From a virus: a stretch of 58,100 nucleotides of DNA. Location: the IMG/VR virus record IMGVR_UViG_3300043465_000956, positions 1 through 58,100 of that record, one strand, 5' to 3'. Shown piece after piece: positions 1 to 58,100 of the stretch. The first letter of the stretch is position 1, and every line of letters begins with the position of its first letter. Position numbers and translations under genes: made by a program. The notes below the pieces were generated by a model that was not told the DNA's origin, did not search any database, and was given only the letters and a program-made list of their open reading frames with translations.

Positions 1-1
1 G

Positions 2-175
2 GTAGGCCTATCTGCCGTTCCTTCTGATAGATTCAGGACGGCGGTAAAAGAAGAAATAGATAGGGTCGAATCAGTTCTAGCCTCATACATAGAGATAGAG
101 TACGACAAGACCTTCAAAGTTAAAAAGCTGATTCCTCCCGACCGTTTGATTGACAAGGACCAGTGGGACAAATGA
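2..175 (+). CDS. C-terminal end of an unidentified protein (partial)
   Basis: An open frame enters from the left edge and runs 57 codons to a TGA at 173-175. The visible part begins VGLSAVPSDRF, has a charged helical stretch (TAVKEEIDRVES) and ends IDKDQWDK. The next gene's ATG at 172 overlaps this stop as ATGA, which supports a real, translationally coupled gene. No family can be recognised from so short a tail. Confidence 0.6.
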   Translation, partial: VGLSAVPSDRFRTAVKEEIDRVESVLASYIEIEYDKTFKVKKLIPPDRLIDKDQWDK

Positions 176-912
176 CGCTACTATTGAAGATGGACTGGGT
201 AGTTGAAAAAGATGTTTTCGAAGAGAATGAGCAACAATTAGTCGAAATCCTTGGGGATAGGCTGAGTTGGGTGTCATATGGAATAAATGGGCCGACGTTC
301 TCCAAGTCTCCCGTTACGGACTACATCTTCTACGGTACTCACACTCTGGGCAGACGACTTCAAAAGTCCAAAGGACCAAAAGCCATATGCTGGCTCTACG
401 ATAAAGTCTATGATTGTAATTACTACCTTCCATTCTTTGGCGGTTATGCCCTAAACAATCCCCACTTGTTCGTAGAAGCTGGCACCTTTTCTTTACTGAG
501 GGCTTCACTAGGTCATCCGGCCATGTTCATCAAACAGAACAGCGGCTACAAGACGTTCACAGGGGTTGTAGTGGACTCGGAAGTCCCAACTGATCTCTAC
601 AGAGACGAACTCCTGATGCTTGCTCCAGTGAAGCCTGTGGAGCTTGAGTGGAGATTCGTGATAAGCAAAGGTTCCGTCTTGACTCAGTCACCTTACGGTG
701 ATATACTCGAAAGCGGCCCGCGAATGGAAGAGGCCAAAGAGTTTGCCAAGTCCGTCATTCCGGAGGACTATGATCCTGCTCCCCTGTGGACACTCGACAT
801 TTGCAGATCCGAAGGATCGTATAAGGTTGTTGAGGTGAACAGCTTGCTTTCCGCAGGCTGGTACAACTGCGATATTGCAAAAATAGTGGAGGCAGTAGAT
901 GAACACAACTAG
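172..912 (+). CDS. ATP-grasp domain protein (R2K-like)
   Basis: Product of 246 residues. The middle and C-terminal half look like the small ATP-grasp ligases found in phages: ELEWRFVISKG supplies the central acidic and basic residues, and VVEVNSLLSAGWY near the C terminus matches the usual metal-binding E-x-N motif. ATP-grasp enzymes join a carboxylate to an amine or thiol through an acyl phosphate; the substrate here is unknown. ATG at 172 is chosen because it overlaps the preceding stop (ATGA); a GTG at 163 is in frame but less likely. The gene overlaps the next one by 14 bases. The family call rests on motif recognition only. Confidence 0.6.
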   Translation: MTLLLKMDWVVEKDVFEENEQQLVEILGDRLSWVSYGINGPTFSKSPVTDYIFYGTHTLGRRLQKSKGPKAICWLYDKVYDCNYYLPFFGGYALNNPHLFVEAGTFSLLRASLGHPAMFIKQNSGYKTFTGVVVDSEVPTDLYRDELLMLAPVKPVELEWRFVISKGSVLTQSPYGDILESGPRMEEAKEFAKSVIPEDYDPAPLWTLDICRSEGSYKVVEVNSLLSAGWYNCDIAKIVEAVDEHN

Positions 913-1117
913 GATCGTAGTTCTGGCTACTTTTGTGATTCTTGGAATCTATGATGCTTGGGTTTGTTCTGCTGGTAAGACGGACGCTTCTATCAGTCAG
1001 TTCATAGTAGACCTAGTGAACATTAGTCCAGTTGCCTATGGTGTTTTCTGTATTTTGCTGGGACATTTCGGATTCCCCATGGTTTACAAATTTAAGAAGA
1101 TCCCGCCGCCCAGCTAG
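899..1117 (+). CDS. Small two-helix membrane protein
   Basis: Product of 72 residues with two hydrophobic stretches, roughly residues 5-25 (IVVLATFVILGIYDAWV) and 44-62 (ISPVAYGVFCILLGHFGF), and a basic C-terminal tail (YKFKKIPPPS). It is probably an inner-membrane protein. The ATG lies inside the end of the ATP-grasp gene, so the two are likely co-translated. The size would suit a holin or an unknown early membrane protein, but nothing in the context supports lysis, so no function is assigned. Confidence 0.55.
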   Translation: MNTTRIVVLATFVILGIYDAWVCSAGKTDASISQFIVDLVNISPVAYGVFCILLGHFGFPMVYKFKKIPPPS

Positions 1118-1158
1118 GGCGTATTAATCTATGCACCTCATTTTTACTAGGGAAGAAT

Positions 1159-3375
1159 ATGACAGATTTGTTGGTCAAGAAGCGTAACGGGAAGATGGAG
1201 GAGTTTGATGCGGAGAAGGTTAATAAGGTACTAGAGTGGGCATGTGAGGGTGTTTCCGACGTTAGCCCTAGCGATGTCGCGATGAATGCCAAGCTTAGTA
1301 TCTCGAATAAGATCAAGACGAAGGATATTCAGGAGGTTTTGATTCAGTCCGCCTACAATCTGATCAGCGAAGATACTCCGAACTACCAGTTCGTTGCAGC
1401 CCGCCTTAGGTTGTATGCCCTCCGTAAAGAAGTATGGGGAGGGAATTTGCCGCCCCGCCTACTAGACCATCTCAAGAAGAATAAGAAGGTCTACGATGAT
1501 GTACTCCTAGAGTCCTACTCGGAGTCCGAAATCCATAAGATTGACAAAATGATCAATCATGATAGGGATTTTCGTTTTACCCATGCTGGTATTCAGCAGA
1601 TGATTGAGAAGTATTTGATCTGCGATCGGTCTACCAAGAAGATCTTCGAGACTCCACAGTTCGCCTTTATGCTAATCCCTATGGTTCTCTACGCCAATAG
1701 AGAAGATCGTATGGACTTGATCAAACAGGCATATAATTACATCTCGAAGTTCAAGATTAATCTGCCTACACCCGTTCTGTCTGGCGTGCGGTCCCGCACA
1801 AAGTACTACAGTTCTTGCGTTCTGATCGATTGTGGAGACGATCTAGATTCTATCTTTACCTCGTCTGGTGTGGCTGGTAAATATACAGCCCGCAGAAGTG
1901 GTATTGGTATGAACATGGGCAGAGTTAGGGCAAAAAATTGCCCAATCCGAGATAGTGAAGTTATCTCTACTGGCGTCGTACCATTCATGCGACTGATGGA
2001 AAACTCCGTAAAGTGTACATCCCAAAATGGGACTAGGGGCGGTGGGGCGACAATCTCATTTCCTTGGTGGCATTACGAGATTGAGGATGTGGTTGTTCTA
2101 AAGAACAATCGGGGAACCGATGATAACCGAGTCAAAAAGTTAGACTATTGCATTCAACTTGACAAGACCTTCTTCGATCGGGTTAAGAATGATGAAGATG
2201 TCACTCTGGTTTGCCCACATGAATCTGACCTGTATCAATACTGGGGGAGTAAAGAGTTTACGCAGAAATACGAAGAGGCCGAAAGTAAGTCTTTAAGACT
2301 AACAAAGACTATCAAAGCACGAGACCTACTGTTCTTGATCGCTAAGGAGCGACTTGAAACTGGCCGAATCTACATCATGTTCATGGATAGTTGCAATCAG
2401 TCGTCGTGGGATGAGCTTATCCAGATGACTAATCTCTGCGTAGAGATCCTACAACCAGTATCTCCCCTATATTCCGTAAACGACCAGAATGGTAGAATCG
2501 GCATTTGTATTCTCTCCTCAATCAATCTAGTTGAGACTAAGCACGCAGAAATTCCCAAAGTCTGCGAAACTATCGTGAGGTTGCTCAATAGCCTCATCGA
2601 TTACCAACTCTACCCATTCCCAGCAGCAGAACTCTTTTGTAAAAGAAAGAGATCCCTAGGAATCGGCATCACTAACTTTGCCGCTTGGTTGGCAGAGAAT
2701 GGTATGAACCATGAGACTCCTGAATCAATTGAAGCCTCTAATGATTTGATGGAGTACATTCAGTATAACCTACTTCTCGCTTCCTCGAAGCTGGCAGATG
2801 AAAATGGTCATGCTCTAGACTTCTATGCTTCCAAGTACTCACGTGGCTGGCTCCCGGTTGACAATCATTCATCTTTACCGGATGATCTTCAGTTCCCTCT
2901 CAAGCAAGACTGGGAGTGGCTAAGAGCGGAGATTGCTAGGACTGGCTTGTTCAACTGCACTCTCTCAACAATTATGCCCGCTGAAAGTTCGAGCGTTTTA
3001 CACTCGTCAACTAATGGGTTTGAGCCGATCAGAGCCTTACTCACTGAGAAGATTGCTAAGAACGGTGTGAAGAAGGTGCTAACGCCGAACTATCCCAAGA
3101 ACAAGAAACAATATACGATTGCTTGGGATATGACCAGCAATTTGAATTGCATCAAGATGGCTGGTGCGTTCCAAAAGTGGGTTGATATGTCTATGAGCTT
3201 TAATACTTATCTTAACTATCAACACTATGAGAATGGGGAAATTCCAATCTCCGTGGTAGTTCAGGATATCATTAATGCTTACAAATACGGTCTCCGGACC
3301 ATGTACTATAACAATACCCCAAATGACAACGAGGAGGCTGATGCTTCCTGTACTGGTGGAGCGTGTTCGATATGA
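1159..3375 (+). CDS. nrdA: Ribonucleoside-diphosphate reductase, class Ia large subunit
   Basis: Product of 738 residues, the usual length. It reduces ribonucleotides to deoxyribonucleotides for phage DNA synthesis together with the small subunit at 3634. An ATP-cone activity-site domain covers about residues 1-95. Redox cysteines are C220 and C450 (E. coli C225 and C462). The active-site triad N425-C427-E429 lies in TNLCVEI. The paired tyrosines Y716-Y717 of the radical-transfer path are present, as is a C-terminal shuttle pair C731/C736. All catalytic residues seem intact. An AGGGAAGA ribosome-binding sequence lies just before the ATG. The stop overlaps the start of the next small gene. Confidence 0.96.
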   Translation: MTDLLVKKRNGKMEEFDAEKVNKVLEWACEGVSDVSPSDVAMNAKLSISNKIKTKDIQEVLIQSAYNLISEDTPNYQFVAARLRLYALRKEVWGGNLPPRLLDHLKKNKKVYDDVLLESYSESEIHKIDKMINHDRDFRFTHAGIQQMIEKYLICDRSTKKIFETPQFAFMLIPMVLYANREDRMDLIKQAYNYISKFKINLPTPVLSGVRSRTKYYSSCVLIDCGDDLDSIFTSSGVAGKYTARRSGIGMNMGRVRAKNCPIRDSEVISTGVVPFMRLMENSVKCTSQNGTRGGGATISFPWWHYEIEDVVVLKNNRGTDDNRVKKLDYCIQLDKTFFDRVKNDEDVTLVCPHESDLYQYWGSKEFTQKYEEAESKSLRLTKTIKARDLLFLIAKERLETGRIYIMFMDSCNQSSWDELIQMTNLCVEILQPVSPLYSVNDQNGRIGICILSSINLVETKHAEIPKVCETIVRLLNSLIDYQLYPFPAAELFCKRKRSLGIGITNFAAWLAENGMNHETPESIEASNDLMEYIQYNLLLASSKLADENGHALDFYASKYSRGWLPVDNHSSLPDDLQFPLKQDWEWLRAEIARTGLFNCTLSTIMPAESSSVLHSSTNGFEPIRALLTEKIAKNGVKKVLTPNYPKNKKQYTIAWDMTSNLNCIKMAGAFQKWVDMSMSFNTYLNYQHYENGEIPISVVVQDIINAYKYGLRTMYYNNTPNDNEEADASCTGGACSI

Positions 3376-3641
3376 TGCTAATAGAAATAGAGGGCATAGG
3401 AAATCATGATGGGTATTACTACCACGTAGACAATGGATTGCAGCCCTTCTTGGCCGATGCTGAATATGTGAAACGCGATCAATATGATTGTCTTAATATA
3501 AGGAAAATGCAATTTCTATTCAACAGAGATTTCTCTAACCTAGATGAGAAATTACATCGATTCGTTTCATTCCATATAATTGCTTTTTTTCCACAGTATA
3601 GCGAAATTACTGTACGATACAAGAAGAAGAAAAATGCGTAG
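3372..3641 (+). CDS. Unknown 89-residue protein between nrdA and nrdB
   Basis: Starts at ATG 3372, overlapping the nrdA stop as ATGA, and ends inside the first codons of nrdB. The product begins MMLIEIEGIGNHDGYYY and is rich in aromatic and charged residues, with a lysine-rich end (RYKKKKNA). No family is recognised; it does not look like NrdI, NrdH or glutaredoxin, since it has a single cysteine and no CxxC. Its position, coupled to both reductase genes, suggests a role near the reductase or simply an inserted gene. An upstream GTG at 3363 is in frame but would overlap nrdA further. Confidence 0.6.
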   Translation: MMLIEIEGIGNHDGYYYHVDNGLQPFLADAEYVKRDQYDCLNIRKMQFLFNRDFSNLDEKLHRFVSFHIIAFFPQYSEITVRYKKKKNA

Positions 3642-4677
3642 TGTTCTTAATACGATGGTGGTCGATACCACAAAACAGCCCATGTTCCTAGGAGAGGGAC
3701 TCTCCCTACAACGCTATGACAAATGCAAGTATGAGATATTCTTAACGCTCTTCAAGAAGCAGTTGGGATTTTTCTGGCGACCCGAAGAAATCTCCCTGTC
3801 GAAGGACATTGGAGACTATAAGTTACTTAGTGAGCATGAGAAATTCATCTTCACTTCGAATCTGAAGTTCCAAACGATGATGGATTCAGTGATCGCTCGG
3901 GCTATTCCGAACCTAACTCAGTATGTGAGTCTGCCCGAATTGGAAGCCTGCATGAACATCTGGGCGGCTTTTGAAACGCTGCACAGCTACTCATACAGCT
4001 ATCTCATTAACAATGTATATCCGAATCCTTCGGATGTTCTGGATGATGTCCTAAAGGACGAGGAGATCGTAAAGAGGGCCAACTCAGTGTCTAGTGCTTT
4101 CGATGCACTTAATTTTGATGCTAGCGATCGACCTATTAAGGAAAGAATCTACCTTGGTTTAATGAGTACTAATATTCTCGAAGCCGTTAGGTTCTACGTA
4201 AGCTTCGCTTGTGCGTTAGCTTTCGAGCAGAACAATAAGATGTGTGGTAACGCACAAATTATCAAGTTGATTCGTAACGACGAAGCCTGTCATATGTCTA
4301 TTACTCAGACCATCTTACGACTTATGCGGGACCATGAGCAAGAAGGCTTCCAAGAAGTGGCGAAGGCCTGCAAGGCCGAAGCCACTTCCATGTTCCTTGA
4401 AGCAGCAGAAGAAGAAAAGGCGTGGGCTTCCTACCTGTTCAAAGACGGCGGCATGATCGGGCTCAACGAAAAGATTATGCACCAGTACATTGAATCCCTA
4501 GTGGACAAGAGGCTCATTGGTGCCGGTCTTGAGAAGCACTTTGGAACGAAGAACCCAATCAGTTGGCTGGAAGCCGACAGTAAAGGAAAACAGACTGCCC
4601 CACAAGAACAGGAGATTATCTCCTATAAGATTGGGGCATATAAGAACGACCTATCTAACGCTACTTTGGAGTGGTAA
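3634..4677 (+). CDS. nrdB: Ribonucleoside-diphosphate reductase, class Ia small subunit
   Basis: Product of 347 residues, closely following E. coli NrdB. It holds the diiron-tyrosyl radical. Iron ligands visible are D84, E114, H117, E183, E217 and H220, and the radical tyrosine is Y121 (HSYSY, E. coli Y122). The start is set at ATG 3634 because the alignment with known small subunits begins there and a purine-rich AAGAAGAAG precedes it; an open frame back to 3580 overlaps the previous gene and matches nothing. The C-terminal tail (NDLSNATLEW) should bind the large subunit. The next gene begins right after the stop. Confidence 0.95.
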   Translation: MRSVLNTMVVDTTKQPMFLGEGLSLQRYDKCKYEIFLTLFKKQLGFFWRPEEISLSKDIGDYKLLSEHEKFIFTSNLKFQTMMDSVIARAIPNLTQYVSLPELEACMNIWAAFETLHSYSYSYLINNVYPNPSDVLDDVLKDEEIVKRANSVSSAFDALNFDASDRPIKERIYLGLMSTNILEAVRFYVSFACALAFEQNNKMCGNAQIIKLIRNDEACHMSITQTILRLMRDHEQEGFQEVAKACKAEATSMFLEAAEEEKAWASYLFKDGGMIGLNEKIMHQYIESLVDKRLIGAGLEKHFGTKNPISWLEADSKGKQTAPQEQEIISYKIGAYKNDLSNATLEW

Positions 4678-4998
4678 ATGTTGACTGACCATATCAATGA
4701 CGAACAACTACTGTCTATATTGCTTGATAACCAAGCCAGTGTAGACTATCACATGGATGGACTAAGTGGCGAACTAATCACTCTATACTGCATGGAGAAG
4801 TTGGGAGTAGACACGCCATTTGACCGTGTTTATGAGGAGATTACAATCCTCATTGCTGATCACATCAAGGAGAATCTGGTTAAGGACGGCTTCCTTGAAC
4901 CAGAGTATGGTGAAGAGGGTATCACTTACAGAATGACGCCAGATGGCGAAGCTATGGCCAAGCAGTACAAAGAAGTACTAGAAGAGAACCATGACTAG
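4678..4998 (+). CDS. Unknown 106-residue protein, possible winged-helix fold
   Basis: Acidic protein starting directly after nrdB. The C-terminal half (DGFLEPEYGEEGITYRMTPDG) reads like the wing and last helix of a winged-helix domain, but this is weak pattern matching. No enzyme motif is seen. It overlaps the following phoH-like gene by 8 bases, so it belongs to the same transcription unit. Confidence 0.6.
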   Translation: MLTDHINDEQLLSILLDNQASVDYHMDGLSGELITLYCMEKLGVDTPFDRVYEEITILIADHIKENLVKDGFLEPEYGEEGITYRMTPDGEAMAKQYKEVLEENHD

Positions 4999-5707
4999 AC
5001 AAAGAGCAAAAACAGAGCGTACTCCACCAAGCGGAGGATACTCTCCTAGGTATAATCTTATCAAGCCTAAGACTATCAACCAAAGAGATTATGTATCTTC
5101 CATTAAGGAAAATGACGTAACTATTTGTTCAGGTCCGTCAGGCAGTGGAAAATCATTGGTGGCTCTTTCTACTGCTATCTCTAGCCTGATTGATCCTAAT
5201 AAATCCTTTAGTAGGGTTTATGTTACTAGGCCAATGATCTCTACCTCTACAAAGGACTTTCCATGGATCAAGGGAAGTTTGATTGATAAACTGAGACCTT
5301 GGTTTGCTCCTATCTTGGCCAATCTTGAAGAGCTTGTGGGATCGAAGACAGAGCTTGAAAAACTCATTGAGCAAGAGACTATCTGCTTACAAGCGATAGA
5401 ACTGATGAGAGGGTTCACCTACAAGAACTGCTACGTTCTGATCACCGAAGCTCAGAACATGACTGTTCCGCAGGCTGTTATGGCGATCACCAGAATCGGC
5501 GAAAACTGTAAGATGGTTTTTGAGGGTGACACAGATCAAAAAGACCTAAGAGGAGAAGAAGATGGACTGTCATACCTAAAGAGAAAGCTAATAAATAGGC
5601 CAGATCTGTGCGGTATGGTATCTCTAGATTCGTCTGATATCTTACGACATCCCCTAATCGGCCAGATTCTAGAGCAGCTAGATTATAGGGGTTTGGGCTC
5701 ATACTAG
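4991..5707 (+). CDS. phoH: PhoH-like P-loop ATPase
   Basis: Product of 238 residues, typical of phage PhoH-like proteins. Walker A is GPSGSGKS (residues 48-55). The Walker B region reads CYVLITEAQN (147-156), where most family members have D before EAQN; here T152 replaces it. The later EGDTDQKDL motif is also characteristic. The family is linked to phosphate starvation and RNA metabolism in bacteria, and its phage role is not settled. It overlaps the preceding gene by 8 bases. Confidence 0.88.
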   Translation: MTRQRAKTERTPPSGGYSPRYNLIKPKTINQRDYVSSIKENDVTICSGPSGSGKSLVALSTAISSLIDPNKSFSRVYVTRPMISTSTKDFPWIKGSLIDKLRPWFAPILANLEELVGSKTELEKLIEQETICLQAIELMRGFTYKNCYVLITEAQNMTVPQAVMAITRIGENCKMVFEGDTDQKDLRGEEDGLSYLKRKLINRPDLCGMVSLDSSDILRHPLIGQILEQLDYRGLGSY

Positions 5708-5717
5708 GAGCAAAGAC

Positions 5718-5930
5718 ATGGTATTCCGCTTGTTCAGAGGCACCGAGCAGATAACTACTAGGGGCAATAGAGACAATATCTATGTATCTCTTAAGAATGC
5801 GAAGATAGCTCTGAAACAATATCTATCTTGGGCCAACAAAAAGATTCTAGACAAAAATCTACAAGTCAAAGCAGAGGATTGCAAGATTGTTGGGTTTGAG
5901 TTGGTGGAGAAAGTACAATATCAACTTTAA
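5718..5930 (+). CDS. Unknown 70-residue protein
   Basis: Small basic protein (begins MVFRLFRGTEQI) with a lysine-rich middle (ALKQYLSWANKKILDKNL). No motif is recognised. An AGGAGCAAAGAC sequence before the ATG gives a good ribosome-binding site. The stop at 5928-5930 lies inside the start region of the following membrane protein. Confidence 0.6.
   Translation: MVFRLFRGTEQITTRGNRDNIYVSLKNAKIALKQYLSWANKKILDKNLQVKAEDCKIVGFELVEKVQYQL
5906..5909 (+). promoter_or_regulatory. Shine-Dalgarno sequence ahead of a possible ATA start
   Basis: GGAG at 5906-5909 sits 8 bases before ATA at 5918. The downstream reading frame has no ATG, GTG or TTG until 6002, so this site is the best candidate for starting the membrane protein. 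Confidence 0.35.
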
Positions 5931-6274
5931 AAAGACTCATATTCTTTATATCTCTTGTTTGCATCTATGATATTTATTGTACCATCAAGTACTCAGACTC
6001 ATTGCACGTTTTTGAGAGGAACACCATAGCTCGGATGCTGATAAGCGGCCACGAGGTCGCTTATTTTACCTCCAACATAGATGGGTCTGTGTCAAAACAA
6101 GTGTTACATAGATCGAACGATGTATCAAAACTAGTTGTATTCAAGATCTTTGGTCTACTCGTAGCTATTGAGATCTTGGAATGGTTAGCGATAAAAGATA
6201 CAAAATCATCTAGAGCCATCATATACACAATAACTCTCGTTCAGGCAACTTTACTTTATTATCTGGTGACATAA
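5918..6274 (+). CDS. Small membrane protein, start uncertain (possible ATA)
   Basis: The frame is open from 5900 to 6274. Its first part encodes a basic start and a hydrophobic helix (LKRLIFFISLVCIYDIYC), which looks like a true N-terminal membrane segment but contains no ATG, GTG or TTG. The first usual start is TTG 6002, after the helix and without a ribosome-binding site. ATA 5918 has GGAG 8 bases upstream and is preferred here. Two further hydrophobic stretches follow (LVVFKIFGLLVAIEILEWL and IIYTITLVQATLLYYLV), giving three in a product of about 118 residues. A base error creating a lost start cannot be excluded. The stop overlaps the next ATG. Confidence 0.5.
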   Translation: MSTLKRLIFFISLVCIYDIYCTIKYSDSLHVFERNTIARMLISGHEVAYFTSNIDGSVSKQVLHRSNDVSKLVVFKIFGLLVAIEILEWLAIKDTKSSRAIIYTITLVQATLLYYLVT

Positions 6275-6597
6275 TGCCTATCTATGAATATGGTTGCTCA
6301 TTCGAAGAATGTGGGCATCGCTTTGAAGTTGTCCAAGGAATCAAAGACCCAGTAAAAAAGAAGTGTCCAGCCTGCAAGAAACCATCTTTGGAGAGGTTGA
6401 TCTTTCCGGTTATGGGGCAGATGAAAGAGGTCAGAACACTTGGTCAGTTGGCCGAGAAGAACACCAAGATGGCTGGATCTAAGATGCAGACAGAGGAATC
6501 AGACAAGGTGCTTCGCCGCAAGGCGAAAGCCAGAGAAATCAACGAGATCAACAGAATGTCCGATAAACAAAAGAAAAAATTTATTGAGGGAAAGTAA
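6274..6597 (+). CDS. FmdB-type zinc-ribbon protein
   Basis: Product of 107 residues. The N terminus MPIYEYGCSF followed by CGHRFEV and CPACKK is the classic FmdB zinc ribbon, with cysteines near residues 8, 13, 32 and 35. Bacterial members were named as putative regulators; in phages the role is unknown. The C-terminal half is highly charged and probably helical (RRKAKAREINEINRMSDKQ). The ATG overlaps the preceding stop (TAATG). The insertion SFEE in the first Cys pair makes it C-x4-C rather than the usual C-x2-C. Confidence 0.8.
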   Translation: MPIYEYGCSFEECGHRFEVVQGIKDPVKKKCPACKKPSLERLIFPVMGQMKEVRTLGQLAEKNTKMAGSKMQTEESDKVLRRKAKAREINEINRMSDKQKKKFIEGK

Positions 6598-6926
6598 TGT
6601 CAGAAGACAAAAGAGAAGTAGCGTTTGTAAATGATATGTCGGATATCACCAAGGAGGAAGTCCGCGTCACCTTTTATGGTCAGGCAGGAAAAGAGTGTGA
6701 CCCCGGCAAGGCTATCATCACGATGACTACCCGTGGAGACAAGGCCATCTATCATGCACTCATGCATCTTGGTAGTATCTACGACCCAACTTCTATAAAG
6801 TTCCCAAAAGATGGGCAATACAGAAAAATCACCAAGGCATGTTTTGACAAGTTTCTACTAGCATTGAAATCTGGAGATTATGGCGATTATGAAAAAGCAG
6901 CACGCGAGTACCGAAGGGCTGAATAA
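6597..6926 (+). CDS. Unknown 109-residue protein
   Basis: Begins MSEDKREVAFVNDMSDI. The middle (EVRVTFYGQAGKECDPGKAII) could form beta strands and the C terminus is helical and charged. No motif is recognised. It overlaps the FmdB gene stop by one base and the next gene by 47 bases. Confidence 0.6.
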   Translation: MSEDKREVAFVNDMSDITKEEVRVTFYGQAGKECDPGKAIITMTTRGDKAIYHALMHLGSIYDPTSIKFPKDGQYRKITKACFDKFLLALKSGDYGDYEKAAREYRRAE

Positions 6927-7254
6927 GATTCAAAAGTTCTATATTGCCCATCATAGGTCTAGAGACCCTAAGGCTCTCTCAATAGATGTAGGATGTACAA
7001 TCAAGCTGGTTAGGGCATTTCTTCTGTCTCTGGACAAGAGAGATGCTAAGAAAGAAGCCGCAGCAAAAGAAGCTGAAGCCAACAAGCCGCCAGATCGAGG
7101 CATTCAACAGATCAAAGTTGATGACCTGATGATGAAGAACAAGAAAAAGGGTGTGGTCGTGATGACGCAGGCCGCTTCTGAGCAGTCTGACGCTACCCGC
7201 AACAGAATGTCTCCTAGATTGGCACAACATGTCCAAAAGATACGACCAGAGTGA
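6880..7254 (+). CDS. Unknown basic protein, possibly DNA-binding
   Basis: Product of 124 residues (121 if started at ATG 6889). The N-terminal part (KIQKFYIAHHRSRDPKALS, then CTIKLVRAFLLSL) reads like a helix-turn-helix in which the second helix follows a short turn, but this is not certain. A lysine/alanine-rich linker follows. GGAG at 6873-6876 is close to ATG 6880 and 12 bases from ATG 6889, so the start is not decided. It overlaps both neighbours. Confidence 0.55.
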   Translation: MAIMKKQHASTEGLNKIQKFYIAHHRSRDPKALSIDVGCTIKLVRAFLLSLDKRDAKKEAAAKEAEANKPPDRGIQQIKVDDLMMKNKKKGVVVMTQAASEQSDATRNRMSPRLAQHVQKIRPE

Positions 7255-7639
7255 TCTTAGGCCCTTTCAGTCGATGTACAAAGAGGGGTGTGTCACAGTC
7301 GATAACTTCATAGCTGAGATGATCTTCAAGAGACGGGCAGAGTTCAATAAAGAGGCTCTGCCCCAATCTTTCTGGAATAACCCTAAATACAAAGGGACCT
7401 ACCTTAAGGAGATCATTGGAATAAATAGGCTATTGGAGCGAATGTGCTCTTCTTGTATTATAAAGGCCTTCAATAAGACCAAGGCTTGTTCAATCACTAA
7501 TCCAGCCTTGGTCTCTCTCGCTGAGCAGTATCAGAAAGAGATGGGGGATATCAATAAGATAGTGACAAAAACTGAGGAAAAAGCAGTACAAGCTCCTCAG
7601 AAACCGTTTGGCAAAGTAAATAGGTTGAGTGAATTATAA
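7229..7639 (+). CDS. Unknown 136-residue protein
   Basis: Helical, basic protein beginning MSKRYDQSDLRPFQSMY. No recognised domain. It lies immediately upstream of the recA-like gene and shares one base with it (TAATG), so it may be co-translated with the recombinase. A role in recombination is only guilt by position. Confidence 0.6.
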   Translation: MSKRYDQSDLRPFQSMYKEGCVTVDNFIAEMIFKRRAEFNKEALPQSFWNNPKYKGTYLKEIIGINRLLERMCSSCIIKAFNKTKACSITNPALVSLAEQYQKEMGDINKIVTKTEEKAVQAPQKPFGKVNRLSEL

Positions 7640-8685
7640 TGGCGAAAAAAGCAAAGAGTGAAGAAGTCGATTCTGGCGATGTTGGTATGGCTGCTATCAA
7701 GAAGAAATATGGAGATATTATCCGTAGTGGTACTGACATCTTTGATGAAAAATCTAATAAGAGATGTGTTAGCATCAGCCCAGCATATGACCTAGGTCTT
7801 AATGGGGGCATTCTTGAAGGAAGTTGGACAGTAATCTCTGGTGTCCCAAAATGCGGCAAGTCCAGCCTATGTCTCCAGCTTATCGCGAATGCTCAAGCAC
7901 AGGGCCGTAGAGGAATTTATGCAGACGCAGAAAGTCGTATCAAGCAGTATAACTTAGCCGGGATTCACAATCTAGACAAGAAAGAAATTGAGGTTATTAG
8001 CGGTAAAGAAGAAGATCTTTCTGCCGAAGACATGCTCAATACGGTTAATGCTATGATTCGCCTTCCTAAAAATAGGGGGTCAGTATGTGTAATTGATTCT
8101 ACTTCATCTCTACTCCCAAGAGATGAGATGGACGCAGAAGTGTCTTCAAAACTAAGAGCACAGTTACCTAAGATGCTATCTCATTGGGTCAAGCAGAATG
8201 CCCAAGTTGTCGTCAGGAATGACATTCTGATGGTCCTTATCACTCACTATATCACCAATACGAGTGGTTATGGTAAGCATAAAGTGGCCGACTGTGGAGT
8301 TATGGTCCAATATCAGGCCGACAATAGACTTGATTTTACTCATGTAGAGCCATGGGAAGAAAACGGTAAAAAGATAGGCCAAAAGACTACTTGTGATATT
8401 AGTTGTTCGGCAATGGGTGCCAGTGGAAATACTGTGACTTCATACCTAAGATTTGGCCACGGAATTGACTGTACTAAAGAGTTCATTGAGTTGGGCGAAT
8501 CATTTGGCCTTATTGAAAAGGCGGGAGCTTGGTTCACCCTTCCATACCTAGCCGAGCATTCAGACTTGGCTTCAGTAGCTGAGCAGAAGTTCCAAGGGCA
8601 GCAGAAGGTCTATGACTTCATCTCTTCTACCCCCTTGGCTAGTGAGTTCCTAAAGAAGGAGCTTGCATCATTGCTCGCATCGTGA
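7639..8685 (+). CDS. RecA-like recombinase (UvsX-type)
   Basis: Product of 348 residues. Walker A is GVPKCGKS (residues 68-75), followed by a conserved acidic DAE (YADAESR) and a Walker B strand VCVIDSTSSLLPRDEM, the order found in RecA and phage UvsX proteins. The region TSGYGKHKVADCG probably corresponds to the DNA-binding loop L2. The protein should coat single-stranded DNA and drive strand exchange in recombination-dependent replication. It is near RecA length but lacks an obvious RecA C-terminal acidic tail. Nuclease, helicase and primase genes follow in the same direction. Confidence 0.85.
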   Translation: MAKKAKSEEVDSGDVGMAAIKKKYGDIIRSGTDIFDEKSNKRCVSISPAYDLGLNGGILEGSWTVISGVPKCGKSSLCLQLIANAQAQGRRGIYADAESRIKQYNLAGIHNLDKKEIEVISGKEEDLSAEDMLNTVNAMIRLPKNRGSVCVIDSTSSLLPRDEMDAEVSSKLRAQLPKMLSHWVKQNAQVVVRNDILMVLITHYITNTSGYGKHKVADCGVMVQYQADNRLDFTHVEPWEENGKKIGQKTTCDISCSAMGASGNTVTSYLRFGHGIDCTKEFIELGESFGLIEKAGAWFTLPYLAEHSDLASVAEQKFQGQQKVYDFISSTPLASEFLKKELASLLAS

Positions 8686-9077
8686 TAGGGTTGGATGGGA
8701 GGCAGCATAAGCTCATCCTGCAATCCACCAAACGGAAGACTAGGGCCAAGTCAGCCCCTCACCAAAAAGCCCTTTCTCTTTTACTGGAGATTCTTCCCGG
8801 AGTTGTTGTCTTCGAAGAAGTCACACTGCCGGGTTGTGGGCTCTACCTAGACATATTCCTTCCATCTATCTCGATAGCCATAGAAGTACATGGTCGGCAG
8901 CACTATGAATTCGTCCCATTCTTTCACAAGACAAAGGGCGACTTCCTGATGTCCCGCAAAAGAGATAAAGACAAAAGGGAATGGTGTGAACTTAATGAGA
9001 TTACTCTTGTTGAACTGCCATACGACGAGGAGGAAAAATGGAAGAGCTTGATCGCTTCAGCGATATCACAGGATTAA
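8682..9077 (+). CDS. PD-(D/E)XK / Vsr-like nuclease
   Basis: Product of 131 residues. The core CGLYLDIFLPSISIAIEVHG followed by RQHYE fits the D-x(n)-E-x-H/K pattern of Vsr- and DUF559-like nucleases, with D and E as metal ligands. It starts at GTG 8682, overlapping the recA-like stop (GTGA); TTG 8691 is an in-frame alternative. Vsr-like enzymes are also used as homing endonucleases next to phage recA genes, but this one lacks DNA-binding modules and may instead act as a repair or processing nuclease. Confidence 0.7.
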   Translation: MIGLDGRQHKLILQSTKRKTRAKSAPHQKALSLLLEILPGVVVFEEVTLPGCGLYLDIFLPSISIAIEVHGRQHYEFVPFFHKTKGDFLMSRKRDKDKREWCELNEITLVELPYDEEEKWKSLIASAISQD

Positions 9078-9526
9078 AAGAACTAACATCATTTGTGGAT
9101 AGATACTGTCTAGAGTTTATGACTCCGGATTGTAAATTTGACCCTGTCGTTCAGATAATCATAGATATGCCATATGAGGATCTGGCCACTATTAGCTCCG
9201 ATGATGCCTACTCATACTCATTCAAGCTTCACTCCTATTGTATCTTCCTCAGGAAAGAGCTAGATAAGTGTATAGCTAAAAAGCTATGGTGTGAAGAGAT
9301 ACTCCATAATATTGTGGCCAGACACTGGAATGCTCACTCTGAATACATGAAGTATGAAGTAAAGAGACATGCGATCATTCAGGAAGATACATTTGCAGTA
9401 AAAGTCGAGAAAATGCGAATATATTTGTCTGGGGCGATTGCTCAATCAGACAACAAGCTCGAATCAGTAAAAAAGATGGCAGATATCCTTCAAGATTTTG
9501 GGAAAAAGAAATCGTATGATAAATAA
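9038..9526 (+). CDS. Unknown 162-residue helical protein
   Basis: Begins MEELDRFSDITGLKELTSF. Predominantly helical with scattered cysteines and histidines (WCEEILHNIVARHWNAH) but no clear metal site. It lies between the recombinase and helicase genes, overlapping both neighbours by 40 and 11 bases. The position matches that of helicase-loader or recombination-mediator genes in other phages, but no sequence motif supports that. Confidence 0.6.
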   Translation: MEELDRFSDITGLKELTSFVDRYCLEFMTPDCKFDPVVQIIIDMPYEDLATISSDDAYSYSFKLHSYCIFLRKELDKCIAKKLWCEEILHNIVARHWNAHSEYMKYEVKRHAIIQEDTFAVKVEKMRIYLSGAIAQSDNKLESVKKMADILQDFGKKKSYDK

Positions 9527-9998
9527 TCTAAAGACAGCTATAGATGAAAAGGACTGGTCGAAGGTGGTAGAATTCTACCGAATGTTGGCAGGGACTTTTG
9601 AGTCCCCAGTGGTTGAGGGGACTATGCCCGTCAAGGCCTCTGGGAGACTCGCTGAGTCAGACTTCTCTATGAGGCGGACTGTGGCATCGCAAACTCCGAC
9701 CAAGGCTCAGAAGGCTCCAGAGCCGCCAAAAACGAAGCGAGCCAGTAAAAAGAAAAAGGCGGCAAATACCAAGATCGAGTTTGTTGACACTGGGGAAAGA
9801 GTAGAGGAAGCTGGGGCCGATCTGATCAATGATAATGTGACCCCCTCGCCGAGAACGCGAAAGCCGTTCCAGACCGTCAGCATGGCCTGTATTGTCTGCA
9901 AAAAGACGGAAGATATGCATCCTCTCTTCAAAAGAGACGCAGAAGTTTACAAGTGTGACAGATGTTTGATTAAGGGCAAAAAAGATGGAGTTGAGTAA
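9516..9998 (+). CDS. Unknown protein with C-terminal zinc finger
   Basis: Product of 160 residues from ATG 9516, which has GGGAAAAAG about 8 bases upstream; an in-frame TTG at 9498 is less likely. Three parts are visible: a short helical N terminus, a long basic low-complexity linker (PKTKRASKKKKAAN), and a C-terminal four-cysteine finger, ACIVCKK with YKCDRCLIKG. The pattern suggests nucleic-acid or protein binding. It overlaps the helicase start by 14 bases. No family name is offered. Confidence 0.65.
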   Translation: MINNLKTAIDEKDWSKVVEFYRMLAGTFESPVVEGTMPVKASGRLAESDFSMRRTVASQTPTKAQKAPEPPKTKRASKKKKAANTKIEFVDTGERVEEAGADLINDNVTPSPRTRKPFQTVSMACIVCKKTEDMHPLFKRDAEVYKCDRCLIKGKKDGVE

Positions 9999-12471
9999 TG
10001 TCGCTAGTGAACGAGCTGTTCTTGCTGGTATTTGCTCATATGGGATTGATTGCTATCTAGATGTTGAGGCTTTCCTAGAAGATGGGACTTTCACTGTAGA
10101 CTTTAATAAGGTGATGTACAAATGTATAAAACACACCATCAATAAAGTTGACAAAATAGACTTTGTATCGCTACTTTCGGCGGCGACAGATCTATCACTT
10201 GGGGACTATGTCAACAAGCCTGATGTACTGAAGCATTTCCATGGGGTTCTGTCTACCCCTATCCAGTTGTCCGGAATTTCCGGACATGCTAAGAAGATTC
10301 GCAGACTACAGTTTGCCCGGCATCTTCAGGATACCATAAAGGAGGCCTATAAGGGCCTCAATGAGGTATCTGGAGAAGAGTCTCTATCTGATATCGTTGC
10401 CATGGCTGAGGCCCCAATTCAGAACGCCTCCATCTCCTACATGAAGAAGGATGATAATAAGCCGAAACTTCTCGGTGAAGGAGGTATGGACTACTTCGAG
10501 TATCTGGTGTCAGACGAGCCAAAACAGGTTGGAGTACCAAGCGGTTTTCCATCCTATGATGTGGCTATAGGTGGCGGGTTCCTAAGGAAGTGCGTTGACT
10601 TGGTCGGGGCTAGAACTAAGAGCCTTCGATATGGGTCTTTCGTCTATACAAAGAATGGGCCAGTTAAGATAGAGAATCTGTCGGTTGGAGATAAGATCTC
10701 GCACCCATTTATGGAAGATTCTATCGTTGAAGAGGTCTTCGACTTTAAAGACAAGGATATCTACCGAGTTCATTTTCGGGATGGAAGCTTTGTAGACTGC
10801 TGCGAAGATCATCTATGGGAAGTCTACAAGAGATATCCGTATACAAGCATAAGCGAGAAAAGTGGTAGTGTATTATCCACAAAGGATATAGCAGCAAATC
10901 TTTACATTGGAGACCCAAGCAAGGGGATAGAGTACAAGTGGGATGTGAGACTACCAAGCCCGATTAAATACGCTCATCAAAGCGTTCCAGTAGATCCATA
11001 TGTCGTTGGAGTACTATTGGGCGACGGATCATTGATAAAGACATGCACATACACCAGCATGGATCAGGAGATTATTGATTATGTAAATGGTTACTTTAGT
11101 GATCTTGGTTACGAAGTAAAGATAGATCAGAATGATCCTAGCAAGAAATGTGTATCTTATAGAATTAATGGTTTTCAGGATAAACTTCGAGAGATAGGAA
11201 TTTTCAAGCATAATTGTTACACGAAATTCATTCCTGACATCTACAAGTACAACTCAGAAGAAGTTAGACTAGAAATCCTAAGAGGTCTCTTAGATACTGA
11301 TGGATCTTGTACTGTAGATCCTAGGTCAAAGACCTCAAGAAATACTTTTACTTCTGCTTCTAAGCAATTGATTGAAGATCTCTGTGAAATTGTTACATCA
11401 CTTGGAGGAATAGCGACCCCCAAAGCTCAGGTTACTACTTGTCTTGGCAGATCTTTTGACTCTTTTAGATGTGAGGTTCGACTACCTAATAACATTGTTC
11501 CGTTTAAGCTTAGCAGAAAAGCCAATCTGTCGAATAATAGGAAGATTGGAGACCTAAAAAGATCAATTGTAAGGGTGGAGAAGGTAGCTGTAGATAATGC
11601 TAGATGTATTAGGGTTTCAAATGATGATGGTTTGTTCCTAACGGATCATCACATAGTTACTCATAATTGTGGAAAATCGGTCTTCTGTGACAACGTAGCA
11701 TTACACGTCTCCGGGAAGCTCAACTTACCTGTACTGGTTCTAGACACTGAAATGTCAGAGCAAGACCATTGGAATAGAATATGGGCAAACATTAGTGGTA
11801 TTCCAATAAATGAGATCAAGACTGGGGACTTCAAAAAAGATCCCATGAAGAGGGCCGCAATAGTTGAAGCAAGAGATAAATTGGCATCTATTCCATATTT
11901 CTATATCAATGTCTCTGGCAAAGGGTTTGACGAAATCCTTTCAATTGCTCGCAGGTGGGTCCTCAAGGAAGTGGGGTTCGAGCCAACTGGCAGAACCAAA
12001 GACTGCTTGATAATCTATGACTATTTCAAGCTTATGGATTCTTCTGGCCTGTCCCAGAACGTAGCAGAATTTCAAGCTATGGGTTTTCAGGCAACTAAGC
12101 TACACAACTTCTGCGTAGAGCATGACGTGCCGTGTTTGTCGTTTGTTCAGTTAAATAGGGATGGAATCGAAAAAGAGTCGGCAGATGTTATCTCACAGTC
12201 TGATAGAATTGGCTGGTTGTGTACATCGTTTACTATTCTAAAAGAAAAATCCATTGATGAAATTGCCGATGATGGTCCCAGAAATGGCAACCGTAAACTA
12301 GTGCCAGTACTTTCAAGACATGGCCCCGGAATGACTGACGATGGGTATATCTGTCTCGAAATGAAGGGTGAACTAGCAAGGATGAGAGAAATTGGCACTG
12401 TTAGACGACTTTCTAGAAGCAAAGAATTCCCAGAGAGACCTCCAGAACCTGAAAGCGGGGATGAAGGCTAA
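9985..12471 (+). CDS. dnaB: DnaB-type replicative helicase containing an intein
   Basis: Precursor of 828 residues; removing the 349-residue intein leaves 479, the usual DnaB/gp41 length. The N-terminal helical domain covers about residues 1-150, and the RecA-like ATPase follows. The P-loop is split: GARTK (208-212) before the intein and CGKS (562-565) after it, which join to GARTKCGKS, comparable with GARPSMGKT of other DnaB proteins. Later motifs include DTEMSEQDHWNRI and the Walker B strand CLIIYDYFKLMD. It should unwind DNA at the fork and work with the primase encoded just downstream. Without splicing the P-loop would be broken. Confidence 0.9.
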   Translation: MELSNVASERAVLAGICSYGIDCYLDVEAFLEDGTFTVDFNKVMYKCIKHTINKVDKIDFVSLLSAATDLSLGDYVNKPDVLKHFHGVLSTPIQLSGISGHAKKIRRLQFARHLQDTIKEAYKGLNEVSGEESLSDIVAMAEAPIQNASISYMKKDDNKPKLLGEGGMDYFEYLVSDEPKQVGVPSGFPSYDVAIGGGFLRKCVDLVGARTKSLRYGSFVYTKNGPVKIENLSVGDKISHPFMEDSIVEEVFDFKDKDIYRVHFRDGSFVDCCEDHLWEVYKRYPYTSISEKSGSVLSTKDIAANLYIGDPSKGIEYKWDVRLPSPIKYAHQSVPVDPYVVGVLLGDGSLIKTCTYTSMDQEIIDYVNGYFSDLGYEVKIDQNDPSKKCVSYRINGFQDKLREIGIFKHNCYTKFIPDIYKYNSEEVRLEILRGLLDTDGSCTVDPRSKTSRNTFTSASKQLIEDLCEIVTSLGGIATPKAQVTTCLGRSFDSFRCEVRLPNNIVPFKLSRKANLSNNRKIGDLKRSIVRVEKVAVDNARCIRVSNDDGLFLTDHHIVTHNCGKSVFCDNVALHVSGKLNLPVLVLDTEMSEQDHWNRIWANISGIPINEIKTGDFKKDPMKRAAIVEARDKLASIPYFYINVSGKGFDEILSIARRWVLKEVGFEPTGRTKDCLIIYDYFKLMDSSGLSQNVAEFQAMGFQATKLHNFCVEHDVPCLSFVQLNRDGIEKESADVISQSDRIGWLCTSFTILKEKSIDEIADDGPRNGNRKLVPVLSRHGPGMTDDGYICLEMKGELARMREIGTVRRLSRSKEFPERPPEPESGDEG
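10621..11667 (+). mobile_element. Intein with LAGLIDADG homing endonuclease domain
   Basis: In-frame insertion of 349 residues (213-561 of the helicase precursor). It starts with Ser (SLRYGSFVY, then NLSVGDKI, splicing block A). Block B is CEDH (C273, H276), with Cys where Thr is usual. It ends HHIVTHN, with the extein nucleophile Cys562 after it. The two LAGLIDADG motifs are VGVLLGDGS (341-349, acidic D347) and LRGLLDTDGS (432-441, acidic D439). All residues needed for splicing and cleavage seem present, so it should splice and may home into intein-free alleles. Confidence 0.93.
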
Positions 12472-13402
12472 GATTCCCCAAATCCTCGACTTCTTTGGGG
12501 TCAAACCTTATAGGTCTGGCAATTTGTTGGTATGTAATTGCCCCATCCACAATGGGGACAACACAACAGCTTTCAACGTGAACAATGACACTTCCTCTGA
12601 ATATTGTGGCAGGTGGTTCTGTAATACTGCCGGATGCCACAAACAATTTGGCGGAGATATCCTCGGGTTATTGAGAGGTTTGGCCTCTACCAAGGCTGAC
12701 ATTTCTTTTACTGAAGTGATCAATCTAGCTGCGACTTTCTGCGGAATCGAGCGAATTGACTACATCTCTGATGCTTTCAATGATTTGCTGTTGAGAGACT
12801 CAGTAAAGAAGATGGGACCTAGTAGAGAAGAGGTACGACAGAAGCTTATTAGACCTGCCGATTTTTATATACAAAGAGGATTCTCTCAACAAATCCTTGA
12901 CGAGTTCGACGTAGGAGTATGTAATGACCCATCAAAGGAAATGTATGAGAGGGTCGTATTTCCTGTTTATGATGTAAATGGGAAATTTTTGGTTGGGTGT
13001 GTGGGTAGGACCCTTATCAACGCCCCCCACAAATGGAAGAATCAAAAGGGATTCAAGAAATCTGAGCACCTATATGGATATTGGCTCGCTTTTCAGGCTA
13101 TATGTCAAAGCGGAAAGCTTATACTAGTAGAGGGCCAAGGTGACGTGATCAGATTCCATCAGGCCGGTATCAGAAACGTTGTCGGAATCTTTGGCAGCAA
13201 GTTGTCTGATACACAAGAGTTATTACTCCAGAAGACAGGAGTGATGGATGTGGTTACGGTATTCGATCGAGATGAGGCTGGAGACAAGTGTCGCAAAGAT
13301 TGTAATAGGCTAAGTCGCCTGTTTAATGTGAGGCACGTTGTGCCTCTTGTCGACGATGTTGGGGAAATGTCAGTAGAAGAAGTTCAAGGATTAAAACTAT
13401 GA
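12461..13402 (+). CDS. dnaG: DnaG-like primase (CHC2 zinc finger plus TOPRIM)
   Basis: Product of 313 residues. A CHC2-type zinc finger has ligands C27, H30, C54 and C59. The TOPRIM catalytic domain shows LILVEGQGD with E224 and FDRDEAGD with D269 and D271. It makes RNA primers and pairs with the adjacent helicase. It lacks a long C-terminal helicase-interaction domain, being about half the length of bacterial DnaG. ATG 12461 fits where family members begin; an in-frame TTG at 12392 would add 23 residues and overlap the helicase gene much further. The stop overlaps the next gene. Confidence 0.88.
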   Translation: MKAKIPQILDFFGVKPYRSGNLLVCNCPIHNGDNTTAFNVNNDTSSEYCGRWFCNTAGCHKQFGGDILGLLRGLASTKADISFTEVINLAATFCGIERIDYISDAFNDLLLRDSVKKMGPSREEVRQKLIRPADFYIQRGFSQQILDEFDVGVCNDPSKEMYERVVFPVYDVNGKFLVGCVGRTLINAPHKWKNQKGFKKSEHLYGYWLAFQAICQSGKLILVEGQGDVIRFHQAGIRNVVGIFGSKLSDTQELLLQKTGVMDVVTVFDRDEAGDKCRKDCNRLSRLFNVRHVVPLVDDVGEMSVEEVQGLKL

Positions 13403-14223
13403 CACAAATTATTTGTTTGGCCGGAAGCAAAGAGAGTGGCAAGACAACTGCTGCCAATTTTCTCCATGGACACATCTTGAAGCTCAATGAGGTCATCAGA
13501 GAATATGAGATGACCAAGGCTGGTGAGCTTAAGGTCAACACTCATTACATGAAGGATGGGGAAGTAAAAGAGGATATGGGAGTCCTTGATTTATCCCGTA
13601 AGGACGATCTGTACGTACAGTATGCCGACCAAATGATCTGGCCATTTGTGAAGATGTATAATTTTGCAGATGCCCTAAAAGAGCTATGTATCACCATGTT
13701 TGACATTTCCCATGAGCAAGCCTACGGAGCATACAAGAATAGCTTGACCAAGCTGAAGTGGGAAAACATGCCGGGTGTCGTAAGTTCCACCAAAATCGAA
13801 GATTTGTCCTTGTCGACTGAGGACCTAGAGAAGCTAGGTATTCAGTCACATAAACCCGGCTTCATGACCGCTCGTGAAGTCCTCCAGTTCGTCGGCACTG
13901 ATATCTTCCGCCGTATGTACGAGCCAGTCTGGGTAAACCTCCTCATGAATAAGATCAAGGAGGACTCTCCCCTTGTTGCTGTCATTGCTGACTGTCGCTT
14001 TGATAATGAGGCACAGGCTGTTCTGGAAGCCGATGGCACGATCGTAAGACTCACTCGCCGACCAGTCCGAGATACACACCCGTCAGAAGACGGGTTCAAG
14101 GATTTCACAGCTTTCCATAAGGTCATAGATAATGAGAATCTAACCTTGCCTGCTGCTAATCAAGAGTTGCTGGACTTCCTGATCCAAAAAGGGATTAGCG
14201 AACTGGTTACGAAGGCAGAATGA
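13399..14223 (+). CDS. Deoxynucleoside monophosphate kinase
   Basis: Product of 274 residues. The P-loop GSKESGKT is at residues 9-16. The segment TAREVLQFVGTDIFRRMYE followed by VWVN is the hallmark of phage dNMP kinases (T4 gp1 type), and VAVIADCRFDNEA is the later Walker-B-like strand. It phosphorylates dNMPs to dNDPs, complementing ribonucleotide reductase in supplying precursors. It overlaps the primase stop by 4 bases. Confidence 0.85.
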   Translation: MTQIICLAGSKESGKTTAANFLHGHILKLNEVIREYEMTKAGELKVNTHYMKDGEVKEDMGVLDLSRKDDLYVQYADQMIWPFVKMYNFADALKELCITMFDISHEQAYGAYKNSLTKLKWENMPGVVSSTKIEDLSLSTEDLEKLGIQSHKPGFMTAREVLQFVGTDIFRRMYEPVWVNLLMNKIKEDSPLVAVIADCRFDNEAQAVLEADGTIVRLTRRPVRDTHPSEDGFKDFTAFHKVIDNENLTLPAANQELLDFLIQKGISELVTKAE

Positions 14224-14234
14224 GGCTACGCCTC
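14222..14234 (+). terminator. Weak hairpin after the dNMP kinase gene
   Basis: GAGGC and GCCTC (5 bp) around a TAC loop, followed by TTTATATAAA. The stem is too short for a confident terminator; it may only attenuate or shape the ribosome-binding site of the next gene. Confidence 0.25.
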
Positions 14235-14252
14235 TTTATATAAAGGAACGCT

Positions 14253-15296
14253 ATGATACTTACCTACTTGAGAAGCTCATCGATTGGTACTTATGCGATG
14301 TGCCCTCAGAAGTATTTATTCACTTATCTTTTAGGTATGAAGGATAAAGATAATGGCAAAGCTATGATGGGAAATGTATGCCATAAGAATCTTGAATTAC
14401 TTGGTAAGCAAAGAATAGCCCAACAGAATAAAAAGCGAAGTTTCATTGATGAAGAATTTGGCAAGATAACATTTGCTAAATGCTCAATAGAGTACTTCAA
14501 TGAGGTGTCTCATGCCCACTATGAAAAGCTTTTTCCGGGTATCATGCCAGCCAATTCCAAAAAGCTAACGCTGGAATGGACGCATTTAGCAGTAACCAAG
14601 CATGATGGAGAAATGAACCCATTAAATCAGAATGTTCATGCTGTCGAAGAGTTCTTTGAAGTAGAAGTTCCCCACGATTGGGCCAAGTATTCATATAAGA
14701 TTGGTGATGAAGTAATTGAGGGTAGATTAGGACTCAAGGGTACAGTAGACCTAATACTAAAAGAGGATGATGTTTTCTTTCATATTTGTGACTATAAAAC
14801 TGGACGTAGATATAATTGGGCTACAGATAAAGTAAAAACCTATGACTGCTTGGCTGAAGATAAGCAATTATTGCTTTATTACTATGCTCTACGATTGAAA
14901 TACCCAGAGCGAAAGTTCTATATATCCATCTACTATATCAACGATCATACTATCGATAAGGTTATGGTTCCCGGTGGAGTTTTCACTTTTGCCTTTGATG
15001 ACAAGGACTTCCTTAAAGCCGAAGGCATGATTAAGAAAGAGTTCGAGACTATCCGAGATGATAAAACTCCCCGCGTGATCAGCAAGACATGCAATCACTT
15101 CAAGTGTAAACATCTGTGTGCGTTTTCTAAGATCATTCCAGAGATCTCCCCAGATACTCCAGCCTGCATATTTATCCGTAGTGAGATAGAGCGGATTGGG
15201 CTGGATGCGGTCACTGAGAAATATGCTGACCTGAGTCGCATGAAGGTCTATAGTGGGGGCGGAAGACAGGATGTAGATTTAAATCCTAAAGATTAA
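14253..15296 (+). CDS. RecB/Cas4-like PD-(D/E)XK nuclease with possible Fe-S cluster
   Basis: Product of 347 residues. The nuclease core has D166 (GTVDLIL) and D180-Y-K182 (ICDYKTG). Conserved QLLLYYYAL matches motif III of RecB-family nucleases. An early cysteine C17 (AMCPQKY) together with C280, C285, C289 and a cysteine near 305 resembles the iron-sulfur staple of Cas4 and AddB nucleases. It likely resects or processes DNA ends for recombination. A short intergenic stretch with AAAGGAACGCT gives a good ribosome-binding site. Confidence 0.85.
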   Translation: MILTYLRSSSIGTYAMCPQKYLFTYLLGMKDKDNGKAMMGNVCHKNLELLGKQRIAQQNKKRSFIDEEFGKITFAKCSIEYFNEVSHAHYEKLFPGIMPANSKKLTLEWTHLAVTKHDGEMNPLNQNVHAVEEFFEVEVPHDWAKYSYKIGDEVIEGRLGLKGTVDLILKEDDVFFHICDYKTGRRYNWATDKVKTYDCLAEDKQLLLYYYALRLKYPERKFYISIYYINDHTIDKVMVPGGVFTFAFDDKDFLKAEGMIKKEFETIRDDKTPRVISKTCNHFKCKHLCAFSKIIPEISPDTPACIFIRSEIERIGLDAVTEKYADLSRMKVYSGGGRQDVDLNPKD

Positions 15297-15300
15297 GGAG
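15295..15300 (+). promoter_or_regulatory. Strong Shine-Dalgarno sequence ahead of an ATT start
   Basis: AAGGAG at 15295-15300 sits 7 bases before ATT 15308, an ideal spacing. The usual start codons are absent from the first 88 codons of the exonuclease frame, so this site decides the start. Confidence 0.7.
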
Positions 15301-15307
15301 CATTACA

Positions 15308-15961
15308 ATTAATTACGAAAACTTTATTTGTTACGATTTAGAAACATCGGGAATAAATACCGACACAGCACAGATAGTACAAATTGGTGCTATATGTATT
15401 GATTCTAGAAGATTAGAGATTATTGAAGGTAGTGAATTCGATGTTCTGATTAAGCCTCTATATGGCGAAGAGTGTGCCAAGGCTGGATTACAAGAACTGA
15501 CAGATGGGGCTATTAACATCCACAAAAAGGGACATGCTCTGCTCGCCGAGAAGGGTGTCTCGTTAGAGACTGGAATGGCCAATTTTGTCTCATATGTAAA
15601 TACACATAATTATGGTAAGACAAAGTGGAAAAGCCCTATTCCAGCGGGCTATAACATCAACAACTATGATACTCCAATTCTAAAAAGAGATTTAGCTAGA
15701 ACTGGGCTATCTAGCCCATTTCACCCATCGATATCAATAGATGTCCTCCAATTAATGTTTTTATTTTTCGAAAATAATAAAGATGTTGCTCGCCTATCTG
15801 CTGACTCCCTGATTCGCAAGCATATGGGATGGAAAGACAAAGGGGAATCCCATGACGCCCTCGGGGACGTTATCATGACAGCAGAAGTCCTGATCAAGTC
15901 TATGCGACTCATCCGTAAAGCCGTAGGCACTGTCAAGTTCGAAAATTGCTTCGCCCTTTAG
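15308..15961 (+). CDS. DnaQ-like 3'-5' exonuclease (DEDDh), ATT start
   Basis: Product of 217 residues if read from ATT 15308. ExoI motif: D10 and E12 in ICYDLETSG. ExoII: D121 in NINNYDTP. ExoIII: H182 and D187 in SHDALGD. This is the full DEDDh set of the DnaQ/RNase T family. The first ATG in frame (15575) lies after ExoI and would give a dead fragment, so the start must be upstream. ATT 15308 follows AAGGAG at ideal spacing and yields MNYENFICYDLET, the usual layout for such enzymes. It may proofread for a polymerase or trim DNA or RNA ends. An ATG-to-ATT base error is possible. Confidence 0.85.
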   Translation: MNYENFICYDLETSGINTDTAQIVQIGAICIDSRRLEIIEGSEFDVLIKPLYGEECAKAGLQELTDGAINIHKKGHALLAEKGVSLETGMANFVSYVNTHNYGKTKWKSPIPAGYNINNYDTPILKRDLARTGLSSPFHPSISIDVLQLMFLFFENNKDVARLSADSLIRKHMGWKDKGESHDALGDVIMTAEVLIKSMRLIRKAVGTVKFENCFAL

Positions 15962-15978
15962 TGCCCAACGGAGTCTCC

Positions 15979-16407
15979 ATGGAAGTCCATAAACAATTTG
16001 AATGCCTCGTAGCCGACCTAGCTCACACTCTGTATAGAAAGACTCACCTATATGATTTTGAAGATCTTTTCCAGATAGGGCTACAGTCGGTTGTGAGGCT
16101 TGAAAAATCCTTTGATGCCAGTAGATCGCAGAGAATTACGTTCTTCACCAAGTGCATCAGAAGAGACATGGTCAAGTTCATAAAAAAGCATAATAAAGTA
16201 TTCTCCAATGTGCCGCTTCCCAAAGACACAAGCTGTAAGAAAATAGAACAGCTTTGGGAGAGTCTTCCAGACATGGGGGCAGAGGATACCGAGATGGTCA
16301 GGATGCTTGTGAATGGCCTCAGTAAAAGAGATGTGGCCAGAAGACTAATGTTGACTATGCAAGAAGTACAAGTCAGACTAGAGAAAATAGGAGAGTCAAT
16401 TGGTTAA
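15979..16407 (+). CDS. Small sigma-factor-like protein
   Basis: Product of 142 residues. The stretch DFEDLFQIGLQSVVRLEKSF, then ITFFTKCIRRDMVKFI, resembles sigma-70 region 2, and LSKRDVARRLMLTMQEVQVRL resembles a region 4 helix-turn-helix. Size and layout recall phage late sigma factors such as T4 gp55. It could direct host RNA polymerase to late promoters for the minus-strand structural arm, but this is an inference. ATG 15979 has GGAG 5 bases upstream; GTG 15961 is an alternative. Confidence 0.6.
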   Translation: MEVHKQFECLVADLAHTLYRKTHLYDFEDLFQIGLQSVVRLEKSFDASRSQRITFFTKCIRRDMVKFIKKHNKVFSNVPLPKDTSCKKIEQLWESLPDMGAEDTEMVRMLVNGLSKRDVARRLMLTMQEVQVRLEKIGESIG

Positions 16408-18052
16408 GAGAGTCTTGGTTGGTTCAGAAGCATCATATCTCAATACTGGATACGCCTCGTATGGTCGCGAGCTTATCAAGCGACTTATCGCCACTGGCAA
16501 GTATGAAGTGGCCGAAATCTCTTGCTATGGGGCAGCGGATGATGAACGTCGCAAGACGATCCCATGGAAGAACTACCCAATTGCTCCCAGTAGGTCAGAC
16601 TCTGATGACATGAAAAAGATGTACGGGTCTAACCCGTCCAACCAATTTGGGGCATGGAGATTTGAGCGAATTTGCTTAGATTTTAAGCCAGACGTTGTTA
16701 TCATGCAGAAAGACCCTTGGATGGATTCTTGGGTGAAGCATTCCCCATACAGGCCATTCTTCTCATGGGCATGGGCCAGTACTGTAGACTCATCCCCACA
16801 GAGCCCAGAATGGATCAATCAATTTGCCGATGCTGACTATTTTTACACTCTGTCAGAATGGGCAGAGGGAGTAATCAGAGAACAAGCTGGCGACTCTGTA
16901 AACCTCATTGGCAGCGTCACCATGTCTGCGGCTGATGAATTCCAGCCAGTACCCAACAAGGCCGCTCACAGGCTTGCTATGGGCCTTGACCCAGACTGGA
17001 AGATCATTGGCACAGTGATGCGAAATCAGCGAAGGAAGCTTTTCCCTGACCTATTGGAAGCTTTCTCCAAGTACCTTTCTTTTACTGGGGACAAGGATAC
17101 TTACTTATACTGCCATACATCGTATCCGGACAACGGATGGGATCTCCCGCAATTGATGATGAAGTATGGGATTTCGTCAAGAGTCCTATTTACTTATTCA
17201 TGTGAGGAGTGCAGCTCGCTCACAATAGGCAAATTCAGTGATACGGTAAAGCAATGCAGAAGTTGTAAAAAGTATGCGGCTAAACCATGTAGCGTTAGTA
17301 GTGGTGCAACTACAGAAGAGCTGGCCAAAATCTTTAATTTGTTTGATTTGTATATCCAATGTGCAAATAGCGAGGGTATGGGCATCAGCCAAATGGAGGC
17401 AGCAGCCTGTGCTGTTCCTATCATGTCCACCGACTATTCCGCTATGGAGTCGATAGTAAGAAAACTAAACGGATACCCAATTCCAGTAAAGACAAAGGTC
17501 CTAGAATTGGAGACCGGTTGCTATCGTGCAATTCCAGACATTGACGAGATTGTTTCTTACTGGAAGATGTTCTTCGGTCTATCTGGCGAAGACAGACTAG
17601 AGGCTGGCAGAAAAGCCCGTTCCGCCTATGAGGCCAATTTCAACTGGGACGAAGTTGTCAAAAAGTGGATGATCTCTCTGGATCAGTCCCCAAAGGCAAC
17701 TTGGGATAAGCCACTTCGGCAAATCAACCTGCCACAAGATGACGCCATCCCAAAGTTCTCGAACAATAAGGCTTTTCTCGATTGGGCCATCAAGACATAT
17801 GTTCCTTATGCTGGCCTGCTGAATTCATATGAGGCCAATTGTATTCTTAGGGATTTAAACTTTCAGACATGCAAGCCGAACCCGTGCGGATTCTTCTTCT
17901 CTGAGAATTCATACTTTGATCGGGTCAATCATCAGCCATTCGGCAAAGAGCATGTTCTAAAAATATTTCGTGGCAAGGCTGAAATTTTCAACTTCTGGGA
18001 GAAAGCCAGAGTTGGCATCAATAAACTCCAAAATGAGGATTGGCTACTATGA
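16400..18052 (+). CDS. GT4-like glycosyltransferase with zinc-ribbon insertion
   Basis: Product of 550 residues with a GT-B layout. The N terminus VLVGSEASYLNTGYASYGREL is the donor/acceptor loop. SEGMGISQMEAAACAVPIM is the E-x7-E motif of family GT4. Between them is an unusual zinc ribbon, CEECSS and CRSCKK, near residues 270-295. A C-terminal extension of about 120 residues is of unknown fold. It starts at TTG 16400 with GGAG 6 bases upstream. It is the first gene of the sugar cluster; the sugar and acceptor are unknown. Confidence 0.82.
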   Translation: MVKRVLVGSEASYLNTGYASYGRELIKRLIATGKYEVAEISCYGAADDERRKTIPWKNYPIAPSRSDSDDMKKMYGSNPSNQFGAWRFERICLDFKPDVVIMQKDPWMDSWVKHSPYRPFFSWAWASTVDSSPQSPEWINQFADADYFYTLSEWAEGVIREQAGDSVNLIGSVTMSAADEFQPVPNKAAHRLAMGLDPDWKIIGTVMRNQRRKLFPDLLEAFSKYLSFTGDKDTYLYCHTSYPDNGWDLPQLMMKYGISSRVLFTYSCEECSSLTIGKFSDTVKQCRSCKKYAAKPCSVSSGATTEELAKIFNLFDLYIQCANSEGMGISQMEAAACAVPIMSTDYSAMESIVRKLNGYPIPVKTKVLELETGCYRAIPDIDEIVSYWKMFFGLSGEDRLEAGRKARSAYEANFNWDEVVKKWMISLDQSPKATWDKPLRQINLPQDDAIPKFSNNKAFLDWAIKTYVPYAGLLNSYEANCILRDLNFQTCKPNPCGFFFSENSYFDRVNHQPFGKEHVLKIFRGKAEIFNFWEKARVGINKLQNEDWLL

Positions 18053-18756
18053 TCAGTACTACGTGTAAAGATTGTGCCTTCAAAATAATGCATGGCAATG
18101 TGCAGACTGGATGTGAGCTGGGAATCCTTGATAGATTCGAAGATTCAGGAGCCACTATAACCAGATTCCACGATGACGGCAAAACCTATAAGCAAGTCAA
18201 CAAGGTGTGCGTTTATCGCAGACCAGAATGGGACTGGACTGGTGATATTTATGCCGAAACCTTCATCCGGAGCACGATAGTCGTCATCCACAATGAGGGT
18301 GATGATCTAGAGTCTACCCTGAAGAGCATTGTGAGTCTAAAAACTCCCAAGCCTCCCAATGTCATCATCTGCCACACTACCGAAAACCCTTCAGAGATAC
18401 ACAAGATTGGAATCAGCTTCGTCGAGCCGAAGAGATTCTCTTGTGTGTACATGGTGAATTCCTCATATGATGGGTCCATCTACGACGAAGCCTTCAAGAG
18501 ATGCAAAAATGGATGGATCTTCTTTGTTCCATCTGGACAATCGCTTGATTCTAACACTTTGGCTGCGATGAACCACGCAGTCAACTATAATATGAGGACT
18601 CATGTGGCAACAACTGGCCTAGAATCATACATGGCGATAGCCTACAAGTTGTTTCATGGGCATCTCGGCAATATAAGGGAAGCATTGGCCGAAATTCCTA
18701 ACGCAACTCTGGATTGGAAAGAAATTGATGAAAATTATCGGCTATACATTTCCTGA
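18049..18756 (+). CDS. GT2-like glycosyltransferase with N-terminal cysteine cluster
   Basis: Product of 235 residues. The N terminus has TTCKDCAFK and QTGCELG, then NKVCVYRR, a four-cysteine set likely to bind metal. The following domain resembles a degenerate GT-A/GT2 fold: STIVVIHNEGDDLESTLKSI, then NGWIFFVPSGQSLD, where family members usually have a DxD-like metal site. The DxD motif is not obvious, so activity is uncertain. ATG 18049 overlaps the upstream stop (ATGA). Confidence 0.55.
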   Translation: MISTTCKDCAFKIMHGNVQTGCELGILDRFEDSGATITRFHDDGKTYKQVNKVCVYRRPEWDWTGDIYAETFIRSTIVVIHNEGDDLESTLKSIVSLKTPKPPNVIICHTTENPSEIHKIGISFVEPKRFSCVYMVNSSYDGSIYDEAFKRCKNGWIFFVPSGQSLDSNTLAAMNHAVNYNMRTHVATTGLESYMAIAYKLFHGHLGNIREALAEIPNATLDWKEIDENYRLYIS

Positions 18757-19096
18757 TAAATCGGCCAAATCAAAAGAGTTTGTCGACGAAGTGGTCGTAA
18801 TAAAAGATTACTCTGAACTTGATGGGGACTACGCTATAGATCTTTCATATGGCGGTCTAGATACAGATATTCGTCCATACTTGAAAGGTGATGGAGCATA
18901 CTATGGCGACTATTACGATCAATATGGAAATTACTCACTGCATAGCCAATTCCCATCTGTGAGAACTACATATCCGGGTATTGTCTACAAGGTTTCCCTC
19001 TTGAAAGAGTGTGATACCAAGAACCCACTTGAGGAGATAGCCAAAGTTGATGTAATCTCATACATACCAAAACCAATCTTCAAGATTATTGCATGA
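18728..19096 (+). CDS. Unknown 122-residue protein in the sugar cluster
   Basis: Begins MKIIGYTFPDKSAKSKEF. Rich in Tyr, Asp and Gly in the middle (GDGAYYGDYYDQYGNYSLHS), with no recognised motif. It overlaps both neighbours (29 and 4 bases), so it is part of the sugar-cluster transcription unit. Function unknown. Confidence 0.6.
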   Translation: MKIIGYTFPDKSAKSKEFVDEVVVIKDYSELDGDYAIDLSYGGLDTDIRPYLKGDGAYYGDYYDQYGNYSLHSQFPSVRTTYPGIVYKVSLLKECDTKNPLEEIAKVDVISYIPKPIFKIIA

Positions 19097-19740
19097 GTAC
19101 ATACATACTGCTTTCTGCCGGATGCGGTCGATCAATGATGACAAAGGGAGCAAAACCCCTTCTGATCTATGATGGATTCGCCGTAATAGATCACCAAATA
19201 AAGACGATCTTATCCTATGATAAGTCTGCCGATATCTTGGTGGTCACTGGCGTAGGGCACGAGAAGATCGTTAAACATGTGGAGAAACGCGGCTACGATA
19301 TCAGGCTCGTATTGAACTACAGCTATAAGCTGACTAGCCAAACCGAGAGTCTGAGATTGGCCATCAATGCGTGTCGTATAGATTCTACCTACATCATTCA
19401 TGGCGACATGATTTTCAACAAGCCAGCCATCGCATGCAACAGAACAAAAACAAGCATAATGCTCGATAGGGGGCAGTCGGATAAAAAAGGTGTGGGAGCC
19501 ACCCAGCAGAATGGGTTCCTGATGAATCTATCCTATGGGTTGCCAGACAAATGGGCACAAGTTGCGTTCATCAGTAAAAGAGATTTCCCCGTAGTTAAAG
19601 CTGAGATTAACTCATTCAGAAACAATAAGACCACCTTTGAGTTCCTCAACATGCTCGCGAAGAAGATCAAATTCGCAATCGTGGATAAGGATGTAAAAAC
19701 CATAGAGATATCGAGGAACTATGAAGAGCTTAGTGATTAG
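19093..19740 (+). CDS. Sugar nucleotidyltransferase-like protein
   Basis: Product of 215 residues. The N terminus YILLSAGCGRSMMTKGAKPLL matches the nucleotide-binding signature of NTP transferases (normally LAAGxGxR...KPL), and YIIHGDMIF carries the acidic residue that usually binds Mg2+. Such enzymes make NDP-sugars or CDP-alcohols from phosphates. The signature is altered (SAGCGRSM), so substrate and activity are uncertain. It would supply donors for the neighbouring glycosyltransferases. Confidence 0.7.
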   Translation: MSTYILLSAGCGRSMMTKGAKPLLIYDGFAVIDHQIKTILSYDKSADILVVTGVGHEKIVKHVEKRGYDIRLVLNYSYKLTSQTESLRLAINACRIDSTYIIHGDMIFNKPAIACNRTKTSIMLDRGQSDKKGVGATQQNGFLMNLSYGLPDKWAQVAFISKRDFPVVKAEINSFRNNKTTFEFLNMLAKKIKFAIVDKDVKTIEISRNYEELSD

Positions 19741-20410
19741 TAAACGAAACGACTTCAGAATCCAGTCATTGATGGCTCCCCTTCAGAAGATCATGGAAGT
19801 TGGCCACATGCAGACGCACGATGTAGCCGCGTTTGAGAGTTTTGATGCCGACCTTGTCTTTACTGATGAGATTGAGGCATTCCCAGATGGGTTTGATCTT
19901 AAGTTACTGAGTAAGATTCAACCATTCATTAATTTGCTTTCATACAGAGAGCCAAAGATAGAGCCCAAATATGAATCTGAAATCTCTTATGTTGGGCCAA
20001 TTTCGGACATGGGTGGGGCGATGTTGGACCTTTATCGCCTTGGATACAATGTCAGAAACTTTTATGCTTCTCCATCTATGCTCCCGTGCTATTCTGGGTC
20101 TATCCCGATGGATGAATGCTGGGGAGTTTACAGGAATGCTAAAGTGAGCCCGATTCCGGCAGATGATATTGGCTACAGAGAACTCGATATCGTTGCTTCG
20201 GATGGGAATCCATTGAAGTTCACAACAAAAGATGAGTTCATCTCAGAGGCAATCAAGGGTATCAATGGCAAGAGATTTAAATACTCTATGTCCAAAAAGG
20301 TGGTGCTCGGTTCTAACACAAATTTTGACAGGCTCGCTACGATCTTGGATAAGATGGGCTTTCCTGCTGTCGCCAAGAAGGTCAAAAAGGAGAAGACATG
20401 TTTGGTGTAA
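19721..20410 (+). CDS. Unknown protein, possible GT-B / CgeB-like fragment
   Basis: Product of 229 residues. The C-terminal half (YRELDIVASDGNPLKF then TTKDEFISEAIKGI) faintly resembles the C-terminal domain of CgeB-type glycosyltransferases. The N-terminal half has no clear nucleotide-sugar motif. It overlaps the nucleotidyltransferase gene by 20 bases and the next gene by 13. Its location suggests a sugar role, but the family call is weak. Confidence 0.45.
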   Translation: MKSLVISKRNDFRIQSLMAPLQKIMEVGHMQTHDVAAFESFDADLVFTDEIEAFPDGFDLKLLSKIQPFINLLSYREPKIEPKYESEISYVGPISDMGGAMLDLYRLGYNVRNFYASPSMLPCYSGSIPMDECWGVYRNAKVSPIPADDIGYRELDIVASDGNPLKFTTKDEFISEAIKGINGKRFKYSMSKKVVLGSNTNFDRLATILDKMGFPAVAKKVKKEKTCLV

Positions 20411-20838
20411 TTGTTCCAGACACGAATTTCTCAGAGAGATCCGTACTAGCATTTGACCAACTGAACAAATCGGTAAAAGAGATGGGCGAATATTGCCTGT
20501 TTTATGCCAATTTAAGTGCTCAGGTTAAGTATGCCGATTTTGCCATTATGAACATCACAGAGATCAACCATGCCTATGGGTGGATCTTGATGGCGACTTG
20601 CCCCAGCACTGCCGATATCCTCAAAAAAGTCCCAATAAATGCCACCAAGGCGTATTATATTATGGATCTAGGCTTCCTTATGAAGCCATATGACTTCAAC
20701 GAGATGCACAAGTGTCTGTCTGGACTTGTTCTCATCACCAGATCTGAAGAGCATCAAAAGATCATCAGGAACATCTTCAATCTGGGCTCTATTGTTTTAC
20801 CGTTTGACCTAGGGATTATATGCAATACGCTATCGTGA
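20398..20838 (+). CDS. Unknown protein, possible truncated glycosyltransferase
   Basis: Product of 146 residues with alternating strands and helices (SVLAFDQLNKSVKEMGEYCLFY; LVLITRSEEHQKIIRNIF) as in the N-terminal half of a GT-B enzyme. It stops inside the start of a homing endonuclease gene, so the 3' part may have been replaced by that insertion. No catalytic motif is seen. Confidence 0.45.
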   Translation: MFGVIVPDTNFSERSVLAFDQLNKSVKEMGEYCLFYANLSAQVKYADFAIMNITEINHAYGWILMATCPSTADILKKVPINATKAYYIMDLGFLMKPYDFNEMHKCLSGLVLITRSEEHQKIIRNIFNLGSIVLPFDLGIICNTLS

Positions 20839-21626
20839 ATGCTGTTAGGCTCCGAATCGCCTATCTGGATGAAAAGAAATCAGTGCCAATGATCGCTCAA
20901 GAGCTTGGGACCAATGAGACCAAGGTAAGACGAGCCTTGAAGTTTCTCGGGGTTCCCATTCGATCATATGCAGAGGCACAGAGTGTGGCTATTGCGAATG
21001 GGCAGGCCAAGCATCCCACCAAAGGAAAGAAGCTTTCCAAAGAAACCATCAACACGATTTCGGCAAAGAGGTCTCAAGCTTGGATTGATCTGCCCGAAGA
21101 AGAAAAGCAGAAATTTCGTGATGCAAAGAAGCAACAGTGGGATAATATGACCGAATCGGCAAAGTATGAGCTTCGCTCGGCTGCTTATGCCGCTATTCGA
21201 GAGTCTGCCGAAATTGGGTCCAAGACAGAGCGTTATGTTTCTGCCGCTCTTGAAGAGGAAGGCTATGGTGTTATTGTCCACGCTAGGAATCTGATACAGA
21301 GCCGGGCTTTGGAAGTTGACATGTTCGTGCCTGACCTTAAGACTGCTATCGAAATTGATGGCCCGTCCCATTTTATCGCGGTTTGGGGCGAAGATCGCTT
21401 AAAAAAGCAACAATCTGCTGATACTGTCAAGCAAGGGTTGTTGATCAACAATGGGTATGTTCTCATTCGCGTAATACAACGTGATAAGTCGATGAGTGTT
21501 AAAAGAATGAAGGATGTGTATGAATTAATTCTATTGGAACTCAGGAAAATTGAGGAAGCCTTTCCCCCTGTCGGAAAGAGATTGATTGAAATAGAAATCA
21601 AAGATGGGGTGACAAGACGGCTATAA
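20820..21626 (+). CDS. Free-standing homing endonuclease (HTH, NUMOD, Vsr-like nuclease)
   Basis: Product of 268 residues with three modules. Residues about 10-50 form a helix-turn-helix (SVPMIAQELGTNETKVRRAL). Residues about 65-85 are a NUMOD3-like DNA-binding motif (GKKLSKETINTISAKRS). Residues about 135-240 are a Vsr/DUF559-like nuclease with ALEVDMFVPDLKTAIEIDG, then PSHF, giving the acidic metal ligands. This is the composition of phage homing endonucleases, which cut intron- or gene-free alleles and spread themselves. It interrupts the sugar cluster and overlaps the upstream stop by 19 bases. Confidence 0.8.
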   Translation: MQYAIVNAVRLRIAYLDEKKSVPMIAQELGTNETKVRRALKFLGVPIRSYAEAQSVAIANGQAKHPTKGKKLSKETINTISAKRSQAWIDLPEEEKQKFRDAKKQQWDNMTESAKYELRSAAYAAIRESAEIGSKTERYVSAALEEEGYGVIVHARNLIQSRALEVDMFVPDLKTAIEIDGPSHFIAVWGEDRLKKQQSADTVKQGLLINNGYVLIRVIQRDKSMSVKRMKDVYELILLELRKIEEAFPPVGKRLIEIEIKDGVTRRL

Positions 21627-21659
21627 TAGGTCAGGACCAACCAAAAGGAAAAGGAAAAC

Positions 21660-22322
21660 ATGACAGACGAGATCAAAGAAACGCCAGACTACCTGTCCCA
21701 TGAATGGGACTCCTACGTAATGTCGCAGTTCGGACCATCTGAACTCATGGACGGGCATCCGAATGCTGCTGGGCTACGTAGGGTGGCCGAGCTACTGCTG
21801 GGACCAATCATCGAAAGTGGCCCAACTAAAGTTTTCCCTTCAGAGGGAAATGGACCAACGCGAGCTACTGTGGTATACTCTGTAGTATTCGATTGGGGCG
21901 GAACAGGAAAAACCAGAAAATATTCTGAAGTTGCCGACGTGTGGCACGGGAACACAGACGCGATGTTCACAGCTTATGCCGTTGCTACTGCTTCAACCAG
22001 AGCAGAAGGACGTGCTCTGAGAAAAGCACTCAAGCTCAGAAAGTGTTCTGCAGAAGAAATTTGTAAGCTAGATGTGGCTAAAATTGTGGCCGAGGAAACT
22101 GTTGAGAAGATTTCAAATGAGCAAGTTAGTTTCATTGACAGCAAGTGTAAGAAGCTTGATATCAGTGTGTTCGCTTTCATTAACTCTGGGGAGAAGCAAT
22201 ATCGCAGCATTTACGACGTGACGAGAGATACAGCAGCAAAGATGATCAAGAAATTGACAGAGTTTACAAATGACAAGACTCTGATTGGCGAACCAATCAA
22301 AGTCTACACTGAGTGGAGGTAG
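21660..22322 (+). CDS. Possible single-strand annealing protein (Erf/Rad52-like)
   Basis: Product of 220 residues. The segment AYAVATASTRAEGRALRKAL recalls the conserved T/A-E/R-GRAL helix of Erf- and Rad52-like annealing proteins, preceded by a strand-rich region (RATVVYSVVFDWGG). A single-stranded DNA-binding-like gene follows, a common pairing. The call rests on pattern and context, so confidence is modest. An AAAAGGAAAAGGAAAAC leader gives a ribosome-binding site. Confidence 0.45.
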   Translation: MTDEIKETPDYLSHEWDSYVMSQFGPSELMDGHPNAAGLRRVAELLLGPIIESGPTKVFPSEGNGPTRATVVYSVVFDWGGTGKTRKYSEVADVWHGNTDAMFTAYAVATASTRAEGRALRKALKLRKCSAEEICKLDVAKIVAEETVEKISNEQVSFIDSKCKKLDISVFAFINSGEKQYRSIYDVTRDTAAKMIKKLTEFTNDKTLIGEPIKVYTEWR

Positions 22323-22336
22323 GACTTTCGTCCTAT
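22319..22336 (+). terminator. Hairpin at the end of the annealing-protein-like gene
   Basis: TAGGAC (22320-22325), loop TTTC, GTCCTA (22330-22335), with a flanking G-T pair. It begins at the stop codon itself. There is no U-tract, so it may be a weak terminator or an mRNA-stabilising end. Confidence 0.45.
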
Positions 22337-22377
22337 ACACTGACAATTATTCAAATTTCGCGGAGTGAAACGTAGCT

Positions 22378-22977
22378 ATGAGCAGAACAGATACGCCTAC
22401 ATCAAACAAGATCAAATCCCCACTTAAGTACTACATCGAATTCGGTGGTGCTGAAGGTATTTGGGCCTATTGGGATGGTGAAAAGAATGTGAGGTTCGAC
22501 AACCTCGAATTTGTGGTTATGGATGTTCGATCGTCAATCGGCGGATGGAGTGATGCAAACAACTGTCGTATCCGCTCCAATATGGTCAAGACCACCAAGC
22601 TTCCTTTTACTGTGAGAGCAGGACAGGTAGTTTTGGCTGAGGGTCCGTATGCTGACATCAAGAATGATGTTGTAGCAGCCGGTGGCAAGTTCGTCACCAA
22701 CATCATGGCGATGGCCAAGATTGATGAGGTTTGGACCCCAGTGGACATCCAGCTATCAGGTGCGTGCCTGCGAGATTGGACAGCTTTCGTTGAGGCGAGC
22801 GGCAACATCTTCAAGGTTTATGAGGGTGTCGTATCGGCCTCACGCGGCGAGCAACAGAAGAAGGGGGCTGTGAAGTACTACACGCCAAACTTTGTGTTGT
22901 CGCCCCTCCCAGAGGGTGTGGATGCGATTGCAGATGAGTTCTGCGTCGATCAGTTGCAGCCTTATCTGAATCAGTAA
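22378..22977 (+). CDS. Possible single-stranded DNA-binding protein
   Basis: Product of 199 residues. Strand-rich N-terminal part (YIEFGGAEGIWAYWDGEKN; FDNLEFVVMDVRSSIGGW) followed by KFVTNIMAMAKIDEVW and ACLRDWTAFVE resembles phage SSB-type OB-fold proteins. It is flanked by hairpins, suggesting a separately dosed, abundant product, as expected for an SSB. No acidic C-terminal tail of the bacterial SSB type is seen. Confidence 0.55.
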   Translation: MSRTDTPTSNKIKSPLKYYIEFGGAEGIWAYWDGEKNVRFDNLEFVVMDVRSSIGGWSDANNCRIRSNMVKTTKLPFTVRAGQVVLAEGPYADIKNDVVAAGGKFVTNIMAMAKIDEVWTPVDIQLSGACLRDWTAFVEASGNIFKVYEGVVSASRGEQQKKGAVKYYTPNFVLSPLPEGVDAIADEFCVDQLQPYLNQ

Positions 22978-23015
22978 AATAGAATGGTCTAATTAACGAT
23001 CAGATCACATTGAAA

Positions 23016-23033
23016 GGGTGGCGAGAGCCACCC
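23016..23033 (+). terminator. Hairpin with GAGA loop after the SSB-like gene
   Basis: GGGTGGC (23016-23022), loop GAGA, GCCACCC (23027-23033): a perfect 7-bp GC-rich stem closed by a GNRA tetraloop. It is followed by CTTCTCG rather than a run of T, so it is an imperfect intrinsic terminator. Confidence 0.65.
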
Positions 23034-23052
23034 CTTCTCGTTGGATGAGCCT

Positions 23053-24123
23053 ATGCTAGATTTCCTCATAGTTGGAGCAGGATGCTTTGGAGCGACGTTC
23101 GCTAGAGTTGCGACTGACCATGGCAAGAGTTGTATGGTTATCGACAAGCGGGAGCATATAGCAGGAAATTGCTTCACCACCAAGCGATACGGGATTGATA
23201 TCCATGAATATGGTGCTCATATATTCCACACATCAAACGAAGAAGTATGGAATTTCGTTAATCGCTTCAGCAAATTTAACAACTACAGACATACTCTCAA
23301 GGTTTCAAATTTTGGCAAGATCTACTCATTTCCCATCAACCTGATGACGCTATATCAGATGTGGGGAGTCCAAACTCCTGAGTCGGCCCGCCAAGCCCTT
23401 CAACAGAGGCAAATTCCCTCGCAGAAGGATGATCTAGAATCCTATATTCTGTCTCAGATAGGATCTGAACTCTATGAAACGTTCGTGCGAGATTACACAA
23501 CAAAACAATGGGGAACCGACCCTAAGAATTTGCCAAAATCGATCATCAAGCGTCTCCCGATCAGGCTAACATTTGATGATAGGTATTTCTTAGATACATA
23601 TCAGGGTATCCCAGTCGATGGCTACACAGCCCTTTTTACCGAGATGCTTTCCGGGATTCAGGTCGAGACTGGGGTTGATTACTTTGCCGATAAGGGCAGA
23701 TTAGATCGGCTAGCGAAGAGGGTTGTTTATACTGGGCCAATTGATCAATATTTTGGCTATGAGTTTGGCAGACTGGGCTGGAGGAGCCTACGATTTGAAA
23801 CCGAACTCGTGAGAAGGCCAGACTATCAGGGATGCAGTGTAATGAACTATACCGATAGTACCCCATTTACAAGGATATGCGAGCACAAACACTTCACAGG
23901 AGTGTCGACAGATACGACCGTAATTACGAGAGAGTTTTCATCAGATTTTGGAGATGAATTCTACCCAATTCGAACCAAGAATGATATGATTACCTATAAT
24001 AAGTATAAGATACTCGCTTCCTCGGGAAGCGACATATTCGGTGGCCGATTAGGCCACTACAAATACATAGACATGCACCAAGCGATTGGTGCAGCAATGA
24101 AAGAAGCACATGACATACTATAG
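23053..24123 (+). CDS. glf: UDP-galactopyranose mutase
   Basis: Product of 356 residues, close to the family's usual 370-390. It is a flavoenzyme converting UDP-galactopyranose to UDP-galactofuranose. The N terminus LIVGAGCFGATFA is the FAD-binding GxGxxG fold, followed by IDKREHIAGNCFT and the signature HEYGAHIFHT. Later family segments VRDYTTKQWGTDP, then YFGYEFGRLGWRSL and GGRLGHYKYIDMHQ, include the conserved arginine that contacts the UDP-sugar. ATG 23053 is chosen because the Rossmann fold starts right after it; TTG 23041 is in frame. It should feed Galf to the cluster's glycosyltransferases. Confidence 0.95.
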   Translation: MLDFLIVGAGCFGATFARVATDHGKSCMVIDKREHIAGNCFTTKRYGIDIHEYGAHIFHTSNEEVWNFVNRFSKFNNYRHTLKVSNFGKIYSFPINLMTLYQMWGVQTPESARQALQQRQIPSQKDDLESYILSQIGSELYETFVRDYTTKQWGTDPKNLPKSIIKRLPIRLTFDDRYFLDTYQGIPVDGYTALFTEMLSGIQVETGVDYFADKGRLDRLAKRVVYTGPIDQYFGYEFGRLGWRSLRFETELVRRPDYQGCSVMNYTDSTPFTRICEHKHFTGVSTDTTVITREFSSDFGDEFYPIRTKNDMITYNKYKILASSGSDIFGGRLGHYKYIDMHQAIGAAMKEAHDIL

Positions 24124-24337
24124 ATTAGTGTTTAAAAAAGATGATACTGGGGTAGCCTTCTCTGAAATTACCGAGCAGATGATAGACAAGGACACATTTG
24201 CAAAAATGAATTGGGATAGGCCAATTATCCGCCAATTTGATGGAAAATATCACCATTTCATTTCTCTTCATAGGGATTACTTAGAGTGCGTCATGGCTGG
24301 AATTGGCATATATCAGGAGCTTCTAAATGGGACCTGA
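24110..24337 (+). CDS. Unknown 75-residue protein
   Basis: Begins MTYYRLVFKKDDTGVAFSE and includes KYHHFISLHRDYLECV. No motif recognised. It overlaps the glf stop by 14 bases and the methyltransferase start by 11, so it is co-translated with both. Confidence 0.6.
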   Translation: MTYYRLVFKKDDTGVAFSEITEQMIDKDTFAKMNWDRPIIRQFDGKYHHFISLHRDYLECVMAGIGIYQELLNGT

Positions 24338-24809
24338 GATTCAGGCTGACGATGTGTTGATTTTATCAGCATTGGTTAGGGCTTTTAAGGTCAAGACTGT
24401 GCTAGAATTAGGCGGTCTTGGCGGGTTTTCGGCCAGATGCTTTTGCGGAGCCGGGGCGAGAGTGTGGAGTATAGATATTAATCCTTTTGGGATAAACGAC
24501 CAAAACCATATTATGATAACCAAAAATGTCGCCGACTTACAACCGGATGAGATTGGTGAGAAACTAGATATGGTTTTCTTCGATGCCCACTGTTATAGAG
24601 GACAAACTGAGTGCTTGAGACGCTTCAAAGAAGCATCCTTGATCACAGACAGCAGTCTGTTGGTTTTTCATGACACCGCAGGCAATCATCAGATATCAGA
24701 GAAATTAATGGTAAACGATCTTATGTCTTATGGATATTCTTGTCTGCACATACCAACTGAGAAAGGTTTAAGCGTGTGCCGCAAAACAAACATATTGGAT
24801 ATATCATGA
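24327..24809 (+). CDS. SAM-dependent methyltransferase-like protein
   Basis: Product of 160 residues with a class I Rossmann fold. Motif I is VLELGGLGGFSARC, and SIDINPFG provides the acidic residue that binds SAM ribose. MVFFDAHCYRGQTECLRRF and LLVFHDTAGNH follow, as in Methyltransf_24 proteins acting on sugars or small molecules. Its place beside glf suggests O-methylation of a glycan or sugar nucleotide. It is short, so the substrate-binding cap is small. Confidence 0.75.
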   Translation: MGPEIQADDVLILSALVRAFKVKTVLELGGLGGFSARCFCGAGARVWSIDINPFGINDQNHIMITKNVADLQPDEIGEKLDMVFFDAHCYRGQTECLRRFKEASLITDSSLLVFHDTAGNHQISEKLMVNDLMSYGYSCLHIPTEKGLSVCRKTNILDIS

Positions 24810-25735
24810 ATCCATGCAATTGTAGTAGTCCGGGGTGGTGCAGCCGACATTTCCAAAACAAAGATCATAAGCAGTGGCTAATGTGTCTAAAGCACGACGG
24901 GCATAGGCACAGTTTAGATTCTAAGTATGGGGTGTCTCCAGACCTTATGACTGATGATCAAAAAGAATCTGTTCAAAGACACATAGATGCGGAAAATTCA
25001 CTGCGTAAATTCGCCCATGACTACGACCCAGACATCTTAAAAAGTTGTAAGATTCTTCTATTGGGCCACAAGGAAGATCAGTACTCTGGCGAGGCCAGAG
25101 ATTACCTAGACTTTCTTTTACTGCAAGATCTGGATCTAGGAAGGTACAAGCAGTATCAAAAAAATTGCTTTTCTGAGTCTAGAATCTTCTTATCAGAAGC
25201 ACCAGAGGCAGAATATATTGGAGTAGTTACAGCCTCATGGAATAGAAAATTTGAGCCCAATAAGATAGATGATTTCCACAACTGGGAGAACACCAAGATT
25301 CTATTCAACAGTGGTGACAAGAATCTCATTCTGGCCGCAGAAAGATCACAATTTAAGCACAATTGTATTTTTGATGTCTTTCAAGATCGGGAAAAAGTAG
25401 AAGCCTTTCAAGAGTTTGCTATTTCCATCACTGGGGAGATATGTAATTTTGGCCTATGGGCGAATCAGATTATTTGTCATAGAAGTGTTTATCTTAGATT
25501 ACAAGAGTTTTATCGTAGAGTATTCCCATTGGTAGTTGAGGAAATACACTCATATGATATTGGGGTAGTTAAGTCCAAACATGGTAAAACAAATGGAATC
25601 TATTCAGGTGAAGGATTCGATAATCGCAAAGCTGGATTATTCTTTGAGTTTTTGACAAATATATGGTTCGCCTCACAGAAAGAATTCATAATTCTGCCTA
25701 ATTGTACTCGGAAAGACGATTGGTATTGTCACTAA
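24806..25735 (+). CDS. Unknown protein with N-terminal Cys/His module
   Basis: Product of 309 residues from ATG 24806, overlapping the upstream stop (ATGA). Residues 4-30 carry the pattern C-x-C-x5-C-x-R-H-x3-K-x7-C-x2-H (C4, C6, C12, H15, C27, H30), likely metal-binding. The same spacing occurs in the minus-strand protein at 25736. The rest (about 60-309) looks alpha/beta (ILLLGHKEDQYSGEARDYLDF; YIGVVTASWNRKFEPNKIDD) and may be an enzyme acting on a glycan, but no family is recognised. It ends exactly at the convergence with the structural arm. Confidence 0.65.
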   Translation: MNPCNCSSPGWCSRHFQNKDHKQWLMCLKHDGHRHSLDSKYGVSPDLMTDDQKESVQRHIDAENSLRKFAHDYDPDILKSCKILLLGHKEDQYSGEARDYLDFLLLQDLDLGRYKQYQKNCFSESRIFLSEAPEAEYIGVVTASWNRKFEPNKIDDFHNWENTKILFNSGDKNLILAAERSQFKHNCIFDVFQDREKVEAFQEFAISITGEICNFGLWANQIICHRSVYLRLQEFYRRVFPLVVEEIHSYDIGVVKSKHGKTNGIYSGEGFDNRKAGLFFEFLTNIWFASQKEFIILPNCTRKDDWYCH

Positions 25736-26200
25736 TTACCATTTTGAAATTGGACAGTGCGAAGTGCTTAATGACGCCTTATGATCAAGAAAACATCCAC
25801 ACTTAGTACATCTCCCTTCGCTCAAAAATGGACATGCGGCACAAATAGATAGTCGGTCCTGTTTAACCTCTTCGGTCACATGCTTAAAGCCAGATTTTGC
25901 ATGTTGTAGCATCGCAGATCCAAAATTCTTAGCTTGCTGCGTTAAAGAAGGCATCACCGGAGGTGATTTAGGCTCAGTCAGAACTTCAGTTGGGGCCTCA
26001 GCCGGTGCTACTACCTTGATTGGTTCCTTAGAGTCGCAATTAATAAACCTTTGCCCCGGCCCACGACATTCCTCCCACTGCTGAAAATATCCGGGATGAG
26101 TTTGGCAAAGTCTATGCTGGTGGGGCGACTTGGTTACACCATGTCGATTACACATCCCGGCCAATGGACATTCGCACCCTGTCTTCTTTTCTTCACTCAT
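25736..26200 (-). CDS. Two-module Cys/His protein
   Basis: Product of 154 residues, last gene of the structural arm. The N-terminal module has C9, C11, C17, H20, C32 and H35 in the pattern C-x-C-x5-C-x-R-H-x3-K-x7-C-x2-H, followed by YFQQWEECRGPGQ. A Pro/Ala-rich linker leads to a second module, ICAACPF, then CTKCGCFLDHKASL and HCPISKW, six cysteines likely to bind one or two metal ions. It is probably a small metal-binding protein associated with the virion or tail assembly; function is unknown. Its stop abuts the stop of the plus-strand gene. Confidence 0.7.
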   Translation of the reverse strand: MSEEKKTGCECPLAGMCNRHGVTKSPHQHRLCQTHPGYFQQWEECRGPGQRFINCDSKEPIKVVAPAEAPTEVLTEPKSPPVMPSLTQQAKNFGSAMLQHAKSGFKHVTEEVKQDRLSICAACPFLSEGRCTKCGCFLDHKASLSTSHCPISKW

Positions 26201-26216
26201 TTTCTAGTTTCCTTAG

Positions 26217-29200
26217 TTATACTGCTTCTGTAATTGTACAATGCAATAATGATGTATCGCAAGATCTGTATTGTTCTGCTTCCAAACATCCACAATTGTT
26301 TAAGTATTCTACTGAATGGTCAGCCTTGTCGGCCAGTGAAAAGATAGTACAATCTCCTACTCGAAGTCTCCAAGAACTTGCTAATACTTCACATAAGGTC
26401 TTAGTAGCACAGCATCCAGTTGGGGTAAGATCGCTGAAGTATAAGTAATCCCCACACTGATATGCTGACACGGTCGCGGTAGACCCTGAAATGAAGCCAT
26501 CACCTCCTCCGCAGGTTTGAAAGCCTCCGGCAAGTGGCAACGCCCTATTACACGGTGGTGTTACCAGTTTGCATCCTACAGGAGTACTCGAATCGCCAAT
26601 CTCGTAATTAATTGAGCCATCACTAGTAGTGTTATACCCGTAGTAACGAGTTCCCTCTGATACTGTAAAGGCCATTTGGTCACCATTGCCGGGTCCAGCA
26701 CAACAGGTATAACACTCGGTATCGCAAACAGTCTGAATACCGCTACCGACGACTGTCGGAGCAACCCCTCTAGGCATTGCTAGAGTCAGACAGACTGCCG
26801 TGGGAGCAAGTTCGTAGTACCCCAATACTCCGCCACATGTTGACTGATAACATGAGCATGGGGGCGGTTTTACGAACCCTCCGCAAGCAATGCTGGGAAC
26901 TCCGTCAACTATATACTCTAACATAGTAGGAGGATCAAATGGAACTTCTCTTCTTCTCAAAACAGATTCGCAACATTCAACATCCACTAAAATTTTGAAT
27001 GGGTTGAATAAGCAATTGTCTCCAGATACTGCTGTAGTTTTATCAAGATAGTACCCCATGCTATTTTTGCCATCAACCAAAAATGTTTTAGGGCCATGTA
27101 TACCAGCACGAATAGACAACTCTGAATGTTTATTGAGTATATGGCAATCTCCGCTTGATATCACTGTGCAACTCTTGATGTCGGATGTGTACCTGAATAG
27201 TGAACTATCAACTCCAATCAGTGGAAGATAGTCGGCAACACTAACTATTACATCATCTAGACCTACACTCTCTGTAATCGTGGTTTTAATGGTCTCGTCA
27301 CAAGCGTGAATAAATCTAGTGTTTTCGGCTTCCAAAATAATGTCAGGGTATTCATCATTTTCAAAATCTTGAAATCCAGTATACCAATCTCCTAAAACTA
27401 ATGAAGAGTTAGATGTACAAAGCTGTAGAGCCCCAAACCTAGATACTTTGGTGCCTACAGCGTACTTCCTACGAGGGAAGAACATCTTGTTACAATAGAA
27501 ATCACTACCACATTCGGTATGATCCTGCAAGCAGCTATGGAATTTGTTCGTCCAGTCAACACCCAACCTACCTACAGGGACATTATATTTTCCAGTATCG
27601 AATATCGATGTGTCACTAAGGGATTCGCCATTAAGGCATGGGTTTGACGGAATTGGACTGGGTGTTGCAGCAGGATTACCTAAATCAATAGCTGGATAAT
27701 ATTTGTTGCTCGGGACGCCCGATTCATAGAACAGATTGAAATAATTCCACAGTCTATCTTGGCCAGAAGCCGGGGCTGATCCTAGTATAAAGTCCTGACT
27801 AGAATGAATCCCCTCAGAATAGTGGGCGTTACAAACTCCTCGGTAAGAAACAATACCGGTTCCTTCCAGCACTGCCTCTGAGTAGTACGCAGGAGTTACA
27901 GAATCAGAAGGAGTACAGAAAGGCACCTCAATACAGACCGTGCCTGTGCCCTCGGCGTATCTATACGCCCCTATTTGCTTAGGCTGACAAGACGGGGTGA
28001 CTGGGGGACCGGGTAGACTTACTAACTTTTCCCAATTTCTGGCTCTGCTATGATATTCCCGAGCTACATATAGATTAAATGTATCGCCAACGCACTCAAT
28101 TTTGTTGACTATCATTGTTTCAGGAAAACAAGATCTTAAGTTAACCGACACACTGCCAGATGAGGGGATTGGATCACCACACGATCCTTGCTGAGCGTTC
28201 GAGTCGTTCGCACAATCCCCAATGCAGGTTTCCGGCATTAATGTGGTACAGACTGTACTACCATTACCTGCACTAGAAAGCCTATATGGCTCCTGATATT
28301 CGTAATTTATGCCAGAAGCCAACATATTCGGGCCAGTATGCCAAGAACAGGCTGAATCAGCAGTAGCACCGACAGGAATAGAAGAAAAAGCAATTTGAGT
28401 ATTAGAATTCAAATAAATAGGACCGACAGAACTATATTCACCAGAATAACTTACAGCTACTACAATACCACTACTAGGACTAGAAGTACAACTAATACCA
28501 CTACTATACACAACAGTGCGTGAACCATTAAAATCAATCAAGGTTCGACGCATTAACTGTAAGTTACAATCACAGAAGCATGGATTCTGATATTCTACTG
28601 GGATTGCCGATGTGACATAGTCACATTCATTACATGTAATATTGGGACAGTCACAGACTTGGGTCGCAGAAGCAGCACAATAAACACATGGATAAAATCC
28701 TCCTTGACCATAGCTATTGGTGCCAGCACAGCCATATTCGCTGTAATAGGTGTTACACCCAAAGACATGATTATCGGCCAATGCTGATAGAACTGTCAGA
28801 GGGGCATTAATGGTTCCTAATAAAGTTAATTGATACAATAAGTGGTCTGGAATAAGTTCAAAAATTTGTTCATTGCCACTAGGAACTGCTACAAAACTAG
28901 CCTGTAGGCTTAAATCAGACGCAGCCGATGGATAGTGATGGCCACACCCAGCATTCATATACATCAGATCTAAAACATTTTGATTTCCAGTGACTTGGGA
29001 CAACATCAAGTAATTTTTCAAGATGCCTGTTGCGTCTGGTGGAATTAAGAATTTATGAGCCCCATCGCAAGCTAATTTAAATGACGCATATACAGAAAAT
29101 CCGGGAGATCTCTGATACGGAACTGGAGTAAAATAATCATTCAAATAATCCTGAGCACACCCCGGAACTTCTACATAAGAGTTGTTCACATTCCAAGTCG

Positions 29201-31832
29201 TCCATCCCGCAGAGATGTTTGTATTTTTCAGAGGAATATTTATTAGCGGGAATTGTTGGTCCATACAGGAACAAGTATTTCCAGTGTATGGGCTGTAGGA
29301 GGCTTGAAGATCTATTCCGCTGGCTAAGCCTACACATGGAATAGTAAGCCCTGACGAGCAAGTATATGTGGGATCAAATGATACGCCCTTATATCTGCAA
29401 TGATTCCAGCCATACTTTTCTCCTCTAGCATGAGAAAAGGTTGTATTGAGCCCAGAAGCTTCAAGCATCAGATTGCCTTGAGTAGCCTCTATGCTGCCGC
29501 AGCCAACGCAGTCATCCGTATGATCAATCTCCACCAAGAATGGAACTTTATCTGTTGGCCATCCATTGGCTCTGGTTGAGCAAAGATCAAAATCTAAGTA
29601 TGGATACTCAGGAGGGGGTCCATCACATCCCAATCCATAAGCAATAGCTGGCTTTGGTCGGAAATATGGCGATACTACTCTTCCCTGACTGTCAGAAACT
29701 CCCCAGAATGGATAATTTCCTGACGCAGAGAACCCTCCTACCTGTCCACTCTCTAGTGTATATGGATTGTTAAATTGCCAATACATAGGCTGAGGATTTG
29801 TGGGAGCTACTCCAGTATTCCTATAATCCCCGGCTTGTACTAAGTTCGCAAATGCCGAGGTGATTACCTCTCTACGATCATGATATTCATTTCCGCAAAG
29901 ATTACGAATGAACCCATAGGTAGTATATGGCTGCTTGGGAAGACAAGCATAAGCTGATGATGGGATTGGGCACTCATTTAAAACAGCTCCCTCGCATTCT
30001 GACGCCCAGTCATACTGCCACAATAAATCATAACAACCATACCCAGATGGATACAGATCAAATTTTGGAAATGTCGCAAAGGTAACAGGAGATGGAACTT
30101 CGACAAAAATAGGATCTTTTTTACCCGGTGGAACATCATCTCCACAGCCGCAATCTTCCAAAGGCTTAGTCTTAGGTCCCCACACGTTTGAGAGATTGAT
30201 GTACATATAAATCTCTTGACCAGCCAACCCCTTTCTTAAGTCTTCTACTCCCGTGGGGGCAAAATATGGATGTCCTGATTCACTATATGTACAACCATCA
30301 TCGAAGTTACAGCCACGATAAACAATAGCCAATCTACTAATCATATTAGTAATTTGTTTTTCCGGCCCATCGCATTCTGCAAATGGTTCGGAGTACTGAG
30401 TGATACAGTCTGGGTATACCGATAATGAGGCCTTCTTGCTGTAGCAAGTCCCATTATTTCCTTGGGTTTTGTTATACTTCCCCTCTACCCGGATTGAGGT
30501 ATCATACTTATCTACCTCAAAAAACTGGCCATAGTAGCTGTGTTCTTGAGAGAATACAGGATAACCACTCTCAAGAAGTACACCAGTCTCGGTCACATCT
30601 GGAATGGTTTTGTTGACCCTAAACGAGTTGGCGGGATTGATCTGGCTAGTGGTCCCCAACCCGTATGTATATCTATTCTCTGGGAATCTGTTGGCCTGAA
30701 GCTTGTTTTTATCATTATTAAAAATTCGGCCAAGATCTGAGTGATAGTTTTTGATACTATTGGCCCTTTTGGTGTCATTCGATATGTTGTGGGCTGCTCC
30801 ACCGCAACACGTATTCGGGTCTGACGTTCCAAGGGCCGACCAGCGGTGTCCGGTTTCTAATACTGTGCCACTACCCAACGTGCCAACAACCTTACAGTCG
30901 GTTACCCCACTTGAGTGAGTCACTCCAAAGACTCTGTATCCACCATCTAGATATGAGCCATATACACCAAGAGCTATGCCATCAGCTATACCAGAAGCTG
31001 GGCCGCTATTGTAGGTTAAGCTTAAATGAAGGAAGTCTTGGACCCCGCCACTCCGGTAAACAGAAGCTTCTCCTTTATAGAGAGATGGAATTGACCCATC
31101 TTGGCCGCAGCCCCGTTCTCCTGATACACGTATTTGGAATGGGTCATATTCTGAGCCAAAATTATCACCTCTGAGAATCTCTTGTTTTGGAGAACCATCA
31201 CACTCTGAAACTACGCCAGAGTTCATATAGATATTGTCATAGCACGCATCTTGTGATATGTATCGCCAAGCCCCAGTCTTATTTTTAAAGATGGTGTCGG
31301 TAGTAGAGATTTTGGTCCCATAGCCGAAATTTTCTGGGAACTTCTTGTAGACCTTGGTAGGGTCTGATTGGTCGCAAGATTCCTCGTCTGAAGTGGCTGT
31401 GCCGCTTCTGTCGATCAGGTAAACCTCAGCCCCACCACGCTCTATATCATCTCTAGTGGCACCATTATAGTGTTTCAGCCCCGAGAATTCATCAGAGGTA
31501 GGGTCATCTGGGTCGTAAACGGACCTATATAGTACGTCTGGTCGTTGTTCGTCTCTAAATGGACCCTGAACTGGCCCATCCTCCCCACACTGCTTGGTAG
31601 CGAAGTGTAGCTCATCATACCCATCGAAGAAGTCGTAGTGGCCGTTAGAGAAGATGGCTGTACCGCTGGTGAGGACGTTTCCACTTCCGTCATTGAATCC
31701 CCAGAAGGTGGGATTGGCAATAACTCTGATCTTGAGCTGCTTCGGTAAAGAGATAGTGCCGTCTTGACCACAGAATTGATCATTGATGCAGTTTCTGCTA
31801 CATTCGTAGCACCCAGATAGCATATCGGCCAT
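26217..31832 (-). CDS. Giant cysteine-rich tail-tip or fibre-like protein
   Basis: Product of 1871 residues with about 90 cysteines by my count, spread in pairs and short clusters (for example CYECSRNC at the N terminus, PCFCDC mid-protein, CDTECYTCC near the C terminus). Repeated short motifs such as CGQDGTI, CGEDGPV and CGQDGSI appear in the first third. Aromatic, Gly, Ser and Pro content is high and no transmembrane segment is visible. Downstream of the tape measure, its place suits a baseplate, tail tip or receptor-binding protein. The cysteines could form disulfides or bind metals. No known family is recognised. Confidence 0.7.
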   Translation of the reverse strand: MADMLSGCYECSRNCINDQFCGQDGTISLPKQLKIRVIANPTFWGFNDGSGNVLTSGTAIFSNGHYDFFDGYDELHFATKQCGEDGPVQGPFRDEQRPDVLYRSVYDPDDPTSDEFSGLKHYNGATRDDIERGGAEVYLIDRSGTATSDEESCDQSDPTKVYKKFPENFGYGTKISTTDTIFKNKTGAWRYISQDACYDNIYMNSGVVSECDGSPKQEILRGDNFGSEYDPFQIRVSGERGCGQDGSIPSLYKGEASVYRSGGVQDFLHLSLTYNSGPASGIADGIALGVYGSYLDGGYRVFGVTHSSGVTDCKVVGTLGSGTVLETGHRWSALGTSDPNTCCGGAAHNISNDTKRANSIKNYHSDLGRIFNNDKNKLQANRFPENRYTYGLGTTSQINPANSFRVNKTIPDVTETGVLLESGYPVFSQEHSYYGQFFEVDKYDTSIRVEGKYNKTQGNNGTCYSKKASLSVYPDCITQYSEPFAECDGPEKQITNMISRLAIVYRGCNFDDGCTYSESGHPYFAPTGVEDLRKGLAGQEIYMYINLSNVWGPKTKPLEDCGCGDDVPPGKKDPIFVEVPSPVTFATFPKFDLYPSGYGCYDLLWQYDWASECEGAVLNECPIPSSAYACLPKQPYTTYGFIRNLCGNEYHDRREVITSAFANLVQAGDYRNTGVAPTNPQPMYWQFNNPYTLESGQVGGFSASGNYPFWGVSDSQGRVVSPYFRPKPAIAYGLGCDGPPPEYPYLDFDLCSTRANGWPTDKVPFLVEIDHTDDCVGCGSIEATQGNLMLEASGLNTTFSHARGEKYGWNHCRYKGVSFDPTYTCSSGLTIPCVGLASGIDLQASYSPYTGNTCSCMDQQFPLINIPLKNTNISAGWTTWNVNNSYVEVPGCAQDYLNDYFTPVPYQRSPGFSVYASFKLACDGAHKFLIPPDATGILKNYLMLSQVTGNQNVLDLMYMNAGCGHHYPSAASDLSLQASFVAVPSGNEQIFELIPDHLLYQLTLLGTINAPLTVLSALADNHVFGCNTYYSEYGCAGTNSYGQGGFYPCVYCAASATQVCDCPNITCNECDYVTSAIPVEYQNPCFCDCNLQLMRRTLIDFNGSRTVVYSSGISCTSSPSSGIVVAVSYSGEYSSVGPIYLNSNTQIAFSSIPVGATADSACSWHTGPNMLASGINYEYQEPYRLSSAGNGSTVCTTLMPETCIGDCANDSNAQQGSCGDPIPSSGSVSVNLRSCFPETMIVNKIECVGDTFNLYVAREYHSRARNWEKLVSLPGPPVTPSCQPKQIGAYRYAEGTGTVCIEVPFCTPSDSVTPAYYSEAVLEGTGIVSYRGVCNAHYSEGIHSSQDFILGSAPASGQDRLWNYFNLFYESGVPSNKYYPAIDLGNPAATPSPIPSNPCLNGESLSDTSIFDTGKYNVPVGRLGVDWTNKFHSCLQDHTECGSDFYCNKMFFPRRKYAVGTKVSRFGALQLCTSNSSLVLGDWYTGFQDFENDEYPDIILEAENTRFIHACDETIKTTITESVGLDDVIVSVADYLPLIGVDSSLFRYTSDIKSCTVISSGDCHILNKHSELSIRAGIHGPKTFLVDGKNSMGYYLDKTTAVSGDNCLFNPFKILVDVECCESVLRRREVPFDPPTMLEYIVDGVPSIACGGFVKPPPCSCYQSTCGGVLGYYELAPTAVCLTLAMPRGVAPTVVGSGIQTVCDTECYTCCAGPGNGDQMAFTVSEGTRYYGYNTTSDGSINYEIGDSSTPVGCKLVTPPCNRALPLAGGFQTCGGGDGFISGSTATVSAYQCGDYLYFSDLTPTGCCATKTLCEVLASSWRLRVGDCTIFSLADKADHSVEYLNNCGCLEAEQYRSCDTSLLHCTITEAV

Positions 31833-31840
31833 TGTATGTC

Positions 31841-31999
31841 CTAATCAGCCAGAAGATTACTGGCTATGTTCCTAAGTTTATTTATGAATTTTTCATATGC
31901 CAATTGCGGTGAAGATTCTTTTAATTTATCACGTTCATTTGAAATAAGTGATAAATCAAAAGGCGTTCGATAGGGCTGTGTCCTCGCCACACCACTCAC
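31841..31999 (-). CDS. Possible 52-residue protein between two tail genes
   Basis: An open frame from GTG 31999 to TAG 31841-31843, overlapping the end of the 554-residue gene by 44 bases and stopping 8 bases before the start of the 1871-residue gene. The product (VARTQPYRTPFDLSLIS, then a charged helix ERDKLKESS, ending NIASNLLAD) looks protein-like, and it fills an otherwise empty 123-base gap. The ribosome-binding site is weak, so it could be chance. Confidence 0.4.
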   Translation of the reverse strand: MSGVARTQPYRTPFDLSLISNERDKLKESSPQLAYEKFINKLRNIASNLLAD

Positions 32000-33620
32000 A
32001 AGATTTAAAGCCTTGGCTCTGAATCTTTACGCTACAAGTCTGTAATAGTCCGCCATCACATCCGACATAAGTTACAACCTGCTGTGACTTAAACTCGGCC
32101 TGCATGATCCAGTGAATATCGAGGCTCTCAGTCTCTACAGTCGCATTGGTAGGATAAATAGACACCGAGTAAGTCCTGCTACGTGGAAACCCACTATTTG
32201 GACTCACAGTCCCCGTAGTCATAACGCCACCAGTAAATGATAAAGAAACCGATGCACATATACCTGAATCTATTATGCCGAATCCCCCATAAGTGTACCC
32301 ACTTCCACCATTTCCAACCTGAAAGATTGCAATACCAGAGGAGTTGGTCACCACATTCCCCGAGGCCCCAGCGCCAGATCCCCCAACAAAACTCCCAGTA
32401 TTCACATTCTTGGATCGGCCAGTTTTCATAGTGAAACAAAGATCGCCAGTATCCAAGTTTTGCTTAAGAGGGTTCTCAATAAGAATCTTCTTATTTACTG
32501 ATGCAGTTCCGTGTCCCCCTATTCGTCCACCAGATGGGCATGGGTTGGACACATGTCCACAATCTTGACAATCTTCATTCCAAATATTATAGTAGGCCTG
32601 ACCGACATCATCAATAGTTTCTCTGATGATAAAGGCCTCGTAGTGCGGGAACTCAAGCCCAGTATAGTCTAATTGTTCATAGGTGCCAACGTTATTAGGA
32701 TTACCAGTATACGCAACATATTCTGGATCATAAATTACTCCAGTAGATGAGAATTGCCTCATCATCTCTGGACCTGATCTGGTGAACTGGTCCCTCGAAT
32801 TACTTCGCTCAACCTCATAAGAAAAGTTTGGCGGATTGTAGGTATTCGTAACTTTTGATAAGAAGACCTTGGTAGAAGTCCCAGCACTCCAGACGGCTCT
32901 GGATTGGTCCCAGCGAACGTCCAGAGGGCCAGTTTTCCAGAGGGAAGGGTTTGAGTAAGCCTGAGGATGCATCGCACCATCAGCCCCCGTGGGGACTGGG
33001 TTCCCGTCAACATCATATCCGGGACCGCTGAGGATAAGAGGGGCTCTGTGGGCTACTGATCGGATGTCCAGTAGCTCTGTCTTCTTTCTATAGTAAAAGT
33101 CAGCATCAAAGAAGTTAGTAGCTGGGTGAGTTCTGGCTTCAAGACTCTCTTCTGTAGCATTCGCATTACTGACTAAGGCGGCTGTAATATTGTGACCACC
33201 AGAAGCCCAGACCGCACTATTGTAAGATCCAGTGTCAGACACTCCAGTATTCTGGACTCCAGTTCCGAAGATATTGGAGGGATTGAAAGGGTTCAGAGCA
33301 TATACATTTATGACATCTTGACCGATGTCTGTAGGAACCTCAAAGTGCGGCAAAGATCCACTATGATATGGAGAGGTAGAGTATGGGACGTATAATCCGT
33401 CTAGACTGACTGCCCCAACTTTATTTAGCATATCTCTGTTACCAGAGGCAGAAATCAGTTGGTTATACTTGTTAAAGTATTCTGCATCGACAATAATAGT
33501 ATTGAATCTGGAAAAATCGTACGTTTCTCCACTAGCCGCCATAATATCGCCAGTAGATCTGACATTATTAATGGTTGTCGATACAATAAATTGTGTACCT
33601 TTGATCAGGTCTCGTTCCAT
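31956..33620 (-). CDS. Structural tail protein, 554 residues
   Basis: Begins MERDLIKGTQFIVSTTINN. Rich in Ser, Gly, Thr and aromatic residues and without enzymatic motifs. A Gly-rich stretch (SFVGGSGAGASGNVV) lies near residue 400, and the C terminus carries a few cysteines (FKSCEWCGED). It sits between two large downstream tail genes, so a baseplate or tail-tip role is likely. The ATG overlaps the upstream stop as TAATG. Confidence 0.65.
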   Translation of the reverse strand: MERDLIKGTQFIVSTTINNVRSTGDIMAASGETYDFSRFNTIIVDAEYFNKYNQLISASGNRDMLNKVGAVSLDGLYVPYSTSPYHSGSLPHFEVPTDIGQDVINVYALNPFNPSNIFGTGVQNTGVSDTGSYNSAVWASGGHNITAALVSNANATEESLEARTHPATNFFDADFYYRKKTELLDIRSVAHRAPLILSGPGYDVDGNPVPTGADGAMHPQAYSNPSLWKTGPLDVRWDQSRAVWSAGTSTKVFLSKVTNTYNPPNFSYEVERSNSRDQFTRSGPEMMRQFSSTGVIYDPEYVAYTGNPNNVGTYEQLDYTGLEFPHYEAFIIRETIDDVGQAYYNIWNEDCQDCGHVSNPCPSGGRIGGHGTASVNKKILIENPLKQNLDTGDLCFTMKTGRSKNVNTGSFVGGSGAGASGNVVTNSSGIAIFQVGNGGSGYTYGGFGIIDSGICASVSLSFTGGVMTTGTVSPNSGFPRSRTYSVSIYPTNATVETESLDIHWIMQAEFKSQQVVTYVGCDGGLLQTCSVKIQSQGFKSCEWCGEDTALSNAF

Positions 33621-36600
33621 TATTTATTCCTAATCGTATTAGATATTTTCCTGAGTTGTTTCAGTAGCTCGCGGCTGTTCTTTCCGGCTCGCGGGGATAG
33701 CGTCCTAAAGTTATACGTCGTTTGAATATTGGAATTGTCGAAACTAATGCTGATATCAGTAATCCTAGGGCCATTAAGCAACGACTGACCCACCTTGGTG
33801 ATTATTGGCAACCCCTGAAGGGTTATGTTCCCCTCCTCTTGGGCGAATAAAGAGAAGTCGTCTATGCTATTAGCTATAGCTTGACCAGCTAAATTCATAC
33901 CCGCGAAACCACTCAGAGATGTTCCATTTACCGATGCGACAGTCCTAGTCACATTACCATCACTGTCTACAACCTGCCAATTAGTATTAATAGTCCCATA
34001 AACTGGAATCATGAAATTCTCTGGAACAAGCTCTTCATTTTGCTCGTAATCAAATTTCCCACAATAGATAGTCTCTGAAAAATTAGTAACCCATGGACCA
34101 TAGACATATCTATTTGATTTTTGTGGGATCGCTATAGATCTCGGGCAAACTGCTGCACGAGACGAGCAAGTGCCACCCAGTGTTTCACCAAAGGCTACGA
34201 TATCTCCGTTGCCATTGTTTAGAAGAACTGATCTTTCCGATCTCATCATTTCGGCCATGTGGTCAACGTATGCCCCATTTAGAGGATTAATTCCATCATG
34301 CTGAAAGGTTGACGGATAATAGACTGGATCAGTTGTAAATTTAATGAATGGAAGACCAGAACCAGCATCATTGGCTGGATTCGCGATAATCCCCCCCAAG
34401 ATATCTTTAAGGGCAGTCCCAGAATAGTGAAATGCAAAATGGGATGTATATACCCCAGTCGCTGGCTCCACAGCATTCTGCAAAGAGATTACACCCTGAT
34501 CATTATTAGACTGAAGCTCTTGGTCATAGTATCCAGATGAATACAAATAATGATTAAACAATAGAGATGGGGGAGTGTATACCCTAGTAAACAATCCATA
34601 TTGATCAAAATCTGATGCGTTAGAAGACCACTTTGTGGTCAAGCCCCTAACAGTGCCACTAGATGCAAATGCTTTAGAATTTGAATCATTCATGGCGTTA
34701 TTGGGAATATTTGAGCTAGTTCCCCTAGTAACACTCTTGGTACTATAGGCATACGTATATGCATAAAACGATCCGTAAGCTGCACTTTGGCTAGGAGCAC
34801 CAGTAGTATCTACAGTATCTATGAATGGGCAATGACCCCTGTTATAATAATCAAAGTACTGAGAAGGTACGAATAGGTACTTTTCATCTATATTTGGAGG
34901 AGTATGCGCTAGTCCAATAACTGGACAAGCTCCAGTAGCTGCTGGATCTAGGTCAAATACTGTGCTACTACTATGATCTGAAAAATCAAATTTGTACTTT
35001 ACACCCGAAGCAAATCCGGTTAGAGACCCAGTCAGGAGTCCGTAAGCGACATCATCATTCCCGCCAGCAGTAAAAGAGTGTTCGAAGTTTGCAAAGGCTT
35101 TAAGTCTTCCATCTTGGACGAAAGAAGAATCTTTAGGGGCCTCCATCTGACCAAACACATATGGTTCTACATATGCTGAATCAGAAATGTCCCATGATCT
35201 TACAAAGTTACCGACTAAACTTTCGCTGTCTTGGGTCAGTTTAGTTTTAAACACAGGTATAGGAGCGACCCAACTCTTTCCATAGTGAGTGTCCCCTATG
35301 TCTTTGATTTTTTGCCAAATCTTTTTCAAAATTCCTTCTATATCAGGCCTGCTGAATGTGGAAAGAGCGTTGGTTGTATTTATTGCCCCTATGAAAGATT
35401 GATATTTTAATACTGTAGATACGTAGTATGGAGTCGCCTTACCAATGATTCTCTCTCCAGCCTCTCCGTTCAATACCTCCCACTTGTGAGACTTCATAGC
35501 CTCCATAAACTGGACCCACGCTTCATACGAGCACATGGCCGATCTTACCTCTAGCATTGAGGCGAAATATATACCATCATAGAATGCTCCAGTAGTCGTA
35601 TCATTTGATACGATATGTTGGATATCAATAGCTATCCAATCCCATATATCGTTGGGTGGCAGTGTCTGGGTGATAACGGGAATCGACTTATTAGAATTGC
35701 TCGTTATCCCACAGGCATCCCCGGATGCGGTAACTAAGACGATCTCGCCCCAGTACTGATAAATAAAATCTCTCGGGACTATGTTCATTCGCGTCTGATA
35801 ACCCCCCACCACCATTTTACCGGCAGTCGGGTTGGTCGATCGAAGTGAGATAGAAAGATTTACTGGCCGATTGGCTATATTGTTCAGGATCTCTGTTGGG
35901 GTTGGCGTTACGGGGAATCTGCCCCCATACGGAACTGAACCTTCCGTTCCGACTCTTGCATAGTCAAAGTCCATAGGGTTTATAAATCGACCATCGTCGA
36001 GTGGAGGAATCCCCGGATTTATGTCGCCGCTAAATCCATAATCTCCAGTATCTGGTTTTTCAAGATTGAGAAGATCATATGAGAATTGGCTGAATGGCTT
36101 GGCGCAGGTCACATACTGGTTCTTGGGAATCAGTAAAATGGAAATAATGCCGCCAAAGATAGAGTTTGGATATGTCTGACTCATATCGGCTGCGAAAGTA
36201 CCATCTTTATAGTTTACATCGTTGAGTTCTACAATAAAATCTGCATTTACAGTATCACATATCAACGCAACAAACTCGGCAATAGATATAGATGGACCGG
36301 GAACTACAAAATCTTCTGGCAAATAGTTTAGTACAGAAGATATAAAAGCTATGATATCAAAGCCGTAGTAGTACGGATATGGTGGAATATAGCCCCCAGC
36401 AGTACCACAAATATTATATGTATTTGCTCCATACATTAAATTGCCACCGATATACCTCCGTGGAGATATTGCCTCTGTTCTGTTTACTATCTCGTTGATA
36501 GCGTAAGCTATCTTGTCGACCCTCATGCCAGTCGTGGAACTAGAAGCCCCGAACCCAGCAAATGGAACAACCCCAATAGCATTTCCTTCGGAGTCTCTCC

Positions 36601-37198
36601 AATCGTTTTCGTAGGCTGCAAAGACATTGATGAGGTTATAAATTCTTCCCCACATACCAGTAAAAGAGAGATTCTCATTGTTCGTCGCAAACGAAAACTG
36701 GGTAGTCTCGAAATAATCTACAGTTGGGGTCATACTTACCCCATCCGGCAGATATCCGGGCTGCTTATCTGAGTCCTCTATCTGATAGTATCCATCATCA
36801 GAGAAATACCTAGGTAGTCCCTCAAGCGTAGAACCGTAACCAGTATATCCATCTATGATTAATGTGGCGGCTTCTAGTATCTTCAATGGGCTAAGTAGAA
36901 CTACTTTGTACGCCTTATTTTCTGGGCTAGACTCTCTGCTAATTGAGTCTAATACCCCATTAAAGCCAAAGATTATATTGCCGTCGACATCAGCAATCTG
37001 AAAGAAGTAGGGAGATCCTATTACTCCCGGATTAAAATCATCGTTGTCTGTGTCATCAGTCACGAGGTCAATAGAGCAGGAGCCCGGCTGAGAAGCAAAA
37101 TCTGCTGAGCAGTTAAATTTTGCTACAGTGGCCCCCATAAATTTTTGCACTGGTATATCTGACGTATTGCCAGATCCAAAAGGAGCAATATTTTCCAT
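33620..37198 (-). CDS. Large tail protein, possible baseplate hub
   Basis: Product of 1192 residues. The N-terminal 120 residues (VAKFNCSADFASQPGSCSIDL; YFFQIADVDGNIIFGFNG) look like the beta-rich start of phage tail-hub proteins that build on the tube end. Long Tyr/Ser/Asn-rich regions follow. Third gene after the tape measure in transcription order is not exact: it is second, after the 538-residue protein. No lysozyme or peptidase motif was found. The hub assignment is inference from position and composition. Confidence 0.65.
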   Translation of the reverse strand: MENIAPFGSGNTSDIPVQKFMGATVAKFNCSADFASQPGSCSIDLVTDDTDNDDFNPGVIGSPYFFQIADVDGNIIFGFNGVLDSISRESSPENKAYKVVLLSPLKILEAATLIIDGYTGYGSTLEGLPRYFSDDGYYQIEDSDKQPGYLPDGVSMTPTVDYFETTQFSFATNNENLSFTGMWGRIYNLINVFAAYENDWRDSEGNAIGVVPFAGFGASSSTTGMRVDKIAYAINEIVNRTEAISPRRYIGGNLMYGANTYNICGTAGGYIPPYPYYYGFDIIAFISSVLNYLPEDFVVPGPSISIAEFVALICDTVNADFIVELNDVNYKDGTFAADMSQTYPNSIFGGIISILLIPKNQYVTCAKPFSQFSYDLLNLEKPDTGDYGFSGDINPGIPPLDDGRFINPMDFDYARVGTEGSVPYGGRFPVTPTPTEILNNIANRPVNLSISLRSTNPTAGKMVVGGYQTRMNIVPRDFIYQYWGEIVLVTASGDACGITSNSNKSIPVITQTLPPNDIWDWIAIDIQHIVSNDTTTGAFYDGIYFASMLEVRSAMCSYEAWVQFMEAMKSHKWEVLNGEAGERIIGKATPYYVSTVLKYQSFIGAINTTNALSTFSRPDIEGILKKIWQKIKDIGDTHYGKSWVAPIPVFKTKLTQDSESLVGNFVRSWDISDSAYVEPYVFGQMEAPKDSSFVQDGRLKAFANFEHSFTAGGNDDVAYGLLTGSLTGFASGVKYKFDFSDHSSSTVFDLDPAATGACPVIGLAHTPPNIDEKYLFVPSQYFDYYNRGHCPFIDTVDTTGAPSQSAAYGSFYAYTYAYSTKSVTRGTSSNIPNNAMNDSNSKAFASSGTVRGLTTKWSSNASDFDQYGLFTRVYTPPSLLFNHYLYSSGYYDQELQSNNDQGVISLQNAVEPATGVYTSHFAFHYSGTALKDILGGIIANPANDAGSGLPFIKFTTDPVYYPSTFQHDGINPLNGAYVDHMAEMMRSERSVLLNNGNGDIVAFGETLGGTCSSRAAVCPRSIAIPQKSNRYVYGPWVTNFSETIYCGKFDYEQNEELVPENFMIPVYGTINTNWQVVDSDGNVTRTVASVNGTSLSGFAGMNLAGQAIANSIDDFSLFAQEEGNITLQGLPIITKVGQSLLNGPRITDISISFDNSNIQTTYNFRTLSPRAGKNSRELLKQLRKISNTIRNK

Positions 37199-37206
37199 TT
37201 TAATCC

Positions 37207-38823
37207 TTAATATCTTTCATAGGTCCAACTGACTGAATATGAAAAATTTCCTGTTTTTGGATTCCATGACTCCTGAGGGGCGTCATAAAATACTTTTGTC
37301 TCAATAACTCCAACCTCATTGGCTGGATTAATAGCATCATAAATAATTTGAAATTCACCAGAACGGCTAATACTAGGCTTCTGAGCAATGAACCAATTCC
37401 TAATCCCAGTAGCTGTCGGAATGTTCATTTTGCCGCTGGCATTTACGTTTGAATAATTCCAGTTGCTAACAATTGTATCCATCTGTACATTTATAGATAA
37501 ATTTCGTTTATATTCTGTTCTTGATCCTAGATACTGCAATACTGGCTGGTTTCTTCCTATTACAGGAGTAGCTGAATATATCTGCCCCGGATACGTGTCG
37601 CTTACTGAAATCTCTTCTGAGATACTACCACTAATTACATTGGGTGGTCTATTATCATAATTATAGCTATAAGTAATCTGGCCAGCATTCGGTAGTCTGC
37701 CAACAGCGGTCGTTTTTGGCATTGGGTGAACCCAAGGTAGTCCACTATTTTGCTTGACTCTATTGTATATACCAGATTCAATTATATTATAGTACGCTGT
37801 AGCATTCGAATATCTAGAAACCCCAGTCGCTTGTATGCCAGTAGGAGAATTAGTCTCAATTCCATTGATGGTTCCTTGAATCGTTACACTAGTAAGTGCT
37901 CCTTCAGATTTATCAATGTTAATCGAGCATTCTTCGAATGCTAATTGTCCAGACGGCATGGTTCCAGAAGGCACATATGAGAAGGTTTCTTCTACTGCAT
38001 AAGTCCCGCCAGTCCTGTCTATAGTCTCATTAATTTTATGATTAGTGGCGTAGTAACCGGAAGTAATACCAAGAAGACTGTATGGTAGATTCGAAATGCC
38101 TATCCCGATTACGGACTGTACATAGCCACTAGCTTGTTGCCAAGGCTGTAAAATAGTAACTCCACTAGAGTTATATACTCTTTTACCTTTTGCGTCAACC
38201 GAATGAGTTATGTTATAGGTCTTCTTGATGTCTGCCCAATTGCCTGTATTAACAACAACCTGATCAGCCTCTTGAATAGACCAATTCTCTTTTACCGATG
38301 CTACATAGTAACTAAATGAATCTTCGGTCGACCCTGCTCCGAACAGGTTATTATTTGCGGGTCCTATAAAAGTACTGAAGCCAAACTCCATCGTATAGTT
38401 GGCTGGCTTAGCCCAATTTCCTTCTGAATCTACATTAAAAGACTTAAGGTCTCCGTATAGTTTTAGACCTTGATCATGAGCAAATCCAACTATTTCTATT
38501 TTTATGCCAGTAGGTGGAGATACTAGAGACCTTAACTGCTCAATTTTAGTGATGGTAGAGATGAGTAGATCAGAATCTCCAATCCCATGCAGTGGGTCGT
38601 CATCTGGGGATTGGGTTGCTGTCCATCCGTCTGTTGACATAGAAGAACTAAAAGATAATCCAGTAGTAGATATTGGATTACCTTTGTTTTGGAGTATTTT
38701 CCCGTTTAAGGACAGGGTATAATCCGCACCTATGCTTATTCCATCATCAGACAAGATTGGAGTTTTTGAAAAACTAATTATAGGTGCTGGAAGAATTCTC
38801 TTATTATTTACTATAACTGGCAT
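37207..38823 (-). CDS. Tail protein downstream of the tape measure, 538 residues
   Basis: Begins MPVIVNNKRILPAPIISFS and is rich in strands (TGLSFSSSMSTDGWTATQS). The gene directly after the tape measure in long-tailed phages usually encodes the distal tail protein or a related tip component; the length here is larger than a simple Dit. The ATG overlaps the tape-measure stop as TAATG, so the two are co-translated. Confidence 0.6.
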   Translation of the reverse strand: MPVIVNNKRILPAPIISFSKTPILSDDGISIGADYTLSLNGKILQNKGNPISTTGLSFSSSMSTDGWTATQSPDDDPLHGIGDSDLLISTITKIEQLRSLVSPPTGIKIEIVGFAHDQGLKLYGDLKSFNVDSEGNWAKPANYTMEFGFSTFIGPANNNLFGAGSTEDSFSYYVASVKENWSIQEADQVVVNTGNWADIKKTYNITHSVDAKGKRVYNSSGVTILQPWQQASGYVQSVIGIGISNLPYSLLGITSGYYATNHKINETIDRTGGTYAVEETFSYVPSGTMPSGQLAFEECSINIDKSEGALTSVTIQGTINGIETNSPTGIQATGVSRYSNATAYYNIIESGIYNRVKQNSGLPWVHPMPKTTAVGRLPNAGQITYSYNYDNRPPNVISGSISEEISVSDTYPGQIYSATPVIGRNQPVLQYLGSRTEYKRNLSINVQMDTIVSNWNYSNVNASGKMNIPTATGIRNWFIAQKPSISRSGEFQIIYDAINPANEVGVIETKVFYDAPQESWNPKTGNFSYSVSWTYERY

Positions 38824-41800
38824 TAAACTTGTCCTTGTTGCTGAGCCAATAGTTGTTCGGCTATAATTCTATGCATTTCTAGTTTCATTGTCTTTGAGAA
38901 ATTGTCAAGTCCTTGGCCACTATTTATATCTACTGATACATTCGTAGAGTCTAACTTCATTTTAATAGAGCTATCTCTTAATGATGAAACTATATTTTTT
39001 AGTTCATTATTAAATAGCACAAGACCACCAGTCATATCTTTAATTGATCCTTGGAATATATCTGCTGATGTTTTTAAGAGCTGTAAACTATCTTCTTGTG
39101 ACTTTAATAACGCTTGATCATTTTTATTTATTTCAGATGTCTGGAATTGAGCACTATTTTGTAGCTCTCCTTGTCTTCTGGTCATTCTACCTTGGCCAAC
39201 AGCAGTAAAGTCATTAGCCAGATCTCCTTCCCCAAGTTTTCTTCTAGCTACTACCGAGCCAGATAGTGATGCTTGTTGATTAAGAGATTCAGCTTGGCCG
39301 CTCTGCATTGTCGAAGTATATAAGGCTCTATTACCATTGCCGCGATCTATCTCTCTACCTATCTGAGCATTAGCTGCAGCATCTCCTCCAGCGGCTCTGG
39401 CTTCTTCAACTCTCTTGAGTCCCTGAACCTGCTTTTCTGCCTCTTTCTTGGCTTCTTTTCCCATTCCACCACTTAATGCTAAATTGATATCCTCGAAAGT
39501 TTGCGCTCTTCCTTTTTCTAGTTCAACCTCTTCTTTAATTGCCTCGATTGAGGCCTGCCTAGCTTGGGTCTCTAATTTAATAGCCTCTGCTTGTTCCTTA
39601 GCCCGTATTTGAAGGACTGCAAATGTATTCTCAAGATCCTGAGAGGGTATATTTCCGCCTGCCGACTGCTGCTGGACTATCGATTCACCAGTGGCCGTTA
39701 ATTGTGCTGACGTTGCTACGAATTCATTCCTTGCATCCTGACTAGGACCAATACTAGTTTGTCTTGCTCTCATTTCTCCAACTGTCGAACCACCAAGTTT
39801 AAATCCTTCAAGATCCTTTTTTCTATTTTGCATTGCTTGAGAATTATCAAAAACCGACTGGTTATATTCGCTCTGTGCCTGAGATGCTCTGCTTAAACTA
39901 TCTATAAATCTAGCAACTCCAGTTTCAGTGCTATTAGCTGCCTCTATTAGTTTCTGCTTTAGAGCATCTGCTCCCTGTATAGTGGCTTCATAAGCCTTGT
40001 CAAGAGCCTCACCTTCTAGCCCTGTCGCGTCTCCCCCAGTCGCATCGATTATTTCTCTCTTTTTATTCGCTATAGCATCTGCTGCTGCCTGTCTTTTCTC
40101 TGGCGATGCAGTAGCATAGGCTGATTCAAGTTTCGTTATCTCGGACTTGCCCTTCGAGGCCGCTGAAACATTCTCTTTATAATTCATGATACCGAGTGAC
40201 TTAGCGGCTCTAGATTGCTCATCGACATTTTCGCTCGTGGCGGCTCTGGAGATAGAAGATCCCCTGAAGTCTTGAGAAGATACGGCAGATGCCACGTCTC
40301 CAAGCTGAGATGTGACAATACCTCTCTGATTTGCTTTAGTTAGACCAGATGTAGTAATAAGTTGCTTGTGCATCTGCGCATTTAGTATAGCCCTTACGGC
40401 AGCTTCAGTTTTTGCTGTCGCTTTTACGTCTTCAAGTTGATTCTGTAAATCGTTAGCGGCTCCAGATAAAAGAATAAGTTTTCTTGCAGAAGGATCTAAG
40501 CTATCAAGAAAAATAGTCCAGTCAGTGCCTCCATTATCTGCAAAAGCAGTCATTTTTGTATCAATAGCTGGTCTAATTAGATCAAGAGAGGCCTTATTTT
40601 CCTCCTTAGTTTTAGCGTCCAAAGTATCCATTTCGGCCATTAGTCGCTCATTTGCTTGTCCATACGTTTCGACCCAGCCAAGTGTAATTCTATTAAGTCC
40701 TTTGTTTATCGTAAACCTAGCTCCAGTGGCTCCGCCTTCGTTTGCGCTATTCTGTGCCATTTGGGCTGTTTTTTCAGCTTTTGATTTTTTATTTTCTCTA
40801 TCGACAGATTCTCCAGCAAAAGCATTTTCCCGAACTGCTACACTGCCAAGAACTTTATCGGCATCTTTTTCGGTCTTTATTTTACTGACTTCTTTTGAGA
40901 TAGAGGCGGTGTTCCTTTCTCTGACCGATTTAGAATATTCTACAGCGGCAGCGGAAGACGCTTCTGCCGCTCTGGCCGTACTAGACTCAAGAATACCTAA
41001 CCAAGCTCCAAGATCCCTAAATTTTGAAACAACATATGATCCAACTCCAGTCATCGAAATGAGCTTAGATACAACACCAACTACTACAGCAGTTAAAGCA
41101 ACTATAGCAACAACAGTTCCAGTTATGGGTAAAGTTATAAGCGACAATCCAACAGCTAATGCTGTTCCAACTATGACCAAGCCAGCAAAAACTGCCGAGA
41201 GTGCCGTACCATCAGATTGATTTTGCTGATATGTCGCTGCTTCTGCGGCTTTTGCCGAATTTCCTGCCTTAATCTGTTTCTCTGTTTCCTCTTGTAGTCC
41301 TCTGACTCTGTCTACGGCATAACCAAAAGCATAAACTCCAGCAACAGCAGTGACGGCAGCAGAAGCTACAGTTAGTAAAGAAGCACTTACAGCGGCAGTA
41401 GCGGTAGTAACAGCGGCAGCTCCACCAGCGGTGACTCCACCAGCGGTGACTCCACCAGCAACGGCTCCAGCGGTGGCTCCACCAACTCCGGCAGCGACAG
41501 ATGTAGTCACAGCAGATGTTGCGGCAGACGTTGTAGCAGATGCTGCGGCAGACGTAAGCATACTAGTGACTGTAGAAGATAAAGTCTTTGATAAGGCACC
41601 TAGATCAGTAGTCAGTACTCCCTTTATAGAATTGATGGCGTTACCAATGCCTTCAGCATTTAAGGCCACTCCAAAGGACGATAATGTGGCTGTTACTATA
41701 GAGATAGTACTAACTAAACTCAAGATTGAGCTAATACCACGCCCCATAGCTGTTTCTTGATCTGCATACTGAGAAGCAACTCCAGACGCCACAAAAGCTA

Positions 41801-44741
41801 ATGTAGAGAATGTAGAAGCAAGATTTCTTGATTTTTCAGCAGCTTCAGCCTTGGCTTGTGTGTCTTGTAACGTATTTGCAGTTTGAGCAGGAGATTTCAT
41901 AGCGGCAAAAGAGGCCATAGCCGGATTGGCGACTTGAGCAGTGGTCGGTACTGTAGCAGAAATTGGGGCTGATGGTTGCGATACCTTTTTTGATTTGGGA
42001 GCTACATAATTTCCCTGCTTGTCCGTGACTGTCGTAGCAGGAATGCTAATTGGATCATTCTCCGCTATATCGGCAAAATCTTTACCTGAAAACCTAGCCG
42101 CTCCAGAAGTCGCGGCCCTTTTAGCCTCTTTTGCCGCCTTCGCTGCCTCTTTTGCCGCCTCTTTTGTCGCCTTCGCTGCCTCTTTTGCCGCCGCTGCTTT
42201 CTCTTTAGTTTCTTTATCAACTCTAGCTTTCTCTTCCGTAGCAGCGGAAAGTCTAGTTGCTGCTGCTTCTTCTTCGGCCTTTAGAGCAGCAGTCTCTGCC
42301 GCTTCCCTCTTTTCTCTTCTCTTTATAGCTGCTGGATCTTCATATCCAGATGAAGCAGCTACCGCTCTTTCTTTTTGCGGTTCTGCGGAGTTATTCAAGT
42401 CTGTTGTTTGTTGCTGTTTCCTAGACTTAATCTTAGCTTGAATATCTGCCGACTCGGCAACTACTGCAGCTTCCCTATCACTTACACGAGCAGGAGCAGG
42501 AGTAGTATTGGTTTGCGGACTATCTTTTTGTTTCAGAGTTTTTACTAATTCATTAAGTATGGTGTTGTTATCTGTTAAAACAAATTTTACTCCATTAACA
42601 TCTTGTGTTTTTTCTGTTTCTCCTCCACTTGAAAATCTTTGAACTGGTCCACCTTTGGCGTATTTGTTTACTTTATGCAAATTTCCATAACCGAAAGCTT
42701 CAGCAGACTCTTTGTTAACAACGAACTCTCCGGGGGTTAGGAGTGCAGGTACTGTGTCTGTGCCAGAAGTCGCTCCGCCTCTTGCCTTTTTTTGAGGGTT
42801 CTTAGGAAATTTAGTTTTCGCTAATTTTTCAGCAGTAGATCTCCTATTCTTTAAGTTATTGGTTAGCTTAATATCGGCAGGACCCAGTGGTAATTTTGAA
42901 TCTAAAATACTATTTAGTTTAAATGTGACCTGTTTTACGTCTAGAAGATCATTTCCGGGTGAATCAATTTTAGACAGCTTAAGGACCATTTCTTCGAATA
43001 GTTGACCTTCAGCCAACTTAAGACGACTAGTAGTTCTAGATATCCCTTCACTCGGTATATCGGACTTCTTCATAGAAGAGGAAAGGCTTTGCCTAAGTCG
43101 CTTCTGGGCATCTACAAAAGCATCCGTTTTCATAGAAGTAGAAGATACTAGAACTTTCGCTGAGTATGGTTGTCCATTATAGGTGCCAGCAATAACTTGA
43201 TCTTCACCATCCTTTCCAAGATTTGGCACTATCATACCTATAGAGCCGAGATCAATTGAGGATCGGCCTTGTCTTTTGGTTGCTTTTACTCCTTGCGGCT
43301 CTTTTGTCCTACTAGGTCCCTTTCCGTATTTATTAATCTTATGCAAAGCATCAGCACCAAACGCCTGAGCCGCACTCTTTCTGATCACAAATTCGCCGGG
43401 CTCCAACATAGCCGGTACAGTGTCTCCACTCCCGCTACCGGGAACAAACCCACCAGACGCTCTCTTTATTGGTGCCTTTCCTCGCCCAAAGCTAGGCAGA
43501 CCAACACCCAACAGTGATTTTGATAATTTAATAGCAGCAAATGTGGCAAGAAGTGGAATCAAGTCCTTGATAGAACCAGCGAACCCGATGAAAGCGTTAG
43601 TGAGCGATAGCACAGTCGAAATCATGGCTTTAAAAGTGCCAGTCTCCATAACATCGCCAATCAGCTTAGCGAAATTTTGCTGAGTCTGTGCGAGCTTGAA
43701 AGAGAGAGTTTCTTGTGCCTTGGCTAGGTCGGCAGCGGTCTCTGATGACGCATTCTGAGCATCCGCATAAATCCTTTGCATCTTGGCAGCTTGAGTCAGC
43801 AAAGGAATAACTCTCGATTGTTGCAAAACTCCACCGAGCTGTTCTACGATCTCTGAGAATTGAAGAGATCCCGGACTAATATTGGCCCTCTCGATGCCCT
43901 TCTGGATTTCTAGAATGGCCTGATAGTTACCAATGAAGTTCCCTTTAAGGTCTGTAAGCTCTATGCCGAATTGACGAAGATAGTCAATCGTTTTAGGTCT
44001 CTGTAGACGAGAAAAGATGGTTCTAAGACCTGTAGAGATAGTCTCAGAGCTTTCTCTGGTGGTATCTCTCACAGTGGTATAGATGGTCACAAGCTCTTCA
44101 AGGCTTCCACCAGTAGCAGCGAAAACACCGCCCGCCCGCTTGGCCGCATCGACCAAGTCGTCAGATTCAACAGCGTACTTTTTAGCAACCACATTCAGTA
44201 AAGAAAGAACTCTGGCAGACTGGCCAACGGTTGCTGTGAACTGCTTATTGATAGCAATCAAACCTTCTGTAGTATTTGATATGCTTTCAAACGAGGCCAA
44301 GAGAGTAGTTTTAGCTAGTTCATCAGCAGCTGCCTTGGCTTCATTTAGAGAATAACCAGCCTGAGCTAGTACTCTGACCGTCTCTGCGATTTTAGGGGCG
44401 GATAGACCATAGGAAACAGACATTTTTCTGATAGCATCAGAGTGTTCTCCTATGTCTTTATTGCTGACCCCTACAGTCTGAGCTAGTTTGGCCAATTCTT
44501 GGTCGAATCTAATAGCGTCATGAGTGGCACTAGCGATTACCATGCTAATCTTGGCCATAGCACCGCCCAAAGCGGCATACCCTGCCAGATTAACCCCTTT
44601 TAGGGTAACAGCATCGTGAAATGATCTGGAAGACTTGGTCCCCTTCTCTAGGCTAGAATTAATGCCGGAGATGGCCCTTTGGACAGATGAGCTATCCACG
44701 CCTTCTAGAACTAGTCTAGCAGATATGTCGTAAAGGGCCAT
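38823..44741 (-). CDS. Tail tape measure protein
   Basis: Product of 1972 residues. Residues about 60-330 match the PhageMin tail tape-measure domain (FDQELAKLAQTVGVSNKDI; SSETISTGLRTIFSRLQ). A motif SGxDTVPAxLxPGEFV followed by an AFG...LHKxNKY stretch occurs twice, near residues 437-475 and 657-695. A Lys/Ala coiled-coil region and an Ala/Gly/Thr-rich stretch follow, then hydrophobic helices near 1177-1235 (LVIVGTALAVGLSLITLP). It sets tail length and is probably involved in DNA passage. At the usual 0.15 nm per residue the tail would be near 300 nm. Confidence 0.93.
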   Translation of the reverse strand: MALYDISARLVLEGVDSSSVQRAISGINSSLEKGTKSSRSFHDAVTLKGVNLAGYAALGGAMAKISMVIASATHDAIRFDQELAKLAQTVGVSNKDIGEHSDAIRKMSVSYGLSAPKIAETVRVLAQAGYSLNEAKAAADELAKTTLLASFESISNTTEGLIAINKQFTATVGQSARVLSLLNVVAKKYAVESDDLVDAAKRAGGVFAATGGSLEELVTIYTTVRDTTRESSETISTGLRTIFSRLQRPKTIDYLRQFGIELTDLKGNFIGNYQAILEIQKGIERANISPGSLQFSEIVEQLGGVLQQSRVIPLLTQAAKMQRIYADAQNASSETAADLAKAQETLSFKLAQTQQNFAKLIGDVMETGTFKAMISTVLSLTNAFIGFAGSIKDLIPLLATFAAIKLSKSLLGVGLPSFGRGKAPIKRASGGFVPGSGSGDTVPAMLEPGEFVIRKSAAQAFGADALHKINKYGKGPSRTKEPQGVKATKRQGRSSIDLGSIGMIVPNLGKDGEDQVIAGTYNGQPYSAKVLVSSTSMKTDAFVDAQKRLRQSLSSSMKKSDIPSEGISRTTSRLKLAEGQLFEEMVLKLSKIDSPGNDLLDVKQVTFKLNSILDSKLPLGPADIKLTNNLKNRRSTAEKLAKTKFPKNPQKKARGGATSGTDTVPALLTPGEFVVNKESAEAFGYGNLHKVNKYAKGGPVQRFSSGGETEKTQDVNGVKFVLTDNNTILNELVKTLKQKDSPQTNTTPAPARVSDREAAVVAESADIQAKIKSRKQQQTTDLNNSAEPQKERAVAASSGYEDPAAIKRREKREAAETAALKAEEEAAATRLSAATEEKARVDKETKEKAAAAKEAAKATKEAAKEAAKAAKEAKRAATSGAARFSGKDFADIAENDPISIPATTVTDKQGNYVAPKSKKVSQPSAPISATVPTTAQVANPAMASFAAMKSPAQTANTLQDTQAKAEAAEKSRNLASTFSTLAFVASGVASQYADQETAMGRGISSILSLVSTISIVTATLSSFGVALNAEGIGNAINSIKGVLTTDLGALSKTLSSTVTSMLTSAAASATTSAATSAVTTSVAAGVGGATAGAVAGGVTAGGVTAGGAAAVTTATAAVSASLLTVASAAVTAVAGVYAFGYAVDRVRGLQEETEKQIKAGNSAKAAEAATYQQNQSDGTALSAVFAGLVIVGTALAVGLSLITLPITGTVVAIVALTAVVVGVVSKLISMTGVGSYVVSKFRDLGAWLGILESSTARAAEASSAAAVEYSKSVRERNTASISKEVSKIKTEKDADKVLGSVAVRENAFAGESVDRENKKSKAEKTAQMAQNSANEGGATGARFTINKGLNRITLGWVETYGQANERLMAEMDTLDAKTKEENKASLDLIRPAIDTKMTAFADNGGTDWTIFLDSLDPSARKLILLSGAANDLQNQLEDVKATAKTEAAVRAILNAQMHKQLITTSGLTKANQRGIVTSQLGDVASAVSSQDFRGSSISRAATSENVDEQSRAAKSLGIMNYKENVSAASKGKSEITKLESAYATASPEKRQAAADAIANKKREIIDATGGDATGLEGEALDKAYEATIQGADALKQKLIEAANSTETGVARFIDSLSRASQAQSEYNQSVFDNSQAMQNRKKDLEGFKLGGSTVGEMRARQTSIGPSQDARNEFVATSAQLTATGESIVQQQSAGGNIPSQDLENTFAVLQIRAKEQAEAIKLETQARQASIEAIKEEVELEKGRAQTFEDINLALSGGMGKEAKKEAEKQVQGLKRVEEARAAGGDAAANAQIGREIDRGNGNRALYTSTMQSGQAESLNQQASLSGSVVARRKLGEGDLANDFTAVGQGRMTRRQGELQNSAQFQTSEINKNDQALLKSQEDSLQLLKTSADIFQGSIKDMTGGLVLFNNELKNIVSSLRDSSIKMKLDSTNVSVDINSGQGLDNFSKTMKLEMHRIIAEQLLAQQQGQV
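41420..41480 (-). repeat. Short tandem repeats in the tape-measure gene
   Basis: Tandem near-copies of the 15-base unit CCAGCGGTGACTCCA, encoding repeated VTAGG. It makes the Ala/Gly-rich low-complexity part of the tape measure and may vary in copy number. Confidence 0.6.
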
Positions 44742-44766
44742 AACCTACTCTCCAATTATCGAATGA

Positions 44767-45597
44767 CTATTGATCAACGGCTACAGCAGCTACCTCAACT
44801 TCGGCCTGAGCCTCGGGCTGAGCCTCGGGCTGAGCCTCATCCTTGACGGTTGTAAAGTCGTCCTCAAATTCAGCCTCTTCGATATTTACCCCAAGAGGAT
44901 TGCCATTTAGGTCAACACGCTTCCCAGCAGAGTCTAGCCTGTATCCGTCTTCGTCGACTTTGTGACCCTCAATATCGACGAGGTTTCCAGCATTATCAAC
45001 GAAGTGCCCAAGGTCGTTTACAAGCTTAAATCTCTTCAAGAACTTGTTCTCGACTAGGGTACTCTCATAGTCTTCATTAACTCCGTAAAGAAAATTAGCA
45101 AACTTTTCAGCTAAAGCGATGCCCAGATCGTCAGACCCTTTTTCTAAGTAGTCTTCCGTAGAGGCATATACGTATTTCTGGGTGTCATAGTCAAAAACTG
45201 ACTTGGCCAAAAGAGCATTGAACCTAGCATTATCTGCTTGGGCCTCAGCGGAATTAGATTCCATCTGATTTCGCTCAGAAATAAGGGCTCTAAACTCTCC
45301 ACGCTTTTTGGCAAGCTGGATTGCAAGGGCCTTGCCCTCACTAACCTTCATCTTTCCAGAAGATAGCTTGTATTCCAGCTCCCCAATTTCTTTAACGAAT
45401 GACTTGTATAGCTCTTCCTTCTTGTCGTTCCACACGCCTTGCTCTATCATATAGTTCATAAGGCTCTTTTTTAGGAGAGCCCCATCATCGAGAGCCTGAC
45501 GAAAGGCCTTATTGTGGATCTTTTTACCTTCGGCGATAGCCTGTGGGGTAATCTTGATGAAATAATCTTTTTCCCCAACCGTGAATCTATTTTCCAT
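44767..45597 (-). CDS. Possible tail assembly chaperone (276 residues)
   Basis: ATG 45597 is chosen because AGGAGA lies 4-5 bases upstream; an earlier in-frame start would overlap the next gene further. The N-terminal half is helical (HNKAFRQALDDGALLKKSL; YMIEQGVWNDKKEELYKSF) and resembles the product at 45867. Between the tube and tape measure this is the normal place of tail assembly chaperones. A repeat of short D-x-x-G units (VDIEGHKVDEDGYRLDSAG) and an acidic tail with PEAQ repeats follow. Confidence 0.55.
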   Translation of the reverse strand: MENRFTVGEKDYFIKITPQAIAEGKKIHNKAFRQALDDGALLKKSLMNYMIEQGVWNDKKEELYKSFVKEIGELEYKLSSGKMKVSEGKALAIQLAKKRGEFRALISERNQMESNSAEAQADNARFNALLAKSVFDYDTQKYVYASTEDYLEKGSDDLGIALAEKFANFLYGVNEDYESTLVENKFLKRFKLVNDLGHFVDNAGNLVDIEGHKVDEDGYRLDSAGKRVDLNGNPLGVNIEEAEFEDDFTTVKDEAQPEAQPEAQAEVEVAAVAVDQ

Positions 45598-45835
45598 GAT
45601 CTCTCCTAAGTGGCATAAAGTAAATTGTCTTGTATTTGATGTCAAACCCGTCCAAATCCCGTTCCAGTTCCCTGATCTGAAAATGGCCCTTGTCCAAAAT
45701 GTCTTTTCTTAGCTCTTCATATTCGTCCCCTTCAAAGATATCCTTGTATTCCTCAAGGCTTGCGAGAGCCCCAATCATCGTGGTCATAATGCGTCTTCGC
45801 ACCGCCTGATAAAGTTGTACTGCACCATTTCCCAT
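45587..45835 (-). CDS. Unknown 82-residue protein
   Basis: Begins MGNGAVQLYQAVRRRIMT and contains acidic/aromatic ELRKDILDKGHFQIREL. It lies between the two chaperone-like genes and overlaps the 276-residue gene by 11 bases. No family recognised. Confidence 0.6.
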   Translation of the reverse strand: MGNGAVQLYQAVRRRIMTTMIGALASLEEYKDIFEGDEYEELRKDILDKGHFQIRELERDLDGFDIKYKTIYFMPLRRDHGK

Positions 45836-45866
45836 TTAATTACCCCTTATCCTATTTTGGTCAGAT

Positions 45867-46799
45867 TCATCTGGCCCTAAAACTTAATTCGTTCTTTTTC
45901 ATGCCAAGCTCCTGTTTTACGTGCGAGAACTGTCGCTCATCAAGGGTGCCCTTGTCGGCCAAATCCTTGGCTCTGGACTTCAGAATTTGCTTGCCCTCTG
46001 GGCTATTTAGATTATTAATCTCTCTGACCTCTTTCTGACTGGAGGCCATAACGAAGACCTCCCCAGAATTTTGGCTTGGAAGATCTTTCTTCTTCTCCTC
46101 AGCCTCTCTCTTCTTGGCCTGCTTGATGAACCAACCATCCACAGCCAAAGGGTCTCTCATGACTATATTGCTCGGCGAGTCCATAGATTCACCAATATTG
46201 TCATAGAGTTTACTCCAGTAAAGTAGGCTGAGCTGATTGTCATTTAACTGATTTGCACTAAGTCCAAAAACAGATTTTGGGTCTTTAGAGCCGCCCCATA
46301 TCATCCGCCAAGTACTGTCAAAATACAGGGCCCTTATGTCTTCCTCTGAGATTCTAGAATTCAAAAACTTTCTAGAAAACACGAATGGAGAATCTCTATC
46401 TTTAAATAGATAATACGCATAGGCTTCGTCCCTAGCGTATTCGCAGGTGTACTCATTCAGATAAATCTTCTTTTGAAATGCAGTGTTCAATTGATGGATC
46501 TTTGCGTCAATTGCTCGCTTGATCTTCATGCGACGGGTTTCAATAACGAATACCTCGAAATAGTCCACTTTCATCTGCTGCAAGTCTTCGAATCCCTGAA
46601 GATAGTCCTCCTCCTCATTCTGGGTCCACAGGCCAACCTCCATTAGATAATCGGCCAATTCCTGTTTACTAAAAGAGCCGAACTCAAAGCATTCTTCATA
46701 GACCGTCTCGGAATAGGCAGCAGCTTCGGCCTTTTCTATGGGAGAGAAATTGGCGATCCTGATCGGCTTTTTAAAAGCTAATAGTGTCGTATTAGACAA
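45867..46799 (-). CDS. Possible tail assembly chaperone (310 residues)
   Basis: Starts at TTG 46799 with AGGAA upstream. The helical N-terminal half (ECFEFGSFSKQELADYLME; VGLWTQNEEEDYLQGFEDL) shares the GLW/GVW-E-x-Y pattern with the product at 44767, suggesting paralogues. Both lie between tail tube and tape measure. In many phages two chaperone forms come from one gene by frameshifting; here they seem to be two separate genes. Confidence 0.55.
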   Translation of the reverse strand: MSNTTLLAFKKPIRIANFSPIEKAEAAAYSETVYEECFEFGSFSKQELADYLMEVGLWTQNEEEDYLQGFEDLQQMKVDYFEVFVIETRRMKIKRAIDAKIHQLNTAFQKKIYLNEYTCEYARDEAYAYYLFKDRDSPFVFSRKFLNSRISEEDIRALYFDSTWRMIWGGSKDPKSVFGLSANQLNDNQLSLLYWSKLYDNIGESMDSPSNIVMRDPLAVDGWFIKQAKKREAEEKKKDLPSQNSGEVFVMASSQKEVREINNLNSPEGKQILKSRAKDLADKGTLDERQFSHVKQELGMKKNELSFRAR

Positions 46800-46842
46800 C
46801 AGTTCCTGTATGATGGCTCTCGCCCCCTAAAGTCCTATACGA

Positions 46843-46866
46843 GAATGGGGGCTTTCGCCCCCATTC
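46843..46866 (-). terminator. Perfect hairpin with GAAA loop after the tail tube gene
   Basis: A 10-bp perfect stem (GAATGGGGGC with GCCCCCATTC); on the minus strand the loop is GAAA, a GNRA tetraloop. It lies 27 bases after the tail-tube stop. There is no T-run, so it may be a partial terminator or an mRNA end that raises tube expression over downstream genes. Confidence 0.75.
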
Positions 46867-46892
46867 AGTCCGAAAGTTTACATAGCTAAGGC

Positions 46893-48098
46893 CTACGTAA
46901 AATGGTACTTCCAATAGTCTGCACTAACGTAGGTCATAGGGTCTCCCGAATGAAGAACTACGAAGTCATTGTTGTTCTGCATTGAGTAGGTAATAGCGGC
47001 GTTGCCCCCACCAGCATCTCCACCACCATAGCTTACACTAGTAAGCTTGTTCTTGTTGCCAACCTGAATTACAGTAGAGTCATCAAGACACACCTGAATC
47101 GTATGGTTTGACAAGTTACCACCGCTAGGTACGTCTTCGACAGCGTTGATGTTGTCTCCACCAACTGCAATCACCTGAATCTCAGTTGATACGTTGACCG
47201 GAAAGTTCACGTATCTGTAGTATGGAGCATATGTACCAAGCTGGTTGATCGCTTCGCGACCGGCGTCGACCGAAAAGCTAATAGACTGAATGTGAACGTT
47301 AGCCAGATTGACACTTCCACATCTTCTGAATGAGCTTGCTCCAGTTGCTCCAGTGCCAGAGCCGTTATTGGTCATCCCTTGGATGAAGTCTGGTAGCACG
47401 GTGACAAAATTCCCACTACCACGAGCAACAGTCCCAGATCCGTGTAAGAAGTTATTTCTTCGGAGAACTCCACCGTCTGGAGATTGGGGTGAGTCATCCC
47501 CGAATGCAAATACTGAGTTGACAATTCCGCTAGCACCAAGAAGAATACCAGTATCACTAGTTGAAGTGATCCACTTCTTGTTGTTCCCAACAAGTGTCAG
47601 GCTCTCAGTGAAGTTTCCATCCGTAGGTAGATTGATACTAACTGAAGACCAATACATGCCTGAGCAATATAGCTCTGCGGCTAGGCTCTGCCCACTAGCT
47701 ACGGCTGCATTAGTTTCGAGACCAACCACCATTCTCAGATCGGCTCTCGCGTCAGCACGACCAGATAGGGTCGGGTTCGCAGCACGAATTGTGGCGGCAT
47801 GATAAGCCATTGTATAGCCGTCCAACAGACGTTCGAAGGTTGCTTCGATATCTGGAACTTCTTCCACGTTCTCATAGATCGAAAGCTGACCCAGCTCCTG
47901 CACAGCCTCAAGACTGAAGTTAGTATTAACTCCAATACTCTGAAGACCATGCATGATGATCATATTTCCAGAACCTATGAAGGTTGCTGGATCGCCATTA
48001 CCCCAAGAATCTTTCACGCCAGTTGCACCCATATCTCCAATAGCGACACCTTGGGTGGCGTAAAAAACACGCTTGTTTGTATTTGGATTAAACGTCAT
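46893..48098 (-). CDS. Major tail tube protein
   Basis: Product of 401 residues. Beta-rich, with the segment AVQELGQLSIYENVEEVPD, then IEATFERLLDGY, typical of tail-tube proteins. It is followed by chaperone-like genes and then the tape measure, the standard order. Flanking ribosome-binding site GGAGAAAAT and a strong hairpin after the stop fit high expression. A tube is normally 150-200 residues, so an extra domain may be present. Confidence 0.7.
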   Translation of the reverse strand: MTFNPNTNKRVFYATQGVAIGDMGATGVKDSWGNGDPATFIGSGNMIIMHGLQSIGVNTNFSLEAVQELGQLSIYENVEEVPDIEATFERLLDGYTMAYHAATIRAANPTLSGRADARADLRMVVGLETNAAVASGQSLAAELYCSGMYWSSVSINLPTDGNFTESLTLVGNNKKWITSTSDTGILLGASGIVNSVFAFGDDSPQSPDGGVLRRNNFLHGSGTVARGSGNFVTVLPDFIQGMTNNGSGTGATGASSFRRCGSVNLANVHIQSISFSVDAGREAINQLGTYAPYYRYVNFPVNVSTEIQVIAVGGDNINAVEDVPSGGNLSNHTIQVCLDDSTVIQVGNKNKLTSVSYGGGDAGGGNAAITYSMQNNNDFVVLHSGDPMTYVSADYWKYHFT

Positions 48099-48132
48099 TT
48101 ATTTTCTCCAGCAAAAAAGGAATTCCAATTAT

Positions 48133-49074
48133 TTATACGCCGTAATGAATTACTTCTGTAGTAATTTTCACAGTTCCAATTTTTACCCTGCCCAGACTAT
48201 AAACAGAGTCTAGCTTAGCATCAGAAATATAAACCGTTCTGCCGGGGTGGCTACTCACCAAAGTGGGGAAGGTTTTGGCCCCAGATTCAGGAACACCACG
48301 ATAATCCAGCGGAAAATCGCCAGAATCAGCTATCTTGTTGAGGTCATACATTTGGAAAGACCCCTTGGATTGATATGTGACTGCATCAACTAGGGAATCT
48401 CTGGTGTATGAGTCTTCTGCCACACAATGGCAATAGAAGTCGGTTATGACGGTTTGTCCACCCCCCAATTGGAATGGGATGAGTTTTCTGCCAGCTAGTT
48501 CAATCCCAACCAAGGGAAGAACCTGCCGATTTTCGGGCAAAAGCTCATATATGCCACTCTGATTGGCAAAATCCCCATCTGATCTCTCGGACCTCTCCTG
48601 AATTTGCTTGAACCACTCAATTCCTTCGGCGGCAGAGACTGAGATGTACTTGTAGGAATGGGGGCAATCTACTACAGAACTAGCCGCAATGGACGAGTTG
48701 AACCTTACAACACCATTGATGTGATCAATATGATAGGCATAAGTGCCAGTAGTGGCAGGTCCGTAAAAGGTATTGTTCACATAAACACCACTCACTCCGG
48801 GATAAGCTGGGTTGGTCGAGGTCAAAGCTCCAACTCCAGATTCCCAAACAAGATTCGGCCTGAATGTGGCCCACACCTGTCCATCTGTATACCTCGGGTC
48901 ATCCACCAGTCTGAGTCGACTGTCAATTCCCCCATAAAGTCCCGTACTAGGAACCGGCACATCAACAAAATTCCCCATAGTGAGGAAGTTATAGTCTAAA
49001 TACGATATTAGGTTTTCCCTTATGTCGTTGGTCAGGGTAGAATCGCCCAACCTCACAAAGCCTTTTAATGACAT
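48133..49074 (-). CDS. Structural protein near the head-tail junction, 313 residues
   Basis: Begins MSLKGFVRLGDSTLTNDIR. Beta-rich and Gly/Ser/Tyr-rich without enzyme motifs. It lies between the gp10-like connector gene and the tail tube. It could be a tail terminator-like or neck protein, but no family is recognised. AGGA precedes the ATG. Confidence 0.6.
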   Translation of the reverse strand: MSLKGFVRLGDSTLTNDIRENLISYLDYNFLTMGNFVDVPVPSTGLYGGIDSRLRLVDDPRYTDGQVWATFRPNLVWESGVGALTSTNPAYPGVSGVYVNNTFYGPATTGTYAYHIDHINGVVRFNSSIAASSVVDCPHSYKYISVSAAEGIEWFKQIQERSERSDGDFANQSGIYELLPENRQVLPLVGIELAGRKLIPFQLGGGQTVITDFYCHCVAEDSYTRDSLVDAVTYQSKGSFQMYDLNKIADSGDFPLDYRGVPESGAKTFPTLVSSHPGRTVYISDAKLDSVYSLGRVKIGTVKITTEVIHYGV

Positions 49075-49081
49075 AGGGTCC

Positions 49082-49735
49082 TCACTGTAGATAGCTAAAC
49101 ATTAATTTAGCGATTTCCGGTAAAAGAGAATTCACTGTATTTACTACAAAGTTATCATCTGTGGTTCCGGCAAAAACTGGGTCTACTCTAAATAATCGCC
49201 CAGATGAACCAGCAGGAAGCATAATTGCATTGCCCGACCGACTGCCGGGGAATTCCTTGCCGTAAGCCACGAAGTGGTCGTCATAGATGATTGTGACACC
49301 CTTGGTGAGCAACCAATCCATCCAGTCGATTTCGCCACCGCTGCTTTTGTATGCACCAATTTGCTTGATTGTGTCTGTGAATCCATCTGGGAGAATTGAC
49401 ACGGACATAGACCATGCCAAATTACCCAAACTACCACGCCCCCGAATGTCCAGATTCACTTTTACTGAGCGTTTAACGGCTTCTATAAGGTCTTGCACTG
49501 CGGTATTGGCGGCAGAATCTGTGAGGCCAAAATCGGCCCTTAGTTTGCCAGAGAGGATTTCTCTCGCGTGTGGCGTGGATCTGAGCTTGGTTTCAATCAA
49601 TTGGCCGACTCTGGCGTTGATCTGTGGAGCCGCTGATCGCATCTTTCTGTCGATTTGCTCAACCGCTTCTGCAATAATTTTGGCAGATACTGATTTGGTG
49701 GATTCTGTGATTTGTATTGAGGTTCTTTTGGCCAC
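49082..49735 (-). CDS. Possible minor tail / neck protein (HK97 gp10-like)
   Basis: Product of 217 residues. Helical N-terminal half (SAKIIAEAVEQIDRKMRSA) followed by a strand-rich end (GVTIIYDDHFVAYGKEFPG) resembles phage gp10-type neck proteins. It starts at GTG 49735, one base overlapping the upstream TAG (TAGTG), which supports coupling. Its place between connector genes and the tube supports the role. Confidence 0.5.
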   Translation of the reverse strand: MAKRTSIQITESTKSVSAKIIAEAVEQIDRKMRSAAPQINARVGQLIETKLRSTPHAREILSGKLRADFGLTDSAANTAVQDLIEAVKRSVKVNLDIRGRGSLGNLAWSMSVSILPDGFTDTIKQIGAYKSSGGEIDWMDWLLTKGVTIIYDDHFVAYGKEFPGSRSGNAIMLPAGSSGRLFRVDPVFAGTTDDNFVVNTVNSLLPEIAKLMFSYLQ

Positions 49736-50244
49736 TATTTCTTCCAGTGTGCTATGCAGTAATCAGTATTCAAACCCCACACAAGAACCTCGCCGCTTCT
49801 CTGAAGTCTAACCTTGTCTATGATTATATAGTCAGCCTTTCTTATGTCCTCAGTTTGGGCAGAAGTCCCAATCGTCATACATGATCCAGCGGCATAATCG
49901 AACCCTCCGACCTTCTCAAAGCTCTTTTTGTCGCTATAGACGCGAAGGGTTATGTCTTGAGTGGTTTCTACTATCTTGGTTGCCTCGCCGCCCCTAACCA
50001 TTCCCGCTTGACCCGCCTGAGGGTTCATTGTGAGCCGTTGTCTGATGTCCGCTGGAGTTGAAGAAATTGGCGAGATCTTTTGGTATACCAACTGGCAGGC
50101 TACACCAAAGTTATCCAAAGAGGAAAACAATGACATAGCTTCAGCATACTTTGTATATACGTTAGATGGTATTTGCATGGCTTCGCCCAATCTAAGCACA
50201 CGAGCATTATGCGAAGTAGTAGCTACCGCTAGGCCCACAATCAT
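49735..50244 (-). CDS. Unknown structural protein, 169 residues
   Basis: Begins MIVGLAVATTSHNARVLRL at ATG 50244. Mixed strand-helix protein ending DYCIAHWKK. No family recognised. It lies in the connector block and overlaps the upstream gene by 38 bases. Confidence 0.55.
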   Translation of the reverse strand: MIVGLAVATTSHNARVLRLGEAMQIPSNVYTKYAEAMSLFSSLDNFGVACQLVYQKISPISSTPADIRQRLTMNPQAGQAGMVRGGEATKIVETTQDITLRVYSDKKSFEKVGGFDYAAGSCMTIGTSAQTEDIRKADYIIIDKVRLQRSGEVLVWGLNTDYCIAHWKK

Positions 50245-50401
50245 CAAATCTAGTGTTTAGAATTCCAGATTGTGAAACAATCACATTGTGTTCAACTCTC
50301 GCATTGACCTTCTGGGTATTGCCCAATTTATCTGCATAAACAGTAGCCGTCCCATTCTTGTACGTTACGCCAGTACCTGCAAATGAAATTACGTCTGCCA
50401 T
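50207..50401 (-). CDS. Small unknown protein, 64 residues
   Basis: MADVISFAGTGVTYKNGTAT start at ATG 50401, overlapping the upstream stop as TAATG; GGAG lies about 10 bases upstream. Compact beta-like protein with CGPSGSYYFA at the end. No family recognised. Confidence 0.6.
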   Translation of the reverse strand: MADVISFAGTGVTYKNGTATVYADKLGNTQKVNARVEHNVIVSQSGILNTRFDDCGPSGSYYFA

Positions 50402-50871
50402 TATCGTCTGCTCCAATAAGACCCATAAGGGGATAGGATAGCCTCACCAACATTGTTATTGGTCGTGGCGAAATTTAACTTGGTTCGTTCGTATCTCTCG
50501 CACATATCGGCATAGAGACTCTTAAAGTTGGTGGCCACACCGCCCATGTCCACACTAGAAGGGCCATCACTAACCCTAATAGCCGATAGGCTATGGGTTT
50601 TATACTCGGCCCCAATAATGATGCAGGCTGCTTTTAAAGAGACCAGATTTATGAACCCGTCATCTTTACTGGAAGAGTCTGTTGGGTCTGGCGATAGGGA
50701 GCATGTCTCCACATTGATCGTGTAAACCTGCTCAAAATCGATCTCTGTAGAAACAAGTTGTGCAGCGACCAAGATAGTCTGTTCAATTCTCTCATCAGGG
50801 TATGAAGGATTAGAGATATCGGTATCGTTGACAAGATACCTAACTATCGTAGAGATTTCAGTATTCCACAT
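50401..50871 (-). CDS. Possible head-tail connector (gp6-like)
   Basis: Product of 156 residues. Begins MWNTEISTIVRYLVNDTDI and has the strand-helix pattern of gp6-type connector proteins: a short N-terminal helix, YTINVETCSLSP, then ASLKAACIIIGAEY-like helix. The place before neck genes supports it. The assignment is by pattern and order only. Confidence 0.5.
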   Translation of the reverse strand: MWNTEISTIVRYLVNDTDISNPSYPDERIEQTILVAAQLVSTEIDFEQVYTINVETCSLSPDPTDSSSKDDGFINLVSLKAACIIIGAEYKTHSLSAIRVSDGPSSVDMGGVATNFKSLYADMCERYERTKLNFATTNNNVGEAILSPYGSYWSRR

Positions 50872-50879
50872 GGTGCCCC

Positions 50880-51209
50880 CTAGTCAGATATGTTGTGCAT
50901 TACTTTGAATGATTTAATTGGGCTATGGTATAAACTACCAATTCCTAATTCAACCCTAGCTTGTATCTTCCAGACGCCAACTTCATCAATATCTCCGACA
51001 AGTGTACTATAGTAAATACGCCCATTGGTCCCATCCGTTGTGAATGTAGCGGTCTTTGTGAGAATCGCCCCACTGGGTTTTTGTAGTAGAATTTGTTTTA
51101 CGGTCGCTGCCGATATGTCTAGGGCGATACAATCTTCAGTGATGATAACATCGAATGTGAAGTTTTTGTCGCCTACATGTAGATAAGATTCGCAAGACAT
51201 GTTACTCAC
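50880..51209 (-). CDS. Unknown beta-rich protein, 109 residues
   Basis: Begins MSNMSCESYLHVGDKNFTF. Alternating hydrophobic residues and a compact size suggest a small immunoglobulin- or jelly-roll-like structural domain (IRRYY-type strand TNGRIYYSTLVGDIDEVGVW). It overlaps the repeat-protein gene by 8 bases. Function unknown; likely virion-associated by position. Confidence 0.55.
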   Translation of the reverse strand: MSNMSCESYLHVGDKNFTFDVIITEDCIALDISAATVKQILLQKPSGAILTKTATFTTDGTNGRIYYSTLVGDIDEVGVWKIQARVELGIGSLYHSPIKSFKVMHNISD

Positions 51210-52314
51210 CTATTATAAGATTTCTGTTTATATTCAAATCGAACGTTTCGTGTTTTGATATGTCCATATTGAAAGTTTCGTGTTTTGATATATTTAGGTC
51301 GAATGCCTCGTGCCTTGATATGTTCAGGTCGAAACCGTATTGTCTGGCGATATTGAGAAGGAACTCTAGATTCTTTTTACCTTCCCCAAAAACGACAACA
51401 AATTCTGCTCCATTTGACGTTAAAAGGAATGATCCACGGTCGCTAGACAATAACCTGTTGTACAGAAGTCCAGCATCTTTCCCAGAAACAATAAACGACT
51501 CAGTATCTCCAGTTAATACTCTATTTGCCAATAGGTCGGCAGATTGCCCAGTTAATACTATAGAGCCACTATCCAGATTAAGTATTCTATCGTATTTAAA
51601 AGACAACGATTGTCCGGATGAAACAAAGATCCCATAATCAGAATTCAGAACTAAAGACTTGAGCAGACTAGCGTTACTACCGTTTAAACTTAGACTTGCA
51701 GAATTAACAACGAGAATATTTGTCTTAAGTAACGATGCATCAAATCCAAGTAGTGAATATGATGATGATCCAGCCTGTATTGAAGATCCTTTGTACAAGC
51801 CGCCATCTTGACCAGACAAAAGAAAACTAGAGAAGTCACCAGTCATTTTTCTAGCAGATAGAAGACCAGCATCACTACCTGATAAAATGAACTGGGAATA
51901 GTCAGACGTTAGATACTTATTATGATATGGATTGGCACCCTGTCCAGTCAGGTTAAAAGCTGCAAAATCACCAGTAACTTTTCTTGCAGCAGCAACTCCA
52001 GCATCGCTACCTGATAAAATGAACTGAGAATAATCAGATGTTAGATACTTATTGTGATAAAGATTGGCACTCTGTGCAGTCAGGTCAAAAGCTGCAAAAT
52101 CACTAGTAATCAACTTCTTATATAGAAGTGCGGCATCTTGACCAGCAACAAGATATGTGGCTCCGTCAGCAACGAAAACAAATCCCACAGCTTCAAAGCC
52201 CGGATAGCCTACGTGCCTAGCAAAGGGTGTTCGCCAGCCCAATACAACTGACGACTTATTTAAGTTGCCAGATCTGCGACCGAAGCTACCCAATGAATGT
52301 CTTGTTATTGCCAT
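51202..52314 (-). CDS. Repeat-rich structural protein, 370 residues
   Basis: After a 60-residue N-terminal part, the protein is built of about a dozen 21-22-residue repeats of the type SDxxxFxLSGxDAxLL, likely forming a beta-solenoid. Two pairs of units (44 residues, 132 bases) are near-identical (YHNKYLTSDYSQFILSGSD). The C terminus has four decapeptide repeats (FDLNISKHET type). Repeats of this kind occur in phage decoration or fibre proteins. The neighbours are connector-like genes, so a neck-fibre or whisker role is possible. Confidence 0.7.
   Translation of the reverse strand: MAITRHSLGSFGRRSGNLNKSSVVLGWRTPFARHVGYPGFEAVGFVFVADGATYLVAGQDAALLYKKLITSDFAAFDLTAQSANLYHNKYLTSDYSQFILSGSDAGVAAARKVTGDFAAFNLTGQGANPYHNKYLTSDYSQFILSGSDAGLLSARKMTGDFSSFLLSGQDGGLYKGSSIQAGSSSYSLLGFDASLLKTNILVVNSASLSLNGSNASLLKSLVLNSDYGIFVSSGQSLSFKYDRILNLDSGSIVLTGQSADLLANRVLTGDTESFIVSGKDAGLLYNRLLSSDRGSFLLTSNGAEFVVVFGEGKKNLEFLLNIARQYGFDLNISRHEAFDLNISKHETFNMDISKHETFDLNINRNLIIGE
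51214..51333 (-). repeat. Four tandem 30-base repeats (decapeptides)
   Basis: Four units coding FDLNISRHEA, FDLNISKHET, FNMDISKHET and FDLNINRNLI, with phenylalanine codons at 51331, 51301, 51271 and 51241. Copy number may vary between related phages. Confidence 0.85.
51869..52109 (-). repeat. Near-identical 132-base tandem duplication
   Basis: Two copies offset by 132 bases (44 codons), each containing the segment coding NKYLTSDYSQFILSGSD. Very high DNA identity in the shared part points to a recent duplication. Confidence 0.75.
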
Positions 52315-52315
52315 A

Positions 52316-52849
52316 TTATTGAATCACAAATATATCGCCAGATGCTGGTGCAGTCGTTAATGAAGACGCTGTCAAAACTCCGCCAGATGTTGATGCGGTT
52401 ATTTCACAGCCCTGTCCTCTTAAATTCGCCGTAGCTGTATCATCTGTAAACTTAAGTATTAATCCTTTAAACTGATCTGCCACAGAAGCCGCTGGCAGTA
52501 GACTACTAGTAACTACAGATGTCGTTGTAGATCCAACGCCAACTACGCCAAGTACAGCAGTCTTTAAAGCTTGTAACAACTTATAGTTGGGGTTGTCATA
52601 GACTTGAAAGGTCATAGTACTCAGGATGAGATTGACCCACCAAGAACATACTGGAGAACCACCAGAAAGACCTATCAACATATATTCCCCGACAGGGATG
52701 TCGGTATAGGCTGCGAGATAAGTTCCCTTTCTGTTTGTCGCTTCAGTCGCGGAGACACTGGCTACCTCAGTGTCAGATCCCGCAGCAAACAATTTGGCAG
52801 TGAGTGTTAGCCCGGTAGCAGCCCTAAATTCAATTGTTTGTGTTGCCAT
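52316..52849 (-). CDS. Unknown structural protein, 177 residues
   Basis: Begins MATQTIEFRAATGLTLTAK, with an immunoglobulin-like beta pattern (TYLAAYTDIPVGEYMLIGL) in the first half. The shared base with the 50-residue gene (TAATG) indicates coupling. A similar start is seen in small phage structural proteins that are paired with repeat proteins. No exact family recognised. Confidence 0.55.
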   Translation of the reverse strand: MATQTIEFRAATGLTLTAKLFAAGSDTEVASVSATEATNRKGTYLAAYTDIPVGEYMLIGLSGGSPVCSWWVNLILSTMTFQVYDNPNYKLLQALKTAVLGVVGVGSTTTSVVTSSLLPAASVADQFKGLILKFTDDTATANLRGQGCEITASTSGGVLTASSLTTAPASGDIFVIQ

Positions 52850-53001
52850 TAGTTACCTTCTACTTCCTTCATCAATGCCTGCACTTTGACAGCTACAGGA
52901 ACAATGGTTCCGCTTGCCTCTAGGGCATTTTGCTGATTTTTCAGCAGAAAGTTTAAAGCTTCAAGTACTAGAGTAAGTTCTTGTTTTGTAAATTCGTCCA
53001 T
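52849..53001 (-). CDS. Small protein of 50 residues
   Basis: ATG 53001 follows AGGAGAATATT, a good ribosome-binding site. The product (begins MDEFTKQELTLVLEALNF, ends MKEVEGN) is an acidic helix. The stop at 52849-52851 overlaps the ATG of the next gene (TAATG). Too short for common ORF cut-offs, but context and ribosome-binding site support a real gene. Confidence 0.75.
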   Translation of the reverse strand: MDEFTKQELTLVLEALNFLLKNQQNALEASGTIVPVAVKVQALMKEVEGN

Positions 53002-53021
53002 AATATTCTCCTAGATAAAAA

Positions 53022-53405
53022 TTATTCTGGGACAGGCTCGACAGAAGCCTGCCACTCTTGTTTTAGGTCTAAAATGACTAGACCATTCTCTCCAATATTA
53101 TACTCAAAAGCAGCAGTAGAATACTTAGATTCTATAGAATCTGGGTATGTCCCAGCAATATAACTGCAGAACTGAGCCGCGTCAGTAAGGATATCAACAA
53201 CAGTAGTTGGCATAACGTCAATTATAGCCTGCATTTCTGATACTGTGTATCGACTCCCTGTGGGAGGGCTAGAAACCCCCCAAAAGTCATGAAATGATTC
53301 CTTGAACTGTGTCAGGATCATTTCTTGCAACTGATTGGCCCGAAGGGCCTTGTTCTTGGCGTGCTCTATTGCGTCGAATGTTTTTAATGGAATTTCATAT
53401 GCCAT
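53022..53405 (-). CDS. Unknown 127-residue protein near the fibre genes
   Basis: Begins MAYEIPLKTFDAIEHAKNK, then a helical segment RANQLQEMILTQFKESFHD. No motif recognised. The place after the fibre genes suits a fibre assembly helper, but nothing in the sequence proves it. Confidence 0.55.
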   Translation of the reverse strand: MAYEIPLKTFDAIEHAKNKALRANQLQEMILTQFKESFHDFWGVSSPPTGSRYTVSEMQAIIDVMPTTVVDILTDAAQFCSYIAGTYPDSIESKYSTAAFEYNIGENGLVILDLKQEWQASVEPVPE

Positions 53406-53414
53406 TTATAACTC

Positions 53415-53612
53415 CTAATACCAAAAATGTGATGGAACGACTGGTGCCCTATTATATACTGGACCACGATATCTTTTAATAGTTTCAAGAGATACTCTCT
53501 CATGAACAGCATTTTCTACTTGAATTTTATTCATCCAATAATCATGAGATGAAAATAAAGCTATGTACCTAGCAAGGAATATAACTCCTATTAAGTATAG
53601 GGTTGACTTCAT
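53415..53612 (-). CDS. Small membrane protein, 65 residues
   Basis: ATG 53612: MKSTLYLIGVIFLARYIAL gives one N-terminal hydrophobic helix, followed by a basic tail with RYRGPVYNRAPVVP. An upstream extension to 53675 overlaps the Gly-rich gene and looks artificial. No clear ribosome-binding site. Could be a small holin-like or fibre-locus membrane protein; no function assigned. Confidence 0.5.
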   Translation of the reverse strand: MKSTLYLIGVIFLARYIALFSSHDYWMNKIQVENAVHERVSLETIKRYRGPVYNRAPVVPSHFWY

Positions 53613-53616
53613 ACGC

Positions 53617-54237
53617 TTAAAATGCGTTGAAAAAGAATTTTGCCCCGGTCGATCCCGCAGGCGAAGTATATGCAAAATCGACTAGACCCGCCGCACCATC
53701 ACCCCCATTGAATGTTTTTGAACCGCCACCGCCGCCGCCACCTGCAAAAGTCCCATTAGTGTTAGCGGCACCGCCAGCACCGGCAAAAGGAGCCGACCCA
53801 CCGGCACCACCAGTATTACCGATTCTCCCGGCACCGGTCCCACCAGTCGTATTGGTAGTCCCACCAGATGCCGTCCCGCCCGCAGTTGTCGCAGCGCTTA
53901 GATGTATTCCCCTGGCACCACCATTCGCAGTATATGTGCCCCCTGCAACAGTACTCGCACCCCCAGCAGTGCCATCCGTTCCGTCATCGCCCCCAACTGC
54001 CACGCCTTTTGCACCACCGGCACCAACAACATACGCAATCGTATTTCCCGGCGTAACAGTCAGTGCCAACTTCTGGCAAAATCCACCACCTCCACCACCG
54101 CTCGCACCCTGACCGCCTCCCGCATCACCACCACCGCCGCCACCGCCGCCACCGCCCCACAAACTGATATTAACAGACGTAACACCAGCCGGGACCGTCC
54201 AGTTTCCTGACCCTGAACTATAGCTATCGGTCGGCAT
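53617..54237 (-). CDS. Glycine-rich fibre-tip adhesin-like protein
   Basis: Product of 206 residues. The N terminus (SSGSGNWTVPAGVTSVNISLWG) followed by long Gly runs (WGGGGGGGGGGDAGGGQG) and further GGxGGx blocks is typical of glycine-rich phage fibre-tip proteins, which form polyglycine-II sandwiches and bind receptors. It lies directly after the 1062-residue fibre gene, the usual place for a tip or adhesin. The plus-strand frame over it is a proline-rich shadow. Confidence 0.7.
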   Translation of the reverse strand: MPTDSYSSGSGNWTVPAGVTSVNISLWGGGGGGGGGGDAGGGQGASGGGGGGFCQKLALTVTPGNTIAYVVGAGGAKGVAVGGDDGTDGTAGGASTVAGGTYTANGGARGIHLSAATTAGGTASGGTTNTTGGTGAGRIGNTGGAGGSAPFAGAGGAANTNGTFAGGGGGGGSKTFNGGDGAAGLVDFAYTSPAGSTGAKFFFNAF

Positions 54238-54238
54238 A

Positions 54239-57200
54239 TCAAGTCCCTACATCTGTTGCTGCGAGATACATGATTGAACCATCCCAACGCCACGACACAA
54301 CCCTGAGATTAGTAGCGGCATCACCAACCCAGTTGGGTTCAGTGCCCATCCACTTTATCGTTCCGCCCGTGACTGCCCAAGTCGTAATGTCCTTGGACGC
54401 GCTGGCGTGTTGTTTAACGATCAAGGTGCCCGCAGAAGATCCCGTTGGCGGAGTGAACGTCACTTGTGAAGTGCCCAACGAAGCCAGTGAAGTTAGGGAC
54501 AGCGTCTGATGGTTGTTTAAGGTTAAGTCAATTGTCACCGCACCAGCAGCCGGTGTGCTCGTAGTCTCCGTGGTCTGATAAATCGTTTTAGTTGTTTTAA
54601 CCCCCGCCGTCGCTGTAAGCAATCCGGTGGCGGTAGAAGTACTCGACAGAGTCACCGCATCCGAGAACGTGAAGCCAGCAGAAGCACCGACTGCATCGAA
54701 GGTAATAGCCCCAGCAGAAGACACGGTGGTCGTATAGTAGTTACTCACATCGTAGCCCACTCGCAACTGTTCCGTCGTGCCGATGACGTGAGCAAATGCT
54801 GATATCGTTGTCCCCGTTCCGATGCCCAGCTTTCCGGCAGAGGTTAGCCGCATCTTTTCTGATGGAGATCCCGTCGATACATCCAGCCCCCAGACAAATG
54901 CAGTAGCGGCGGTCGTTGATTCTGCGTAAGCCCCAAACACACCCCTGACACCAACCGCTGTAGGAGAAGCGTCAGAAGAGTAGAACTCAATTTCTCCAAG
55001 AGGCTGATTTGCTAACACTGAATTATCTGTGTCGGTGAACCGCAATCTGTTTGTTGCTGTGCCAAGTCCAGTCGCCGCAGTATTTGTCCCCACCAACTGA
55101 AGGAGTCCATCTGTTGATACGACACTCCCGAGTGTAAGGGAGCCGTCAGATTGTAGCCTCATTCTGTTTGCGACGGTTTTTGTCAGGTCTGTGGCATCTG
55201 TAGTTGCCCACGTCCATTGAGTACCGTTCGACGTAGCTGTCCATGCGGCTGGGACTGTGCAAGTATAGTTCGCTTTGACGCCAGTGAACGCGGTCGCATT
55301 TTCATCATAACCGTATCCGTACATCCCAAGAAGCACGTCGCCTGATGCCGGGTAGAAAGGAGCCGCCGCTGTCCCTCTTGCACGTTGGCAAAGAAACTGA
55401 ACTCCATTTCCGGTAGTGTCATTGTAACACTTATACGTTTGGGAGAGTGCTGCCTCTACCTGATAGACAAGTGTAGAAGTAAATGTTTTAGTCCCAGCAA
55501 TCGTCTGCGTGCCTGTGCTTAGCAACCCCCTCGCCGTAGCTGACGCAGTGGGAATACTAAACGTGTGAGTTGTGCCGGTGCTCGTAATATCAAAGTCAGT
55601 ACCAGTTGATGCAACTGCAAATGTTTGGTTGCTGGATAAGGCGAGTGCGTTCAGAGTTCTTGTGAGAGGGACATAGGTTGAAGTTGCCGTTGCTGAAGTC
55701 AGATACGAGGAAAGGTCTTGATCCCCGGTGTTCGTTCCTGAGAGATTAGACCCAGCGATTGCTCCAACGACAGTCAGATTTCCATTACTCTGTAATGTCA
55801 TCCGATCAACCCATGTACCAGCAGAGTTCCAGTGACCAGTAAGATATGATCTAGTTGCTGTGCCTCCGGCTGAGCCGACCTCCAGCCCCATCTTAACGTC
55901 AGTGGTCGTAGGCTTGATTGAGTACCGTTCGAAATTAGTAGAAGATACCTCATTGGTATAGACATTAAGAACTATAGCACCTGCACTATTCTGACAATTG
56001 ATTGAGGTTCCGTAAAGATACGCCTGATTACCGACGTGAGACAAAACGCCGCCCGAAGCATTTGTCAGATAGAAGGTGTTGTTCACCGTCATATCAGACT
56101 GGCCAAGCTGGGTTGTCAGCGACATTCCTACTGTCGCACCCTCATACAGTCTTAGTAAAGAGCCAGCAGCCGAGGTGCCATGAATAAATACTTCACCACC
56201 ACCAGAAGAAGAACTACCTACTTCAAGGTCTCCCCCGTTATTTGCCGCCCCGGCAATCCTCATCGCAGAATTGGAAGTGACTACTCCTGTGAAAGCCCCA
56301 CCCGCAAGAGGCATATAAGTAGATGTGGCCGTTGCTGGAGTAAGGTAAGTAGAGGCGGCTGTAGCCGAGGTCAAGTACGAGGAAAGGTCTTGATCCCCGC
56401 TATTAGTCCCAGTGAGACCCAAATCAGTTTTGAGGGTCGCAAGTGTCTGAACTTCTGGGGCACCACTCAGAGCCGTCTTTCTATAGATGAGAGAACCCGT
56501 AGCCATATTCGCCATATCAGCAAGAGCGACTGCACCGGCTGCTATCGTTACCGCGAATGAACCTGTACCGGACCCGGTAACGTCCCCGGTGAGTGTAATT
56601 GTCTGATCACCGGAGTTCGTGCCCGTCAGTCCGAGATCAGTCTTCAACGTGGCAAGAGTCTGAACTTCTGGAACACCTGTCGCAGCGGTTTTGCGATAAA
56701 ATACTGTTCCAGTTGCCACATTCGCCATCTTGGCTAGAGTGACAGCCGCCGTCGTAATTGTCGCAGCATTCCCAACCGAAGTTACTTCTCCGGTCAAATT
56801 AGCATTCGTTGTCACATTACCAGCGGTTAGCCCTGAAGCAGTCCCAGTAAGGTTTGTAGCTACTCCACTCGATGGAGTTCCCAAGGCTCCACCATTTACA
56901 ATGATCGCCCCTGCTGAGCCTACAGCAATAGGAAGAGCAGCATAGACTCCAGAACCCATTCCGGTAATAGAGCCAACTGCGGGTGTGATCGTTATTGCGG
57001 AAGCGGCTGTAATCAGACCTTTCGCGTTGACCGTGACCTGTGATGCCTGAGTAGCTGAGCCGTATGTTCCGACATTGGAATTCACTGTTGCAAGCGTTAG
57101 TGCTGTAGCTCCAGTTGCATCACCGGTGTGCGTAGCATTCGTTACAAGGCCCGAATAAAGAGAGTTAACTGCATTATCGCCAGTATTGGTATTAGACAAA

Positions 57201-57427
57201 TTACTAGCTGAGATAGCCCCTGAAAAAGTCTTCGCCCCAGCGATAGTTTGAGTTCCAGTAGTAATCAGACCGCGAGCGGTCGCAGAGGCATCTGGAATAC
57301 TAAGTGTATGTACGCTACCAGAACTAGCAACTGAAAAGTCCGTACCGCTACTCGCAACCGCAAAAGTTTGGGCTTCACCAGTTAATCCATTTAGGGTCCT
57401 AGGACCACCATAATATTCAATACCCAT
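54239..57427 (-). CDS. Long tail fibre protein
   Basis: Product of 1062 residues, Thr/Ser/Ala/Gly-rich. Repeated segments are visible, for example LATLKTDLGLTGTNSGDQ (two copies) and SATARGLxxTGTQTIAGxKTF (two copies), plus SSYLTSATAxSTY repeats. This is the usual composition of trimeric fibres. The C terminus lacks a recognised endosialidase-type chaperone domain. Fibre genes lie upstream of the connector genes here, which is unusual order. Confidence 0.8.
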   Translation of the reverse strand: MGIEYYGGPRTLNGLTGEAQTFAVASSGTDFSVASSGSVHTLSIPDASATARGLITTGTQTIAGAKTFSGAISASNLSNTNTGDNAVNSLYSGLVTNATHTGDATGATALTLATVNSNVGTYGSATQASQVTVNAKGLITAASAITITPAVGSITGMGSGVYAALPIAVGSAGAIIVNGGALGTPSSGVATNLTGTASGLTAGNVTTNANLTGEVTSVGNAATITTAAVTLAKMANVATGTVFYRKTAATGVPEVQTLATLKTDLGLTGTNSGDQTITLTGDVTGSGTGSFAVTIAAGAVALADMANMATGSLIYRKTALSGAPEVQTLATLKTDLGLTGTNSGDQDLSSYLTSATAASTYLTPATATSTYMPLAGGAFTGVVTSNSAMRIAGAANNGGDLEVGSSSSGGGEVFIHGTSAAGSLLRLYEGATVGMSLTTQLGQSDMTVNNTFYLTNASGGVLSHVGNQAYLYGTSINCQNSAGAIVLNVYTNEVSSTNFERYSIKPTTTDVKMGLEVGSAGGTATRSYLTGHWNSAGTWVDRMTLQSNGNLTVVGAIAGSNLSGTNTGDQDLSSYLTSATATSTYVPLTRTLNALALSSNQTFAVASTGTDFDITSTGTTHTFSIPTASATARGLLSTGTQTIAGTKTFTSTLVYQVEAALSQTYKCYNDTTGNGVQFLCQRARGTAAAPFYPASGDVLLGMYGYGYDENATAFTGVKANYTCTVPAAWTATSNGTQWTWATTDATDLTKTVANRMRLQSDGSLTLGSVVSTDGLLQLVGTNTAATGLGTATNRLRFTDTDNSVLANQPLGEIEFYSSDASPTAVGVRGVFGAYAESTTAATAFVWGLDVSTGSPSEKMRLTSAGKLGIGTGTTISAFAHVIGTTEQLRVGYDVSNYYTTTVSSAGAITFDAVGASAGFTFSDAVTLSSTSTATGLLTATAGVKTTKTIYQTTETTSTPAAGAVTIDLTLNNHQTLSLTSLASLGTSQVTFTPPTGSSAGTLIVKQHASASKDITTWAVTGGTIKWMGTEPNWVGDAATNLRVVSWRWDGSIMYLAATDVGT

Positions 57428-57464
57428 TTATGCCTCCCACGAGCCGGATGCGAGTGTGCGATTA

Positions 57465-57481
57465 AAGGTCAGGATGACCTT
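57465..57481 (-). terminator. Hairpin at the stop of the 139-residue gene
   Basis: AAGGTCA and TGACCTT (7 bp) with a three-base loop, overlapping the stop codon at 57480-57482 and lying ahead of the fibre gene. No T-run follows; it may slightly separate expression of the two genes. Confidence 0.45.
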
Positions 57482-57899
57482 ATTGAACGGTCAGGATGCC
57501 GTTAGTAGGATCTAAGTCAACAGTCAGGGTTTCACCCGTTAATAGCGTAATCGAAGATCCATAATCCCACCATCCGATCAACTCATCATTTGTGGCAGTG
57601 TCATTATAAAGAGCGGCATATCTGAATGGTCCGATAGAACCACCAGCAGCAGTGAACACTACATCATCACCAATCAGCTTATACAGACCTGCGGTCTGAG
57701 CAGAAGTAGTGATAGTCACAGCCGTACCACCAGCAGTATAGCCATTGCCCGCTGAAATATCTGTAAGGTTAGCCTTAACTGTATTAGATGCTATTGGAGC
57801 AGAGTTAGTGAGCATGATCTTGAGAACATCTGCCCCGAGGTCGTGCTTTTTTTCGCTTAATGCTTCTACAAATGCAGAAATTTTGTTAAAAGTGGCCAT
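57480..57899 (-). CDS. Fibre-associated structural protein, 139 residues
   Basis: Begins MATFNKISAFVEALSEKKH, then IMLTNSAPIASNTVKANLTD and GNGYTAGG, a recurrent small phage protein found near fibre or structural genes. Beta-rich, Thr/Asn/Gly-rich. Ribosome-binding site GGAGAAATAATT precedes the ATG. Its exact virion location is unknown. Confidence 0.65.
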   Translation of the reverse strand: MATFNKISAFVEALSEKKHDLGADVLKIMLTNSAPIASNTVKANLTDISAGNGYTAGGTAVTITTSAQTAGLYKLIGDDVVFTAAGGSIGPFRYAALYNDTATNDELIGWWDYGSSITLLTGETLTVDLDPTNGILTVQ

Positions 57900-57938
57900 A
57901 ATTATTTCTCCTAATTGAATTTGTTTTAATTGACTTAC

Positions 57939-57956
57939 GGCTCAACTAGTTGAGCC
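57939..57956. other. 18-bp perfect palindrome
   Basis: GGCTCAACTAGTTGAGCC reads the same on both strands. It overlaps the stop of the partial gene at 57946. It might be a terminator-like hairpin or a protein-binding site; no function is shown. Confidence 0.4.
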
Positions 57957-58100
57957 CCGTAATTACATCGCCCGTACCAGTTGCAGACGACAATACTTTT
58001 GTATAGTGGACGGTGGTTCCATCGGTTCTTTTAATGATCAAATTACTTCCAGAAATTTCCCACTCCAGCATACTCAAAACTGCTGTCGCCAAGGTATGCT
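57946..58100 (-). CDS. C-terminal end of a small structural protein (partial)
   Basis: An open frame enters from the right edge and stops at TAG 57946-57948. The visible part includes VLSMLEWEISGSNLIIKR and VLSSATGTGDVITGLN, with the Ser/Thr/Gly composition of small virion proteins. The rest lies outside the window. Confidence 0.55.
   Translation of the reverse strand, partial: HTLATAVLSMLEWEISGSNLIIKRTDGTTVHYTKVLSSATGTGDVITGLN

Follow-up and report, generated by a model that had tools for sequence, protein, structure and literature searches.

In phage T5, the protein p132 has a BppU_N fold and forms the collar to which the side fibres are attached. The p132 collar is a dodecamer that carries three fibres, which corresponds to four subunits per fibre, and around 50 N-terminal residues of the fibre protein LTF pb1 probably thread the collar (PMC10038345, PMC7291167). 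A comparable arrangement may be encoded in the IMG/VR record IMGVR_UViG_3300043465_000956, a single virus record of 58,100 bases that was analysed as a whole and is called the window in the following. Like the T5 pair of LTF pb1 and p132, compared here by its published description, the window combines a fibre, here a candidate, with a stand-alone BppU_N-type protein. While the T5 fibre probably meets its collar with the N-terminus, the candidate docking tail of the window protein is C-terminal and built of decapeptides; that there are four of them, as there are four p132 subunits per T5 fibre, may be a coincidence. The N-terminal domain of BppU of phage TP901-1 (PF10651) is matched above the curated cut-off by the protein encoded downstream of the candidate fibre, but proteins of the window type are stand-alone domains of 106-109 amino acids without the rest of BppU. 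In L031, the L053 group and L101, the gene that directly follows a related 22-aa repeat gene encodes a relative of a third protein, the fibre-tail adaptor gp77 of podophage GP4 (PF23148), whereas the window has a BppU_N-like gene at this place. The features of the locus are as follows:

50880-51200, minus strand: stand-alone BppU_N-like protein, proposed collar or adaptor partner (Pfam PF10651; alignment)
51202-52314, minus strand: 370-aa repeat protein, proposed fibre; a single ORF with an ortholog at L005:217-999
52183-52314, minus strand: N-terminal head of 44 aa, conserved in L005 (alignment)
51391-52182 (aa 45-308), minus strand: twelve 22-aa units, proposed beta-helix shaft (period, models, fold comparison)
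51985-52116, minus strand: first copy of a 132-nt (two-unit) duplication, units 2-3
51853-51984, minus strand: second copy of the 132-nt duplication, units 4-5
51334-51390, minus strand: linker with a low-confidence predicted helix (aa 313-326)
51334-51363, minus strand: possible degenerate fifth decamer inside the linker
51214-51333, minus strand: four C-terminal 10-aa (30-nt) units, proposed docking tail
52316-52849, minus strand: upstream gene for a 177-aa protein, whose L005 homologue also precedes the repeat gene

The original prediction, made from the letters of the sequence, assigned two nested repeat systems to the 370-aa protein. The repeats are real, while several of their descriptors had to be corrected: the 22-aa and 10-aa arrays run consecutively, and the period of the long units, given as 21-22 residues, is exactly 22 over twelve units. 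With the units in register, 77 of 242 positions are identical at offset 22 (shuffle mean 21) and 86 of 220 at offset 44 (shuffle mean 19), and none of 10,000 shuffles reached these values. The four 30-base repeats at the C-terminus were found as predicted at 51214-51333; they encode the decapeptides FDLNISRHEA, FDLNISKHET, FNMDISKHET and FDLNINRNLI, with 22/52 identities at offset 10 (0/10,000 shuffles as high). The 132-nt pair at 51985-52116 and 51853-51984, which was also called by Tandem Repeats Finder, had been described as near-identical; its copies share 108 of 132 nucleotides (82%) and 33 of 44 amino acids. Outside the duplicated pairs, the pairwise DNA identity of the 22-aa units is only 27-59%, so that the array is old and the duplication younger. 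The claimed similarity of the copies at the DNA level thus applies to the duplication and to three of the decamers (21-23 of 30 nucleotides common to each other; 15-16 for the fourth), and not to the remaining 22-aa units. The DNA flanking the repeats is 69-77% identical between the window and L005, and units 10-12 are 55-58% identical to the positionally matching L005 units; by these values, the duplication probably arose after the split from L005. On/off phase variation was set aside, because the units of 66 and 30 nt are both multiples of three.

The neighbouring gene at 46893-48098, used as query, led to seven loci, of which only L005 contains the repeat gene. The L005 protein has 260 amino acids with 8 units and two clear decapeptides; as a query it matched only itself, and the window protein used directly against IMG/VR found no relative. 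The repeat protein was also not found in the full records behind L003, L006 and L007 (74-140 kb; linear and possibly incomplete). The product of the upstream gene 52316-52849 is 83.6% identical over 61 aa to its L005 homologue, which is interrupted by the contig end. Using this gene as query, 21 loci were obtained, none with an ORF of at least three 22-aa units in the DNA examined, and five of these loci end within 750 bases of the match. The repeat gene looks like an optional cassette. The N-terminal sequence of the 52316-52849 protein (MATQTIEF...) is also seen at the beginning of other phage proteins (L111, L117, L123, L127), which suggests a shared N-terminal module. In GenBank phages, no match was obtained by megablast of window positions 45000-58100 or by tblastn of two neighbour proteins.

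One scan of IMG/VR with repeat patterns from the metagenomic relative L016 gave 396 confirmed stretches, and 79 loci were taken from the best 80 of these. The same query gave 4 matches among 84,980 bacterial and archaeal species (one genome each), and a profile search of 385 genomes from the class of one matched species found a single one, that same genome. In GenBank, tblastn with three 22-aa repeat proteins matched 5 of 50,697 phage records (E ≤ 0.01 or 0.001), four from Manatee Spring and EBPR siphovirus 2; none of these scans of IMG/VR, genomes and GenBank is a census. Another of the repeat loci, L099, belongs to Mesorhizobium sp. WSM3626 and might be an inducible prophage. For the Manatee Spring repeat protein in MW202742 (L002:5003-5737), the annotated start at 5147 probably omits in-frame upstream repeat sequence. 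No model describing the 22-aa repeat was found by Pfam and PHROG in the proteins scanned or by NCBIfam in two proteins, and the match of NosD (PF05048) to the window protein (18.2 bits) lies below the curated cut-off of 23.6. Scattered domain models were obtained for the canonical repeat proteins, and three exceeded their cut-offs, namely Toast_rack_N (L026), Lipocalin_4 (L033) and Yop-YscD_ppl_3rd (L048). As none of the models has a single significant stretch, they were taken as chance sums over repeats. The match of phrog_8917 in L102 covers residues 410-919, outside the repeat match. Six motif strings of the repeat were absent from papers by text search, and the system was not recognised in the titles and abstract openings of the phage papers listed on repeats, beta-solenoids, head fibres, BppU and decapeptides.

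The unit number varies widely. In 101 loci, 94 ORFs with at least three units were found (same-contig loci included), ranging from 3 to 46 units; the sample leans towards regular units, because the best-scoring loci were retained. The longest array seen (L023:3936-7892) has 46 units in 1318 amino acids, L043 is an example of a regular repeat protein with 11 units, and within the twelve commonest classes 933 of 1069 spacings are exactly 22 aa. Length variation by whole units, as originally predicted, could be observed between the window and the sole ortholog found (12 versus 8) and in families whose members keep both flanks: one has 22, 24, 17, 29 and 29 units, a second 20, 5, 6, 4 and 20, a third 19, 19 and 9, and a fourth 15, 15 and 10, i.e., ranges such as 17-29, 4-20 and 10-15. 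The listed length differences between family members are near-whole multiples of 66 nt. One family is constant, with 11 units in 9/9 complete members. A constant number combined with strong divergence between copies had been named as the pattern that speaks against length variation; the number varies, and most copies are indeed strongly diverged. The largest difference within a strain is that between L053 and L073 (15 versus 10 units; flanks 99.5-100% identical), which could be due to assembly collapse, because L053 units 1-3 and 6-8 show 98-100% identity. This explanation is less easy for L066 and L067 (5 versus 6 units), because the identity of adjacent L066 units does not exceed 53%. Compared with L067, the first L066 unit shows 77% identity to unit 1 and 76% to unit 2, and from the residue strings it reads as a fusion of these two, as would be expected from unequal recombination.

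The residue pattern of the units suggests a fold. Among 856 distinct units of related proteins, which were chosen by a profile that favours the motif, positions 2, 4, 9, 11, 16 and 18 (counted from 0) are hydrophobic in 4919 of 5136 cells (96%) and charged in 23 (0.4%), compared to 2329 charged cells of 13,696 (17%) at the other positions; position 9 is Tyr or Phe in 850/856 units. In the twelve units of the window, which were first cut by period alone and later chosen identically by the profile, the six positions are hydrophobic in 61/72 cells and charged in 0/72. Three inward-facing pairs with a spacing of 7-7-8 suggest a three-sided beta-helix. The proposed check by structure prediction for a solenoid gave beta-helices in both AlphaFold2 models, one of the full protein (model 1) and one of the repeat region (model 2), although at low confidence: the mean pLDDT is 56.5 and 66.4, respectively, and residues 329-370 are below 50. 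The best match of both is the adhesin EtpA (model 1: Z 20.7, 252 residues aligned, rmsd 2.5; model 2: Z 22.3, 260 residues, rmsd 2.4), and model 2 further matches HMW1 and pertactin. While the models thus resemble secreted adhesins of the EtpA/HMW1/FHA type, no such match was found when the window protein was searched against the sequences of solved structures (no convincing match, best E 0.13), and unlike these bacterial adhesins, the 22-aa repeat is rare in the bacterial genomes scanned. Foldseek alone gave no match of model 2 to the PDB at E ≤ 0.001, and the best matches in a viral structure library are proteins of uncultured Caudovirales.

AlphaFold2 is described to over-predict beta-solenoids for perfect repeats (PMC11795689), and the residue pattern was for this reason weighted above the models. 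Together with the low pLDDT, this bias would fit a largely unstructured spacer, in which the beta-helix is an artefact and the repeat variation neutral. The hydrophobic pattern is, however, strict even in diverged units, including the aromatic residue at position 9, and the described bias concerns perfect repeats whereas the window units are strongly diverged, so that we regard a spacer as highly improbable. Alternatively, the beta-helix could be an enzyme of the tailspike type, a depolymerase with a sugar-degrading groove on the repeats and not a passive rod, since model 1 also aligns with tailspikes including that of HK620 (Z 18.9) and with polysaccharide lyases (Z 19-20). Depolymerases carry long irregular loops; the units here are regular, with 933 of 1069 spacings at exactly 22 aa, their number varies among relatives, and EtpA is the top match of both models. 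An enzyme of this kind is improbable, and a beta-helical rod of a virion fibre is the reading that we prefer.

The gene downstream of the repeat gene bears on where such a fibre would be attached. Its listed ORF starts from GTG 51209 (50880-51209), and the ATG at 51200 matches the L005 start. The product of 50880-51209 matches PF10651 with 25.5 bits (curated cut-off 23.1), and PF23148 was not found in it, BppU_N being the only family at E ≤ 1. A profile built from the window protein and its relatives and then iterated gave no match to solved structures (best E 0.24), and by this profile the ORF directly downstream is BppU_N-like in 17 of 91 repeat loci, or in 15 of 88 after removal of L010, L011 and L019, whose contigs were already counted. 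With Pfam alone, which is stricter, BppU_N was detected in 5 of 64 downstream neighbour proteins scanned; L023 and L035 are BppU_N-like by the iterated profile and not by Pfam. In 8 other loci (L031, L053, L056, L057, L059, L073, L079, L101), a gp77 relative is located immediately downstream, and the protein of L031 matches PF23148 with 97 bits as well as the solved chain 8jou_D, a 'virion-associated phage protein'. In the remaining 65 of the 88 distinct loci, neither type of ORF was seen right downstream, for several of them because the contig ends within the repeat ORF.

Other downstream neighbours belong to head-tail adaptor (5/64), portal, major head and tail families, and the upstream neighbours include tail-fibre families. 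In a relative without the repeat gene, a terminase, weakly matched head proteins and long unannotated ORFs precede the BppU_N-like gene, which is followed by homologues of the window genes leading to the tape measure protein; a terminase was detected by PHROG in one record and by PF03237 in 0/5. Since repeat genes often adjoin head genes, and since in one relative the module comes after the terminase and head-type genes, the protein could also be a head or capsid fibre with a functionally unrelated BppU_N-like neighbour. We consider this unlikely, because the adjacency to BppU_N-like or gp77-like genes recurs and because, as described below, ORFs just upstream of BppU_N-like genes end in decapeptide tails more often than controls. 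The beta-helix pattern, the BppU_N-like gene downstream and the adaptor genes that recur next to related repeat proteins make a fibre role the best-supported reading. Of the roles originally proposed, the neck fibre thus agrees with the data as to the fibre, and the term 'neck' would fit the position of the gene between head and tail genes; nothing was found in favour of a surface antigen, so that the earlier interpretation is partly supported overall.

Several further ORFs were observed in the window and its relatives. In a relative, the head-type genes are separated from the fibre module by a homing/HNH endonuclease ORF (L105:10766-12361; phrog_3339, E 2e-68). The window encodes a 1062-aa fibre-like ORF (54239-57427, minus strand) of which two stretches match BppL_N (35 bits against a cut-off of 25.8), and at 57480-57899 (minus strand) a phrog_644 protein; phrog_644 was also found in 5/45 upstream and 2/64 downstream neighbour proteins scanned. 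An 828-aa DnaB-like helicase ORF (9985-12471, plus strand) has an apparent intein at the Walker A region, as judged by eye from the translation.

The C-terminal decapeptides do not seem to be restricted to proteins with a shaft. Among the 22-aa repeat proteins, 14 of 49 C-terminal flanks have a period of 9-11 aa (p ≤ 0.01); these 49 are distinct, complete and at least 20 aa long and include the window and L005, and six shorter ones were excluded. In L003 and L006, which have no shaft, the start codon of the BppU_N-like gene coincides with the end of a mini-ORF of around 40-50 aa; L008 and L009 have no such mini-ORF before this gene. The tail of the L006 mini-ORF has a period of 10 (p 0.003 at lag 10; 0.027 at any lag), and its local similarity to the window tail was reached by 1 of 2000 shuffles, which supports a likeness of the two. 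For L003, the likeness is weak: the tail alone is not significant in period (p 0.08) or against the window tail (156/2000 shuffles), and it can be aligned to the L006 tail (0/2000 shuffles).

This association was examined on a larger scale with the BppU_N-like protein as query. The best 80 of 86 relatives yielded 60 upstream ORFs, as two loci had no upstream room and two no upstream ORF of at least 40 aa, and near-duplicate tails were removed; the longest candidate was taken as the upstream ORF. Just upstream of BppU_N-like genes, 21 of 60 tails are periodic at 8-12 aa (p ≤ 0.01), 19 of these 21 with a period of exactly 10, and 39 are not periodic at this threshold. The controls were tails of other ORFs of at least 150 aa from the same loci; these ORFs have a greater mean length, and 300 shuffles were used for them versus 1000 for the upstream tails. 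Of the 284 control tails, 6 are periodic (Fisher p 6e-13). The query-source contigs L003, L005, L006 and L008 were among the loci, and only L005 of these is periodic. Within the decapeptide, residues 1, 3 and 5 are large and hydrophobic (74, 64 and 79%), followed by five mostly polar residues. The phase score of this pattern, calculated for 18 of the 21 tails plus the window, was reached by 0/500 shuffles and bears on the pattern and not on the enrichment, because the tails were chosen for periodicity. As 22-aa units occur in only 3 of the 60 upstream ORFs, one of them without a periodic tail, the tail seems to be more constant than the shaft, which would be one fusion among several. The enrichment further suggests that the decapeptide tail may be a docking module of wide occurrence, the 22-aa rod being one of several partners fused to it. 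It is conceivable, though rather doubtful, that decapeptide tails are a general modular strip by which unrelated phage fibres are strung along the subunits of an Ig-type collar, with one subunit contacted by each decapeptide, the number of decapeptides giving the subunits occupied and the number of 22-aa units the reach.

Taken together, we consider it fairly probable that the 370-aa protein is a phage virion fibre, in which a beta-helical rod of 22-aa units is followed by a decapeptide tail that docks onto a BppU_N-like collar or adaptor. The twelve units would fold as a three-sided rod with one coil per unit, and recombination would add or remove whole 66-nt units, thereby changing the rod length stepwise and with it the reach of the fibre, which may in turn affect host attachment. 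In the virion, the fibre would be oriented with its C-terminus towards the collar, and the decapeptides would form short beta-strands that dock it onto the BppU_N-like protein encoded downstream. The latter would form a collar or adaptor on the tail or neck, comparable to p132 for the T5 side fibres. The model has to accommodate that periodic tails are found in only 21/60 ORFs, that one family is constant at 11 units, that the pLDDT values are low, and that 65/88 loci have no adaptor-type neighbour.

The window gene looks as if it encoded an adjustable virus fibre, which would be of a so far undescribed type. Among uncultivated phages the 22-aa repeat is common, with 396 IMG/VR stretches, yet it appears in only 5 of 50,697 GenBank phage records. 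If the proposed model is true, a class of phage fibres becomes visible for which both length and docking can be read from the sequence. The larger result lies just outside the focus of the original prediction, namely in the link between decapeptide tails and BppU_N-like genes, which, if true, would help to recognise the parts by which unannotated fibres are anchored.
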